Source: Orenia metallireducens (GTDB lineage Bacteria > Bacillota > Halanaerobiia > Halobacteroidales > Halobacteroidaceae). Taken from it: a stretch of DNA of 48,923 nt. Below are positions 1-48,923 of the stretch, piece by piece. Location: assembly GCF_001693735.1 (NCBI RefSeq), contig NZ_LWDV01000008.1, forward strand, positions 471,415 through 520,337. The letters run 5' to 3'. Positions within the stretch are counted from its first letter, which is position 1, and the number at the start of each line of letters is the position of its first letter. The notes beneath the pieces are model-generated. The model saw only the letters and a list, made by a program, of their open reading frames with translations. It did not search any database and was not told where the DNA came from. The position numbers and the translations under genes were made by a program.

Positions 1-249
1 CCAAACCCTTCGTGGTAGAGCCCACTCACTACGCAATCTAGATTTATTTAAGTTAATAAATCTTAGTATTCTAATTCAAAGATTATATTGTTATTATTTT
101 TGTTTAGAATATTTGCTTCGCTCAAACATAAAGGAAACTTAGTGAAGTAAGTGTTTTTCTTAGTGAACTTTAGTTGAACTTATCCTTTAGGGCTAATTCT
201 TTTCCCTTTTAAAGACCTTAATTATTAATGGTAACAAGTGTCACAATAT
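1..249 (+). repeat. Interspersed repeat, copy 1 (left end outside window)
   Basis: Non-coding stretch ending in the repeat's right terminal motif (ACAAGTGTCACAATAT, 234-249). Internal blocks also occur in the copy at 27271-27760: a TTCGTGGTAGAGCCCACT-like block, TTTGCTTCGCTCAAAC, and TTTTAAAGACCTTAA. It lies before a small gene and contains no credible ORF. Confidence 0.75.
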
Positions 250-305
250 CCCCATTATCTTATTAACTAATAATTATTTATAAAAATAAAGAGGGAGGTT
301 AAAGA

Positions 306-494
306 ATGGTGAGTAAAGATAATAAAGAACTTTGGAATGGAATTGAAAAGGATGAAGAAGAGATTGAAATGGTAGATTTTTTATCAAGTGAGGATATAAT
401 AGATGAGTATCTGTTATTTTCCGATATTATTAATGGGCAAGAACCAGAAAAATTTAAAGAAAAAACTAAATCTAATAACAAACTCCACTATTAA
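306..494 (+). CDS. Small acidic hypothetical protein (62 aa)
   Basis: I do not recognise this protein. It starts with ATG 6 bases after a clear GGGAGG ribosome site. The 62 residues are highly charged (runs of E, D and K), with no Cys pattern, signal peptide or membrane segment; the middle (about residues 22-42) could form an amphipathic helix. The stop codon lies inside a perfect hairpin that probably terminates the transcript, so it seems to be a monocistronic gene and not a random ORF. Codon use resembles its neighbours. Function unknown. Confidence 0.55.
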   Translation: MVSKDNKELWNGIEKDEEEIEMVDFLSSEDIIDEYLLFSDIINGQEPEKFKEKTKSNNKLHY

Positions 495-508
495 TAGTGG
501 AGTTTGTT
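477..508. terminator. Hairpin over the stop codon of the small acidic gene
   Basis: Perfect inverted repeat with 14-bp arms (AACAAACTCCACTA and its complement) and almost no loop. The stop codon of the 306-494 gene sits in it. The following T tract is weak, so termination is likely but not certain. Confidence 0.55.
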
Positions 509-625
509 ATTAGATGGGAGAGTATCTTTTTAGTCAGAATTAGTTCTTAATTAGTAGCTATTAAATTTATTAAAAATTGATAAAATATATCTAGGCAAAT
601 AAATAATTTTGTGGTATTATTATAT

Positions 626-712
626 TGCATTTGTTAAAGCCCAGATAATCAATTTCTAAAATTTGTGATTAACAAATTTCTGGGTTTAACGAATGTCTTT
701 TTTATTATGTGT
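626..712 (+). promoter_or_regulatory. Long hairpin with T-rich tail in the speA leader region
   Basis: Arms around TTAAAGCCCAGA (632-643) and TCTGGGTTTAA pair over about 17 bp with few mismatches, around a loop of about 33 nt that contains further self-complementary TAATCA/TGATTA. A TCTTTTTT run follows. It sits about 260 bases before speA with no coding sequence between, so it may be an attenuator or the terminator of an unseen upstream transcript. The rest of 713-971 shows nothing I recognise. Confidence 0.4.
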
Positions 713-971
713 TTCTTTACTCTAATTTAATATTAGATGGTTAACTGACTTATATAATCTGTAGTGATCATGGTATCCTTCATATCTGTTAACAGATTGG
801 ATATTATTTCAGTATAAATCTTATAGACTCTGAACAAGATAAAATATATTGAGAAGAGCGATAAACAAGCAGTGATGAGTAACCAGTGAAAAATCTTTAA
901 TATTAGACATCTATATTTAAAGTAGAGTAATTTTAATTTACTGTAGAGAAAGGAGAAGATAAGTAGATAGG

Positions 972-2426
972 ATGATAAAAGAACATAATAGAACACCGTT
1001 ATTTGATGCATTAAAGGAACATCATCATAATGATGTAATCCCCTTTGATGTTCCAGGGCATAAAAAAGGGGTAGGGTTAAAGGAGCTTGCTGATTATGTA
1101 GGAAAGACAGTCTTAGAGATTGATGTTAACTCCATGAAGAACCTAGATAATTTAAGTAATCCTATAGGAGTTATTAATGAGGCAGAAGAGTTGATGGCTG
1201 ATGCCTATGGAGTAGATCATGCTTTTTTTTTGATTAATGGGACTACTTCTGGAGTACAAGCAATGATTATGAGTGTTTGTGGTCATGGAGACAAGATAAT
1301 TTTGCCACGAAATGTTCATAAATCTGCAATTAATGGTGTCATCTTAAGTGGGGCAACACCGGTATATTTAAACCCAGAGATAAATTGGGAGTTAGGAATC
1401 TCTACAGGAGTATCTTTAGAGGAAGTTACAAGGACTATAGAAGAGCATTCTGATGCTAAAGCTATATTTTTAATCAATCCAACCTATTATGGAACTACAT
1501 CAAATATCGAAGGGATAATTGACCTTGCTCATCAACATGGGATGGCAGTATTGCTCGATGAAGCTCATGGTGCCCATTTTGGATTTCACTCTGAATTACC
1601 ATCAAGTGGTATGAAGTTTGGTGGAGATATGGCAGCTGTAAGCCTACATAAGACAGGTGGTTCGCTGACTCAAAGTTCTGTATTATTATTGAATGAAGGA
1701 ATGATAGATAAGAATACGGTAAAGATAATGTTGAATATGACTCAAAGTACAAGTGCATCTTATTTATTGATGTCAAGCCTTGATATTGCTAGAAAGAACC
1801 TTGTGCTAAAGGGTGAAGAGATATTTTCTAGAGTCTTAAATTTGGTAAGGAAGGCAAGAGAAGAGATTAATAAAATCGATGGGATGTATGCCTTCTCCAA
1901 AGAATTGATAGGGAGTAATGGGGTATATGATTTTGATGAAACCAAGCTGGGTATCAATGTATCAAAACTAGGAATGACTGGGTTTCAGGTTTATGACCTT
2001 CTTCGTGACGAGTATAATATACAGATGGAACTTGCTGATATCCACAATATATTAGGGATTATCAGTGTAGGTGATACTAAAGAGTATCTAGATAAGCTAG
2101 TAGATGCTTTGAAGGATATAAGTCAAAAATATAATAATAAGAAGAAGATTAAATATAAGGACTCTATTTTAGAGAGGCCTCAAGTTGTAGTCTCTCCACG
2201 CGAGGCATTTTATGCTAAGACAAGTTCAATAGCCTTACAGGATGCTGAAGGTGAGGTTAGTGGAGAGTCGATTATGGTTTATCCGCCTGGGATACCAATA
2301 GTTACTCCAGGTGAGAGGATAACTAAGGAGATTATAGAGTATATTGAATTTTTGAAAGCTGAAGAGGGGATACTTACTGGTACAGCCGACCCTTATGCTG
2401 ATAAAATTAAAGTTTTAAATAGATGA
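972..2426 (+). CDS. speA: Arginine decarboxylase, SpeA type
   Basis: PLP enzyme of the Orn/Lys/Arg decarboxylase family, 484 aa, close to the size of Bacillus SpeA. It should convert arginine to agmatine in the cytosol, the first step of spermidine synthesis. The N-terminus carries the FDVPGHKKG signature; LLDEAHGAHFG precedes the cofactor lysine in SLHKTGG (K227). The C-terminal GIPIVTPGE motif is present. Lysine or ornithine as substrate cannot be excluded from sequence alone, but the agmatinase encoded three genes downstream argues strongly for arginine. First gene of speA-speD-speE-speB; start chosen from the AAAGGAGAAG site about 12 bases upstream. Confidence 0.93.
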   Translation: MIKEHNRTPLFDALKEHHHNDVIPFDVPGHKKGVGLKELADYVGKTVLEIDVNSMKNLDNLSNPIGVINEAEELMADAYGVDHAFFLINGTTSGVQAMIMSVCGHGDKIILPRNVHKSAINGVILSGATPVYLNPEINWELGISTGVSLEEVTRTIEEHSDAKAIFLINPTYYGTTSNIEGIIDLAHQHGMAVLLDEAHGAHFGFHSELPSSGMKFGGDMAAVSLHKTGGSLTQSSVLLLNEGMIDKNTVKIMLNMTQSTSASYLLMSSLDIARKNLVLKGEEIFSRVLNLVRKAREEINKIDGMYAFSKELIGSNGVYDFDETKLGINVSKLGMTGFQVYDLLRDEYNIQMELADIHNILGIISVGDTKEYLDKLVDALKDISQKYNNKKKIKYKDSILERPQVVVSPREAFYAKTSSIALQDAEGEVSGESIMVYPPGIPIVTPGERITKEIIEYIEFLKAEEGILTGTADPYADKIKVLNR

Positions 2427-2466
2427 ATAAAAAATATTAATTGAGAAGAATTAGGAGGAGATTTAT

Positions 2467-2886
2467 ATGCAGTTACAACAATTAGGAAGACATATTTTAG
2501 TGGAGTTTTATAATTGTGATAGTGATATTTTAAAAAGCCATAAAAAGATAGAAGAGTATATGAAGCAAGCTGCTATCGAAGCAAAAGCAACTATTGTACA
2601 GAGCGTATTCCATCATTTCAATCCTTGGGGTGTTAGTGGGGCAGTTGTTATCTCTGAATCCCATTTAACAATTCATACTTGGCCAGAATATAATTATGCG
2701 GCTGTTGATTTGTTTACTTGTGGTGGAGATGTCAACCCTTGGGATGCTTTTGATTACTTAGCAGAGAAATTAGGAGCGGAAAAGACAGAGACAACAGAAG
2801 TAGCAAGAGGAATGTTTGACAAGGTGAAGAGATTTGGAAATGAAGATCTTGAAGAGATTAAGTTCTCTCATAAAATAGTAGATTAA
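2467..2886 (+). CDS. speD: S-adenosylmethionine decarboxylase proenzyme
   Basis: Short prokaryotic class (139 aa), which self-cleaves to make a pyruvoyl group and yields decarboxylated SAM, the aminopropyl donor for SpeE. The processing site is E64-S65 in [14 protein letters not shown]70 and C85 (DLFTCGG) match the known proton donor and acceptor residues of this class. Slightly longer than Bacillus SpeH through a C-terminal tail after residue 125. Strong AGGAGG site 6 bases before ATG; 40 bases after speA in the same operon. Confidence 0.95.
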
Positions 2887-2933
2887 CATCCAAACTAAGA
2901 TTTGATTATAATGTTATAATTGGAGGTAAGGTA

Positions 2934-3782
2934 ATGGAGTTATGGTATACAGAAGAGCATACTGAGAATGTTAGATTTGGAATCAAAGTAAAAGAATATC
3001 TATATACTAAGCAGAGTGATTTTCAAAGAGTAGATATCTTTGAGAGCTATGAGTTTGGTAGAGTGTTAACACTAGATGGATTGATGATGGTAAATGAGAA
3101 GGATGAGTTTATCTACCATGATATGATAACCCATGTTGCTATGGCAACAAATCCAGACATTAAGAAGGTTTTGGTCATTGGTGGTGGAGATGGAGGAACT
3201 GTTAGAGAGATAAGTAGATATTTATCGGTAGAGCAGATCGATATGGTTGAGATCGATGAGCTAGTAGTTAAGTCTGCTATAGAGTATCTACAATTTACAT
3301 CCTCTAAATTAAATGATGACAGGGTAAATCTCTATTTTGAAGATGGAGTTAAGTTTGTTGAAGGTAAAGAGAAGATATATGACTTAATTATAGTAGATTC
3401 AACAGACCCAATTGGTCCAGGTGAAGGGTTATTTACAACTGAATTCTATCAAAATTGTTATAATGCTTTGACCGATAAGGGAATTTTAGTCAATCAAAAT
3501 GAAAGCCCTTATTATAACCAGAATGCTAAAGAGCTGGTTAGAGCTAATAAGAAGATTAAGAGTATCTTCCCTATCTCTGAAGTCTATCAATACCATATGC
3601 CGACATACCCATCAGGGCATTGGCTATTTGGTTTTGCTTCAAAAGAGTTACATCCAATTAAGGATTTTGATGCTAAGAAATGGAGTTCATTAGGATTAAA
3701 GACTAAATACTATAATACAGATATTCATGTAGGAGCTTTTGCATTACCAAACTATGTAAAAGAGATGATAGAGAATGACTAA
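2934..3782 (+). CDS. speE: Spermidine synthase
   Basis: Aminopropyltransferase (282 aa) joining putrescine to decarboxylated SAM. N-terminal beta domain, then the Rossmann core with GGGDGGTVREI nucleotide loop, VEIDELVV acidic strand and catalytic-loop DSTDPIGPGEGLF. The substrate gate region YQYHMPTYPSGHW is intact. The final 8 bases overlap speB, so the two are translationally coupled. Preceded by TGGAGGTAAGGTA ribosome site. Confidence 0.95.
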   Translation: MELWYTEEHTENVRFGIKVKEYLYTKQSDFQRVDIFESYEFGRVLTLDGLMMVNEKDEFIYHDMITHVAMATNPDIKKVLVIGGGDGGTVREISRYLSVEQIDMVEIDELVVKSAIEYLQFTSSKLNDDRVNLYFEDGVKFVEGKEKIYDLIIVDSTDPIGPGEGLFTTEFYQNCYNALTDKGILVNQNESPYYNQNAKELVRANKKIKSIFPISEVYQYHMPTYPSGHWLFGFASKELHPIKDFDAKKWSSLGLKTKYYNTDIHVGAFALPNYVKEMIEND

Positions 3783-4629
3783 ACCAGAATTATTAACTAC
3801 TTTTATTGGACTAGACAAATCTTATGAAGGTGCTGATATTGTAGTTTTTGGTAGCCCTTTTGATGGGACGACGTCTTTTAGACCAGGAACAAGATTTGCT
3901 CCTCAGGCTATGAGGGTAGATTCTTATGGGTTAGAGACCTATAGTCCTTATCTAGACCGCGATTTAGGGAACTATAATATCTGTGATGCGGGGGATTTGG
4001 ATTTTCCTGTTGGAAGTACTCAAAAGGTTTTAGATATGATAGAAGACTATGCTAGTCAAATAGTTAAAGATGGCAAGAAACCGATGATGATTGGTGGAGA
4101 GCATCTTGTTAGTTTGCCAGCCATTAAGGCTGTTTATGAGAGATATAATGATATGGTATTATTACATTTTGATGCCCATACAGATCTTAGAGAGGAGTTT
4201 ATGGGTGATAAGCTATCCCATGCTACAGTGATTAGGGGGGCTTGGGACCTTTTAGGTGATAATAGAATCTATCAATTTGGGATTCGTTCAGGAACTAAAG
4301 AAGAGTTTGAATGGGCAAAGTCCCATACGAGCTTAAGAAAATTTGATTGTCAAGGCTTAGATAAAGCAGTTGAAGAGATTGGTGATAGACCAGTTTATAT
4401 CACAATTGATCTTGATATCTTAGACCCATCTATCTTTTCTGGTACAGGAACCCCTGAAGCTGGTGGTATCACCTTCAAAGAGTTGATGGATGTTATTGAA
4501 GAATTTACCAAGTTAAATATAGTTGGTGCTGATCTTGTTGAGTTATCTCCCCATTATGACCATAGTGGTGCTTCTACAGCAGTAGCTTGTAAGGTTTTAC
4601 GAGAATTAATTCTGAGTATGGTAGAGTGA
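3775..4629 (+). CDS. speB: Agmatinase
   Basis: Arginase/agmatinase-fold Mn2+ hydrolase, 284 aa, producing putrescine and urea from agmatine. Metal-binding motifs are complete: GGEHLVS, HFDAHTDLR and TIDLDILDPS, followed by GTGTPEAGG. Starts inside the end of speE (8-base overlap). With SpeA upstream it supplies the putrescine used by SpeE, so the four-gene operon is a self-contained arginine-to-spermidine route; urease is not present in the window. Confidence 0.94.
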   Translation: MTKPELLTTFIGLDKSYEGADIVVFGSPFDGTTSFRPGTRFAPQAMRVDSYGLETYSPYLDRDLGNYNICDAGDLDFPVGSTQKVLDMIEDYASQIVKDGKKPMMIGGEHLVSLPAIKAVYERYNDMVLLHFDAHTDLREEFMGDKLSHATVIRGAWDLLGDNRIYQFGIRSGTKEEFEWAKSHTSLRKFDCQGLDKAVEEIGDRPVYITIDLDILDPSIFSGTGTPEAGGITFKELMDVIEEFTKLNIVGADLVELSPHYDHSGASTAVACKVLRELILSMVE

Positions 4630-4675
4630 TAAAAGGATGGATGAGGACAGTAAAAACTTCATAAATTATGAATAG

Positions 4676-4719
4676 AAACACTAGAAAGCCGATGAGGTGA
4701 GTATAGTGTTTTTATTTTT
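4676..4719 (+). terminator. Terminator of the spe operon
   Basis: Arms AAACACTA (4676-4683) and TAGTGTTT (4704-4711) followed by a T-rich run, 47 bases after speB. Confidence 0.7.
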
Positions 4720-4762
4720 ACTACTTCTTTTGCTTATAGAAAGACTGATACAATAGATAGAT

Positions 4763-4971
4763 GATACGATACTTTTATAGTTAAAAATTAAGTTCAAAAC
4801 CTCACACCTCACCCCTTAATCCCCTTACGAGTAATACAGTTCAATTACTCTTTGTACACAACCAGTCTCTCCTTAACTAATAAGAGGGGAAACTCTTTCT
4901 CTTTTACTTTTCTCCCTTCTCCTAAGAGTAGGAGAAGGGTTGGGGATGAGGTGTGAAAAGTGTCGCAATAT
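4763..4971 (+). repeat. Interspersed repeat, copy 2 (divergent interior)
   Basis: Right terminal motif GAAAAGTGTCGCAATAT is canonical (4955-4971); a degenerate left motif ATACGATACTTTT lies at 4763. The interior differs from other copies: it holds a nested inverted repeat (CTCACACCTCACCCC near 4800 and its complement near 4945) and a perfect 10-bp hairpin CCCTTCTCCT/AGGAGAAGGG. No ORF. Together with the flanks it fills the gap between speB and asnB. Confidence 0.55.
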
Positions 4972-5129
4972 ACCCATAAAAAATCACTATTTATATAAAA
5001 GATTAATTAGAAGAATCAAAATATAGGCAGCCTATATGGTTAAAGTAAAAGATAAAAAAAGAAAAAATGAGAACGAAAATCAATTTCACACATAAGATAT
5101 ACTGTAAAACAGAGAGGCAGAGTAATGTA

Positions 5130-5195
5130 TGTTAATCTTGTGTTAAGTATCTTGTTGTGAGTAATTTTATTAGGTTACATAACATAATATTAACA
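5130..5195 (+). promoter_or_regulatory. asnB control region with 11-bp phased half-sites
   Basis: TGTTA at 5130 and 5141 (11 bp apart) and TAACA at 5180 and 5191 (11 bp apart), the same half-sites and spacing as at the nif, amt and gln promoters in this window. The predicted -10 position (GTTACA) is poor, so the exact promoter is uncertain. Confidence 0.55.
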
Positions 5196-5233
5196 TTGGA
5201 TTAATAAAAAATATAAAGGAGGAGAGTATCTGT

Positions 5234-7075
5234 ATGTGTGGAATTGCAGGTTGGTTAAATTGGGAACGTAACTTAAGAAGAGAGCAAGGTATTGTTGGGA
5301 TGATGGCTGATTGTCAGCAGAAGCGTGGTCCTGATGAAAGAGGAGAATGGAGTTCAGAAAATGTGGCTTTGGCTCATAGAAGATTGATTGTTATTGATCC
5401 AGAGGGTGGAAAGCAGCCGATGGTTAAGAAGTATCAGAACAATCAATATGTTTTAGTTTATAATGGTGAGCTATATAATACTGAAGATTTGAGAAGAGAT
5501 TTAAAAGCAGAAGGTCATTCTTTTGAAGGTCACTCTGATACAGAGGTCTTATTGACTTCCTACATAGCTTGGGGCTCAGAATGTGTTAAGAGGTTAAATG
5601 GTATCTATGCCTTTGCTATTTGGGATAAGTCTAGGGAAAGGCTCTTCTTAGCAAGAGATCGAATAGGTGTTAAACCACTCTTTTATACTGAGCAGGAGAA
5701 TGGATTCTTATTTGCATCAGAGTTGAAAGGCTTGTTATCTCACCCTGAAGTAGAGGCTAGGATTGATGAAGATGGCTTATCAGAAATATTTACTATAGGT
5801 CCAGGTAGAACTCCAGGGCATGGAGTTATTAAAGGGATTAAGGAGCTAAAGCCTGGTTATTCGATGGTAGTCAATCGTTATGGAATTAAAGAGGAGCAAT
5901 ACTGGAAATTAGAGAGTAAGCTCCATCAAGATGATTTGGAGACTACTATAGCTAAGGTTAGAGAGTTATTTATAGATACTGTAGAGCGACAGTTGGTCTC
6001 TGATGTTCCTATCTGTACACTATTATCAGGGGGATTAGATTCTAGCGCGATTAGTGCAGTTGCTAGTAGAGCTTTTATTAGAGAAGGTAAAGAGAATATA
6101 GATACTTATTCAGTAGACTATGAAGGAAATGAGGATCATTTTGAAGCCAATGAGTTCCAACCAGATCCTGATGATGTCTGGATTAAGAAGATGACAGATT
6201 ATTTAGGAACTACTCACCACTATATTAGGCTCAGTAATGATAAGTTGGTAGAGGCTTTAAGGGATGGGGTCTATGCCCGTGACTTGCCAGGGATGGCAGA
6301 TATAGATGTTTCTTTATATCTATTCTGTAAAGAGATTAAGAAGAAATTTACTGTAGGGGTTTCTGGAGAGTGTGCTGATGAAATCTTCGGTGGATATCCG
6401 TGGTATCATAATCAAGATGCTTTAGAGGCAAATACCTTTCCTTGGTCAAGAAAGCTAGATGATAGAGTTAAGATATTATCTACTGATTTGATAGAAAGAA
6501 TTAACCCTCAAAAGTATATGGAAAACCGTTATCAAGAAGCGTTATCTGAGGTTCCTCGTTTGGCTGGAGAGAGTGGAATTGAAGAGAGAATGAGAGAGAT
6601 GTTTTACTTGAATCTGACTCGTTGGATGCCAACCTTACTTGACCGCAAGGATAGAATGAGTATGTATACTGGCTTAGAGGTTAGAGTTCCTTTCTGTGAC
6701 CATAGATTGGTAGAGTATGTGTGGAATATCCCGTGGGAGATGAAGAATGTTGGTGGTAGAAGAAAGGGAGTGTTACGTGAAGCATTAAAAGGTATTTTAC
6801 CTGAGGATATTAGGTTAAGACCGAAGAATCCTTATCCCAAGACCTTTGACCCAGCTTATTTTGCAGCTACTAGAGATTGGTTATTAGAGATTATCAATGA
6901 TAATAATTCACCAATTCTTGATTTGATTGATGTAGATTATATTCGTAAGCTAGCTGCAAGTGATGGTGATTTTGATATTCCGTGGTTTGGTCAGTTGATG
7001 AGATTGCCACAGTTATTTGCTTATTTAATCCAGGTCAATGTCTGGTTAGAAGATTATGGAGTTGTAATTGAATAG
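5234..7075 (+). CDS. asnB: Asparagine synthase (glutamine-hydrolysing)
   Basis: 613 aa. Class II glutamine amidotransferase domain starts MCGIAGW, with Cys2 as nucleophile after removal of Met; the synthase domain has the ATP pyrophosphatase loop SGGLDSS (residues 265-271). It makes asparagine from aspartate with glutamine as nitrogen donor. The start is fixed by the N-terminal cysteine and the AAAGGAGGAG site. Monocistronic, bounded by a strong terminator. Phased TGTTA and TAACA half-sites upstream suggest nitrogen control. The family also includes enzymes amidating other substrates, but full length and motif content fit AsnB. Confidence 0.92.
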   Translation: MCGIAGWLNWERNLRREQGIVGMMADCQQKRGPDERGEWSSENVALAHRRLIVIDPEGGKQPMVKKYQNNQYVLVYNGELYNTEDLRRDLKAEGHSFEGHSDTEVLLTSYIAWGSECVKRLNGIYAFAIWDKSRERLFLARDRIGVKPLFYTEQENGFLFASELKGLLSHPEVEARIDEDGLSEIFTIGPGRTPGHGVIKGIKELKPGYSMVVNRYGIKEEQYWKLESKLHQDDLETTIAKVRELFIDTVERQLVSDVPICTLLSGGLDSSAISAVASRAFIREGKENIDTYSVDYEGNEDHFEANEFQPDPDDVWIKKMTDYLGTTHHYIRLSNDKLVEALRDGVYARDLPGMADIDVSLYLFCKEIKKKFTVGVSGECADEIFGGYPWYHNQDALEANTFPWSRKLDDRVKILSTDLIERINPQKYMENRYQEALSEVPRLAGESGIEERMREMFYLNLTRWMPTLLDRKDRMSMYTGLEVRVPFCDHRLVEYVWNIPWEMKNVGGRRKGVLREALKGILPEDIRLRPKNPYPKTFDPAYFAATRDWLLEIINDNNSPILDLIDVDYIRKLAASDGDFDIPWFGQLMRLPQLFAYLIQVNVWLEDYGVVIE

Positions 7076-7105
7076 CTTTGTATTTAACTAAAATTTAATC
7101 AATCA

Positions 7106-7146
7106 AAAATTAAGGGGAGGCAGTGCCTCCCCTTAATTTTATTTAA
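7106..7146 (+). terminator. Terminator after asnB
   Basis: Perfect 17-bp arms (start AAAATTAAGGGGAGGCA) around a single-base loop, then T-rich sequence. Confidence 0.9.
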
Positions 7147-7152
7147 TTTAGA

Positions 7153-7219
7153 TTAACAATATCCCATAGTACCTAAGACTAATAAGATAAGAATTAAGAA
7201 TAGAACAAAAGCTTCATTA
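7153..7219 (-). pseudogene. 5'-truncated YjcZ-like peptide gene (fossil)
   Basis: On the minus strand this encodes NEAFVLFLILILLVLGTMGY plus a final Cys and stop, the same C-terminus as the intact peptide gene at 12858-12953. The normal start and Gly/Tyr-rich N-terminus are missing: homology stops at the Asn codon and runs into unrelated sequence. No ribosome site. It is a detached remnant of the sporulation peptide family about 5.6 kb from the main cluster. Confidence 0.7.
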
Positions 7220-7526
7220 ATCAAAGGTCTAGCAAAGAGAGAATTAAAGGCTAGATATAATGTGATAGATTATAACCTCCCTTTATGTGTAGATAGTAAT
7301 TTGAGCCAAGAAAAGTATCTCAAAGATTTCTATCGATTAAGAGAGGATGGTATTTCTATTCTGAAAACATTTACATTTTTGTCAAGTCCAGTTTAAGGCT
7401 ACAGGTATCTCTTTGGGATTTGTTATCTATCTAATTATCGAGTTTTTCCATGGTGAAGGTGAAGATGTTCACTGGATTATCTACTTATTGGGCTTCTTAT
7501 TTATAGTTAAGTATATTTATCTATAA
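7220..7526 (+). pseudogene. Frameshifted fragment of a membrane protein
   Basis: No intact gene, but two overlapping open frames read as one protein. The first contains DSNLSQEKYLKDFYRLRED; a one-base shift at the TTTACATTTTTG run near 7376 leads into a frame with ATGISLGFVIYLIIEFF and a terminal hydrophobic segment ending VKYIYL and stop (7524-7526). The second half looks like two short membrane helices. No start codon is visible because the left end abuts the YjcZ fossil. The family is not recognised; I read it as the 3' end of a decayed gene. Confidence 0.45.
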
Positions 7527-7662
7527 AAACATAAAATATTTGATAGTTAGATATTAAGGAGGTGGATAAATAGCCATCTTCTTGGTATAATTAGATATTA
7601 TTAACATTCAAATATTAAAATTAGTTAAGAGTTATGCTAATTGTGAAAGGGGTATTTAAACT

Positions 7663-8130
7663 ATGAATCAGGAACAAAATAATTTAATTGAAAGTGCCCG
7701 TCAACAAGCAGAAGGATATTTTAAAAAAGGAGATTATTACTGTTCAGAAGCGGTGTTGACAACTATCAACCAATTATTGGGAGAAGAATTACCACCAGAG
7801 ATTGTAAAGTTGGCTTCAGGATTTCCAGTAGGAATCGGTAAATCAAAATGTTTATGTGGGGCTATAAGTGGTGGAGTAATGGCCTTGGGGTTAAAGTATG
7901 GAAGGACAGAGCCAAAAGCTGAGATGCCAAGTAACTCTTTTCTTAGAAGTGAAGGGCTCCATGATTACATTAAGGATAAGTATGGTTCTACCTGTTGTAG
8001 AGTGATTACTGCTAAGTTTAAAGATTTTGCTAGTCCAGAGAGGGTTGAGCATTGCATTGGGATTACAGGAGATGTAGCTGCTTGGGTAATGAGTAAGTTT
8101 ATTGAAGATGGAGTTTTGATTAATAATTGA
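7663..8130 (+). CDS. C_GCAxxG_C_C family redox protein
   Basis: 155 aa. Conserved cysteines occur in the order YYCSEAV, CLCGAISGG (the GCAxxG-type core), TCCR and EHCIG, typical of the C_GCAxxG_C_C family of small predicted redox or metal-binding proteins; biochemical role unknown. No signal peptide, so cytosolic. Good GAAAGGGG ribosome site. It lies upstream of the selenium genes and such proteins often occur near redox or selenium loci, but a functional link here is only inferred. Confidence 0.8.
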   Translation: MNQEQNNLIESARQQAEGYFKKGDYYCSEAVLTTINQLLGEELPPEIVKLASGFPVGIGKSKCLCGAISGGVMALGLKYGRTEPKAEMPSNSFLRSEGLHDYIKDKYGSTCCRVITAKFKDFASPERVEHCIGITGDVAAWVMSKFIEDGVLINN

Positions 8131-8174
8131 TTAAACTTTCAATTTGAATTAAAATAAATAGGGGTAAAGAATAA

Positions 8175-9133
8175 ATGCCAGAAATTTTGAAACAGGTGCC
8201 AGTATCAATAGCAAGGTTGATGCTTGGTTTAGCTGGTTTAGGTAATCTTATCCAGGTCTATGGTAGTCAATATCGTTATCTAGCTGGAATATTAGCCACA
8301 TTAATAGCTTTACTGCTAATCGCTAATTTCTTTGTTGACAAGGAGGGCTTTTTACCTCAATTAGAGAATTCCATTGTAGCTAGTGTTTTCCCGACCTTCT
8401 CTATGGCAATTATGATTTTAGCCACTTATATAGTTCCTTTTTCTTCTCAAGTAGCTTTGTATTTCTGGTATGGAGGAATTATTCTACATATCTTATTAAT
8501 GGTTTTATTCTCTATTGGCTTTATCTTCAACTTTGATATCAGAAAAGTCTTTCCTAGCTATTTTATCGTTTATCTGGGAATAGTAGTAGCTAGTGTAACT
8601 GCTCCAACCTTTAATTATATACAACTAGGGCAGATAATCTTCTGGGTTGATTTTTCTTTTTATATGGTTTTACTCCCGACAGTCACTTATCGGGTTTTAG
8701 TTATTAGAGAGATTAAGAAGGCTGCTTTACCTACTATCTCTATCTTTACAGCCCCTGCTGGTCTCTGTTTGGCAGGATATATGAGCGTTTTTGCTAATAA
8801 AAATTTGATGATAGTAGGGGGCTGAGTTTATTAACACTAGTTATGATAACCCTTGTTATAATTTATCTTCCTAAAATGATTTCTAGTAATTTTTATCCCA
8901 GTTTTTCTGCTTTTACTTTTCCTTTTGTGATTACAGCTATTGGGTTAAAGTTAGCTTCAGCTTTTTTACAGAAAAACTTTAATCTTCTTTTGCTGTATTA
9001 TCCAGCAAAGGTAGTAGAATTGTTATCAATTGCTCTGGTAGTTTTTGTTCTATTTAAATATTTAGAACACCTATTTCTAGTTAAAAAGCAAGGGGGTTAT
9101 CAACCCTCAGAACTTCAAAGTAATACTGGGTAA
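8175..9133 (+). pseudogene. TehA/SLAC1-like (TDT) transporter, frameshifted
   Basis: Two frames join into one protein of about 319 aa, the usual size of tellurite-resistance/dicarboxylate (TDT, TehA/SLAC1) channels with ten membrane helices. The first frame (8175-8825, 216 aa) holds about seven helices and the motif TAPAGLCLAGYMSVF; it stops at TGA just after a run of five G. The second frame (to 9133) continues with LSLLTLVMITLV and further helices. One extra G at 8817-8822 would restore the full reading frame. It may be a pseudogene, a phase-variable gene or a base-call error. Confidence 0.72.
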
Positions 9134-9249
9134 CCATTTTAAAATTAAGAATAATATTGGTATGAGTAATCAGTAATAAGTATTTAATCTTTTACTAGTT
9201 ACTCTTTATTTATTAAATGTTACTGAACTGATAAAAGGAGTATGGTACT

Positions 9250-10410
9250 ATGATATATGTTAATAATGCTGCTACCACTTGTCCTAAGCCAGAAAGAGTC
9301 TATCAAGCAATCAACTCTTGTATGAGAGAGGTAGGCTATAATCCTGGAAGGTCTGGTGGAGTTGGTATATCTAGAATTGAGAGAGAAATATTTGATGTTA
9401 GAAGTAAGGTTGCCAAGTTAATTAATGCTCCTAATTCTTCAAGGGTTATCTTTACTTCTGGTGCTACTGAAGCATTGAATTTAGGGATAAAAGGAATTTT
9501 AAAACAAGATGATCATGTAATCACCACAGAACTTGAACATAATTCTGTACTACGCCCTTTAAGGAAGTTAGAAAGAAGTAATATGATTGAGTTAAGCATT
9601 GTTCAAGTCGATCAAAAAGGTAGATTGAATTTAAAGCAGTTAGAGGATCAAATCCAAGAAAATACTCGCTTGATAGTAACTACCCATGCTTCTAATGTAA
9701 TTGGAAACGTAATTGATATTGGAAGGATTGGGGAATTAGCCCATCAGAGAGGGATTACCTATCTAGTCGATGCTGCCCAGACAGCAGGTGTAGTTGAGAT
9801 AGATATTGAGGAGATGAAGATAGATTTATTGGCTTTAGCAGGGCACAAATCTTTATATGGTCCTACAGGGATAGGTGCTTTATATATTAAGGAAGGTGTT
9901 GAATTAGATACATTGATAGAGGGTGGAACAGGTAGTGACTCCCTATCTACTTACCAGCCTATTCTCTTACCAGATAGATATGAAGCAGGTACTCTTAATA
10001 CTATGGGGATTATTGGTTTAGGTGCAGGGATTGATTTTTTGATGGAGACTGGAGTTGCTAAGATTAGAGCAGAAGAATTGGAACTAGCTAAGAGGTTTAT
10101 AACAGGGCTAGAGAAAATAGATGATATTATAATTTATGGTGATTTAGATGTGGAAGAGAGAGTGGGGGTTGTAAGCTTTAATCTAAAAGGGATAGCTGCA
10201 GCTGATGTGGCTTATATTTTAGAGAATCAATTTGATATATTGGTTAGAGCAGGATTACATTGTGCCCCTTTACTTCATCAAGCCTTGAATACTAAAGATA
10301 TAGGTATGGTTAGAGTCAGTTTTTCCTATTTTAATACAGAAGAAGAGGTAGATATTATCTTAGATGTTTTATCTAAGATAAGTAAGGATAAGGAGGAGTT
10401 TAGTTTATGA
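9250..10410 (+). CDS. Cysteine desulfurase family protein
   Basis: Class V aminotransferase fold, 386 aa, starting YVNNAATTCPKP. PLP lysine is K200 in LALAGHKSLYGPTG; the catalytic cysteine is C338 in RAGLHCAPL, on a short loop as in group II desulfurases. The family releases sulfur or selenium from cysteine or selenocysteine. Position directly before yedF and close to selD suggests it feeds selenium metabolism, not general Fe-S assembly. Stop overlaps the yedF start by 4 bases (ATGA). Ribosome site AAAGGAGTA. Confidence 0.88.
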   Translation: MIYVNNAATTCPKPERVYQAINSCMREVGYNPGRSGGVGISRIEREIFDVRSKVAKLINAPNSSRVIFTSGATEALNLGIKGILKQDDHVITTELEHNSVLRPLRKLERSNMIELSIVQVDQKGRLNLKQLEDQIQENTRLIVTTHASNVIGNVIDIGRIGELAHQRGITYLVDAAQTAGVVEIDIEEMKIDLLALAGHKSLYGPTGIGALYIKEGVELDTLIEGGTGSDSLSTYQPILLPDRYEAGTLNTMGIIGLGAGIDFLMETGVAKIRAEELELAKRFITGLEKIDDIIIYGDLDVEERVGVVSFNLKGIAAADVAYILENQFDILVRAGLHCAPLLHQALNTKDIGMVRVSFSYFNTEEEVDIILDVLSKISKDKEEFSL

Positions 10411-10973
10411 AAGAACTTGATGTAAGAGGATTAGTCTGTCCTAAGCCGGTAATTGAGACTAAAAAGGCTTTAGAGAAAGATGATGAATTATTGGTATTGC
10501 TAGATGATCAAGTTGCCAAGGATAATGTAATGAAGTTAGCTAAGAAATTAAATTGTCAGGTTACTTTATTAGAAGAAAGCGATGAATATCGGCTAACTAT
10601 TAAAAAAGTTGATGGTATTGTAGATAAAAAAGAAGAAACTAAGGGAAAGGTCTATTTTATTAGTACAGATATCTTAGGAAAGGGTGAAGAAGAGCTCGGT
10701 CAAGCCTTGATGAAGGGATTTATTAGTACTTTGTTAGAAATAAACCCATTGCCAGCTAAGATTATCTTTATCAACTCAGGTGTTAAGATTCCTACATTAA
10801 ATGAGCAGGCTAAGGAGCATTTACAAGAGCTAATAGAGCAAGGGGTAGAGGTTGTAGCCTGTGGAGCTTGCTTGAACTATTATGGCTTAACGGAAAAATT
10901 AGAGGTAGGTACTATTACCAATATGTATGAAATTGTTGAGAGTCTAAATAATGGGGATGTAGTATCATTATAG
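10407..10973 (+). CDS. yedF: Selenium metabolism protein YedF (TusA + DsrE-like)
   Basis: 188 aa in two domains. Residues 1-75 are a TusA/SirA-like domain with the LDVRGLVCPKPVIETKK motif and its persulfide or perselenide-carrying cysteine. Residues about 80-188 are a DsrE/F-like domain with VVACGACLNYYGL. This architecture is the YedF family found beside selD. Translationally coupled to the desulfurase (4-base overlap), so the pair probably transfers selenium or sulfur from the enzyme to a carrier. Confidence 0.87.
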   Translation: MKELDVRGLVCPKPVIETKKALEKDDELLVLLDDQVAKDNVMKLAKKLNCQVTLLEESDEYRLTIKKVDGIVDKKEETKGKVYFISTDILGKGEEELGQALMKGFISTLLEINPLPAKIIFINSGVKIPTLNEQAKEHLQELIEQGVEVVACGACLNYYGLTEKLEVGTITNMYEIVESLNNGDVVSL

Positions 10974-10977
10974 AGAG

Positions 10978-11296
10978 ATATTGTGAAACTTTTACTTTTA
11001 AAAAATAGTAAAATTATTAAAAAATATTTCGGGAAAGCTTATCAGCTTTTTTCCCGAGTGACTTTTGCCATTGCTGCAAAAGTCACCAAAAGGTCTAGAA
11101 AAGAATTAAAAATCACTCAGCAATTAGAGTATTAACTATTATAATTAATCATATGCTTTAGTAAAAATTTGATTAGACTCTAAATTCTAGTTCAATTTTT
11201 GCTTCGCTCAAAGCTCAAACAATAATTCTTTTCATTTTTAAAGACCTTAACTATCAACTATCCACTATACACTGGGGTTTAAAAGTATCGCAATAT
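10978..11296 (+). repeat. Interspersed repeat, copy 3
   Basis: Inverted ends ATATTGTGAAACTTTT (10978-10993) and AAAAGTATCGCAATAT (11281-11296). The interior has an AAGCTTATCAGCTT hairpin, a GACTTTTGC/GCAAAAGTC hairpin, GTCTAGAAAAGAATT, TTTTGCTTCGCTCAAA and TTTAAAGACCTTAACT blocks shared with other copies. It splits yedF from selD and probably makes selD a separate unit. Confidence 0.8.
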
Positions 11297-11362
11297 AGCC
11301 ATAAAGCATCATAGTTAAATGTAATTTAAGAGGTAGATTATTATAAAGGAGGTATAAATAAG

Positions 11363-12406
11363 ATGTCAGATAAAATCAAGTTAACACAATATAGTAAGAC
11401 CTCAGGCTGTGCGGCCAAAATGAGTCCACAGACTCTATCTAAGGTTTTAAATCAGGTTGATTTTAAATCAGAAGATGAGAGGTTATTGGTAGGCTTAGAT
11501 AAGTCGGATGATGCTATTGCCTATCAATTTAGTGATGATAAGATATTAATTCAATCTGTAGATTTCTTTACACCGATAGTGGATGACCCATATTTATTTG
11601 GGCAGATTGCTACTACCAATGCTTTAAGTGATATCTATGCTATGGGAGGAAGACCCTTGTTGGCGATGAATGTAGTTGGTTTTCCCCCTTGCTTAGGAGA
11701 AGAGGTTTTAAGTGAGATTTTACAGGGTGGAGCCGATAAAGTGGCAGAAGCAGGTGCAATTATAGCGGGAGGACATACTATTCAAGATGATGAACCAAAG
11801 TATGGTCTATCTGTAACAGGGGTAATAGAAGAGGGGAAGCTACTTACCAATTCAGCGGTTCAAGTTGGTGATTATCTAATCTTAACTAAGCCTTTAGGAA
11901 TGGGGGTTATCTCTACTGCAATTAAAGGTGGTTTAATTACTGATATGCAAAATCATTCAGCGGTTAAAGCGATGACTACTTTAAATGATAAAGCTGTAGC
12001 TCCAATGCAAGAGATCGGAGTCAATGCCTGTACTGATGTAACTGGTTTTGGTCTCTTAGGTCACTTATGGGAGATGGCTGAAGGTAGTGGTGTTGAGATA
12101 GAGGTCTTTGCTAGTGAATTACCTATCTTTGCTGATGCTTTGGAGTATGCAGAGATGGGACTGATTCCTGAAGGGGCTTACTCTAATAAAAAGCATTTAG
12201 AAGAGAAGGTTGAATTTGCAACAGAGATGGAGCAGAGTATAGTTGATATGTTGTTTGATCCTCAGACATCTGGTGGGTTATTGATTTCGGTCTCTGAGGA
12301 TAAAGTGGCTGATCTATTGATAGAATTATATGCTTTAGGTATTAATGATGCCACTGTGATTGCCAAGGTTAGAGGCCATGGTGCTAAGATCAAGGTTAGT
12401 TCTTAA
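11363..12406 (+). CDS. selD: Selenide, water dikinase (cysteine form)
   Basis: 347 aa AIR-synthase-fold enzyme making selenophosphate from selenide and ATP. N-terminal glycine/lysine loop TSGCAAKMSP has Cys16 where many homologues carry selenocysteine, and catalytic Lys19. Motifs DFFTPIVDDP, GGHTIQDDEPKYGL and GVNACTDVTGFGLLGH are intact. Excellent AAAGGAGGT ribosome site. Followed after 18 bases by the DUF3343 gene. No selA, selB or selC lies in the window, so where the selenophosphate goes (Sec, tRNA 2-selenouridine or labile cofactor) cannot be decided here. Confidence 0.95.
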   Translation: MSDKIKLTQYSKTSGCAAKMSPQTLSKVLNQVDFKSEDERLLVGLDKSDDAIAYQFSDDKILIQSVDFFTPIVDDPYLFGQIATTNALSDIYAMGGRPLLAMNVVGFPPCLGEEVLSEILQGGADKVAEAGAIIAGGHTIQDDEPKYGLSVTGVIEEGKLLTNSAVQVGDYLILTKPLGMGVISTAIKGGLITDMQNHSAVKAMTTLNDKAVAPMQEIGVNACTDVTGFGLLGHLWEMAEGSGVEIEVFASELPIFADALEYAEMGLIPEGAYSNKKHLEEKVEFATEMEQSIVDMLFDPQTSGGLLISVSEDKVADLLIELYALGINDATVIAKVRGHGAKIKVSS

Positions 12407-12424
12407 AGAAGAGAGGTTATAGTA

Positions 12425-12691
12425 ATGGGCTTAAATAATGAATATAATTTGTTAGTCTTCAATTCTACTCATCATGCTTTAGCAGCTGAAAGGGTTTTAA
12501 AAGAAGAGGGGTATAAGATTATGCTGGTACCTGTCTTAGCAGAGATTACTGCTGATTGTGGAATGGCAATTAGAATCAATACTAATTCTAACCCTTTAGA
12601 AATATTAAAGAACCATAAGGTAGAGGTAGCAGGTTATTATAGGGTAACAAAGAAGAATCTAGAAAAGAAGATAATAAGATTAAATAAATAG
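12425..12691 (+). CDS. DUF3343 protein, putative Se/S carrier
   Basis: 88 aa, matching the small DUF3343 family (putative Se/S carrier-like) by its opening YNLLVFNSTHHALAAERVL and ADCGMAIRI motif with a single conserved cysteine. Such proteins are regularly encoded beside selD and desulfurases. Here it is co-directional and 18 bases after selD, so it probably belongs to the same transcript. A chaperone or delivery role for selenium is an inference from context. Confidence 0.8.
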   Translation: MGLNNEYNLLVFNSTHHALAAERVLKEEGYKIMLVPVLAEITADCGMAIRINTNSNPLEILKNHKVEVAGYYRVTKKNLEKKIIRLNK

Positions 12692-12799
12692 GATAGGTAT
12701 TAAACTATTTAAAGAACCCAGTCTTCCCAAGAGCCAGCGACTATGTCCCAAGAGTTGCGCAATTTGGTTAGTAAGTTTAGGATATAATATATTTGCAAA

Positions 12800-12837
12800 G
12801 AAAGAGGAGAATCTTCAACTGAGGATTCTCCTCTTTC
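12800..12837. terminator. Bidirectional terminator between selD unit and sporulation peptides
   Basis: Perfect 14-bp stem GAAAGAGGAGAATC with its complement and a 10-base loop, between convergent gene groups. Confidence 0.85.
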
Positions 12838-12857
12838 TATTATGACTTTTAATAACT

Positions 12858-12953
12858 TTAGCAGTATCCCATAGTACCTAATACTAACAAGATAAGGATT
12901 AAGAATAGAACAAAAGCTTCATTATCTTCATAACCGCCTCCGTAATCACCCAC
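12858..12953 (-). CDS. YjcZ-like sporulation peptide, copy A (31 aa)
   Basis: Starts at GTG after AAAGGAGGTG. Product begins MGDYGGGYEDNEAF and continues as one hydrophobic helix VLFLILILLVLG ending TMGYC. This is the layout of the tiny single-membrane-helix YjcZ family of Bacillus, expressed in sporulation. Directly downstream of copy B on the minus strand, so probably the last gene of a B-A transcript. The family link rests on size, the Gly/Tyr-rich head and the helix; function unknown, likely forespore membrane, coat or mother-cell membrane. Confidence 0.75.
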   Translation of the reverse strand: MGDYGGGYEDNEAFVLFLILILLVLGTMGYC

Positions 12954-12990
12954 GGGATGCACCTCCTTTTTATTGATAGTTATATTTATA

Positions 12991-13065
12991 TTACTCTATA
13001 GTACCTAAGATTAACAAGATAAGAACTAAGAATATAACGAAAGCTCCATTATCTTCATAGCCCAT
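12991..13065 (-). CDS. YjcZ-like sporulation peptide, copy B (24 aa)
   Basis: Shortest member: MGYEDNGAFVIFLVLILLIL followed by GTIE. It lacks the extra Gly/Tyr head seen in copies A and D. GGGAGGTG ribosome site 8 bases before ATG. The hydrophobic segment is nearly identical to copies C and D, so this is a recent duplicate. The gap to copy A is 37 bases, without a terminator. Confidence 0.72.
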   Translation of the reverse strand: MGYEDNGAFVIFLVLILLILGTIE

Positions 13066-13169
13066 CTTTTTCACCTCCCTTTGCTGCTGTACTATAATTG
13101 AAGGAATATCTTCAGTAAGTGTTTTAATAGGATTAGATAATTAAATTGTGAGGATTTTAATACTAGGTG

Positions 13170-13250
13170 TTAGTAATATCCATTAGCACCTAAGATTAGT
13201 AAGATAAGAACTAAGAATATAACAAATGCTCCATTATCTTCATAACCCAT
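13170..13250 (-). CDS. YjcZ-like sporulation peptide, copy C (26 aa)
   Basis: MGYEDNGAFVIFLVLILLIL then GANGYY. AGGAGGTG ribosome site. A block upstream (13277-13304) shared with copy F looks like a mother-cell sigma-factor promoter, so copies C-B-A may form one sporulation transcript. Same predicted one-helix peptide as its neighbours. Confidence 0.75.
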   Translation of the reverse strand: MGYEDNGAFVIFLVLILLILGANGYY

Positions 13251-13276
13251 TATCTTCACCTCCTCTTCACTTGGTA

Positions 13277-13304
13277 TATAATATTCAAAAATCCATTTTT
13301 TGTG
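13277..13304 (-). promoter_or_regulatory. Possible SigK-type promoter before copy C
   Basis: Minus strand reads CAC, 16 bases, then AATATTATA, close to the SigK pattern (AC, 16-17 bp, CATAnnnTA). The same block with identical spacing occurs before copy F (13873-13900). Confidence 0.4.
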
Positions 13305-13402
13305 ATTGAATTATAAAATGTCTAAAAATATGAGCCTATTAGGTAGTCAAATATTCTAAGATTAAATTTTTATAAGTGACATTAGTCTGTTACATATAAT
13401 GT

Positions 13403-13444
13403 AAATATAAAGGTAGGGAAAATATTTTCTCTACCTTTATATTT
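13403..13444 (-). terminator. Terminator after peptide genes F-E-D
   Basis: 21-bp stem with one mismatch (arms begin AAATATAAAGGTAG), immediately downstream of copy D on the minus strand. Confidence 0.8.
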
Positions 13445-13449
13445 GATTA

Positions 13450-13545
13450 TTAGTAGTATCCATTAGCACCTAAGATTAGTAAGATAAGAACTAAGAAGAT
13501 AACAAAAGCCCCATTATCATCATAACTATTTCCGTAATCACCCAT
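13450..13545 (-). CDS. YjcZ-like sporulation peptide, copy D (31 aa)
   Basis: Product: MGDYGNSYDDNGAF, then VIFLVLILLILG and ANGYY. AAGGAGGTG ribosome site. Head resembles copy A, tail matches copy C. It follows copy E after 39 bases and is ended by a strong hairpin, so it is likely the last gene of an F-E-D transcript. Confidence 0.75.
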   Translation of the reverse strand: MGDYGNSYDDNGAFVIFLVLILLILGANGYY

Positions 13546-13584
13546 GAGGTACACCTCCTTATTAAACAATATTGACATTGCTAA

Positions 13585-13677
13585 TTAACATCCTCCATTC
13601 ATAGTACCTAAAATCAATAGGATAAGAATCAAGAAGATAACAAAAGCTTCATTGTCTTTTCCACAGTAGTCACCCAT
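13585..13677 (-). CDS. YjcZ-like sporulation peptide, copy E (30 aa)
   Basis: Product: MGDYCGKDNEAF, then VIFLILILLILG and TMNGGC. Two cysteines flank the membrane helix, one near each end; disulfide cross-linking into a spore layer is conceivable but only a guess. AAAGGAGGC ribosome site. A GGTATATAATATT block, as before copies C and F, lies upstream near 13700 but with shorter spacing to the -35-like part. Confidence 0.75.
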   Translation of the reverse strand: MGDYCGKDNEAFVIFLILILLILGTMNGGC

Positions 13678-13755
13678 TATGCTGTTGCCTCCTTTCTGTT
13701 GGTATATAATATTTATCCATTTTCCCTGATAACGACACTAATATTTTCTTTAGTA

Positions 13756-13842
13756 CTAGCAATCGTTAAAACTACCTAAGATTAATAATATTAGAACTAA
13801 GAAGATAACAAAAGCTTCATTTCCATAGCCACAGTTGCTCAT
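13756..13842 (-). CDS. YjcZ-like sporulation peptide, copy F (28 aa)
   Basis: Product: MSNCGYGNEAF, then VIFLVLILLILG and SFNDC; the most divergent head and tail of the set, again with one Cys at each end. AAAGGAGGTG ribosome site. First gene of the F-E-D group, behind a candidate SigK-type promoter. Confidence 0.75.
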   Translation of the reverse strand: MSNCGYGNEAFVIFLVLILLILGSFNDC

Positions 13843-13872
13843 AACAGTGCACCTCCTTTTCTCTATTTGGTA

Positions 13873-13900
13873 TATAATATTCAATAAACCATTTTTTGTG
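13873..13900 (-). promoter_or_regulatory. Possible SigK-type promoter before copy F
   Basis: Minus strand: CAC, 16 bases, AATATTATA, the same as the block before copy C; the two regions share about 30 bases of near identity although their genes differ more. Confidence 0.4.
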
Positions 13901-14090
13901 ATTGTTTATCCATAAGTTCTACTTTAATTGGTAAAAATAGTATGATAGATAGTATATGATTCACCTAATTAATAAGATTACCCTGATTAATTACTCTGTG
14001 ATAATATAAAAATTAATATAATAGAAGGATAATAGAATGCTTTTTATATAAGTTTGAGTAAACTTCAATGACAACCCACTCACATTACAC

Positions 14091-14106
14091 CAAAATGTCG
14101 CAATAT
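14091..14106 (+). repeat. Solo terminal motif of the interspersed repeat (copy 4 remnant)
   Basis: CAAAATGTCGCAATAT matches the right end of the repeat family; no left end or interior is recognisable nearby. Confidence 0.4.
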
Positions 14107-14156
14107 ATCAATTATTATATATGGAAGCTAGTTATTACTAATCTATTAATTAAATT

Positions 14157-14188
14157 AAAAAATACCCCTGAATTCAGGGGTATTTTTT
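14157..14188. terminator. Orphan perfect terminator hairpin
   Basis: 32-base perfect palindrome with arms AAAAAATACCCCTGAA and its complement, carrying A and T runs so it could act on either strand; a second hairpin (ATTCAGAT/ATCTGAAT) follows at about 14190-14216. No gene ends here: it stands in the 680-base gap between the peptide promoter and the amt-MCP promoter. It may end an unannotated small RNA from either side. The rest of the gap shows no ORF. Confidence 0.65.
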
Positions 14189-14433
14189 ATTCAGATTTAA
14201 TAAAAATATCTGAATATCCGCTAGAGGTGATATTTGGATAAGGTAATGGGTATGCTTAACCAAGTTTATAATATTTTAACCTGATTAGTATATCATATTA
14301 ATTCTGGTATAAAGTGTTAATATAAATCTTTAGAACTTCTTTGGGATTAATTTTTAGTTTGTGCTTACTCACTAATGAGGAGTAGTATAGAGAGGCAATT
14401 ATTACTATTATGTAAAAATAAATATAAATTTTT

Positions 14434-14511
14434 TGTCAAAATAATAAAAATCACATTGATATAATAGCTTTCATACCTTATAATTAACATATACATAACA
14501 TAAAGTTTACA
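14434..14511 (+). promoter_or_regulatory. amt-MCP promoter with triple TNACA operator
   Basis: -35 TTGATA (14456-14461), 17-bp spacer, -10 TATAAT (14479-14484), then TAACA at 14485, TAACA at 14496 and TTACA at 14507, each 11 bp apart and starting at the base after the -10. An upstream TGTCA lies at 14434, 51 bp before the first half-site, as at the glnA promoter. Confidence 0.8.
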
Positions 14512-14525
14512 TTAAAAAGGAGTGG

Positions 14526-16778
14526 ATGGTGTTGAAAAGAATGATGATTTCTGGTGTTTTATTATTGTTAATCTTCTTTATAGTATCTAATACAGTTTGG
14601 GCAGAAAGTGTAGTAAGAAGTGAGGAAGAGGTTGCTATTGATACGGTATGGACTTTGTTATCTGCTTTTTTAGTTTTCTTTATGCAGGCTGGTTTTGCGA
14701 TGGTGGAGGCTGGTTTTACTCAGGCTAAGAATGCAGGGAATATTATCATGAAGAATCTAATGGATTTTTCTGTGGGTTCTTTGATTTATTGGATTTTAGG
14801 GTTTAGTATCATGTTTGGGGTAGGGGGTAAATTTATATCATTTAATGGCTTGTTTTTAAAAGGGGATTTTAGTCACTTGGGATTGGATATTCCATTACCT
14901 GCTTTTTGGTTATTTCAAGTTGTCTTTGCTGGAACGGCAGCAACTATTGTTTCTGGAGCTATAGCGGGTAGGACGAAATTTAATGCATATTTGATATGTA
15001 GTTTGGTGATTAGTGGCTTTATCTATCCTGTAGTCGGTTATTGGATTTGGGGTGGTGGCTGGCTAGGTGATATGATCGATTTTGCTGGTTCTACCGTTGT
15101 TCACTCAGTAGGTGGGTGGGCTGCTTTGGCTGGGGCGATAGTCTTGGGACCGAGGATTGGAAAGTATAATGAAGATGGTTCTGCCAATAAGATTCCAGGG
15201 CATAATTTATTAATGGCTGCTTTAGGTGTATTCATCTTATGGTTTGGTTGGTTTGGCTTTAATGCGGGGAGCACTCTTGCAGGAACTAATTTGGATATCG
15301 CTTCTATAGCCATGACGACTAATTTGGCTGCTGCTGCTGGAGCGAGTTTGGCTTTACTTACTAGCTGGCTTAAATCTGGAAAGGCTGATGTTGGCATGAC
15401 CTTAAATGGTGCTTTGGCAGGTCTGGTAGGGATTACAGCAGGGACAGCCAGTGTCAATGATTTTGGAGCTGTGGCTATAGGTGCTATGGCAGGAGTTGTT
15501 GTAGTTTTTGCAATGGATATGATAGAAGGTTTATATGTAGATGATCCTGTTGGTGCTGTGTCGGTACATGGGGTATGTGGTATTTTTGGAACATTGATGG
15601 TAGGTTTATTTGCAACAGAAGGTGGATTCTTTTATGGAGGGGGGGCTGGGTTATTTCTTATTCAATTAAAGGGTGTACTAGCTGTAGCTCTTTGGACTTT
15701 CTCTCTATCATATATTCTTTTTAAATTAACTGATCTAATCATTGGTTTAAGGGTTTCTAATGAAGAAGAGATAAAAGGCTTGGATATTTCAGAGCATGGA
15801 TCTAGTTCCTATCCTGATTTCGGTTCTTTAAGTGGTAGGGTTATCGAGCAGGTATTGTTAGGGTTGAATAAGATGGCTGAAGGTGATTTCAGTACACAGT
15901 TATTCTTAGATGGCTTAAATGACAGTGAAGATAAATTAATAAATGTCTTTAACAGGACAAACAGAAAGGTTAAAGCTTTGATTAGTGACTTGGCTAAGAT
16001 GATTAATACTTTGACTTCTTGTAGTGAAGAGTTGTCTTCGGTTGTTGAAAAGAGTAATTTGATAGCAGAAAGTACTGTGGTTAATATCGATAGTATGAAG
16101 CTTGGTATCGGTCAGATTTCGGCTGGAAGCCAAGAGGCTAGCGCTCTTTCCCAAGAGGCTGCTTCTAAAACTGAGATTGGTAGTGCTAGCTTAGGAGATG
16201 CTATTTTAAAGATGGAAGAGATAAATGACTCTGTAAAAGTAGGAGTTGGAGCTATCAATCAATTGGTGGGTAATTCTAATGAGATAGGTGATATTGTGAA
16301 GATGATTAATGATATTGCTTCTCAAACAAATCTATTGGCTTTAAATGCAGCTATAGAAGCGGCTCGTGCTGGTGAAAAGGGGCGAGGTTTTGCAGTTGTT
16401 GCAGAAGAGATTCGGATCTTGTCCCGCAATACTAGTCAGGCGACCGATAAGATTAGAGATTTGATAAATGAAACTCAAGTTACTTCTAGAAAGAGTCTAG
16501 AAGCTGTAACTGATGTTGAAGAGAAGGCTTTAACTGGTAAGAATGTTATTGAAAATGCGGGAAGTGTTTTTAGGGATATAGAAAATTGCATCGTTGATGC
16601 AGCCGCTAATATTCAAGCTTCTTCAGATGATGCTCAAGGATTAGTTGTTGTAGGTGAAGAAGTTGAGAGTGGTGCTAATGATATTGCTGTTATGTCTCAA
16701 AAGCTTAGATTATCATCTCGAGAATTAATGTCTTTGGCAGAAGGATTAAAGAGTTCTGTAGATGGTTTTACTGTTTAA
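14526..16778 (+). CDS. Ammonium transporter-chemoreceptor fusion (Amt-HAMP-MCP)
   Basis: 750 aa in one uninterrupted frame. Signal peptide (1-28) and an Amt/Mep domain to about residue 415, with the pore D185 and twin histidines H193 (GSTVVH) and H348 (AVSVHGVCG), so ammonium conduction looks intact; the PII-docking tail [15 protein letters not shown] is kept. From about 438 a HAMP-like segment ([13 protein letters not shown]) leads into a methyl-accepting signalling coiled coil with the highly conserved tip [20 protein letters not shown] (about 601-620). Likely an ammonium-sensing receptor, possibly also a transporter, acting through CheA/CheW. The Amt part closely resembles the amtB at 34352. 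The ribosome site would suit ATG 14526 or TTG 14532. Promoter carries the nitrogen operator. Confidence 0.92.
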
Positions 16779-16811
16779 AATATTTAATTGAAAAATTAAA
16801 GAATTTTATGA

Positions 16812-16842
16812 AGGGTCTCTGTTCTTGCAGAGACCCTATTTT
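16812..16842 (+). terminator. Terminator after amt-MCP
   Basis: 10-bp stem AGGGTCTCTG/CAGAGACCCT with 6-base loop, then ATTTTATT. It separates amt-MCP from the nif promoter. Confidence 0.88.
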
Positions 16843-17011
16843 ATTAAGAGGTTATGTTTTGAAGTTTAGTAATTAATATAAAGTTATGATTTAAAGAATT
16901 TGATTTAGAAAAGAGCATTATTGGTTCATTTTATTTTTGTATAATAATGTTAGTTTTTAAAAAAGTTAAGTTGTCTTAGAGAAGATATTCGTGTGAGGTT
17001 CATTTAATAAT

Positions 17012-17132
17012 TAACATATTAATGTAATGTATTTGTAATATATTTGTTATGTTTGTGTTAAGTTTGGTAAAAAAATCTATTTTTTTCTTGACATAGGATA
17101 AAAATAAGATTATAATTAACACATACTTAACA
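17012..17132 (+). promoter_or_regulatory. nifH promoter with phased upstream and downstream half-sites
   Basis: -35 TTGACA (17088-17093), 17-bp spacer, -10 TATAAT (17111-17116). TAACA follows at 17117 and 17128. Upstream, reverse-oriented half-sites TGTAA 17023, TGTAA 17034, TGTTA 17045 and TGTTA 17056 are spaced exactly 11 bp; a TAACA at 17012 is also 11 bp from the first. Such a layout could allow activation from upstream and repression over the start site. Confidence 0.8.
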
Positions 17133-17234
17133 CACAAATGTAAGAATTAGTACTTTGCGATGTTAGATTTGATAAATATCTTGCGTATCATGTTAGATGT
17201 TTATAGATCTTATGTCAGTTTGCTTCTGATTTGA

Positions 17235-18119
<885 letters not shown>

Positions 18120-18158
18120 TTCAGTGCTTTTTAAATATATGAATCGATTACTAGCGGA

Positions 18159-18239
18159 AGTCAGTTAATATTGAGTGTTGATTGATAAAATATTAGAGAT
18201 GTAATATATAGATAAAATATTAGGTAATATTAACTGACT
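18159..18239 (+). other. Long stem-loop between nifH and nifI1
   Basis: Perfect 14-bp arms AGTCAGTTAATATT (18159-18172) and its complement (18226-18239) enclose a 53-base AT-rich loop that has GATAAAATATTAG twice. No T run follows, so an mRNA-stabilising or processing structure that keeps nifH in excess over nifDK is more likely than a terminator. Confidence 0.6.
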
Positions 18240-18279
18240 ATATTGCTATTAACCATTAAACTAAGGGGGTATACAGATT

Positions 18280-18603
18280 ATGAAGATGGTAAGATCAATT
18301 GTAAGACCTGAGAAGGTTAATGAGATATTAGCAGAAGTAAGTGATGCAGGATTTCCAGCTGTTACTAAGATTGATGTAGCAGGTAGAGGTAAGCAAAGAG
18401 GTGTTAAAGTAGGAGATATCCATTATGATGAGCTACCTAAAGAGATGTTATTAATGGTAGTAAATGATGAGGATGTAGATGATTTAGTTAAAATTATCAT
18501 TAGAACTGCTAAAACTGGTGAAGGTAACTTTGGAGATGGAAAGATATTTGTAAGTGAAGTTGAAGAGGCTTACACAATCAGTACTGGTAAAAAAGGCTTA
18601 TAA
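18280..18603 (+). CDS. nifI1: Nitrogenase-associated PII protein NifI1
   Basis: 107 aa PII-family protein. N-terminal MKMVRSIVRPEKV and the short NifI1-type T-loop KVGDIHYDELPKE differ from GlnB/GlnK; the GDGKIFV motif closes the nucleotide site. With NifI2 it forms a complex that blocks NifDK when ammonium rises and 2-oxoglutarate falls (known for methanogens and inferred here). Located between nifH and nifD as in anaerobic group II/III nif operons. AGGGGGT ribosome site. Confidence 0.93.
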   Translation: MKMVRSIVRPEKVNEILAEVSDAGFPAVTKIDVAGRGKQRGVKVGDIHYDELPKEMLLMVVNDEDVDDLVKIIIRTAKTGEGNFGDGKIFVSEVEEAYTISTGKKGL

Positions 18604-18614
18604 AAGGAGGTCTT

Positions 18615-19001
18615 GTGATGAAGGAAGTTATGGCTATTGTTCGAATGAACATGATTAATAAGACCAAAAAAGCTCTTTCTGCAGAAGGTTTTGACTCAAT
18701 GACTTGCCGTAAGGTTTATGGTAGGGGTAAGAAGAAGGTTGATTATGAGTTGATTAATTCACTATTATCTGGAGCGGAGATAGAATCTCCAGAGGTGGCT
18801 GAAGCAGTATCTGAAGGGCATCGTTTGGTTCCAAAAAGGTTAATTACATTAATAGTTAACGATGATGATGTAGAAAAGGTAGTTAATACTATCATTAGTG
18901 TCAATAAAAGTGGTAATGCAGGGGATGGTAAGGTATTTGTTATTCCGGTAACTGGAGCTGCAAGAGTAAGAACAGGAGAGATGGGAGAAGAGGCTATATA
19001 A
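18615..19001 (+). CDS. nifI2: Nitrogenase-associated PII protein NifI2
   Basis: 128 aa, partner of NifI1, 11 bases downstream. Typical NifI2 features: MKEVMAIVRMNMINKTKKAL start, MTCRKVYGRGKKKVDYEL, and a longer T-loop (ESPEVAEAVSEGHRLVPKR) before LITLIVNDDDVEKVV and GDGKVFVIPV. Probably binds NifDK directly in the NifI1-NifI2 complex. AAAGGAGG ribosome site. Confidence 0.93.
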   Translation: MMKEVMAIVRMNMINKTKKALSAEGFDSMTCRKVYGRGKKKVDYELINSLLSGAEIESPEVAEAVSEGHRLVPKRLITLIVNDDDVEKVVNTIISVNKSGNAGDGKVFVIPVTGAARVRTGEMGEEAI

Positions 19002-19034
19002 GGTTATAAGTTTAAACTTTGGAGGTGAACCGAT

Positions 19035-20639
19035 ATGATAGATAATAAAAAATTATTAGATAATTTATTAAGTGCTTATCCTGGTAAATCTATGAAGAAC
19101 AGGAAAGAGCACATGATGGTTAAAGATTCAAATAAAAATGAACAGCATATTATGGCTAATACTAGAACTATCCCTGGTATTATGACCAATAGAGGTTGTG
19201 CTTATGCAGGTTGTAAAGGGGTAGTTTTGGGACCATTGAAAGATGTAGTCCATATTACTCATGGTCCGATAGGATGTTCCTATTATACTTGGGGAACAAG
19301 ACGTCATAAAGGTAGAGCAAAGGATGGTGAGAAGAACTTTATTAGTTATGCTTTCTCTACTGACATGCAAGATCCTGATATCGTATTTGGTGGAGAGAAG
19401 AAGTTAAAACAAGCTATTAAAGAAGCTGTAGAGATCTTTGAGCCTGAAGCAATCAGTATCAGTGCTACTTGTCCAGTAGGATTAATTGGTGATGATATTA
19501 ATGCTGTAGCTAAAGAGGCTCAAGAGAAGTATGGTATTCCTGTATTGGCTTTCAGTTGTGAAGGTTATAAGGGTGTAAGTCAGTCAGCAGGTCACCATAT
19601 TGCTAATAATAATTTAATGGAGCATGTAATAGGAACAAAAGAGAGAGAGCCTAAGAAGAAATATCCAATTAACCTATTAGGTGAGTATAATATCGGTGGA
19701 GATGGATTTGAAATATCTAGAATCTTAGATAAGATTGGTTATGATATTGTCTCTATAATGACTGGTGATGGTACTTTAGAAGAGATTAAAACAGCTCATA
19801 CAGCAGATTTAAACTTGGTACAATGTCACCGTTCAATCAACTATATTGCAGAGATGCTTGAAGAGAAGTTTGGTATTCCTTGGTTGAAGGTAAACTTTAT
19901 TGGAGTACAAGGAACTATAGAGACTCTTAGAAATATGGCTAAATACTTTGATGATGAAGCATTAATTCAAAGAACTGAAGAGGTAATTGAAGAAGAATTA
20001 GGAGAAATCAAAGATCTATTGGCTAAGTATAAAGAGATGTGTGATGGAAATACTGCTTGTTTATTCGTGGGTGGATCTAGAGCTCATCATTATCAGAACT
20101 TATTTAAAGAGATTGGTATCGAGACTGTGGTAGCGGGATATGAGTTTGGTCATCGTGATGATTATGAAGGAAGAGGGATTATTCCAGATATTGAGATGAC
20201 TGCTGATGATAGAAATATTCCTGAATTAACAGTAACTAAGGATGAAAAACGTTATAAATTACGTTTATCTAAAGAGAGATACAAAAAGCTTCAAGAAGAG
20301 ATGCCTTTAGGTGATTATAAAGGTATGATTTCAGAGATGAAAGATGGTCAGGTTATTATAGATGACTTAAACCATTATGAGACTGAAATTATTCTTAATG
20401 CCTTAAAACCAGCTGTCTTTGGTTCAGGAATCAAAGATAAGTATGTAGCTCAGAAGATGGGTATCTTCTCAAAGCAGCTACACAGCTATGACTATAGTGG
20501 ACCATATGCTGGATTTAAAGGTGCTGTTAACTTTGCTAGAGATATATCTGCTGGTATAAATACTCCAACTTGGAATTATATCACAGCACCATGGAAGAAT
20601 GATCCACAAATAGAAGCAGAATTAGGAGGTGCAAGCTAA
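19035..20639 (+). CDS. nifD: Nitrogenase molybdenum-iron protein alpha chain
   Basis: 534 aa. FeMo-cofactor ligands are present: C264 in LVQCHRSINYI and H483 in QLHSYDYSGPY. P-cluster cysteines fall in NRGCAYAGC, GPIGCSYYTW and ATCPVGLIGDD. The sequence style, with NifI genes upstream, fits the anaerobic (group III-like) lineage, and the ligand pattern argues for the Mo enzyme over Vnf or Anf. Stop and the nifK ATG share one base (TAATG). Confidence 0.97.
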   Translation: MIDNKKLLDNLLSAYPGKSMKNRKEHMMVKDSNKNEQHIMANTRTIPGIMTNRGCAYAGCKGVVLGPLKDVVHITHGPIGCSYYTWGTRRHKGRAKDGEKNFISYAFSTDMQDPDIVFGGEKKLKQAIKEAVEIFEPEAISISATCPVGLIGDDINAVAKEAQEKYGIPVLAFSCEGYKGVSQSAGHHIANNNLMEHVIGTKEREPKKKYPINLLGEYNIGGDGFEISRILDKIGYDIVSIMTGDGTLEEIKTAHTADLNLVQCHRSINYIAEMLEEKFGIPWLKVNFIGVQGTIETLRNMAKYFDDEALIQRTEEVIEEELGEIKDLLAKYKEMCDGNTACLFVGGSRAHHYQNLFKEIGIETVVAGYEFGHRDDYEGRGIIPDIEMTADDRNIPELTVTKDEKRYKLRLSKERYKKLQEEMPLGDYKGMISEMKDGQVIIDDLNHYETEIILNALKPAVFGSGIKDKYVAQKMGIFSKQLHSYDYSGPYAGFKGAVNFARDISAGINTPTWNYITAPWKNDPQIEAELGGAS

Positions 20640-22003
20640 TGTCATTGACGCCAAAGAAAGTTACAGAAAGAAGTGGATTGGTAGTAAATCCAGTAAAGAC
20701 TTGCCAACCAATAGGAGCAATGTATGCTGCTTTAGGAATAAATAAATGTTTACCTCATAGTCATGGTTCTCAAGGATGTTGTTCATTCCATAGAATGCAC
20801 TTAACTAGACATTTTAGAGATCCAGTTGTAGCCACTACAAGTTCATTTACTGAAGGTGCTTCGGTATTTGGGGGAAGATCAAACTTAAATACTTCAATGA
20901 AGAATATATGGAAGCTTTATGATCCAGATGTTGTAGCCATTAATACAACATGTCTATCAGAAACAATTGGTGATGATGTAGGGTCTATGGTAGCTGCTAT
21001 GGATATTCCAGAAGGTAAGACTATTATCCATGCTAGTACACCAAGTTATGTTGGTTCACATATTACTGGTTATTCTAACATGGTGCAAGCGATGATGAAA
21101 CAACTTGCTCAAAAGGATGAAGAGGCTAGTAATGATAAAATCAACCTTATCCCTGGATTTGTAGACCCTGGCGATATGAGAGAGATCAAAAGAATCACAA
21201 AATTAATGGGAATTCCATTTACAATGGTACCAGATACTAGTGGAGTAGTAGATTCTCCAATGACAGGTAAGTATGAGATGTATCCAAAGGGTGGAACTAC
21301 TGTTGAAGAGATAAAAGATGCTGGAAATGCTAAAGCTACAATTGCTTTTGGAAGTTTTGCTTCAGCAGAAGGGGCTTTTGAGTTAGAGCGTAAATGTGGT
21401 GTTAAACCTTATGTTTTAAAGACTCCAATTGGAGTTAAAGCAACTGACGAATTCATTATGCAATTAGTTAAGATTACTGGCGAAGAGGTTCCTTATGCTT
21501 TAGAGGAAGAAAGAGGTCAGTTAGTTGATATCATGACAGATACTCATTTCCACTTCCATGGCAAAACAGCTGCTATCTTCGGTGATCCTGATGTAGTGAT
21601 TGCTATGACAGAATTTGTGGTAAGTCTTGGTATGACACCTAGGTATGTTGTAACTGGTACTCCAGGTAAAGAATTCGCACAAGAAATTAATGCTATCTTA
21701 GAAGATGCTGGAGTAGAAGGCACTAAGGTTAAGGGTCCAGGTGATTTATTAGAATTACATCAATGGATTAAAAATGACCCAGTAGACTTATTAATTGGAA
21801 ACACTTATGGAAAGTATATCGCTAAAGAAGAGGATATCCCATTAGTAAGATTTGGATTCCCAATCTTGGATAGAAGTGTTCAAAGTTATTTACCAATTGT
21901 TGGGTACAAAGGTGCTATGAGATTGATTGAAAAGATAAGTGGTGCTTTATTAGATAGAGCAGATAGAGATGCGACTGAAGAGGATTTAGAATTAGTAATG
22001 TAA
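20639..22003 (+). CDS. nifK: Nitrogenase molybdenum-iron protein beta chain
   Basis: 454 aa, the short form typical of strict anaerobes, lacking the N-terminal extension of proteobacterial NifK. P-cluster cysteines in VKTCQPIGA (C22), GSQGCCSFHR (C47) and NTTCLSETIGDD. Coupled to nifD by a 1-base overlap. Together they form the alpha2beta2 dinitrogenase. Confidence 0.97.
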   Translation: MSLTPKKVTERSGLVVNPVKTCQPIGAMYAALGINKCLPHSHGSQGCCSFHRMHLTRHFRDPVVATTSSFTEGASVFGGRSNLNTSMKNIWKLYDPDVVAINTTCLSETIGDDVGSMVAAMDIPEGKTIIHASTPSYVGSHITGYSNMVQAMMKQLAQKDEEASNDKINLIPGFVDPGDMREIKRITKLMGIPFTMVPDTSGVVDSPMTGKYEMYPKGGTTVEEIKDAGNAKATIAFGSFASAEGAFELERKCGVKPYVLKTPIGVKATDEFIMQLVKITGEEVPYALEEERGQLVDIMTDTHFHFHGKTAAIFGDPDVVIAMTEFVVSLGMTPRYVVTGTPGKEFAQEINAILEDAGVEGTKVKGPGDLLELHQWIKNDPVDLLIGNTYGKYIAKEEDIPLVRFGFPILDRSVQSYLPIVGYKGAMRLIEKISGALLDRADRDATEEDLELVM

Positions 22004-22012
22004 CTATTACAA

Positions 22013-22048
22013 GTGGTATGGTGAATCTGGTACATTCACCATACTGCT
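22013..22048 (+). other. Stem-loop between nifK and nifE
   Basis: Arms GTATGGTGAAT and its complement (22016-22026, 22034-22044) without a T run; probably an RNA processing or partial-attenuation element lowering nifEN expression relative to nifDK. Confidence 0.45.
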
Positions 22049-22170
22049 TATAATACCAATCAAATCACCAAATTGTTACCAATTTTAATATAAAAATATT
22101 AAAATTGTCAAATATCTACCTGCTCTACAAATATATCATCACTATTATATATTATAAGGTGGTGAGTCCA

Positions 22171-23532
22171 ATGAGTCAAGGTTCAGAAGTGGGAATGTTA
22201 GATGAAAGAAAAGATTTTATTCTCTGTAACTTTAAGAATAAAGAAAAAAGGTTAAAATGTGATCAAGATAGTGTAGCAGGATCTGTAAGCCAAAGGGCTT
22301 GTGTCTATTGTGGAGCTAGAGTTGTGCTAAATCCAATTACCGATGCTTATCATATAGTCCATGGACCAATTGGATGTGCTAGTTATACTTGGGATATTAG
22401 AGGTAGTTTAAGTAGTGGTGCAGAGACCTTTAGAAATAGTTTTTCTACAGATTTACGAGAGAAGGATATTGTCTTTGGTGGAGAGAAGAAGCTGATTGCT
22501 GCTATTGATGAGATAATGGAGAAGTATAGTCCTAAGACTATCTTTATCTATTCAACCTGTGTAGTAGGTGTAATTGGTGATGACTTAGATGCAGTCTGTA
22601 GAGGTGCTGAGAAGAAGTATGGTATTAGGGTGATTCCAGTACAAGCCCCAGGCTTTGCAGGCAATAAATCTAGTGGTTATAAGGCAGCCTGTCGTGCTAT
22701 GTTAGCTTTAATGGATACTAATCTTGCACCTATTAAGAGAAAGGGAATTAATATTTTAGGGGACTTTAATTTAGCTGGTGAGATGTGGATTCTTAAAGGA
22801 TATCTTGAAAGGGTTGGAATTGAGGTCAATGCTAAATTTACTGGGGATTCAAGCTGTCAGGAGATAATGAAAGCTCCTCAGGCAGAGTTGAATATAGTCC
22901 AATGTGCTGGTTCTATGACCTTTTTGGCTAAAAAGATGAAGGAGAAGTATGATATCCCCTTTGTTAAGATCAGTTTTGTTGGTGTAGAAGATACAATCTC
23001 TTCTTTAAGGGAGATTGCCAAGTTATTAGGAGAAGAAGAGGTTATTAATAATGTAGAAGAGTTGATCAAAGAAGAGAAGGCTAAGATAGAAGAGAAGTTA
23101 GAGTTCTATCGTCAGAGATTAATAGGTTATAGTGCAGCTATCTATGTCGGTGGTGGTTTTAAGGCTATATCTCTAATCAAACAATTTGCTGATTTGGGTA
23201 TTAAGACTGTAATGGTTGGAACTCAGACCGGTAAAAAGGAGGAGTATGATCAGATAAGAGAGCTGACTGATGAAGGTACTATTATCTTAGATGATGCCAC
23301 TCCTACTGAACTTGAGAAGTTTATGAAGGAAAGGGGAGCGGATATCTTGGTTGGTGGTGTTAAGGAGAGGCCTTTAGCTTATAAGCTAGGAGTAGCTTTC
23401 TGTGACCATAACCATGAGAGAAAGCACCCGTTAACTGGTTTTATAGGAGCTGTTAACTTTGCTAAAGAGCTTGATTCTACTTTAAATAGTCCAATTTGGA
23501 AGATTATTGCTAATGAAAGTAGGGGTGAATAG
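22171..23532 (+). CDS. nifE: FeMo-cofactor scaffold protein NifE
   Basis: 453 aa NifD paralogue that with NifN forms the scaffold on which FeMo-co is matured. Conserved cysteines in QRACVYCGARVVLNP, GPIGCASYTW and STCVVGVIGDD; the C-terminal NifD histidine context is replaced (FCDHNHERKHPLTG), as expected for NifE. Start set at ATG 22171 behind AAGGTGGTG; the frame is open for 22 more codons upstream but without a ribosome site. Confidence 0.95.
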   Translation: MSQGSEVGMLDERKDFILCNFKNKEKRLKCDQDSVAGSVSQRACVYCGARVVLNPITDAYHIVHGPIGCASYTWDIRGSLSSGAETFRNSFSTDLREKDIVFGGEKKLIAAIDEIMEKYSPKTIFIYSTCVVGVIGDDLDAVCRGAEKKYGIRVIPVQAPGFAGNKSSGYKAACRAMLALMDTNLAPIKRKGINILGDFNLAGEMWILKGYLERVGIEVNAKFTGDSSCQEIMKAPQAELNIVQCAGSMTFLAKKMKEKYDIPFVKISFVGVEDTISSLREIAKLLGEEEVINNVEELIKEEKAKIEEKLEFYRQRLIGYSAAIYVGGGFKAISLIKQFADLGIKTVMVGTQTGKKEEYDQIRELTDEGTIILDDATPTELEKFMKERGADILVGGVKERPLAYKLGVAFCDHNHERKHPLTGFIGAVNFAKELDSTLNSPIWKIIANESRGE

Positions 23533-23534
23533 AT

Positions 23535-24890
23535 ATGGCTCGTAACTTTGTAAATTTAAATATTAATCCCTGTAAGATGTGTATGCCAATGGGTGCAGCA
23601 ATTGCTTTTAAGGGAATTGAGAAGGCAATTTTGATGATGCATGGTTCTCAGGGCTGTAGTACTTATATAAGGCGACATATGGCAACCCACTATAATGAGC
23701 CAGTTGATATTGCCTCATCTTCATTAACTGAACAGGGGACTGTTTATGGTGGAGAAAATAACTTAAAGAAGGGTTTGAAGAATACAATTGAACTTTATAA
23801 CCCTAAAGTAATTGGTGTAGTAACTACTTGTTTGGCAGAGACCATTGGTGAGGATATTGATAGGTTGGTAACTGAGTTTGTAAAAGAAGAGAATCTTGGT
23901 GATGTAACCTTTGTTCCAGTATCAACACCTGGTTATGGAGGTACAGAGTTTGAAGGCTATTATTTATCACTAAGAAAGATGGTAGAAAGGTTAGCAAGTG
24001 AAGGATCAAATGAGAAGGTTAATATTATTGCGGGAAATTTAACTCCAGGTGATATTAGAAGAATTAAGGATATACTAGAGTCTTTTTCAATTAGCTATAA
24101 TTTATTACCTGATATCTCTGAAACTCTAGATGCTCCTTACTCAAAGGATTATCAAAAGTTACCTGAGGGTGGAACTACAATTGAGGATATTGAGAGTATG
24201 GGTGGAGCTAAAGCAACAATTGAGTTAGGGGTTTTAGTCGATGATAATATTTCTCCTGGTAAGTTTTTAGAGGATGAATTTGGAGTGCCTTTATATAGAG
24301 CTCCTCTGCCTACTGGATTAGCCAATGTAGATAAATTTATCAGTTTATTATCTGAAATAACAGGGGAGAAGCCTAATCTTAAATTGACTCAAGCTCGGGG
24401 AAGGATGTTAGATGCTATGGTCGATTCCCATAAATATAATGCTCAAGGAAGAGCAGCTATCTTCGGGCAACCAGAACTTGTCTATGCTATTGCAACCTTA
24501 TGCTTAGAAAATGGGATTTTTCCTGCATTATTAGCTACAGGTGCTAAGACATCTAAGTTAGAAGAACTTCTAAAGAAGGGTTTTGGATTAGGTGTTGAGG
24601 ATACTTTGATTATAGATGATACTGATTTTGAAACTATTAGAGATTATGTCAATAAATTGGATGTTAATATTTTGATTGGACATTCTGATGGTAATTTTAT
24701 CACTGAAAAGGATGGAATACCTTTAGTTAGAATAGGTTTTCCAATCCATGATAGAATGGGTGCTCAAAGAAGAGTTTATGTAGGTTATGATGGCTCTGTC
24801 AATTTTTTAGATAAGATTACCAATACATTGTTAGAGAGAAAGCATAGTTCTTATCGTGAAGATATGTATGATAAATACTTTGCTGGATAA
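23535..24890 (+). CDS. nifN: FeMo-cofactor scaffold protein NifN
   Basis: 451 aa NifK paralogue, two bases after nifE. Opens with NPCKMCMPMGAAIAFKGIE and GSQGCSTYIRRHMATHYNEP, containing the cluster cysteines, followed by TTCLAETIGED. It is a stand-alone NifN, not fused to NifB or NifX as in some clostridia. Confidence 0.94.
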   Translation: MARNFVNLNINPCKMCMPMGAAIAFKGIEKAILMMHGSQGCSTYIRRHMATHYNEPVDIASSSLTEQGTVYGGENNLKKGLKNTIELYNPKVIGVVTTCLAETIGEDIDRLVTEFVKEENLGDVTFVPVSTPGYGGTEFEGYYLSLRKMVERLASEGSNEKVNIIAGNLTPGDIRRIKDILESFSISYNLLPDISETLDAPYSKDYQKLPEGGTTIEDIESMGGAKATIELGVLVDDNISPGKFLEDEFGVPLYRAPLPTGLANVDKFISLLSEITGEKPNLKLTQARGRMLDAMVDSHKYNAQGRAAIFGQPELVYAIATLCLENGIFPALLATGAKTSKLEELLKKGFGLGVEDTLIIDDTDFETIRDYVNKLDVNILIGHSDGNFITEKDGIPLVRIGFPIHDRMGAQRRVYVGYDGSVNFLDKITNTLLERKHSSYREDMYDKYFAG

Positions 24891-24906
24891 AAAAGGAGGG
24901 GTTATC

Positions 24907-25194
24907 TTGAAAGTGGCTGTAAGTGTTAATAGTAATGAAGAGATTATTTCTCATTTAGGTAAAGCAAAGATCTTCTATATCTTTTCTAAAGATTCAGAAG
25001 AGATTACTTTTATAGAGAGTAGAGTTACTGATGGAAATCATGAAAATCATATTATAGAAGATATCAAAGACTGTGATGTTGTTATTTCTGGAAAGATTGG
25101 TAGAGGAATGGTAGAGAGTTTGAGGGGGTTAGGTATTAAAGCAATAATTGAGACTACTACTCTTAATCCTGTAAAGGCAATAGCTAAGATATAG
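24907..25194 (+). CDS. nifX: NifX-like cofactor-binding protein
   Basis: 95 aa, a single dinitrogenase iron-molybdenum cofactor-binding domain (NifX/NifB C-terminal type): KVAVSVNS, HLGKAKIFYIF, CDVVISGKIGRGMVESLRGLGI. Probably shuttles NifB-co or FeMo-co precursors. TTG start at 24907 selected because AAAGGAGGGG precedes it and the family begins with this beta strand; the open frame extends upstream into nifN without support. Confidence 0.85.
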   Translation: MKVAVSVNSNEEIISHLGKAKIFYIFSKDSEEITFIESRVTDGNHENHIIEDIKDCDVVISGKIGRGMVESLRGLGIKAIIETTTLNPVKAIAKI

Positions 25195-25313
25195 ATGAAT
25201 ATAAGTGAATAATCTGCTTACTAGAGATAAGGTGATTAATAGCTGACAAGATATAATGATTAGAAGAACTCCTATAGATAAGAAGGTGAGGAGTGGAAAA
25301 AGGGGGGTATAAG

Positions 25314-26606
25314 ATGGGTGGTTGTTCAGTTGATTTAAATATGAATTTTCCAGAGGAGACATCATTAGATACTATGTTAAAGACTACAAAACATCCCTGT
25401 TATAGCGAATGTGCTCATGAATATGCGAGAATGCATATCCCTGTCGCACCTAAATGTAATATAAGCTGTAATTACTGTAACAGAAAGTATGATTGTTTAA
25501 ATGAAAGTAGACCAGGGGTAACCAGTGAAGTATTAACACCAGAAGGGGCGTATAATAAATATTTAGTAGTTAAAGAGAAGCTTCCTAACCTAAAGGTAAT
25601 TGGGGTTGCAGGACCTGGTGATGCTTTGGCAAATTTTGAGGAGACTAAAAAAGCTATTGAACTGATTAGAGAAGATGATCCTGAGATGACTATTTGTATC
25701 TCTACAAATGGGTTGATGTTACCTGAATATGCTGAAGAGTTAATTCAGTTAGGTGTTAGACATGTTACTATTACTATTAATACTATAAACCCTAAGATAG
25801 GGGCATCAATTTATAAATGGGTCTATTATAAAGGCAAGGTACTGGTTGGAGAAGAAGGGGCAAAGATTCTACTTGATAATCAATTGAAAGGGTTGAGTTA
25901 TTTATCAAGTAAAGGGGTCTTATGTAAGGTTAATATAGTGATGATTAAAGGCTTAAATGATGAGTATATTCCAGAGGTTGTTGATAAAGTAAAGGAATGT
26001 GGAGCCTTTATGACAAATATAATGCCACTTATCCCAGCAGAAGGTAGTGAATTTGAGGATATGCCTTTAGTTAGTAATAAGGAATTGGATGAGTTAAGGG
26101 ATAGGTGTTCTCTTGATTTAAAGCAGATGTATCACTGTAAACAGTGTAGGGCTGATGCTATTGGTCAGTTGTCTCAGGATATATCTATTGAATTTAGAGA
26201 TTCAATCTCTGAAGATCAAGAGAAAGAAGAGAAGGTGTTTGATAGTATCAAAGGTAGGGGCCTCTTGTTTGCAGTAGCCTCAAAAACAGGAAGATTAATT
26301 GACCAACATTTTGGTCATGTAGATAACTTCTTAGTATATAAGTATACTGAACAAGGGATAGCATTGGTTGATAAAAGGAGTATAGATAAATACTGTACTG
26401 GTAAAGAATGTGAAGATAAATATGATAAGATGAGTAATATAATTGACTTGTTAGCTGATTGTGAAGCTGTCTTGTCTATGAGGATAGGCTATGAACCTAA
26501 GAAGAGGCTTTTGGAAAGAGGTATTAAGTCCCTAGAGTTATATGATGCTATTGAGGATGGTATTGAACATGCAGTAGAAAAGCTCAATTTAAAGCAGATT
26601 AGCTAA
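25314..26606 (+). CDS. nifB: FeMo-cofactor biosynthesis protein NifB
   Basis: 430 aa. Radical SAM domain with CNISCNYCNRKYDC holding the CxxxCxxC cluster site, making NifB-co ([8Fe-9S-C]). The C-terminal part from about residue 320 (LLFAVASKTGRLIDQHFGH) is a NifX-like domain. The extra cysteines HPCYSECAHEYARMH bind accessory clusters. ATG 25314 is preceded by AAAGGGGGG; an in-frame GTG seven codons earlier lacks good spacing. Ends the nif structural and assembly operon with the small ferredoxin. Confidence 0.95.
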   Translation: MGGCSVDLNMNFPEETSLDTMLKTTKHPCYSECAHEYARMHIPVAPKCNISCNYCNRKYDCLNESRPGVTSEVLTPEGAYNKYLVVKEKLPNLKVIGVAGPGDALANFEETKKAIELIREDDPEMTICISTNGLMLPEYAEELIQLGVRHVTITINTINPKIGASIYKWVYYKGKVLVGEEGAKILLDNQLKGLSYLSSKGVLCKVNIVMIKGLNDEYIPEVVDKVKECGAFMTNIMPLIPAEGSEFEDMPLVSNKELDELRDRCSLDLKQMYHCKQCRADAIGQLSQDISIEFRDSISEDQEKEEKVFDSIKGRGLLFAVASKTGRLIDQHFGHVDNFLVYKYTEQGIALVDKRSIDKYCTGKECEDKYDKMSNIIDLLADCEAVLSMRIGYEPKKRLLERGIKSLELYDAIEDGIEHAVEKLNLKQIS

Positions 26607-26734
26607 ATTATGATGATCAGTAACTAGTAGGGGATAATAAGTGAGGAGTAATGATTAATAAATAAGTTTAATTGTTTTTTACCCATACTGATTACTGGTA
26701 CTTATATTATAAAAAGAGAAGGGTGGAGATAGAG

Positions 26735-27043
26735 ATGAATAAACCTAAGTATCATGTCTTTGTCTGTTCTAGTTCAAGAATCAATGGTCAACAAAGGGGC
26801 TATTGTGTCAATAAAGATTCTGTAGAGATTATTCAAAACTTTATGATGGAGATTGAAGATTATGGCTTAACAGGTGATGTGATGGTGACTAATACAGGCT
26901 GTTTGGGGATCTGTGACAAAGGTCCAATAGTGATTGTTTATCCTGAAGGAGTTTGGTATGGTAATGTAACCCCTAATGATGTAGAGGAGATAGTAGAGAG
27001 TCATTTAGAGGATGGTAAGGTAGTAGAGAGGTTAGAGATATAA
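26735..27043 (+). CDS. Thioredoxin-fold [2Fe-2S] ferredoxin (Shethna-like)
   Basis: 102 aa. Four cluster cysteines in the thioredoxin-like ferredoxin pattern: VCSSSRINGQQRGYC and TGCLGICDKGP. Related proteins are encoded in many nif clusters and may supply electrons or protect nitrogenase; which applies here is unknown. ATG 26735 chosen behind AAGGGTGGAG. The stop codon lies in a 32-bp perfect palindrome. Confidence 0.85.
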   Translation: MNKPKYHVFVCSSSRINGQQRGYCVNKDSVEIIQNFMMEIEDYGLTGDVMVTNTGCLGICDKGPIVIVYPEGVWYGNVTPNDVEEIVESHLEDGKVVERLEI

Positions 27044-27063
27044 TCGATCGATTATATCTCTAA
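27032..27063. other. 32-bp perfect palindrome at the ferredoxin gene end
   Basis: Arms begin TTAGAGATATAATCGA and mirror exactly. No T run follows on the plus strand, so it is not a standard terminator; it may be a factor-binding site or an RNA 3' end structure. Confidence 0.5.
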
Positions 27064-27270
27064 AAATTTATCCACTTAAAAAGTACTCTAAAGGGAAGTT
27101 GAATTTCAACAGCATATAGAGAGAATATAGAGTATCTTGTCATTGGTGAAGGGATTTAATAGTATTATTTTATTAAAAATAAATAATGCTGTTTGTTTTT
27201 AATAAGGTAATTTTATTATTTTAAAGTATTGTGATAATCAAATTTAGATTATAGATAGTGTCTTTTTGTG

Positions 27271-27760
27271 GGTATAATGCGACAGTTTTCACTTTAAGAA
27301 AGTAAACAAATTTCTTAGGTTTTAGCGACTACTTCCTACGGGGCGCGCCTAAGGGTGCCTTACTTTTGGTATTGCTCCAAAAGTAAACAAACCTACGAGT
27401 TTTACCTTCGGGGTTATAAAGCAACTCCTTCGTGGCAAGGGCAGCCCAGAACAAAAACTCTTCGTGACAAAAGAAGCCCGGTCTAGAAAAGAATTGACCT
27501 ACTAGTCTACCTATGGGTTTAAAAACCAAACCCTTCTTGGTAAACTTAGAGCAAGACTCTTCGTGGTAAAGTCCACTTACTACGCAATTAAAATAATAGA
27601 TATTATCAATTATTAGGCTTTTTAATTAAAAATTTATTGTACTCTAAATTTTATTTCAGTTTTTGCTTCGTTCAAACAATAATTCTTTTCGCATTTAAAG
27701 ACCTTAACTGTTAACTGTACACCGTACACTGTAAACTCACACGAAAGTGTCGCAATATCT
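27271..27760 (+). repeat. Interspersed repeat, copy 5 (longest complete copy)
   Basis: Left end GGGTATAATGCGACAGTTTT (27271-27290) is the inverted counterpart of the right end GAAAGTGTCGCAATAT. The interior has two hairpins (TACTTTTGG/CCAAAAGTA and others), CGAGTTTTACCTTCGGGG, GTCTAGAAAAGAATTG, TTCGTGGTAAAGTCCACTT, TTTGCTTCGTTCAAAC and TTTAAAGACCTTAACTG blocks, most of them recurring in copies 1, 3, 6 and 8. It fills the gap between the nif ferredoxin and modA; a 66-codon minus-strand frame inside it is not a gene. Confidence 0.85.
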
Positions 27761-27877
27761 ATCTATTGTATCACTTTTCTACCAGAACAAGGCTTTAATT
27801 TAAATATTTAGAATTTATTTTAAATAACAACATCTACTCAATTTATTATAAGAGTATAAGATAAGGGGATGTATACA

Positions 27878-28678
27878 GTGAAAGCATTTATTATTGCTTT
27901 AATTTTATTAGTAGTTGTAATTGCCAGTTATCAATTTGCTAACAATTCTAAGGAAGTAGTAGCAGAAGCAACTACTATAAGGGTAATGGCAGCTGCTAGT
28001 TTGACAGAAGTGTTTAACGATTTGACGGTAGGTTTTGAGGAGAAGTATGATGGTATTAACTTGGAGCTTAATTATGCAGGGAGTCAGGCCTTATATAGTC
28101 AGATCAAATCGGGAGTTTCAGCAGATATATTTGCTTCCGCCAATATTAAATATATGAATCAATTAAAGGATACCGATATGGTGCTAAATCCCAGTATCTT
28201 TGCTCATAACAAACTGGTTGTAGCTGTATCTAAGGGGAATGCTGATATTCAGAGTATAGATGATTTAGTGCGAGAGGGGGTTAAGTTGGTTATCGCAGAT
28301 GAATCTGTACCAGTAGGTAGATATACAATGAAGATGTTAGATAAGCAAGTGGATAATCCTAAGGTATCTAAGGATTATAAAGAGAAGTTTTTAAACTCTG
28401 TTGTATCTAAAGAGTTAGATGTAAAGAGTGTAGTGGCTAAAGTAGAATTAGGAGAAGCCGATGCAGGGATTGTTTATAAGACTGATATCAACGCTAGTAA
28501 TTTAGAAAAGGTAAGGGTAGTTGATATAGCAGACGAATATAATGTAATTGCAACTTATCCAATCTCATTATTAAAGGGTTTAACTGAAAAGCACCAAGAG
28601 GCTGCTGAAAGATTTCTAGATTATCTTTATTCCAAAGAAGGAGAAGAAGTGCTAGAAGCGCATGGGTTTACGAAGTGA
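27878..28678 (+). CDS. modA: Molybdate ABC transporter substrate-binding protein
   Basis: 266 aa. An N-terminal signal helix (AFIIALILLVVVIASYQF) without a lipobox cysteine, then the ModA core: RVMAAASLTEVFNDL, YAGSQALYSQIKSGVSADIF and VADESVPVGRYT. It captures molybdate (or tungstate) outside the cell, supplying Mo for FeMo-co. GTG 27878 fits the AAGGGGATG site better than ATG 27869. Followed 132 bases later by modB. Confidence 0.92.
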   Translation: MKAFIIALILLVVVIASYQFANNSKEVVAEATTIRVMAAASLTEVFNDLTVGFEEKYDGINLELNYAGSQALYSQIKSGVSADIFASANIKYMNQLKDTDMVLNPSIFAHNKLVVAVSKGNADIQSIDDLVREGVKLVIADESVPVGRYTMKMLDKQVDNPKVSKDYKEKFLNSVVSKELDVKSVVAKVELGEADAGIVYKTDINASNLEKVRVVDIADEYNVIATYPISLLKGLTEKHQEAAERFLDYLYSKEGEEVLEAHGFTK

Positions 28679-28810
28679 AAGATTATTTCCAAGGAATCAA
28701 TTTTGGAATTTAATTGAACAAGTCCAGCAACTTAGTGCTCTTTAAATTTCAATTGTAATTGAAAGTTTTAGTGGCAGTCAGTTGTCGGGTAAGAGAAAGT
28801 AGGCGATAAT

Positions 28811-29662
28811 ATGGCTAATGATTTGATTTATCAAGATATGCAGGGATGTAGCGAAAGGGCAGATATATTTAAATTAAAAGAGAGGAAGAAGTTAGATTTA
28901 ACTGAAATTTTAATCTGGGGAATAATGATATTTAATCTGCTGTTCATTAGCTTAATTATCTTATCTTTATTCTTAAAATCTTCAATAGGGGATGTCATTA
29001 CTGTTATCAAGGATTTAAATACTTTAAGATCAATCAAGATAACAATTAGTTCTATATTCTGTTCTGGGGTTATGACAATATTCATTGGAGTTCCCTTTGC
29101 TTATGTGATGGCTCAAAGACGAGGGAAGGTTTATAGGATAATTAATATGATCTTAAATCTACCCTTAGTAATGCCGCCTACTGTAGCAGGATTAGCTTTA
29201 TTAATGGCTTTTGGTAGAAGGGGTGCCTTTGCAAATGTGATTAGGGCTTTTGGGTTAGATATTCCTTTCAGCTTTGTAGCATTGATTATAGTACAGGTGT
29301 TTGTGATGTTACCACTCTTTACCCAGGCATTAAGAAGTGGTTTTGAAGCTATTGATCAGGACATTAAAGAGGCAGCTATGGTCTTTGGAGCAGGAGAGAA
29401 GGAATTATTATTTTTAATCTACTTACCCTTAAGTATTAGAGCTTTTATGACAGGGCTTATTATGGCTTGTTTACGTGCAGCAGGAGAGTTTGGTGCAACT
29501 ATGATGTTTGCAGGGAATCTATCAGGTAAGACTCAGACATTATCCACAGCAATTTATATTCTTTCCCAAAGGGATTTGGGTCAATCTATCTCTTTGGCGG
29601 TGGTACTGATTTTAATATTCTTAATACCATTACTTGTTTTAGAGTTGAAATTAAAGGAGTAA
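28811..29662 (+). CDS. modB: Molybdate ABC transporter permease
   Basis: 283 aa, about 35-40 residues longer than the usual ModB at the N-terminus (a charged segment up to DLTEILIW before the first helix). Five to six membrane helices and the EAA coupling loop around EAAMVFGAGEKELLFLIYLPL, PPTVAGLALL and GEFGATMMFAGN are typical. No gene for the ATPase ModC follows. It must borrow an ATPase encoded elsewhere. Confidence 0.92.
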   Translation: MANDLIYQDMQGCSERADIFKLKERKKLDLTEILIWGIMIFNLLFISLIILSLFLKSSIGDVITVIKDLNTLRSIKITISSIFCSGVMTIFIGVPFAYVMAQRRGKVYRIINMILNLPLVMPPTVAGLALLMAFGRRGAFANVIRAFGLDIPFSFVALIIVQVFVMLPLFTQALRSGFEAIDQDIKEAAMVFGAGEKELLFLIYLPLSIRAFMTGLIMACLRAAGEFGATMMFAGNLSGKTQTLSTAIYILSQRDLGQSISLAVVLILIFLIPLLVLELKLKE

Positions 29663-30017
29663 ACATATGTAGGTACTTATGGAAGTTATTATTCTATTTA
29701 GATATGAGTTTATCTGATTGAAAACATAAAAAATAACTGAAATGCTCTCGATTAAAAATAGAATTCAAATAACTTTACAGCTGTTTATAATTTTTATCAT
29801 TAATTCAAAGTAGGCTTTAATGGATAGTAATAGTTAATGGGGTATTGGGACAGTGACAAGTGACAATCCCTTTTAATTGTATTGAGTTTTCTATCGTAAG
29901 ATATTAACTTACCACAAATTTGGGGAGGTGATAAAGCAACCGACGCTACTATTTTACATCAATGTGTAAACTATTAGAAAACATATTGAAATTATTACCA
30001 AAAAAGATGCTGTATCA
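29663..30017 (+). other. Intergenic region modB-nifV
   Basis: About 350 bases with no supported gene and no recognisable modC remnant. A GGGTATTGGGACAGT string at 29838 resembles the left end of the interspersed repeat and may be a remnant. A GGGGAGGTGATAAAG string near 29932 looks like a ribosome site but leads only to a 13-codon frame. Confidence 0.5.
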
Positions 30018-30087
30018 TTGACAAAAACTCAAGGTTGAAGTATAATTAACATATACCTAACATAAAAAAATAATGATAATTATTTTC
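30018..30087 (+). promoter_or_regulatory. nifV promoter, TAACA operator and Fur-box-like site
   Basis: -35 TTGACA (30018-30023), 17-bp spacer, -10 TATAAT (30041-30046), TAACA at 30047 and 30058 (11 bp). Just downstream, AATAATGATAATTATTTTC (30069-30087) matches 16 of 19 bases of the Fur consensus, so iron control is possible in addition to nitrogen control. Confidence 0.72.
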
Positions 30088-30108
30088 CAAAAAGAAGGAG
30101 GCGAGTGG

Positions 30109-31188
30109 ATGAAAAGTTTTTACATTTTAGACACGACTTTACGAGATGGAGAACAATCTGCAGGGGTGGCGTTTTCAAGAAAACAGAAGATAGCTATAGC
30201 TTGTAAATTAGATGAATTGGGAGTAGATATTATAGAAGCTGGTATTCCGGCAATGGGGAAAGAGGAGAAAGAGGTTCTTCAAGATATTAACTCTCTTAAT
30301 TTGAATGCTGAAATATTAGCTTGGAACAGGATGAAGATTGAAGATATAGACCAATCTCTTGATTGTGGTCTAAAAAATGTTCATATTTCAGCTCCAGCTT
30401 CTGATATTCAGCTCAAGTATAAGTTGAAAAAAGACAGAAGATGGTTGTTGGCTGAATTGTCTAAAGTCATCAATTATGCTATCAAAAAAGGGTGCACAGT
30501 ATCAGTTGGGGCGGAAGATGCTTCAAGGGCTGACATCAACTTTTTAATCCAACTTTATAAAATTGCCCAAGCAGAAGGTGCTAGTAGAGTTCGTTATGCC
30601 GATACTATTGGGGCACTAGACCCAATTACCACTTATAATAATATTCAAAATATAAGAAAAGAGATTGATCTGGAGATTGATTTTCATGGGCATAATGACT
30701 TTGGGATGGCTACAGCTAATGCTTTGAGCGCTTTTAAGGCTGGTGCGAAATATATAAGTTGTACTATTAATGGTTTAGGAGAGCGAGCTGGAAATACTGC
30801 CTTAGAAGAGATAGTTATGGCTCTAAAATGTATTGAGGGTTGTGAGAGTGATTTTAAGGTTAGAGGTCTAAAGGAGATATCAAAGGTTATAGAAGATTCA
30901 TCTGGGAGGAAGATCTCTGTCAACAAACCCATTGTTGGAGAAGGTGTTTTTTCTCATGAGTCTGGCATACATGTAGATGGCATGCTAAAAAACCCGGCTA
31001 CTTATGAGTTCTTATCTCCTGAGGAATTAGGTAGAGAGAGGAAGTTTGTAATTGGTAAATTTTCAGGAGTCAGTTCGATTCTTCATAAGTATAAAGAGTT
31101 GGGTGTTTCGATTACTGAAGAAGAGGCTAATAAAGTATTGAGAGGGATAAAGTCTTATTGCAATAAGGTTGAGGGTGTTACCAGTTGA
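30109..31188 (+). CDS. nifV: Homocitrate synthase NifV
   Basis: 359 aa alpha-isopropylmalate/homocitrate synthase family enzyme that condenses acetyl-CoA with 2-oxoglutarate; homocitrate is the organic ligand of FeMo-co. Motifs: LDTTLRDGEQSAGVAFS, HGHNDFGMA (metal) and GLGERAGN. Single full-length gene, unlike the split nifV omega/alpha of some clostridia. ATG 30109 chosen behind AAGGAGGCG. Its promoter carries the same operator as nifH. Isopropylmalate or citramalate synthase is the alternative, disfavoured by length and context. Confidence 0.9.
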   Translation: MKSFYILDTTLRDGEQSAGVAFSRKQKIAIACKLDELGVDIIEAGIPAMGKEEKEVLQDINSLNLNAEILAWNRMKIEDIDQSLDCGLKNVHISAPASDIQLKYKLKKDRRWLLAELSKVINYAIKKGCTVSVGAEDASRADINFLIQLYKIAQAEGASRVRYADTIGALDPITTYNNIQNIRKEIDLEIDFHGHNDFGMATANALSAFKAGAKYISCTINGLGERAGNTALEEIVMALKCIEGCESDFKVRGLKEISKVIEDSSGRKISVNKPIVGEGVFSHESGIHVDGMLKNPATYEFLSPEELGRERKFVIGKFSGVSSILHKYKELGVSITEEEANKVLRGIKSYCNKVEGVTS

Positions 31189-31232
31189 TTTCACAGATAT
31201 TGTAAAACGTGTCAAGTTCAATGGTCTGTTCT

Positions 31233-31330
31233 TGTTAACTATATGTTAATCAACAATAAATTTAAATAAAAGACTTGACTTATTAAGTTTTAAACCTTAT
31301 AATTAACGCATAATTAACACTAAATTTACA
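31233..31330 (+). promoter_or_regulatory. glnR promoter with phased half-sites
   Basis: -35 TTGACT (31275-31280), 17-bp spacer, -10 TATAAT (31298-31303), then TAACG 31304, TAACA 31315, TTACA 31326 (11-bp steps). Upstream TGTTA at 31233 and 31244, also 11 bp apart. Suggests autoregulation. Confidence 0.78.
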
Positions 31331-31355
31331 TTAACTATTTTTTAAAGGTGTTAAA

Positions 31356-31406
31356 ATGCCTTTTGTAGAGAGTTTTGGTTGGGCAAAATCACATACACCG
31401 AGGTGA
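31356..31406 (+). CDS. Possible 16-aa leader peptide before glnR
   Basis: ATG behind AAAGGTG encodes MPFVESFGWAKSHTPR; its TGA lies within the GAGGTGAGGG ribosome site of glnR, six bases before that gene's ATG. This arrangement would couple translation. No homologue is known to me and it may be chance. Confidence 0.3.
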   Translation: MPFVESFGWAKSHTPR

Positions 31407-31411
31407 GGGAG

Positions 31412-31657
31412 ATGATGCTTGATGTAGGTGCAGATACTCCTGCTTATACTATTGGAGTGGTTGCAGATATGACTGGTCTAACAGCCAGACAGATTCGTTA
31501 TTATGAGAAGGCTGAATTACTTAAGCCTGTTAGAACAAAAGGGAATCAGAGATTATATTGTCAAAAAGACATCGAAAGGCTTGTTCAGATTAAAAAACTG
31601 CTGAATAAAGGTTTGAATGCAATAGGAATAAAGAAGATTTTGGATGAGCAAGGATGA
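31412..31657 (+). CDS. glnR: GlnR/TnrA-type MerR-family regulator, short form
   Basis: 81 aa. The winged-helix part closely follows Bacillus GlnR: YTIGVVADMTGLTARQIRYYE, KPVRTKGNQRLY and KKLLNKGLNAIGIKKIL. It ends right after this domain, so the C-terminal tail through which GlnR (about 135 aa) and TnrA (about 110 aa) sense feedback-inhibited glutamine synthetase is absent. Start ATG 31412 has the GAGGTGAGGG site; a TTG eleven codons earlier has weaker support. Between nifV and glnA, its promoter carries the same TNACA repeats as its presumed targets. Probable regulator of the nitrogen genes here. Confidence 0.85.
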   Translation: MMLDVGADTPAYTIGVVADMTGLTARQIRYYEKAELLKPVRTKGNQRLYCQKDIERLVQIKKLLNKGLNAIGIKKILDEQG

Positions 31658-31735
31658 TTTTTAACAAGTGGGTTTAGGTTTTGTGGTTAGAAATATGAAT
31701 ATTCACCTGTGTTTCTTTTTATTTTTGCCTTATGA

Positions 31736-31824
31736 CGTCAGGTTTGTGTTAATTTTTTAAAAAAACCCTTGACACTTTATCACAAAACCTTTATACTTGA
31801 CATATAACTAACATATACCTAACA
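31736..31824 (+). promoter_or_regulatory. glnA operon promoter with triple half-site operator
   Basis: -35 TTGACA (31769-31774), 17-bp spacer, -10 TATACT (31792-31797), then TGACA 31798, TAACA 31809, TAACA 31820, each 11 bp apart. Upstream TGTTA at 31747 and a CGTCA 11 bp before it. Confidence 0.8.
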
Positions 31825-31875
31825 CAAAACTGGTGTTGGAAAGAGATTTTCAATAAAATAAGTGAGGTGATTTTA

Positions 31876-32073
31876 ATGTGTTTTGTAATGAAAAATGTTA
31901 ATGTGACCAGTGAGCATGGAAGTTATAAATCAGATGTTGTTGTGAAAGATAATAACGTTGTAATGGTTGGCAAAGGCATTAAAATAGATGGTATTAAAGA
32001 GATAGATGGAGCGAATTTAGTTTCTGAAAGTATTATAACTTGGTTTTCTGGTTCAAAAGAAGACCTAATTTAA
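31876..32073 (+). CDS. Small CooT-like protein
   Basis: 65 aa starting [15 protein letters not shown], with alternating short beta strands ([19 protein letters not shown]). The length and N-terminal MCxV are like the CooT family of small nickel-binding proteins, in which Cys2 is the metal ligand; the match is by pattern only and moderately secure. First gene after the nitrogen-responsive promoter and 16 bases before glnA, so it is expressed with glutamine synthetase. ATG chosen behind GAGGTGA. Role with glnA unknown. Confidence 0.55.
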
Positions 32074-32089
32074 GAGGAGGAGAATAATA

Positions 32090-33421
32090 ATGGCTAAATT
32101 GATAAAAGAAGATGTATTAAATAAGGCAAAAGAATTAAATGTGAAGTTTATTAGATTACAATTTACTGATATATTAGGAATAATTAAGAATGTTGCAATT
32201 ACAGTTAATCAATTAGAGGATGCTTTAGATGGAAAGATTATGTTTGATGGTTCATCAATTGATGGTTTTACTAGAATAAATGAATCAGATATGTATTTAA
32301 AACCTGATTATGATACCTTTACAGTATTTCCGTGGAGACCAACAGATGGTGCAGTAGCAAGAATGATCTGTGATGTGTATAAACCAGATGGATCACCATT
32401 TGCAGGCGACCCACGTCAGGTATTAAAGAAGGTCTTAGATGAAGCTAAAGAGATGGGTTATGAGATGTTTGTTGGACCAGAACCAGAGTTCTTCTTATTT
32501 CAAAAGGATGAGAATGGTGAGGCTACTACTATTACTAATGACCAAGGTGGCTATTTTGACTTAGCTCCAATGGATGCAGGTCAAGATCCAAGAAGGGACA
32601 TAGTCTTAGCCTTAGAAGAGATGGGCTTTGAGATGGAGGCTTCTCATCATGAGGTAGCACCTGGACAACATGAGATTGACTTCAAATATGATCACGCTTT
32701 AACTACTGCTGATAATGTCGCTACCTTTAAATTTGTAGTTAAAGCTATCGCTGAAACTCACAACTTACATGCAACATTTATGCCAAAGCCAATCTTTGGA
32801 GAGAATGGTTCTGGAATGCATGTTCACCAGTCATTATTCAAGGATGGTAAGAATGCTTTTTATGATGAAGATGATAAGTTAGGTTTAAGCCAAATTGCTA
32901 AATATTATATCGGCGGATTATTAAAACATGCTAAGGCAATTGCAGCTATTACTAATCCAACGGTTAACTCTTACAAACGTTTGGTACCTGGATATGAAGC
33001 ACCAGTTTATTTAGCTTGGTCTAGCTCTAATAGAAGTGCTTTGATTAGAATTCCAGCAGCACGTGGAGCAGGAACTAGATTAGAGATGAGAAATCCTGAT
33101 CCATCTTGTAATCCATATTTGGCCTTTGCTGTAATGTTAAAGGCTGGTTTAGATGGAATTAAGAATAAGATTGAAGCACCAGCAGAAGTTCTAGAAAATA
33201 TCTATACTATGAGTGCTGATAGGAAAGAGGAATTAGGCATTGAGAGTTTACCTAATAGCCTTAAAGATGCTCTAGGTTATCTATTAGATGATGAAGTTAT
33301 TCAAAGTGCATTAGGTGAACATGTTGTAGAACATTTCTTAGATGCTAAGATTATTGAATGGGATATTTACAGAACTCAAGTTCATCAATGGGAATTAGAT
33401 CAATATTTAAGAGTATATTAA
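32090..33421 (+). CDS. glnA: Glutamine synthetase type I
   Basis: 443 aa, GSI-alpha size as in Bacillus and without the insertion of adenylylated GSI-beta enzymes. Motifs: [46 protein letters not shown] and [13 protein letters not shown]. It assimilates ammonium into glutamine in the cytosol. In Bacillus the feedback-inhibited enzyme controls GlnR/TnrA through their C-terminal tails; the local GlnR lacks that tail. AAGAGGAGGAG ribosome site. Downstream nadE, amtB and glnK follow in the same direction. Confidence 0.97.
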
Positions 33422-33580
33422 TAACTTTTAAATGTTGACTAATTATATATAATCTCACTCTTTATATGCTTAGAGGATCCTTTTGTTGGTATAAGTGAGT
33501 AGATAGTTAAAGAGTAGTTAGAAGGATTCTCTAGGCTATAAATTTAAGTGAGTTAAATTGTTAGTAGAGGGAGTGCTAAG

Positions 33581-34306
33581 ATGTTGGATAAAGACTATAA
33601 GTTGATTATAGAAAAACTGGTAGTATGGATTCAGCAAAAAGTCAAGGAAGCTGGTTGTAAAGGGGCAGTTGTAGGTTTAAGTGGAGGGATTGATTCTTCT
33701 GTAACAGCAGCCTTATGTAAAAAGGCTTTTCCTGATAATACTTTGGGATTGATTATGCCCTGTGAAAGCAATCCTCAAGATGGAGAGGATGCTAAATTAT
33801 TAGCAGAGAAGTTTGAGATATATTATAAGGAGATAGACTTGAGTTCTGTATTTAACTCTATGCTAGATTTAGTTGATTTAGTTGATAAGCAGAAGTTGAG
33901 TCGTGCTAATATTAAACCAAGATTGAGAATGACTACTTTATACTATTATGCTAGCTTGAATAATTACTTAGTCGTAGGAACTGATAATCGTAGTGAACTG
34001 AAATTAGGTTATTTCACCAAGTTTGGTGATGGGGGAATAGATTTGGCTCCCTTAGGCAACTTGGTTAAGAGTGAAGTTAGAGAGGTAGCTAAAATATTAG
34101 GTATTCCAGAAAGAATCATTACTAAGGCACCATCAGCTGGATTATGGACAGACCAGACTGATGAAGGTGAGTTAGGGATTAGTTATGAAGAGGTTGATAA
34201 ATATATCTTAACTGGTGAGGCTAGTTCTAAAGTAAAAGAGATTGTAGATACCTTAGAGTCAAGAAATCAACATAAATTGGCTTTACCACCGATACCAAAT
34301 TTTTAG
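33581..34306 (+). CDS. nadE: NAD synthetase, ammonia-dependent
   Basis: 241 aa single-domain enzyme with no glutaminase domain, converting deamido-NAD to NAD with free ammonia. PP-loop SGGIDSSVTAAL, GTDNRSELKLGYFTKFGDG and KAPSAGLWTDQTDEGELG are all present. Its place between glnA and amtB is notable, since an ammonia-using enzyme may be tied to nitrogen supply. GAGGGAG ribosome site. 159 bases after glnA, in which AGAGGATCCTT/AAGGATTCTCT can pair, but no TNACA operator is seen. Confidence 0.92.
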   Translation: MLDKDYKLIIEKLVVWIQQKVKEAGCKGAVVGLSGGIDSSVTAALCKKAFPDNTLGLIMPCESNPQDGEDAKLLAEKFEIYYKEIDLSSVFNSMLDLVDLVDKQKLSRANIKPRLRMTTLYYYASLNNYLVVGTDNRSELKLGYFTKFGDGGIDLAPLGNLVKSEVREVAKILGIPERIITKAPSAGLWTDQTDEGELGISYEEVDKYILTGEASSKVKEIVDTLESRNQHKLALPPIPNF

Positions 34307-34351
34307 GTATTAATTATAAAATATATATTAATTATAAGGAGAGTGAAAAAA

Positions 34352-35686
34352 GTGAGAAGAAGAGTAGTTAGTTTAGGTTTACTTGTAATGTTAGGAGTGA
34401 TTGGAATATCATCAGTAGCTTTTGCAGCAGATGCAACAGCAGAAAGCAATGCAATTGCAATTGATACAATTTGGACTTTGATAGCAGCATTTTTAGTATT
34501 CTTTATGCAAGCAGGATTTGCGATGGTAGAAGCTGGATTTACTAGAGCAAAAAATGCAGGAAATATTATTATGAAGAACTTAATGGACTTTTCTGTAGGA
34601 TCATTGATTTATTGGATCTGTGGATTTGCATTTATGTTTGGAGCAGGAAATGCTTTTATAGGAACTAAAGGATTCTTCTTAAGTGGAGGCTTTGAACATT
34701 TAGGATTGAGCATACCTTTAAGTGCTTTCTGGATCTTCCAAGCTGTATTTGCTGCAACAGCAGCAACTATTGTATCAGGAGCTATGGCTGAAAGAACTAA
34801 GTTTAGTGGATATTTGGCTTATAGTGCTGTAATTACTGCAGTCATCTATCCAGTAGTAGGTCACTGGATTTGGGGTGGCGGTTGGTTAAGTGATATGGTT
34901 GACTTTGCAGGATCTACTGTTGTTCACTCAGTAGGTGGATGGGCTGCTTTAGCAGGAGCAATAGTTTTAGGACCTAGAATTGGTAAGTTTAATGAAGATG
35001 GTTCTGTTAATGCAATGCCAGGACATAACTTATTAATGGCTGCTTTAGGTGTATTCATCTTATGGTTTGGTTGGTTTGGATTTAACCCAGGTAGTACAGT
35101 TTCAGGTACTGATTTAAGTATTGCTGATATTGCAGTAACTACTAACTTGGCTGCAGCAGCGGGTGCTGCTTTAGCAATGGTTACTAGTTGGTTCAAATAT
35201 GGTAAAGCTGATGTAAGTATGACATTAAATGGAGCTTTGGCTGGTCTTGTTGGGATCACTGCTGGGTGTGCTAGTGTAAATAACTGGGGTGCTGTAGCAA
35301 TTGGAGCTTTAGCTGGAGTATTAATAGTGTATGCTGTAGAGTTTATCGATAAATTACATGTAGATGACCCTGTTGGAGCGGTAGCGGTACATGGTGTTTG
35401 TGGAGCTTTTGGAACATTACTAGTTGGATTATTTGCAACTGAAGGTGGTTTGTTCTACGGTGGAGGAATTGCTTTATTGCTTACCCAATTAAAAGGTGTA
35501 GTAGCAGTAGCAGTTTGGACTTTCACAACAGCATTCATCTTATTTAAAGTGATTGCTAGTACTATTGGCTTAAGAGTATCTAGAGAAGAAGAGGTAGAAG
35601 GATTAGATATTACAGAGCATGGTTCCGTATCTTATCCAGATTTCATTCCATTACATTGGAAGAGTGTTAAAGTCAGTAAAAAGTAA
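34352..35686 (+). CDS. amtB: Ammonium transporter
   Basis: 444 aa Amt/Mep channel with signal peptide (VVSLGLLVMLGVIGISSVAFA) and eleven predicted helices. Pore aspartate and twin histidines in [13 protein letters not shown] and DPVGAVAVHGVCG. The tail EEEVEGLDITEHGSVSYPDF is the PII-docking segment. It is highly similar to the Amt half of the 14526-16778 fusion but ends after the tail with SVKVSKK, where the fusion continues into HAMP. GTG 34352 is better spaced from AAGGAG than GTG 34343. glnK follows, so inhibition by GlnK is expected. Confidence 0.96.
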   Translation: MRRRVVSLGLLVMLGVIGISSVAFAADATAESNAIAIDTIWTLIAAFLVFFMQAGFAMVEAGFTRAKNAGNIIMKNLMDFSVGSLIYWICGFAFMFGAGNAFIGTKGFFLSGGFEHLGLSIPLSAFWIFQAVFAATAATIVSGAMAERTKFSGYLAYSAVITAVIYPVVGHWIWGGGWLSDMVDFAGSTVVHSVGGWAALAGAIVLGPRIGKFNEDGSVNAMPGHNLLMAALGVFILWFGWFGFNPGSTVSGTDLSIADIAVTTNLAAAAGAALAMVTSWFKYGKADVSMTLNGALAGLVGITAGCASVNNWGAVAIGALAGVLIVYAVEFIDKLHVDDPVGAVAVHGVCGAFGTLLVGLFATEGGLFYGGGIALLLTQLKGVVAVAVWTFTTAFILFKVIASTIGLRVSREEEVEGLDITEHGSVSYPDFIPLHWKSVKVSKK

Positions 35687-35689
35687 TGA

Positions 35690-35752
35690 GTAATGAGTGA
35701 CGAGTAAAGAATAAGACCTTAACCTGTTACTTGTTACTCGATCACTCGTTAC
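35690..35752 (+). repeat. Hairpin repeat of the GTAATGAGTGACGAGTAA family
   Basis: Arms GTAATGAGTGACGAGTAA (35690-35707) and a near-perfect complement (35734-35752) around a 26-base loop, between amtB and glnK. Similar strings occur at about 40195-40225, 9160-9205 and 45130-45185. No T run follows. Confidence 0.6.
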
Positions 35753-35777
35753 TGAATTTAAAGAGGGGGGAAAGAGA

Positions 35778-36116
35778 ATGAAAAAGGTAGAATGTATTGT
35801 CAGACCAAGTAGTATAGAAGAGTTAATCGTGGCTGCAGAGAATTTAGGTGTAAATGGTTTAAATATAACTCAGATTGCTGGATATGGTAAGCAAAAAGGT
35901 GCTACTAATATCTATCGTGGTGTAGAGTATGAGGTCAAGTTAAAGGAGAAGCTTAAAGTAGAGATTGTAATAGAAGAGGATAAGGTAGAACCATTAGTCA
36001 ATGCTATTATGGAGGCTGTTCGTACTGATGAAGTTGGTGATGGTAAGATCTTTATCTATCCAATAGAAGAGACTATTAGGATTAGAACAGGTGAAAAAGG
36101 TATAAAGGCTATTTAA
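35778..36116 (+). CDS. glnK: PII signal protein GlnK/GlnB
   Basis: 112 aa classical PII. It begins MKKVECIVRPSSIEELI; the T-loop YGKQKGATNIYRGVEYEV has the tyrosine at the position uridylylated in other bacteria; GDGKIFIYPIEETIRIRTGEKG is the C-terminal signature. Presumed to bind 2-oxoglutarate and ATP/ADP and to block AmtB (and perhaps the Amt-MCP fusion) when nitrogen is plentiful. GAGGGGGGAAAG ribosome site. Followed by a terminator. Confidence 0.94.
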   Translation: MKKVECIVRPSSIEELIVAAENLGVNGLNITQIAGYGKQKGATNIYRGVEYEVKLKEKLKVEIVIEEDKVEPLVNAIMEAVRTDEVGDGKIFIYPIEETIRIRTGEKGIKAI

Positions 36117-36129
36117 CGTTAAGCAACCC

Positions 36130-36157
36130 ACCCCCGATTTAATCGGGGGTATTTTTG
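36130..36157 (+). terminator. Terminator between glnK and the NifI1-like gene
   Basis: 10-bp stem ACCCCCGATT/AATCGGGGGT followed by ATTTTTG. The next gene starts 31 bases later, so it depends on read-through. Confidence 0.85.
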
Positions 36158-36187
36158 TAAAAGTATAGAAAGGAGGGTTGATGATTG

Positions 36188-36556
36188 ATGAAGCTAATTA
36201 GGGCAATTATTAGACCTAAGAAGGTTGAAGCTGTTGTGGAAAGGTTAAGTGCTGAGGGGTTTTATGCTTATACCAAAGTCGATGTTAGTGGTAGAGGGGA
36301 GCAAAAAGGGGTTAAGGTTGGAGAGACCCATTATGATGAACTTTCAAAGACTATGATTTTAATTGTGGTAGAGGATAAAGATAAAACTAAAGTAGTCGAT
36401 ATAATTGCTAGAGAAGCTAAAACCAAGAGGCAGGGCAGCTTAGATGCAGGGGAGATTAAGTTTAAAATAGGCGTAGATGGTGTCCCAGGTGATGGTAAGA
36501 TATTTGTAAGTACTATAGAAGAAGATTATACAATTAGTAGTTATCTAGGGATATAA
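36188..36556 (+). CDS. NifI1-like PII protein with C-terminal insertion
   Basis: 122 aa. The N-terminal two-thirds is NifI1-like (MKLIRAIIRPKKVEAVVERL, then VSGRGEQKGVKVGETHYDEL, a NifI1-type T-loop), and more like the 18280 NifI1 than the adjacent GlnK. Compared with NifI1, about 17 extra residues (around QGSLDAGEIKFKIGVDG) sit before GDGKIFVSTIEEDYTIS, near the nucleotide site. Its tail lacks RTGEKG. Third NifI-class protein in the window and the only one away from nifDK; partner unknown, possibly nitrogenase or an Amt. ATG 36188 chosen behind AAAGGAGG. Confidence 0.8.
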   Translation: MKLIRAIIRPKKVEAVVERLSAEGFYAYTKVDVSGRGEQKGVKVGETHYDELSKTMILIVVEDKDKTKVVDIIAREAKTKRQGSLDAGEIKFKIGVDGVPGDGKIFVSTIEEDYTISSYLGI

Positions 36557-36558
36557 AA

Positions 36559-38411
36559 CTATATTTTAAATTCATCGACCATATCCATTAAACTATGGGA
36601 TATCTCTTTGAGCTCTTGGGAAGAAGAGTTGAGCTTTTCAGAGATAGTTTCAATATCCTGATAGGAATTAAAGATTGCTTTGCTATATTCTCTCCAGTTA
36701 TCGGTAGCACTGGCTGTTTGCTGAACTTGCATGGAGCTTTCTTGGCTTGAGTTTTTTATCTCTGTGAATAATAAGCCAGTCTCTTTAGCGATCTTTTGAC
36801 TTGTTTTGGTCTTAAATTCTACTTCTCTGATAGCAGTTAATGCATTAGTTGATTTCTGCTCTATTTTATCAATTATAGTAAGGATATTCTCAGTAGCACC
36901 ACTGGTTTCAGTCGAGAGAGCTCTAATTTCGTCGGCAATGACTTTCCATTGCTGGTATTATTAGAGTTATTGGCTTCAATGTTAGCATTTAAAGCTAATA
37001 GATTGGTCTGTTTAGTTATATTAGTAATTAATTCAACTATTTTATTGATCTCTTGGTAGTCATTATGTAGACCTTCTATAATCTTTACAGTCTCTTTGGT
37101 GACTAAACTGATTTTATTGATACTCTTTAAGGTATCATTGATATTGTTGTTACCAAGGCGAGTCTTATTAGAGGACTGTTGAGCAAAAGCAGCCATCTCC
37201 TCCATACTCTCTGAAATACCTTGAATAATTGAAGTGATATTATTCATTAGATTCTGGTTTGCTGTGATCGTTCTATTAGCCTTTTGGGCAGAAGATAATA
37301 GCTCTTCACTATGGGAAAATAACTCCTTTGATGTCTTACGGATATTGATGATTGTATCTTTTAAGTTTGAGTACATCTTATTTAGAGCTGATGCTAAAAT
37401 ATTAAGTTCATCTTGTGTCTTGATATCAAGTAGCTTAATATCTAGATTTCCTGAAGAAATTTTATTAGCAAAATTGGTAGCAGATAATATAGGTTTAGTT
37501 ATTTTATTACTAAATAATAGAGAAATTAAAATAACTAAGGTGAAGATAACTAGACTAGAGAAGATAGAAATAAGAAAGAATTTATCCTCTAGACCTTTAA
37601 TACAGGTCAAATCTTGGCTGATTCTGAGCATCCCTTGAATCTTTTGAGCAGTTGGGTCAAATAAGGGTAGATATAATTCTAATCTATTATCTTCAGCCAT
37701 AGAGACTACTTGCTCTCCTGATGATACCTTATTAAAGATGGATTTATCCTCTATACTTTTGCCAATCCTATCTTGCTCTGAATCCCTAGAGCTTTGAATT
37801 AATTTATCCCTTTCATAAAAGGCTACATCACCTGAAATTAAATTATTGATATTCTTTAATAGATGGTTGTTTAGATTGAAACCAACTTGGAGAGTACCTA
37901 TAATCTGATTATTATCTTTGACAGGAACAAAGGCTCTAACAGCCAGTCCGCTCTTACCAAATTCAAAGCCTTTAACCTCTTCTCCTTGTAAAGCTAGGTT
38001 AATAGAGTTGTTATCACTCTTATCATCACCAAATTTACCGGGGTGATGGGCTCTAGTAAAGACAACCCCTTTTTTATCACCAAACTCAAAGACGGTTAAG
38101 CCTTTATCCTCTTTTAATAGCTTGAAGATTGGTTTAAGCTTTTGGTCTAATAAAGTTCGATCCTTTTCTTTGAAGGCAGAAATTAGATTCTTTTGTTGGG
38201 CATACTTTTGAGCAATAGAGAGTGCTACTTTCTGTTTTTCATTAAAGTAGAAGTTTGAGACTTTAACAGCCTGCTCTAACTTAGAATCTATTGTTTGCTC
38301 AAAGCTTTGTCTACTCTGCTTATATAATATTGTAGAGATGATTAGTGTTGGAATTATTGAAATTAGTGAGAGAAGGATGAATAATTTCTTCTTTAAACTG
38401 AATCTTACCAT
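36559..38411 (-). pseudogene. Methyl-accepting chemotaxis protein, frameshifted
   Basis: One membrane helix (LFILLSLISIIPTLIIST), an extracellular Cache-like sensor containing TRAHHPGKFGDDKS, a second helix, HAMP (about residue 300 on) and signalling helices. The first frame runs 512 codons to 36873 but leaves the family after LLALNANIEA. The missing end is intact in another frame: VIADEIRALSTETSGATENI through MDMVDEFKI and TAG at 36559. The shift lies near 36942-36946, where about ten bases encoding GFAV appear deleted, and the preceding tip residues are Asn-rich and abnormal. Probably inactive. Oriented against glnK and the NifI1-like gene. Confidence 0.85.
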
Positions 38412-38619
38412 TATATGTTCCCCTTTCTTTTACTCTGATAATTGTAGCTTATGAATTCTATGTATTATATAACTTTATTTCTAAAACCTTGTATTTTATA
38501 GAAAGTTAACCCATAGTTAACCTACTGTTTACAAAACTATTTATTAAAGGTATTGTAATAACGGATGAAAAATCAATAATAACATCTTCTGCTAGTAGAG
38601 AGTGTGATACACCATAGAG

Positions 38620-39043
38620 ATACTGGGACACTTTTACTTCAGTTGACAGTGTACAGTTAACAGTTTGCAGTTAAGGTCTTTAAAACCGAAGAAAATTAAT
38701 GTTTGAATGAAGCAAGTATTCTAATAAAATGATTAGGTTTAAGATAATCTTTGAATTAAGATTCTTGAATTTATTAATTTCAATAAATGTTGATTGTGTA
38801 GTGAGTGGGCTCTGCCAGAAAGAGTCTTGCCCTATGGACTCTTAGGTATATTTTCTTCTTGATTGGGCTGGTCTGCCACGGAAGTTTCCCTACAGGTTTT
38901 TACTAAAAACCTTCCGTAATAAATTTATGAACCTGTAGGGTTTGGTTACTTTTTCGCCCTGAAGGTACTACGCCTGAAGAAGTACTCTTGGGGTGGAACC
39001 TAAGATTTTGCTTATTTTTAAAAAGTAAAAAGTGTTGCAATAT
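38620..39043 (-). repeat. Interspersed repeat, copy 6 (reverse orientation)
   Basis: Ends ATACTGGGACACTTTT (38620-38635) and AAAAAGTGTTGCAATAT (39027-39043). The interior contains the complements of blocks found in copy 5, including AGTTAAGGTCTTTAAAA, GTTTGAATGAAGCAA and TAGTGAGTGGGCTCT. It fills most of the 760-base gap before argF; no ORF. Confidence 0.8.
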
Positions 39044-39113
39044 CCCCATAAAGGGACATTACCTATATTGAAATTTGATTAGCACAATGGAATAATAAAA
39101 ATTAAAATAATAT

Positions 39114-39142
39114 TTGCATATTTATTCTGAAAAATGTATAAT
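39114..39142 (+). promoter_or_regulatory. argF promoter
   Basis: TTGCAT, 17-bp spacer, TATAAT. The -10 lies within the longest open frame and so favours the downstream ATG start. No TNACA repeat follows. Confidence 0.65.
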
Positions 39143-39172
39143 TATAAACAAGAAGAGGAGGGAGGAGTTACT

Positions 39173-40090
39173 ATGAAAGACTTGTTGACAGTTAAGGATT
39201 TGACAGTAGCAGAGATTGAGGAGTTATTTGAATTAGCAACTAAATTAAAGAAGGAACTAAAAGCAGGAATTGAACATAAAATTTTAGCAGGTAAGACTTT
39301 AGGGATGATCTTTGCTAAATCTTCTACCAGAACAAGAGTATCCTTTGAGGTCGGTATCTATCAATTAGGAGGTCAGGGAATCTTCCTAAGTTCAAATGAT
39401 ATTCAACTTGGAAGAGGAGAGACGATAGAGGATACAGCTAAGGTATTATCCCGTTATGTAGATGGGATTATGATTAGAACCTTTGCTCATAGTGATGTAG
39501 AAGAATTAGCTGAACATGCAACTATTCCTATCATCAATGGCTTGACTGATGACTATCACCCTTGCCAAGCATTGACTGATTTATTGACTATAAAAGAGTA
39601 TAAAGGTCAATTAAAAGGTTTAAAAATGACTTATGTTGGCGATGGTAATAATATGGCACACTCCTTATTATTAGCAGCAGCTAAGGTAGGGATGGATATT
39701 TCTATTGCTTGTCCTGAAAATTATAAGCCTGATGAAGAGGTAGTAGTTTTAGCTAAGGAGTTTGCTCAAGATAGTGGAAGTAAGGTAGAGATAACTAGTG
39801 ATATCTTGGCAGCAGCTCAAGATGCTGATGTGTTATATACTGATGTTTGGGCTAGTATGGGTGATGAGGATGAGATTGAAGAGAGAGAGAAAGCTTTTGC
39901 TGGATATCAAGTTAACAGTGAAGTGATGTCAGTAGCAAAAGATGATGCTATCTTCTTACATTGTTTACCGGCACATCGTGGTGAAGAGGTAACAGCAGAA
40001 GTGATTGATGGAGAGCAATCGGTAGTCTTTGATCAGGCAGAGAATAGACTACATATGCAGAAGGCGATTATGGCAAAGTTAATGGAATAA
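39173..40090 (+). CDS. argF: Ornithine carbamoyltransferase
   Basis: 305 aa. Carbamoyl phosphate motif SSTRTR, ornithine-side HPCQALTDLLT, DVWASMG and HCLPAHRGEE identify OTCase, making citrulline in arginine synthesis (or working in reverse in arginine catabolism). Start at ATG 39173 with GGAGGGAGGAG just upstream; the frame is open for 13 more codons but overlaps the promoter. Monocistronic between a repeat copy and a terminator; arcA and arcC are not nearby, which favours the biosynthetic role. Confidence 0.93.
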   Translation: MKDLLTVKDLTVAEIEELFELATKLKKELKAGIEHKILAGKTLGMIFAKSSTRTRVSFEVGIYQLGGQGIFLSSNDIQLGRGETIEDTAKVLSRYVDGIMIRTFAHSDVEELAEHATIPIINGLTDDYHPCQALTDLLTIKEYKGQLKGLKMTYVGDGNNMAHSLLLAAAKVGMDISIACPENYKPDEEVVVLAKEFAQDSGSKVEITSDILAAAQDADVLYTDVWASMGDEDEIEEREKAFAGYQVNSEVMSVAKDDAIFLHCLPAHRGEEVTAEVIDGEQSVVFDQAENRLHMQKAIMAKLME

Positions 40091-40097
40091 ATTTTTG

Positions 40098-40131
40098 AGT
40101 CGGGGCAGATAATAGTGCCTCGGCTTTTTTA
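40098..40131 (+). terminator. Terminator after argF
   Basis: AGTCGGGGCA/TGCCTCGGCT stem with GATAATAG loop and six T. Confidence 0.9.
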
Positions 40132-40364
40132 TCTATATAGATATCTAAGTCTAAAGTGAAATCTATAGTATTTTTATGTTTTTAGTTCTAACTTGTTACT
40201 CATCACTCGTTACTAGTCACTATCATCCAACTTAACTTTAATTTAAATTTCAATCTAAAGTTGGGTGACTATACTTGAGCGTAGACTATAATTAAATTTA
40301 ATTAGACATTAGCCAGTTTTTTTGTTAACATACCAGTATAAATCATAGCAAAGGAGATTAGAAT

Positions 40365-41117
40365 ATGTCAGAAGATAAGATTTTAGCACAGGTCAATGGA
40401 GAAGTAATCACACAAGAGGATATTAATATGGTTATTAAAAATGCAAATCCTCAACAGGCACAGCAACTACATACAGAGCAAGGTCGTCAACGTCTATTAA
40501 ATGAATTAATAAATCAAAAATTATTTTACCTAGATGCTCTTGAGCAAGGTTTAGAAGAGAGTAAAGAATTTAAGGAGAGCCTTCAGAGGGTACGCAATAA
40601 CCTATTAAGCCAATTTGCTATTAAGAATCTTTTAGAGAAAGTAGCTGTAGATGATAATGAAATAGAAGAGTTTTATAATCAGAATAAGGATAGATTTAAG
40701 AAGCCAGAAAGTGTACAAGCAAGCCACATTCTTGTTAAGGAAGAAAAGAAAGCAGAAGAGATTTTAAATCAGTTAAAAGAAGGTCTTGCATTTGCTGAAG
40801 CAGTTAAGAAATACTCTACTTGTCCTTCTAAGGCTAGAGGAGGAGACTTAGGTGACTTTACAAGAGGTAAGATGGTGCCTGAGTTTGAACAAGCAGCCTT
40901 TGCCATGGAAGAAGGAGAAGTTAGTAATGAACCTGTTAAGACTCAATTTGGTTATCATATTATTAAGGTTACAGCTAAAAATGAAGCTGCTAGTAGCCCT
41001 TTAGAAGAGGTTAAAGCTCAGGTTGAGCAGCAATTAGTATCAATGAAGCAGAATAAGCTTTATCAAGATAAGACAGAAGAATTAAAAGAGAAATATACTG
41101 TAACAATTAATGAGTAA
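40365..41117 (+). CDS. Parvulin-type peptidyl-prolyl isomerase, cytosolic
   Basis: 250 aa. Residues 1-110 resemble the helical SurA/trigger-type chaperone domain (ILAQVNGEVITQEDIN); residues about 118-215 are a parvulin domain (ASHILVKEEKKAEEILNQL, CPSKARGGDLGDF, FGYHIIKV). No signal peptide or lipobox, so unlike PrsA it should stay in the cytosol. Single gene with its own terminator and an AAAGGAG ribosome site. Confidence 0.9.
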   Translation: MSEDKILAQVNGEVITQEDINMVIKNANPQQAQQLHTEQGRQRLLNELINQKLFYLDALEQGLEESKEFKESLQRVRNNLLSQFAIKNLLEKVAVDDNEIEEFYNQNKDRFKKPESVQASHILVKEEKKAEEILNQLKEGLAFAEAVKKYSTCPSKARGGDLGDFTRGKMVPEFEQAAFAMEEGEVSNEPVKTQFGYHIIKVTAKNEAASSPLEEVKAQVEQQLVSMKQNKLYQDKTEELKEKYTVTINE

Positions 41118-41122
41118 GAAAA

Positions 41123-41158
41123 GGACTTCTGGGGTTAAAAATCCAGAAGTCTTTTTTA
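41123..41158 (+). terminator. Terminator after the parvulin gene
   Basis: GACTTCTGG/CCAGAAGTC stem with AT-rich loop, then six T. Confidence 0.9.
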
Positions 41159-41159
41159 T

Positions 41160-41924
41160 AAGTAGTTTAGCTGTATATTTATGATTAATGTAGCTGCTGA
41201 CTAGTTAAGGTTTATGATTTTATCGGAGTATATTGCCAACCGATACTGTCAACTAAAAAAGTGTCGTAAACTCATTAAAAGATAGATTTAAATATTATAT
41301 CTTAAAGTGACGGTCTAAAAAGCATAAGATGGAGTATTCCTCTTTTTAATAATTACCATTGTTACTTTTTCTTGAACTTGATATAATTTTAAATAGATAT
41401 TTTCATATATCTTCAGGACTTATCTTTTGAAAATCTAGCTATTTCTGATAAGCATTTAATTGAATTTAATCGGAATTTATTGATAATTTATATAATTAAG
41501 GGTAATCTAATTACTAGATTAATTTAAATTATAGAAGTTTAAAAACTATTACATTAATAAAGATATCAAGACTTATCTATTTGTCTTGCTTTAAATCATA
41601 ATTTAAATATTTTTATCACAAAATTATAGTATCATAATTTTTATAAACAATTACTTAATTTTAACTATTCTGTTAAGTGCATTAAGATAGACATTTCTTG
41701 ATAATAATTAGGATAAGAAGAAGTTTTTAATAAAATGGTTATAAGCAAAGTTTAGATATATACATTATCACTAAAGTTAATTGTATAAAATTGAACAATC
41801 TATAGAGGAATTTGACTATTAGATGTCGAAGGAGTTAGGGTGGTTTTAGTTTTAATAAGTTTATATATAATATAAGCAGCATGATTAATCCAATAAATAA
41901 TAAAAAAATAGGGAGGCTTAACAG
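41160..41924 (+). other. 765-base non-coding gap
   Basis: Very AT-rich and without a supported gene on either strand. An AAAAAAGTGTCGTAAACTC string near 41255 resembles the terminal motif of the interspersed repeat, and ATATTGCCAACCGATACTG at 41229 could be its decayed partner. Otherwise I see nothing. Confidence 0.5.
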
Positions 41925-42962
41925 GTGAAATGTAATAAACTTATTATTGTAATGGTGTTAGTTACATTGTTGTCTTCTTCCATAATAAGTGTTGAGGCTA
42001 GTTATAGGGTTTTACAGCAAGGGATGGAAGGTAGAGATGTTAGAGAGTTACAGGAGAATTTAGTTATGCTTGGTTATAAAATAATTATTGATGGTAATTT
42101 TGGACCTGCAACTAAGAGTGCTATTATAAACTTTCAAAAAAAGTCTAAACTCCCAAGTGACGGTGTTGTAGGCAAGCAGACATGGGACAGCTTAAAAGAT
42201 GCCGTTAGTTTTGATAAATATAAAGTAAGATCTGGAGATACGTTATCTCAACTGGCACATACATATGATGTACCAGTAACTGTTATTAAAGAAGCAAATA
42301 AACTCGATTCTGATATAATTCGTATTAATCAAGAGTTAATCATCCCTAAAACTGCTTTAGGCGGAGGAATTGATACAGACTTCTACGAAATGGTTTCTTA
42401 TAAGGTTAGAAGAGGAGATACTTTAGATAAGTTAGCAAGTAGGTTCCATACTACAATTAGGACTATTAAACAAGTAAATAATTTTGAGACAACCCGTATT
42501 AGAGAAGGTCAAATGATTAAGATACCTAAATTAATCATTGATTTATCAAATACTTCTAAGAATACAACAGCAGTTAAAAAAGATTTTATTTGGCCAGTAA
42601 GGGGAAGGATAAGTTCAGGATATGGTTATAGAATACATCCAATCTTAAACAAGAGAAGTTTTCATAATGGAATTGATATTGCTATACCAACTGGAACTCC
42701 AATCAAAGCTGTTAAGTCAGGGAAGGTATTAAATAGTGGTTGGGTAGGAGGATATGGTAAAACGGTAACTATTGATCATGGGAATGGTGTAGTTAGTTTA
42801 TATGGTCATAATTCAAAATTATTAGTTAGACCTGGACAAAGTGTAAAACAGGGGCAAGTAATTGCAAAGTCAGGGAATACAGGAAGAAGTACAGGACCTC
42901 ATCTACACCTTACAATATTAATTAATAGTAAAGAAATAAATCCATTAAAATATCTAGATTAA
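41925..42962 (+). CDS. Secreted LysM/M23 peptidoglycan hydrolase
   Basis: 345 aa. Signal peptide (LIIVMVLVTLLSSSIISVEA), a peptidoglycan-binding domain (GMEGRDVRELQENL to DGVVGKQTWDSL), two LysM repeats (VRSGDTLSQLA, VRRGDTLDKLA) and a C-terminal M23 LytM-type domain. The Zn site is complete: FHNGIDIA, YGHNS and GPHLHL. It probably cleaves cell-wall peptides; spore cortex or coat function is possible given the sporulation genes nearby but not shown. GTG start behind GGGAGG. Confidence 0.92.
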   Translation: MKCNKLIIVMVLVTLLSSSIISVEASYRVLQQGMEGRDVRELQENLVMLGYKIIIDGNFGPATKSAIINFQKKSKLPSDGVVGKQTWDSLKDAVSFDKYKVRSGDTLSQLAHTYDVPVTVIKEANKLDSDIIRINQELIIPKTALGGGIDTDFYEMVSYKVRRGDTLDKLASRFHTTIRTIKQVNNFETTRIREGQMIKIPKLIIDLSNTSKNTTAVKKDFIWPVRGRISSGYGYRIHPILNKRSFHNGIDIAIPTGTPIKAVKSGKVLNSGWVGGYGKTVTIDHGNGVVSLYGHNSKLLVRPGQSVKQGQVIAKSGNTGRSTGPHLHLTILINSKEINPLKYLD

Positions 42963-42980
42963 AAAATTTTTAAATTGTTA

Positions 42981-43018
42981 AGTAGGGTGGTTAAATTTAA
43001 CCATCCTACTTTTATTTT
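42981..43018 (+). terminator. Terminator after the M23 gene
   Basis: 15-bp stem (AGTAGGGTGGTTAAA) with one mismatch, followed by TTTATTTTTA. Confidence 0.88.
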
Positions 43019-43122
43019 TATTAATGATTGTTTATTAGTAACTTCTTAGTTTTTTAGTTTGCAAATAAGTTTAAATTTAATTATAATAGTAAATAATAAT
43101 TAATAAGAAGGATGTGAGTAGT

Positions 43123-44007
43123 GTGAGTAGTCAGAAAATATTCTTAAATGGTAAATTAGTAGATAAGAGTGAAGCAAAAATATCGGTATTTGATCACGGT
43201 TTATTATATGGTGATGGAATCTTTGAAGGTATTCGTGCTTATAATGGAAGGATATTCCGTTTTGATGAACATATCAAACGTCTATATGAATCAGCTAAAG
43301 CGATTATGTTAGATATACCAATGACTCCTAAAGAGATGGAAGAAGCGGTAGTAGAGACTATTAGAGCAAATGAATTGACAGATGCTTATGTCCGTTTAGT
43401 TGTCTCTCGTGGAGTTGGTGATTTAGGATTAGACCCTAGAAAATGTGATACGCCAACTATAATTATTATTGCTAGTGATATTACTCTTTATCCAGAGGAA
43501 TTTTATCAAAATGGATTGGATGTAGTTACTGTACCTACTAGAAGAAACATCCCAGAAGCCATTAATCCAAGAATCAAATCATTAAATTACTTAAATAATA
43601 TCTTAGCTAAGATTGAAGCAAACCACGCTGGAGTGTTAGAAGCTATTATGTTAAATAATGAAGGTTATGTAGCAGAATGTACAGGGGATAATATCTTTAT
43701 TATTAAAGATGGTGTATTGATCACTCCACCTACATATATTGGGGCTTTAAAAGGTATCAAACGTGGTGTTGTCTTAGAAGTAGCTCCAGAACTTGGATTA
43801 GAAGTAAAAGAAGAGGTATTTACTCGTCATGATGTATTTACTGCAGATGAGTGCTTCTTAACAGGTACTGCTGCTGAAGTAATCCCTGTTGTCAAAGTAG
43901 ATGGTAGGGTGATTGCCGATGGTAAACCTGGTGAATATACTGGTAAACTGATCAAGAAATTTAGAGAGTTAACTCAAACCACTGGTACTCCAATTTATGA
44001 TAAATAA
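43123..44007 (+). CDS. ilvE: Branched-chain amino acid aminotransferase
   Basis: 294 aa fold-type IV PLP enzyme. FDHGLLYGDGIFEGIRAYNG, the lysine motif NPRIKSLNYLNNILAKIEA and VAECTGDNIFIIKDG are typical of Clostridia-type IlvE, transaminating Leu, Ile and Val. D-amino acid transaminase is a related alternative, but the motifs favour IlvE. GTG 43123 is better spaced from AGAAGG than GTG 43114. Monocistronic with a strong terminator. Confidence 0.88.
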   Translation: MSSQKIFLNGKLVDKSEAKISVFDHGLLYGDGIFEGIRAYNGRIFRFDEHIKRLYESAKAIMLDIPMTPKEMEEAVVETIRANELTDAYVRLVVSRGVGDLGLDPRKCDTPTIIIIASDITLYPEEFYQNGLDVVTVPTRRNIPEAINPRIKSLNYLNNILAKIEANHAGVLEAIMLNNEGYVAECTGDNIFIIKDGVLITPPTYIGALKGIKRGVVLEVAPELGLEVKEEVFTRHDVFTADECFLTGTAAEVIPVVKVDGRVIADGKPGEYTGKLIKKFRELTQTTGTPIYDK

Positions 44008-44012
44008 AGCCT

Positions 44013-44043
44013 AGCACAGCCAACTGTTGGTTGTGCTTTTTTA
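44013..44043 (+). terminator. Terminator after ilvE
   Basis: AGCACAGCCAAC pairs with TTGGTTGTGCT; six T follow. Confidence 0.92.
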
Positions 44044-44080
44044 TAATAACATTAATTGAGCTATTGATCTAACTAGAATG

Positions 44081-44456
44081 ATATTGTGACACTTTTAACC
44101 TCAGTATATAGTTGAGAGTGGATAGCTAAGATCTTTAAAAGGAAGAAAATTAATGTTTGAACGAAGCAAAGATTGGATTAAAACTTAGAAGCAATCAAAA
44201 TCTTAATTAGAGAATCTAATATTGATAATAATTAAGACTCGGATTGCTAAAAGAGTGGGCTGGTTTTACTGGTTTTGTGCGAAAGGGGAGTATTCTATAT
44301 TCCTTAGAGAGCCCCGAAGGTAAAACTCGTAAGTTTGGTTACTTTTAGGGTGCTCTAAAAGAAGTGCCCTTGGGGGGTGAAAAAGCTGATAAGCTTTCCC
44401 GAAAGATATTTTAATAATCTTGTCTACTTGTTAAAAAGTAAAAACTGTCACAATAT
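44081..44456 (-). repeat. Interspersed repeat, copy 8 (reverse orientation)
   Basis: Ends ATATTGTGACACTTTT (44081-44096) and AAAACTGTCACAATAT (44441-44456), near-perfect inverted repeats. The interior carries complements of copy 3 and 5 blocks: CCCCGAAGGTAAAACTCG, AAGCTGATAAGCTTTCCCG, GTTTGAACGAAGCAAA and TAAGATCTTTAAAAGG. Non-coding. Confidence 0.85.
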
Positions 44457-44552
44457 ACCCATAAACTTCCTTTATTTAAAGAAGAATTTAACTCACATAA
44501 ATTTCCAATCTAGACTTAGTTCTATAGCTTATCATAAAAATAAAAAAACTTC

Positions 44553-44581
44553 TTGAAAACTATACTTAATAGTGTTATAAT
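44553..44581 (+). promoter_or_regulatory. Promoter of the ACT-hom-lysC-thrB operon
   Basis: TTGAAA (44553), 17-bp spacer, TATAAT (44576-44581). No nitrogen half-sites. Confidence 0.65.
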
Positions 44582-44674
44582 TTTAAAAAAGATGTCCACT
44601 TATAGAACACATAAGTTTTTATTATGAATACAAGAAACTTGTATCAAATTTTCCTAAGTGGAAAAAGGAAGGAT

Positions 44675-45127
44675 ATGATGGAAGATAAATTTTATATAGT
44701 AAGTGAAAAAATCTTATCAGATGCTATGAAAAAGACTGTAAAAGCGAAGGAACTTCTCAAAAATGGAGAAGAAGATCAGATAAAAGAGGCAGTTAAGAGA
44801 GTAGGCTTAAGTCGTAGTGCTTATTATAAATATAAAGATTATATCTTTCCCTTTGTTCCTGAAGAAGAAGAGGAGTTAGTAACTCTATCATTATTAGCAG
44901 TTGATAGAGAAGGTATTTTATCAGAGGTAGTAACTAAGATAGCCGAATATCATGCTAGTATTTTGACTATTAATCAAGATATTCCTTTAGATCAAGTTGC
45001 CCATATAACACTGACGATTAAAGTAAGTAATCTATCAGTAGCTTTAGAAAGATTATTTGAAGAGGTAGAAAAGATAGTAGGGATTAGAAGGGTTGAATTG
45101 GTTAGTAAGAGTTTTAAGAGCAAATAA
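44675..45127 (+). CDS. ACT domain protein, UPF0735/PheB-like
   Basis: 150 aa. N-terminal helical part FYIVSEKILSDAMKKTVKAK with a putative HTH (VKRVGLSRSAYYKYKDYIFP), then an ACT domain (SLLAVDREGILSEVVTKIAEY) like UPF0735/PheB proteins encoded beside hom in Firmicutes. Probably senses an amino acid and regulates the homoserine/threonine genes. ATG 44675 behind AAAAGGAAGG; a longer frame upstream has no site. 76 bases of repeat-like sequence separate it from hom. Confidence 0.85.
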   Translation: MMEDKFYIVSEKILSDAMKKTVKAKELLKNGEEDQIKEAVKRVGLSRSAYYKYKDYIFPFVPEEEEELVTLSLLAVDREGILSEVVTKIAEYHASILTINQDIPLDQVAHITLTIKVSNLSVALERLFEEVEKIVGIRRVELVSKSFKSK

Positions 45128-45203
45128 AGGCAATAAGAAGTGAGAAGTCAAAAGTGAAGAGATATTATCTTTTACTACTCACTACAATAAGGAGGAGATG
45201 AGT

Positions 45204-46493
45204 ATGAAGAGGGAGATAAAGATAGGTTTATTAGGGTGTGGAACGGTAGGTTCTGGTGTTTATAAGATATTAGAACAGAATGCTGAAAGTATTGCTAATA
45301 AGTCAGGAGCTAAATTAGTAGTTAAGAAGGTATTAGTTAAGGATAAGAATGAACCTTTAGCAGTTGATGTTGATAAGAAGCTTCTAACAGAGAACTTTGA
45401 AGACGTTATCAATGATGAAGAGATAGAAATTGTTATAGAGGTAATTGGTGGAGTAACTCCTGCCAAAGACTTTGTCTTAAGAGCATTAGAGAGTGGTAGA
45501 AGTGTAATCAGTGCTAATAAAGAGTTGATAGCTAAGCATGGTGAAGAGATATTATTAGCTGCTGATGAAAATGGTGTTGATTTTTACTTTGAAGCAAGCG
45601 TAGGTGGAGGAATTCCTATTATCAGCCCGCTAAAAGAGAATTTAGCTGGAAATAAGATTACCAAAGTAATGGGAATCGTTAATGGAACGACCAACTATAT
45701 TTTAACTAAGATGGATCAAGAAGGTGCAGAGTTTGGTGAAGTATTAAAGAAAGCACAAGAGCTAGGTTATGCAGAGGCTGACCCAACATCAGATATAGAA
45801 GGATATGATGCAGCTTATAAATTAGCGATTTTGGCTTCTATTGCTTTTGAATCTAGGGTAAATATCGATGACTTATATATGGAAGGAATCACTAAGATCA
45901 CTAAAGAGGATATTACTTATGCCAAAGAGTTAGGGTATAAGATTAAATTATTGGCTATCGGAAAGCAGAATGAAGGATTGGAGCTTAGAGTTCATCCAAC
46001 TTTATTACCACAAGAGCATCCATTAGCTAAAGTAGATGATGTCTTTAATGCAATCTTTATTGAAGGAGATGCCATTGGGGAAGCAATGTTCTATGGTCCA
46101 GGGGCAGGGCAGATGCCAACAGGAAGTGCCATCGTTGGAGATGTAATTGCAGCAGCTAGAAATATCAACTTTGGAGCACAAGGTAGAATCTCCTGCACAT
46201 GCTTTACTAAGAAGGATATCAAGGATAGAGATGAAGTAGAAAGTAGTTTCTATATTAGATTAGAAGTATTGGATAGACCAGGGGTTTTAGGTGAAATTAC
46301 TAGTTTATTAGGTAAGCAGTCTGTCAGCCTTGAATCGGTAATTCAACATGGAAGAAGTAATAGTACTGTACCATTAGTGTTAGTAACTCATGAGGTTAAA
46401 GAAGGAAACCTTAATGCTGCCTTAGAGAAGATTAAGGTTTTAGATGATGTAAAAGAGATTGCAAGCTTAATTAGAGTTGAAGATTATAAGTAA
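45204..46493 (+). CDS. hom: Homoserine dehydrogenase
   Basis: 429 aa. NAD(P) loop IGLLGCGTVGSGV, substrate region NGTTNYILTKM and EGYDAAYKLAILA, and a C-terminal ACT domain (RLEVLDRPGVLGEITSLL) for threonine feedback. Reduces aspartate semialdehyde to homoserine. ATG 45204 preferred to 45198, which is too close to GGAGGA. Stand-alone, not fused to aspartokinase. Confidence 0.94.
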   Translation: MKREIKIGLLGCGTVGSGVYKILEQNAESIANKSGAKLVVKKVLVKDKNEPLAVDVDKKLLTENFEDVINDEEIEIVIEVIGGVTPAKDFVLRALESGRSVISANKELIAKHGEEILLAADENGVDFYFEASVGGGIPIISPLKENLAGNKITKVMGIVNGTTNYILTKMDQEGAEFGEVLKKAQELGYAEADPTSDIEGYDAAYKLAILASIAFESRVNIDDLYMEGITKITKEDITYAKELGYKIKLLAIGKQNEGLELRVHPTLLPQEHPLAKVDDVFNAIFIEGDAIGEAMFYGPGAGQMPTGSAIVGDVIAAARNINFGAQGRISCTCFTKKDIKDRDEVESSFYIRLEVLDRPGVLGEITSLLGKQSVSLESVIQHGRSNSTVPLVLVTHEVKEGNLNAALEKIKVLDDVKEIASLIRVEDYK

Positions 46494-46543
46494 TAGTCTA
46501 CAGTGTAAGCTGTTAACTGCTTTAGAGAATGGGAGGAGAAGAA

Positions 46544-47776
46544 ATGGGTTTAATTGTACAAAAATATGGGGGGACTTCGGTAGGAAACCCTGAAAGAATC
46601 AAAAGGGTAGCTAATCGAATTGTAAAGAGAAAAAGAGCAGGGAATCAGGTAGTAGCAGTAGTATCAGCGATGGGAGATACTACTGATGAGTTAATTGAAT
46701 TAGTGAATCAAATTACTGATAACCCTTCTAGAAGAGAATATGATATGTTGATCTCTACAGGAGAGCAGGTATCTGTCTCTTTATTGGCTATGGCTATCCA
46801 TGAACTAGGGGAGGATGTTATCTCTCTAACTGGTTCACAGGTTGGTATTATTACTGATGATATACATAGTAAGGCTAAAATCTTAGAGATCAAGCCTGAT
46901 CGTCTAGAGAGGGAGTTAGCAGGAGGAAAGATTGTTATAGTAGCAGGTTTTCAAGGAGTAACTATAAATAATGAGATTACTACATTAGGTCGTGGTGGTT
47001 CTGATACAACGGCTGTAGCAGTAGCCACTGCATTAAAGGCAGACCTATGTGAAATCTTTACTGATGTTGATGGTGTTTATACTACAGATCCTCGTATGGT
47101 AGAAGAGGCTCGTAAATTACCTGAAATCTCCTATGAGGAGATGTTAGAGCTAGCAAGCCTTGGGGCAAATGTATTACATCCACGTTCAGTAGAGATTGCA
47201 AAAGAATATAACGTTAAGTTGGCTGTTAAATCTAGTTTTGCTTGTAGTCCAGGGACAATTATTAAGGAGGTAGAGGAGTTGGAGAAGAATATAGTTGTAA
47301 GTGGAGTAGCATGTAATAAAAGTGAGGTAAAACTTTCATTAGTAGGAGTGCCAGATCATCCTGGTATCGCTTCAAAGGTCTTTACCCGTTTAGCCCAAGA
47401 GTCTATTAATGTTGATATGATTATCCAAAATGTAAATTATGATGGAGTAAATGACATTACTTTTACTACTGATGAAGATGATTTTAAACAGACTAAAAAG
47501 GTATTAGAAGAGATGAAAGATGAATTAAATTATAGAGAGTTACTTTGTGATACTGAAGTGGCTAAAGTATCTATTGTTGGGGCAGGTATGGTTACAAACC
47601 CAGGTGTAGCAGCTAAGATGTTTGAGGCTTTAGCAGAAGAAGGGATTAATATTGGAATGATCAGCACTTCTGAAATTAAGGTTTCTTGCTTAATAGCTAG
47701 AGATAAGGCAGAAAAGGCTGTTAGAGCTATTCATAGTAAGTTCGAATTGGACAAGCTAGGGATAGACAATGATTAA
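46544..47776 (+). CDS. lysC: Aspartokinase
   Basis: 410 aa, first enzyme of the aspartate family. Begins [28 protein letters not shown] and [11 protein letters not shown] are conserved, and two C-terminal ACT domains ([28 protein letters not shown]) mediate feedback control. Between hom and thrB, so probably dedicated to threonine. ATG 46544 behind GGGAGGAGAAG. Last 8 bases overlap thrB. Confidence 0.93.
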
Positions 47777-48665
47777 AGTAGAGGTTCCTGCTACTACTGC
47801 TAATCTAGGACCTGGCTTTGATACTTTAGGGATGAGCTTAGAGTTATATAATGAAGTAGAAGTTTCTGAGATTGAAGAAGGCTTAGAGATTGAGGTAGTT
47901 GGCTATGGTAGTGATGAATTGACTACAGATGAAAGTAACCTGATTTATCAATCTATGGAAAGAGTCTTTGCTAAGGCAGGATATTTTCCAAAAGGATTAA
48001 AGATTAAACTAAATAACAGAATCCCTTTAGCCCGTGGTTTAGGAAGTAGTGCTGCAGCAATAGTTGGAGGTTTAGTCGCAGCTAATAAACTATCAGGAGA
48101 AAAATTACTTATGGACCAGCTAGTAGATTTAGCTACTGAGATAGAGGGGCATCCTGATAATGTGGCTCCTGCATTATTGGGAGGAGTTGTTATTTCTACA
48201 GTCAAAGGTTCTAAGGTGGTTTATAAGAAGTTAGCAGTGCCAGCAAAATTGAAGACTGTTGTCTGTATTCCTGATTATCAATTGTCTACTGTTAAGGCAC
48301 GAGAGGTATTGCCAACAGAAGTTGCTTTTAAAGATGCAGTCTTTAACTTAAGCCACACTGGATTACTTTTAACAGGGTTATTGACAGAGGATTATACTTT
48401 GATTAAAGAGGCTTTAGATGATAAATTACATCAGCCATATCGCCAAAATTTAGTTCCAGGTTTGGCAGAAATCTTAAGAGAAGTAAAATCTGATACTTTA
48501 GGAGTAGCTATCAGTGGTTCAGGACCTACTGTAATAGCCTTTACTTTAGATGATGAAGAAAAGATTGGTAAGAAGATGGTAGATATCTTTGCTGAGCATG
48601 GCTTAGATTCCCATTATTTAATTACCAATCCTACCAATCAAGGTATTATTATCTTAGAGGATTAA
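47769..48665 (+). CDS. thrB: Homoserine kinase
   Basis: 298 aa GHMP kinase. [23 protein letters not shown] start, ATP loop [17 protein letters not shown] and C-terminal [12 protein letters not shown]. Phosphorylates homoserine for threonine synthase. The start overlaps lysC by 8 bases. thrC does not follow: terminators and an insertion element come next, so thrC must be elsewhere. Confidence 0.94.
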
Positions 48666-48693
48666 TCTAGAATATTATAATTATTAATCTTAA

Positions 48694-48717
48694 AGAGGCA
48701 CAATAGTTTGTGCCTCT
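48694..48717 (+). terminator. Terminator after thrB
   Basis: AGAGGCACA/TGTGCCTCT stem with a 6-base loop; the T run is weak. Confidence 0.65.
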
Positions 48718-48718
48718 C

Positions 48719-48754
48719 AGGCTGTTGACAAAGTTATTGTCAACAGCCTTTTCT
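48719..48754. other. Hairpin at the presumed left end of an IS element
   Basis: AGGCTGTTGACA/TGTCAACAGCCT stem followed by TTTT, about 50 bases before the transposase start. It could be the element's terminal inverted repeat region, a terminator shielding the transposase, or both; the right end is outside the window. Confidence 0.5.
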
Positions 48755-48804
48755 ATTTATGGTATAATATAATTGACAATATATTTAAAAGGAGAAATAG
48801 AATT

Positions 48805-48923
48805 ATGTTTGTATCTCAAGAGAAAAAACAACAACAATATGAATTTGTAACAATAGAACAGCTAGTTCCAGAAGATCATCTTCTAAGACAAATAGATAGA
48901 TATATAGATTTTACTTTTATTAC
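48805..48923 (+). mobile_element. IS1182-family-like transposase, N-terminal fragment (cut by window)
   Basis: ATG behind AAAAGGAG. The visible 39 codons read MFVSQEKKQQQYEFVTIEQL followed by VPEDHLLRQIDRYIDFTFI, matching the N-terminus of IS1182/DUF772-type DDE transposases (EQLVPEDHLLR...IDF.FI). The gene runs off the right edge, so intactness is unknown. Confidence 0.8.

Follow-up and report, generated by a model that had tools for sequence, protein, structure and literature searches.

The closest described relative of the protein examined here is Ks-Amt5 of Kuenenia stuttgartiensis (PDB 6eu6), an Amt–histidine kinase in which the Amt serves as N-terminal sensor. In the sections of its description that were consulted (PMC5764959), Ks-Amt5 is without a HAMP domain, has a two-ion ammonium site made up of Q24, E31, N47, D50, T51, T109 and T112, and keeps the pore, gate and twin-His residues yet does not transport efficiently. 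A second solved relative, Sd-Amt1 of Shewanella denitrificans (8qj3, OFF; 8qj4, ON), is a receptor according to its entry title; no paper on it was found in the open-access literature by PDB code or by the name Shewanella denitrificans. Excerpts of a 2023 review (PMC10433425) call Mep2 of yeast a sensor, and the consulted part of PMC12918730 presents Amt proteins as sensors as a matter of controversy. Earlier sightings of Amt modules combined with other domains are mentioned in PMC5764959, which cites a 2009 review (Tremblay and Hallenbeck) for them. Our search of the open-access literature, which did not extend to that review, yielded no paper on an Amt-MCP. Nor is such a fusion mentioned in the sections consulted of PMC5764959, PMC10433425, PMC12918730, PMC6978683 and PMC8534201, and the words 'chemotaxis' and 'methyl-accepting' are absent from the main text of the first three. 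The preliminary description of the gene, whose author was familiar with no characterised Amt-MCP, agrees with this search within its terms.

The window, by which we mean the whole stretch of DNA analysed (48,923 bp), is on contig C8 of a 3.47 Mb assembly in 12 contigs. It includes an Amt-MCP gene, here named amt-mcp, and the following features:

14456–14502, + strand: promoter-operator module of amt-mcp (TTGATA 14456–14461, 17 bp, TATAAT 14479–14484, direct repeats TTAACA-N5-ATAACA)
14526–16778, + strand: amt-mcp, encoding an Amt channel, HAMP and an MCP signalling domain, 750 aa (open frame, Pfam)
14646–15812, + strand: Amt domain, aa 41–429, with 11 predicted membrane helices (Pfam PF00909, sites, model)
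14721–14723, + strand: codon 66, Q in 7/7 Halanaerobiales Amt sensors and R in 135/146 Amts
14967–14969, + strand: codon 148, G in 7/7 Halanaerobiales Amt sensors and E in 132/146 Amts
15834–15959, + strand: predicted HAMP domain, approximately aa 437–478 (BLASTP to MCPs with a Pfam HAMP, AlphaFold helices)
15960–16775, + strand: MCP hairpin, aa 479–750 (Pfam PF00015, AlphaFold model, one-gap alignment over the full hairpin)
16812–16845, + strand: likely intrinsic terminator, stem AGGGTCTCTG/CAGAGACCCT with a T-rich tail (read by eye)
17088–17134, + strand: the same module, upstream of nifH
17247–24890, + strand: nif cluster, comprising nifH, two small ORFs, presumably PII-like, nifD, nifK, nifE and a nifN-like gene
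30018–30064, + strand: the same module, upstream of nifV
30073–31188, + strand: nifV (above the NCBIfam cut-off)
31769–31826, + strand: the same module, ahead of glnA and its small leader ORF
32090–33421, + strand: glnA, after the small leader ORF
34343–35686, + strand: solo Amt (72% identity with the Amt part of amt-mcp)
35778–36556, + strand: two P-II (GlnK-type) genes (Pfam PF00543)

From ATG to stop, amt-mcp is a single 750 aa frame with zero internal stops. An AAGGAG at 14517–14522 lies only 3 bases before the ATG at 14526, so the true start may be GTG 14529 or TTG 14532. The likely terminator that follows suggests that the gene is probably monocistronic. Pfam Ammonium_transp matched aa 41–429 with 406.5 bits (cut-off 23.2), NCBIfam TIGR00836 (amt) matched the product at 423.9 against a cut-off of 343.3, and Pfam PF00015 (MCPsignal) matched aa 541–704 with 122.7 bits (cut-off 34.6); Pfam returned no match to HisKA or HATPase. 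The conserved tip motif of the MCP hairpin is aa 602–621, 19.9 heptads from the C-terminal end. Thus, the uninterrupted Amt-MCP frame and the full hairpin with a canonical tip claimed in the preliminary description were both confirmed, the frame with exact coordinates. A strict methylation-site consensus was found in one of seven fusions (L088) and not in the amt-mcp product.

An AlphaFold model of the product, built on a 31-row alignment (mean pLDDT 77.8, pTM 0.57), has a helix at residues 2–22 that resembles a signal peptide, 11 long helices within residues 33–405 and short tail helices up to 424. After these come a helix at 437–451, a connector, a helix at 466–614, a tip at 615–620 and a helix at 621–749. 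Confidence in the MCP half is moderate, with ten-residue blocks at approximately 60–70 that fall to 46 near the tip. In a fold search, the Amt part matched the Amt/Mep entries listed with Z scores from 45.8 to 58.8, and the match of the MCP half was weak (3zx6, Z 14.8, rmsd 9.3; an SMC coiled coil, which is unrelated, reached Z 12.9).

Ks-Amt5 was the top structural match of the amt-mcp product (Z 58.8, rmsd 2.1, 392 aligned residues, 41% identity), and loop 5 of the two proteins aligns without gaps; Sd-Amt1 followed at Z 57.5–57.6. By sequence, the nearest solved Amts were likewise Ks-Amt5 (290 bits) and Sd-Amt1 (275 bits), then Af-Amt1 (193 bits). Ks-Amt5 and the amt-mcp product differ in output, which is a kinase in Ks-Amt5 and HAMP plus an MCP hairpin in the amt-mcp product, and the MCP part of the latter had no match in Sd-Amt1 at E 0.001. 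Outputs other than MCP also follow the Amt in an Amt-GGDEF protein (L200), two Amt-histidine kinases (L205 and L194) and an Amt-PAS-SpoIIE protein (L100), all of which have cytoplasmic signalling domains after the Amt. The first three (L200, 868–2883; L205, 1483–3801; L194, 1501–3684) are from the class of Vibrio sinus; the genome with L194 also carries the Vibrio sinus Amt-MCP, and L200 matches Sd-Amt1 over 8–449 only (E 1e-20). On our best reading, the amt-mcp product is a further type of Amt-based sensor in the manner of Ks-Amt5, one with a chemotaxis output.

The equivalents of the seven Ks-Amt5 ammonium ligands in the amt-mcp product are Q54, E61, N77, D80, F81, T140 and S143, so five of seven are kept, with T51 replaced by F81 and T112 by S143. 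Sd-Amt1 carries the same seven-residue set, as read from the alignment. However, the set QENDFTS is present in 105 of 146 Amts, solo Amts included, and does not mark sensors; the five kept residues are common to most of the non-fused Amts examined, which questions their specificity for sensing and suggests that most of the Ks-Amt5 'sensor' site may be a subfamily trait. The solo Amt of the window also ranks Ks-Amt5 and Sd-Amt1 first. Closeness to Ks-Amt5 thus gives no specific support for sensing, and the kept site or a long loop 5 was dropped as proof of a sensor, as solo Amts carry this set as well and have these PDB sensors as their top matches.

The tested pore residues are all present. 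In E. coli AmtB numbering, D160, H168, H318 and F107 correspond to D185, H193, H348 and F134 of the amt-mcp product, and F215, W148 and S219 to F245, W175 and S249; the pore Asp and twin His, said at the outset to be kept, are indeed present. None of the seven Halanaerobiales sensor Amts has lost a tested pore, gate or twin-His residue, except that S249 is N in the SpoIIE fusion. A paired change, R66 to Q together with E148 to G, occurs in 7/7 of these proteins and in 0/12 of their solo paralogues, 0/13 other solo Amts and 0/8 other sensor Amts; a single change at one of the two sites was seen in 2/13 of the other solo Amts. By the helix order of the model, sites 66 and 148 would lie in cytosolic loops 1 and 3. 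These loops are where the C-terminal tail acts in known Amts. The pair is a new finding and would lie on the cytosolic face. Across the alignment it occurs in 8 of 146 rows, the eighth being a 473 aa Amt frame (L033) that is the sole carrier outside the Halanaerobiales sensors.

Between the two halves, no Pfam HAMP match was obtained in the amt-mcp product even at E 10. In BLASTP, residues 432–750 align with residues 237–554 of an MCP from an Orenia relative (L192), and residues 442–750 align with residues 320–627 of an MCP from the genome that contains the window (L102), each at 42% identity with one gap; the Pfam HAMP positions in these two MCPs are 245–281 and 309–355, respectively. HAMP was matched in three of the seven fusions of the alignment used as a profile (A1), the best at 5.9e-5, and the matches directly after the Amt tail (L026, 5.9e-5; L199, 6.1e-4; L137, 5.3e-3) were all below the Pfam cut-off. 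Homology to Pfam-positive MCPs and the AlphaFold helices together point to a HAMP domain here, which bears out the HAMP-like segment of the preliminary description although Pfam is negative. The claim made there that a PII docking tail is retained holds at the level of sequence: the C-terminal tail GLRVS..E..GLDI.EHGS.SYPDF is common to the amt-mcp product and solo Amts.

Both aligned MCPs are dCache chemoreceptors. They share HAMP and the MCP hairpin with the amt-mcp product, but their sensor is a Cache domain and its sensor is a channel. From the two alignments we infer that the Amt replaced a Cache sensor and its membrane helices and was joined directly before HAMP.

Amt-MCP genes are not confined to the source cell. 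When the seven-fusion profile was used to survey the order, full-length stop-free Amt-MCPs were found in 6 of 13 genomes (G000, G006, G007, G003, G005 and G305) and the fusion was not found in the other seven. The amt-mcp product is 90% identical to an Orenia metallireducens Amt-MCP and 62% identical to that of Halonatronum saccharophilum. Three full-length fusions (L004, L005 and L026) were among the 80 stretches listed of at least 593 that matched. In drawn genome samples, with at most two candidates per genome scored, Amt-MCPs were present in at least 2 of 398 genomes from the phylum and at least 4 of 369 from the class of Vibrio sinus. In roseobacters, they are carried by plasmids of Phaeobacter inhibens and of Tritonibacter mobilis (at least two records for the latter, one with a frame of 814 aa), with both domains above Pfam cut-offs. 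The Pseudomonadota examples, L026 (Vibrio sinus), G523, G583, G525, L137 (Phaeobacter inhibens pP88_b) and L211 (Tritonibacter mobilis), have the same domain order, and in each the Amt and MCP domains exceed the Pfam cut-offs. The architecture thus turns up both in Halanaerobiales and, among Pseudomonadota, in gammaproteobacteria and roseobacters. Of phage records, 21 matched the amt-mcp query, none covering more than 80% of it.

Pairwise comparison with L004 gave dN/dS values of 0.039/0.627 for the Amt part, 0.052/1.293 for the junction and 0.056/1.016 for the MCP part, and dN was far below dS in all three parts for both L004 and L086; for L005, the MCP part gave 0.498/1.595. As six genomes carry the gene and dN is far below dS across the junction, amt-mcp is not a frameshift artefact, and the stop or frameshift between the Amt and MCP parts that would have undone the preliminary description was not found. 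On sequence grounds, the Amt-MCP architecture is real, conserved and recurrent.

An Amt tree of 47 rows was built from 46 author-chosen rows of a 146-row quick tree and the window protein, which replaced a cut copy of itself; before the quick tree, 17 short or duplicate rows and one contained row had been dropped. In it, the Amt-PAS-SpoIIE protein L100 forms one clade with the six Halanaerobiales Amt-MCPs (98/96), which is nested within a clade of Halanaerobiales Amts (99/96). The Amt part of amt-mcp therefore derives from the local solo Amt lineage, a relationship that has been newly found here. The five gammaproteobacterial and Phaeobacter Amt-MCPs in the tree (L211 is in neither this nor the MCP tree) have Amt parts of another clade and group with Amt-GGDEF and Amt-histidine kinase proteins (100/100). 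Forcing all 11 fusions into one clade against the 36 other rows costs 201 log units (p-AU 2.7e-58), and a single origin of all Amt-MCPs was rejected for the Amt part. The MCP tree (46 rows after short and contained rows were dropped, with the window protein present as the cut locus L144) also unites the six Halanaerobiales fused MCPs (100/98), with the dCache MCP L192 as their sister (99/94), but one clade of all 11 Amt-MCPs stays compatible with it (p 0.17), on long branches. Separate origins of the Halanaerobiales and Pseudomonadota Amt-MCPs are thus well supported by sequence for the Amt half only.

Path lengths read from the Amt tree for three genome pairs are 2.1 to 3.4 times longer for the fused Amt than for the solo paralogue: 0.10 versus 0.05 from G000 to O. 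metallireducens/G007, 0.29 versus 0.085 for G000–G006 and 0.50 versus 0.20 for Halonatronum/G003–G005. Longer paths together with the joint loss of R66 and E148 are as expected of a repurposed channel. The Amt-PAS-SpoIIE protein (L100, 1477–4290 in G001:C17) is a phosphatase-type fusion of the same family, and the position of its Amt inside the Amt-MCP clade suggests that a single sensor Amt may have exchanged its output domain.

Downstream of amt-mcp, nifH (likely start ATG 17292), nifD, nifK, nifE and nifV all scored above curated NCBIfam cut-offs, and the cell does, as had been supposed, have nitrogen fixation genes. The nifN-like gene (23535–24890) is under the cut-offs of both nifN and nifK, and the gene past it has Radical_SAM and Nitro_FeMo-Co domains, as in NifB. 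The two small ORFs at 18280 and 18615, which we take to be PII-like, had no NCBIfam match at 1e-30. Further along, past nifV, glnA is followed by an NAD-synthase gene, the solo amt and the two P-II genes. A solo Amt is found on the same contig as the fusion, 1 to 19 kb away, in all six genomes. At the Halonatronum locus no nif gene was found among the genes of the 15.8 kb neighbourhood, and its order, with names assigned by recognition, is presumably an asparagine-synthase-like gene, amt-mcp, glnA, nadE, amt and PII.

The promoter-operator module that precedes amt-mcp is present upstream of nifH, nifV and the glnA leader in the same layout and phase. Four full modules were found in the window and none in 100 shuffles, and six in the 3.47 Mb genome against none for a reversed control, though the patterns were shaped on sites already seen and the shuffle controls overstate independence. 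The two sites outside the window precede genes for SBP_bac_3 solute-binding proteins of transporters, one of them followed by what we take, by recognition, to be a permease gene. Thus, one newly found module stands at six genomic places, amt-mcp and nifH among them. The repeat motif, which was drawn from the amt-mcp and nifH sites so that these two are not independent, occurs at 10 sites in the window with up to three mismatches (0.40 expected) and at seven sites in the genome with up to two (two for the reversed control). One of these seven repeat-only matches, at C9:297736, lacks a preceding −10 box and is followed in the 3 kb locus by no ORF of 80 aa or more. The module layout also precedes the orthologues L004, L086, L005 and L088, and was not found in the 200 bases before the Amt-MCP gene of G305 (L148). 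The repeats lie over the −10 and start region, which would suit a repressor, and in the form TTAACA-N5-TTAACA we take them to resemble Bacillus PhoP boxes. As the module is common to amt-mcp and nitrogenase, production of the sensor probably coincides with a shortage of fixed nitrogen, and the module may answer to nitrogen supply.

Chemotaxis genes are present in the genome. Three CheW-family matches were found, one of which is CheA (Hpt, P2, dimer, ATPase and CheW domains) and two CheW, with the gene order cheW, cheA, cheY-like, cheB; CheR is at C5:123226 and two flagellin matches are on C7. The search for cheA and cheW suggested in the preliminary description thus did not return a genome without chemotaxis kinases. 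MCPsignal gave 37 matches at E 0.001; as some genes are matched in two pieces, these amount to approximately 30 MCP genes.

We propose that the amt-mcp product is a chemoreceptor that senses ammonium directly and is produced under nitrogen limitation, from the same promoter module as nitrogenase, and put the probability of this reading at roughly 0.72. Ammonium as the ligand, the coupling path, control of CheA, the sign of the response, adaptation and control of the module by nitrogen are the parts of it that go beyond the sequence. In a Cache-type chemoreceptor, the sensor domain and membrane helices would have given way to a copy of the local ammonium channel, the join being just before HAMP. 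Ammonium bound at the periplasmic vestibule, or entering the selectivity filter or pore, would shift the cytosolic loops and C-terminal tail of the Amt, and this movement would pass through HAMP and the MCP hairpin to CheA activity and the flagella. CheR and CheB could provide adaptation, and the likely response would be attraction to ammonium. The module common to nifH, nifV and glnA predicts the timing of sensor production and gives a simple link between nitrogen fixation and movement. A chemotaxis kinase would also be a quick and sensitive readout, so that the signalling of channel mutants (Asp, twin His, R66/E148) could be assayed separately from growth.

The nearest competitor, to which we give a real but minor chance, is a transceptor in which the fused Amt goes on conducting ammonium while its transport cycle gives rise to the signal, a scheme proposed for yeast Mep2. 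Such a protein would fit the tested pore, gate and twin-His residues kept in the seven Halanaerobiales sensor Amts, save S249 in the SpoIIE fusion, but Ks-Amt5 has the same residues without efficient transport according to the consulted sections of PMC5764959. A full solo Amt is also at hand nearby with glnA and PII genes, and the branches of the fused Amts are longer than those of the solo ones. We think it rather unlikely that the protein is a nitrogen-status receptor, in which docking of PII to the Amt tail would let the MCP sense the nitrogen state of the cell, outside ammonium being secondary. The tail is kept up to YPDF as in solo Amts, the window has two P-II genes and the nif cluster two ORFs that are presumably PII-like; however, in the model the HAMP helix starts at 437, five residues past YPDF (429–432), where docked PII may clash.

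Less probable again is an output other than taxis, such as gene control or type IV pili, driven by the MCP part via CheA. MCP–CheA systems with other outputs are known, but the sole CheA among the three CheW-family matches sits in a cheW, cheA, cheY-like, cheB order and flagellins are present. That the gene is a functionless chance fusion or assembly error, for which its absence from 7 of the 13 genomes of the order might speak, is highly improbable: six genomes carry Amt-MCPs and, being independent, exclude an assembly error, selection across the junction is purifying, the module precedes five of the six genes, and Pseudomonadota also have Amt-MCPs.

For a direct ammonium chemoreceptor, assembly is not obvious and poses a structural puzzle: the Amt is a trimer, and it would have to drive an MCP, which is dimeric and functions in groups of three dimers. 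Since a solo Amt (72% identical in this genome) lies 1 to 19 kb away in the six genomes, 2:1 mixed trimers are an attractive idea. In a tentative extension, which we consider more doubtful than the chemoreceptor reading, channels would have become chemoreceptors more than once; two Amt-MCPs and one solo Amt would form a heterotrimer with exactly one MCP dimer, or two Amt-MCP trimers (six chains) one trimer of dimers; re-wiring to HAMP would be marked by the joint loss of R66 and E148; and the sensor would be made only alongside nitrogenase, so that a diazotroph would swim to ammonium rather than fix nitrogen.

Other genes of the window were noted in passing. Upstream of amt-mcp, selD is found within 7663–12691, among small genes that are presumably of sulfur/selenium type. 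Just upstream of amt-mcp, on the minus strand at 12991–13842, are five tiny related ORFs (24–42 aa) with a core like AFVIFLVLILLILG, which look to us like YjcZ-type sporulation peptides. Beside the P-II genes, a minus-strand dCache_3-HAMP chemoreceptor gene (36562–38429) has its signalling domain spread over two frames and is apparently broken.

Follow-up and report, generated by a model that had tools for sequence, protein, structure and literature searches.

GlnR and TnrA are textbook palindrome-binding dimers, and in Bacillus subtilis the two are paralogs that share sites. All known GlnR/TnrA structures are palindromic dimers (PMC9249791, PMC5859096). At the nif operon of Paenibacillus polymyxa, GlnR acts as an activator at an upstream site and as a repressor at a downstream site (PMC6191146). 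BldC of Streptomyces, which is MerR-like and consists of the wHTH only, binds variable numbers of direct repeats as head-to-tail oligomers and in 2018 was, to its authors' knowledge, the sole MerR-like regulator on direct repeats (PMC5859096). In the open-access literature, we found neither a record of an 11-bp direct-repeat architecture for the GlnR family nor, for Orenia or Halanaerobium, a study addressing GlnR sites. Members of the genus Orenia are anaerobic halophiles of the Halobacteroidaceae, class Halanaerobiia. In the present study, we analysed a 48,923-nt stretch of the Orenia metallireducens genome (hereafter, the window), in which rows of half-sites at 11-bp steps flank the nifH promoter, and followed the same pattern through the nitrogen-gene promoters of the class.

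Opposed half-site arrays at nitrogen-gene promoters

The nifH gene (17292–18119, forward strand; TIGR01287, 458.7 bits) is preceded on the same strand by a −35 box TTGACA (17088–17093) and a −10 box TATAAT (17111–17116), separated by a 17-bp spacer. Upstream of this promoter, four half-sites on the forward strand (TGTAA at 17023 and 17034, TGTTA at 17045 and 17056; array 17023–17060) follow one another at a strict 11-bp step, with every position as the initial annotation of this DNA had given it. Relative to the predicted start, the row is centred roughly 65 to 98 bp upstream, and its last half-site lies 27 bp from the −35, a distance previously put at about 28 bp. The opposed array that had been described downstream of the promoter is likewise present: TAACA-N6-TAACA on the reverse strand (half-sites at 17117 and 17128; array 17117–17132) starts at 17117 with no gap after the −10, spans the expected start site and stands 61 bp from the last upstream half-site. 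The third 11-bp register of this downstream array (17139) is taken by a reversed TGTAA. At the outer end of the upstream row, a TAACA at 17012–17016 lies 11 bp ahead of the first TGTAA and forms an everted pair with it; a similar NNACA is found in both sister genomes.

This layout is reminiscent of sites I and II at the P. polymyxa nif operon, where a MerR-type GlnR uses TGTNA/TNACA half-sites upstream of the −35 and near the transcription start. However, each of those sites is a palindrome, TGTNAN7TNACA, and the two lie 118 bp apart, with site II 24 bp after the start (PMC6191146), whereas Orenia nifH carries rows of two to four direct half-sites at 11 bp, with the downstream row touching the −10 and 61 bp between the arrays. 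The canonical GlnR box, the 17-bp palindrome TGTNAN7TNACA, does not occur in the window.

Several nitrogen genes lie near nifH, namely asnB (start at 5234), an amt-chemoreceptor fusion (amt-MCP, 14526) and a PII-family gene (18280), with nifV (30073), a short GlnR-like gene (31412) and glnA (32090) further along the window. Triple arrays on the reverse strand follow the −10 at amt-MCP (TAACA/TAACA/TTACA, 14485–14511, after TATAAT 14479–14484) and at glnA (TGACA/TAACA/TAACA, 31798–31824, after TATACT 31792–31797); at glnR, such a triple (TAACG/TAACA/TTACA, 31304–31330) comes directly after TATAAT 31298–31303. A pair at nifV (30047–30062, reverse strand) follows TATAAT 30041–30046, and a lone TGTNA at 29965 precedes this pair by 82 bp. 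On the upstream side, pairs with the same 11-bp step had been reported before glnR (TGTTA-N6-TGTTA at 31233 and 31244; 31233–31248, forward strand) and asnB (TGTTA at 5130 and 5141), and both agree to the base, the glnR pair being retained in the sister genome G007. Equally exact is the 51-bp distance claimed between single forward-strand elements (TGTNA) and the first half-site downstream, both at glnA (31747–31751, measured from 31747 to 31798) and at amt-MCP (14434–14438, from 14434 to 14485). At asnB, the upstream pair is opposed by TAACA at 5180 and 5191; these are pattern positions, with no strand assigned, and a search of this region (5130–5195) for a clear −10 found none.

Two of these loci have further features. 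The frame at 14526–16778, which is preceded by a −10-anchored array, encodes an ammonium transporter with a fused chemoreceptor signalling domain, and similar long amt frames occur in several relatives. A small ORF of about 65 aa (31876–32073), located between the glnA promoter and glnA, is conserved in all three Orenia genomes.

The window contains 12 TGTWA-N6-TGTWA pairs, against 1.04 ± 1.04 in shuffles (largest 5). In a first-order Markov simulation of 40 Mb with the same dinucleotide composition, 797 pairs, 4 triples and no quadruples arose, corresponding to 0.98 pairs and 0.005 triples per window, whereas the window holds three triples (a count that includes two within the quadruple) and one quadruple. 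The four-copy pattern is found once in the 3.47-Mb genome and three times in eight family genomes, with no match for the reversed control. A fixed-spacer version of the unit (TATRTGTTANN repeated) proved too strict, with 3 matches in 13 genomes.

Only three of the eight family genomes possess nifH. In the aligned upstream regions, one sister Orenia (G006) has TGTTA, GGTTA, CGTTA and TGTAA at 11-bp steps, and the other (G007) has TGTTA, TGTTA and TGTCA. The three-genome Orenia alignment further shows the −35 to be conserved and the −10 to be invariant, and the stretch TATAATTAACAYATACTTAACA is identical in all three nifH upstream regions except for base Y. The distance from the last upstream to the first downstream half-site is 61, 61 and 71 bp, the longest belonging to G007, in which a 10-bp insertion, about one helical turn, keeps the phase. 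Conservation of the array spacing in close relatives had been named in advance as a test, and the spacing is indeed kept in both sister genomes as well as in promoters across the class. About 260 bp upstream of its nifH promoter, G007 additionally carries a second nifH-like −10 plus array (TATAATTAACACATACTTAACA; L024, G007:C7:68836 and 68575), apparently a promoter duplication.

An 11-bp step across Halanaerobiia

Upstream regions of glnA, glnR, amt, nifH, nifV and asnB were gathered from 59 Halanaerobiia genomes. In the 152 nitrogen-gene upstream regions that come from GlnR-bearing genomes, same-orientation TGTNA pairs number 127 at step 11, compared with 4, 4, 5 and 2 at steps 9, 10, 12 and 13; steps 22 and 33 are raised too, with 23 and 8 strict pairs, respectively. 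The half-sites are found in two layouts. In layout A, which is shared by amt, glnA, short glnR, nifH and nifV promoters of four families, two to four TNACA in 11-bp register begin immediately after TATAAT. In layout B, seen in the glnR-glnA promoters of the other families, the motif is TNACA-N6-TTGACA and the second half-site is itself the −35; among 22 such promoters, the 11-bp step accounts for 21 pairs, and steps 10 and 12 are not represented. We considered whether the 11-bp step could be due to the −35 alone and rejected this explanation, because the −10-anchored arrays contain no −35.

An unbiased order-wide search for TATAMT directly followed by TNACA-N6-TNACA matched 41 times, most often at glnA, glnR, amt, nifH and nifV, while the reversed control matched 5 times. 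Six translated layout A matches at other genes concern three polar-amino-acid ABC transporters, a PucR-like regulator, a hydantoinase-type amidohydrolase cluster and a malate/lactate dehydrogenase-like gene, names that come from reading the translations and not from a family search. The −10-anchored array ahead of the malate/lactate dehydrogenase-like gene (L182; G006:C4:297908) is less clear and could be a surprising target or a fortuitous match. At glnA of two other genomes (L060 in G025 and L061 in G029), the six-base spacer between the half-sites is the −10 box itself (TGACA-TATACT-TAACA and TAACA-TATACT-TGACA, respectively), which is an extreme overlap between putative operator and promoter. 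The nifH promoters of genus g21 (four genomes) have no such arrays, though GlnR is present.

The upstream half-sites are also regularly placed. At least one TGTNA lies 45 to 110 bp upstream in 36 of the 45 layout A promoters, the remaining 9 having the downstream array without an upstream TGTNA in this range. Altogether, 66 TGTNA occur there against 22 ± 5 predicted from composition, and the innermost is mostly positioned at 50–52, 59–62, 71 or 82–83 bp, with few exceptions. For a 10.5-bp period, the Rayleigh test gives R = 0.745 (P = 2e-9) with all 36 promoters and R = 0.775 (P = 3e-6) for the 21 that remain when each genus is allowed a single promoter per gene, a rule that lessens relatedness without removing it; the fit is similar for periods from 10 to 11 bp. 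Six control 5-mers, rearranged or altered forms of the half-site, give R of 0.25 to 0.36. The upstream TGTNA half-sites lie on one helical face, in fixed phase with the promoter.

The region around the TGTWA rows is A+T-rich, as would be expected if they were chance or UP-element-like features to which no dedicated protein binds. We regard this reading as scarcely credible: no four-copy array appeared in the 40 Mb of simulated sequence, the enrichment is confined to step 11, a comparable phase is absent for the altered 5-mers, and sister species keep the 11-bp register while the letters diverge.

The candidate regulator of the arrays

The half-site of the arrays, TGTNA/TNACA, is that of GlnR/TnrA, and its occurrence at promoters of nitrogen-assimilation genes, including glnR itself, is a further trait shared with the GlnR box; nevertheless, the arrays are a variant and not a canonical box because the 17-bp palindrome is lacking. 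The half-site, the regulator family and the autoregulation of glnR are likewise common to the glnRA operators of Bacilli. In 79 named glnR promoters, mostly from Bacilli, palindromic 12-bp pairs number 70, and direct steps of 10, 11 and 12 are represented by 30, 34 and 29 pairs; these steps appear largely to reflect the distance to the −35 TTGACA, with 11 not being selected there. The 152 Halanaerobiia promoters yielded only 9 palindromic pairs (background 2.6), and 7 of these 9 have a neighbouring half-site at 11 bp. Six promoters of the class fuse TGTNA-N7-TNACA, in register, to an 11-bp half-site that terminates in the −35. Four of them, at glnA (G008, G009, G010 and G012), read TGTAA-N6-TGTNA-N7-TNACA-N6-TTGACA, with the palindrome at the centre and an 11-bp half-site on each side, and those at glnR (G019 and G020) combine the palindrome with one 11-bp half-site. 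These fused promoters represent the strongest link between the putative operators and MerR-type GlnR.

Direct repeats at 11 bp are also known to be bound by the OmpR/PhoB-type family. The arrays could accordingly belong to a response regulator of this type, either PhoP-like or nitrogen-specific, with GlnR as a bystander, and the TTAACA half-site and 11-bp step do resemble Pho boxes. As a phosphate control, we inspected the pstS promoters of 30 genomes and found such arrays there as well: three of these promoters (L188, L189 and L190) carry 11-bp TTAACA arrays that reach four or more copies. Such arrays are also present where GlnR is lacking, with 11-bp repeats at pstS in GlnR-negative genomes such as G014, G017, G018, G045 and G047. 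Moreover, the actinobacterial GlnR is of the OmpR type (PMC9249791). The resemblance between Pho boxes and the nitrogen arrays is, however, restricted to TTAACA-like units at 11 bp. Pho boxes are direct repeats that belong to phosphate genes and cover or precede the −35, and the nitrogen arrays are not of this kind: the repeats at pstS are located upstream and, where the promoter is readable (G000), over the −35, not after the −10. The spacers differ too: the fourth base is A in 86% of the nitrogen repeats, whereas the Pho repeats have T there in 58% and A in 31% of cases. Furthermore, Pho arrays occur in GlnR-negative genomes, where nitrogen arrays were not found; at glnA promoters of genomes without detected GlnR, the array is present in 0 of 14, a contrast confounded by clade, with the absence of GlnR judged at E 1e-12. 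Together with the MerR-GlnR palindrome standing in register with the arrays in six promoters, these differences render it improbable that GlnR is a bystander, and an OmpR-type binder, while possible, is less likely than GlnR. We consider it likely that the array is the operator of MerR-type GlnR, a candidate assignment in which the half-site is used across the class mainly as 11-bp direct repeats and not as the 17-bp palindrome.

The O. metallireducens genome encodes two GlnR paralogs, the short one beside nif-glnA (31412–31657, forward strand; 81 aa, MerR_1) being a MerR-type wHTH only, with no C-terminal tail. Its best PDB sequence matches are GlnR (4r4e, 7tec and 7tea), followed by TnrA, and for its AlphaFold model (pLDDT 91.5) the top Foldseek match is the GlnR-DNA complex 4r4e. 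The score of the short protein falls below the NCBIfam TnrA-type cut-off. BldC does not appear among the proteins nearest to it in sequence or fold. With an N-terminus of Bacillus length, the short GlnR offers no simple truncation that would explain the direct-repeat operator; this end is about five residues shorter in the proteins of families f6, f7, f9 and f10. We also rejected the possibility that the direct repeats are read by the short GlnR alone, since one genome (G002) has only the long form, yet carries a four-copy array at amt.

The long GlnR (about 135 aa) is found beside a purR-like gene in all 8 family genomes. Tails of long GlnR proteins, such as GDLSRIYP (G025), GELSSLYP (G028) and GLTSLYPVS (f1), resemble the glutamine-synthetase-binding consensus XG(E/D)XSRF (PMC9249791), and the long form is the presumed nitrogen sensor. 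In P. polymyxa, truncation of the GlnR C-tail raises DNA affinity and abolishes the response to glutamine synthetase (PMC6191146), and the tail-less short GlnR is for this reason expected to bind without glutamine synthetase control. The short form thus probably binds the same arrays as the long GlnR without such control, and the two would perhaps function like the TnrA/GlnR pair of B. subtilis.

Proposed assembly on the arrays and possible control of nitrogen fixation

With half-sites recurring every 11 bp, or about one helical turn, such a row calls for a head-to-tail order of identical subunits. Most likely, several GlnR wHTH domains would occupy neighbouring half-sites in this order, cooperatively and along a single DNA face. 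By analogy, the regulator of the arrays may work like BldC without being a member of that family: the BldC unit is of 9 bp and AATT type (AATTCGGAC repeat) with another half-site, whereas the Orenia arrays have a step of 11 bp and the unit TGTNA, and the candidate protein is GlnR-like. At nifH, the downstream array starts at the 3′ edge of the −10 and spans the expected start site, a position suited to a repressor, and when occupied under nitrogen excess it would block RNA polymerase. The upstream array, in the opposite orientation, stands at a distance from which RNA polymerase is within an activator's reach. It would contact the polymerase and activate transcription under nitrogen limitation or, alternatively, would pair with the downstream array and so reinforce repression.

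The initial annotation had proposed that two opposed arrays flanking the promoter could either form a loop, or activate from upstream and repress from downstream, as in Paenibacillus. The reading as opposed nitrogen-regulator arrays, attributable to a GlnR-type protein and similar in layout to the Paenibacillus sites, is supported, and the phasing across many promoters and genera fits either mode of action. A small repression loop of about 61 bp around the promoter, with GlnR bridging both arrays and the upstream array acting as a repression element, would agree with the opposed orientation of the arrays, with helical phasing in 10-bp steps and with the 10-bp insertion tolerated in G007. A loop bridged by glutamine synthetase has been proposed for nif of P. 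riograndensis, according to its citation in PMC6191146, but the mutant analysis in P. polymyxa gave the loop model no support (PMC6191146). The 9 of 45 promoters without an upstream TGTNA in range argue that the downstream array can stand alone. Furthermore, because the downstream array has a fixed offset from the −10, phase relative to it is inseparable from phase relative to RNA polymerase, and the latter explains the data equally well. On balance, we consider looping rather unlikely. Tentatively, we picture the GlnR of Halanaerobiia as a head-to-tail polymerising regulator, a model that may quite possibly be correct but that we do not put forward with confidence: monomers would add at 11-bp steps from either side, the classical palindrome, a convergent pair, would be only one of two possible contacts, and nitrogen fixation would be switched between activation and repression by filaments that oppose each other around the promoter along a fixed helical face.

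The promoters assembled here form a clean set with which activation can be separated from looping, and TATAAT followed at once by TNACA-N6-TNACA would provide a usable signature for annotation. For nif control in anaerobic halophiles, on which we found no regulation study in the open-access literature, the arrays offer an explanation at the level of the DNA. It appears that the nitrogen regulon of a whole bacterial class has been rebuilt around direct repeats of the GlnR half-site at 11-bp steps, and the six intermediate promoters, in which both forms are present, make the evolution of operator symmetry directly testable.
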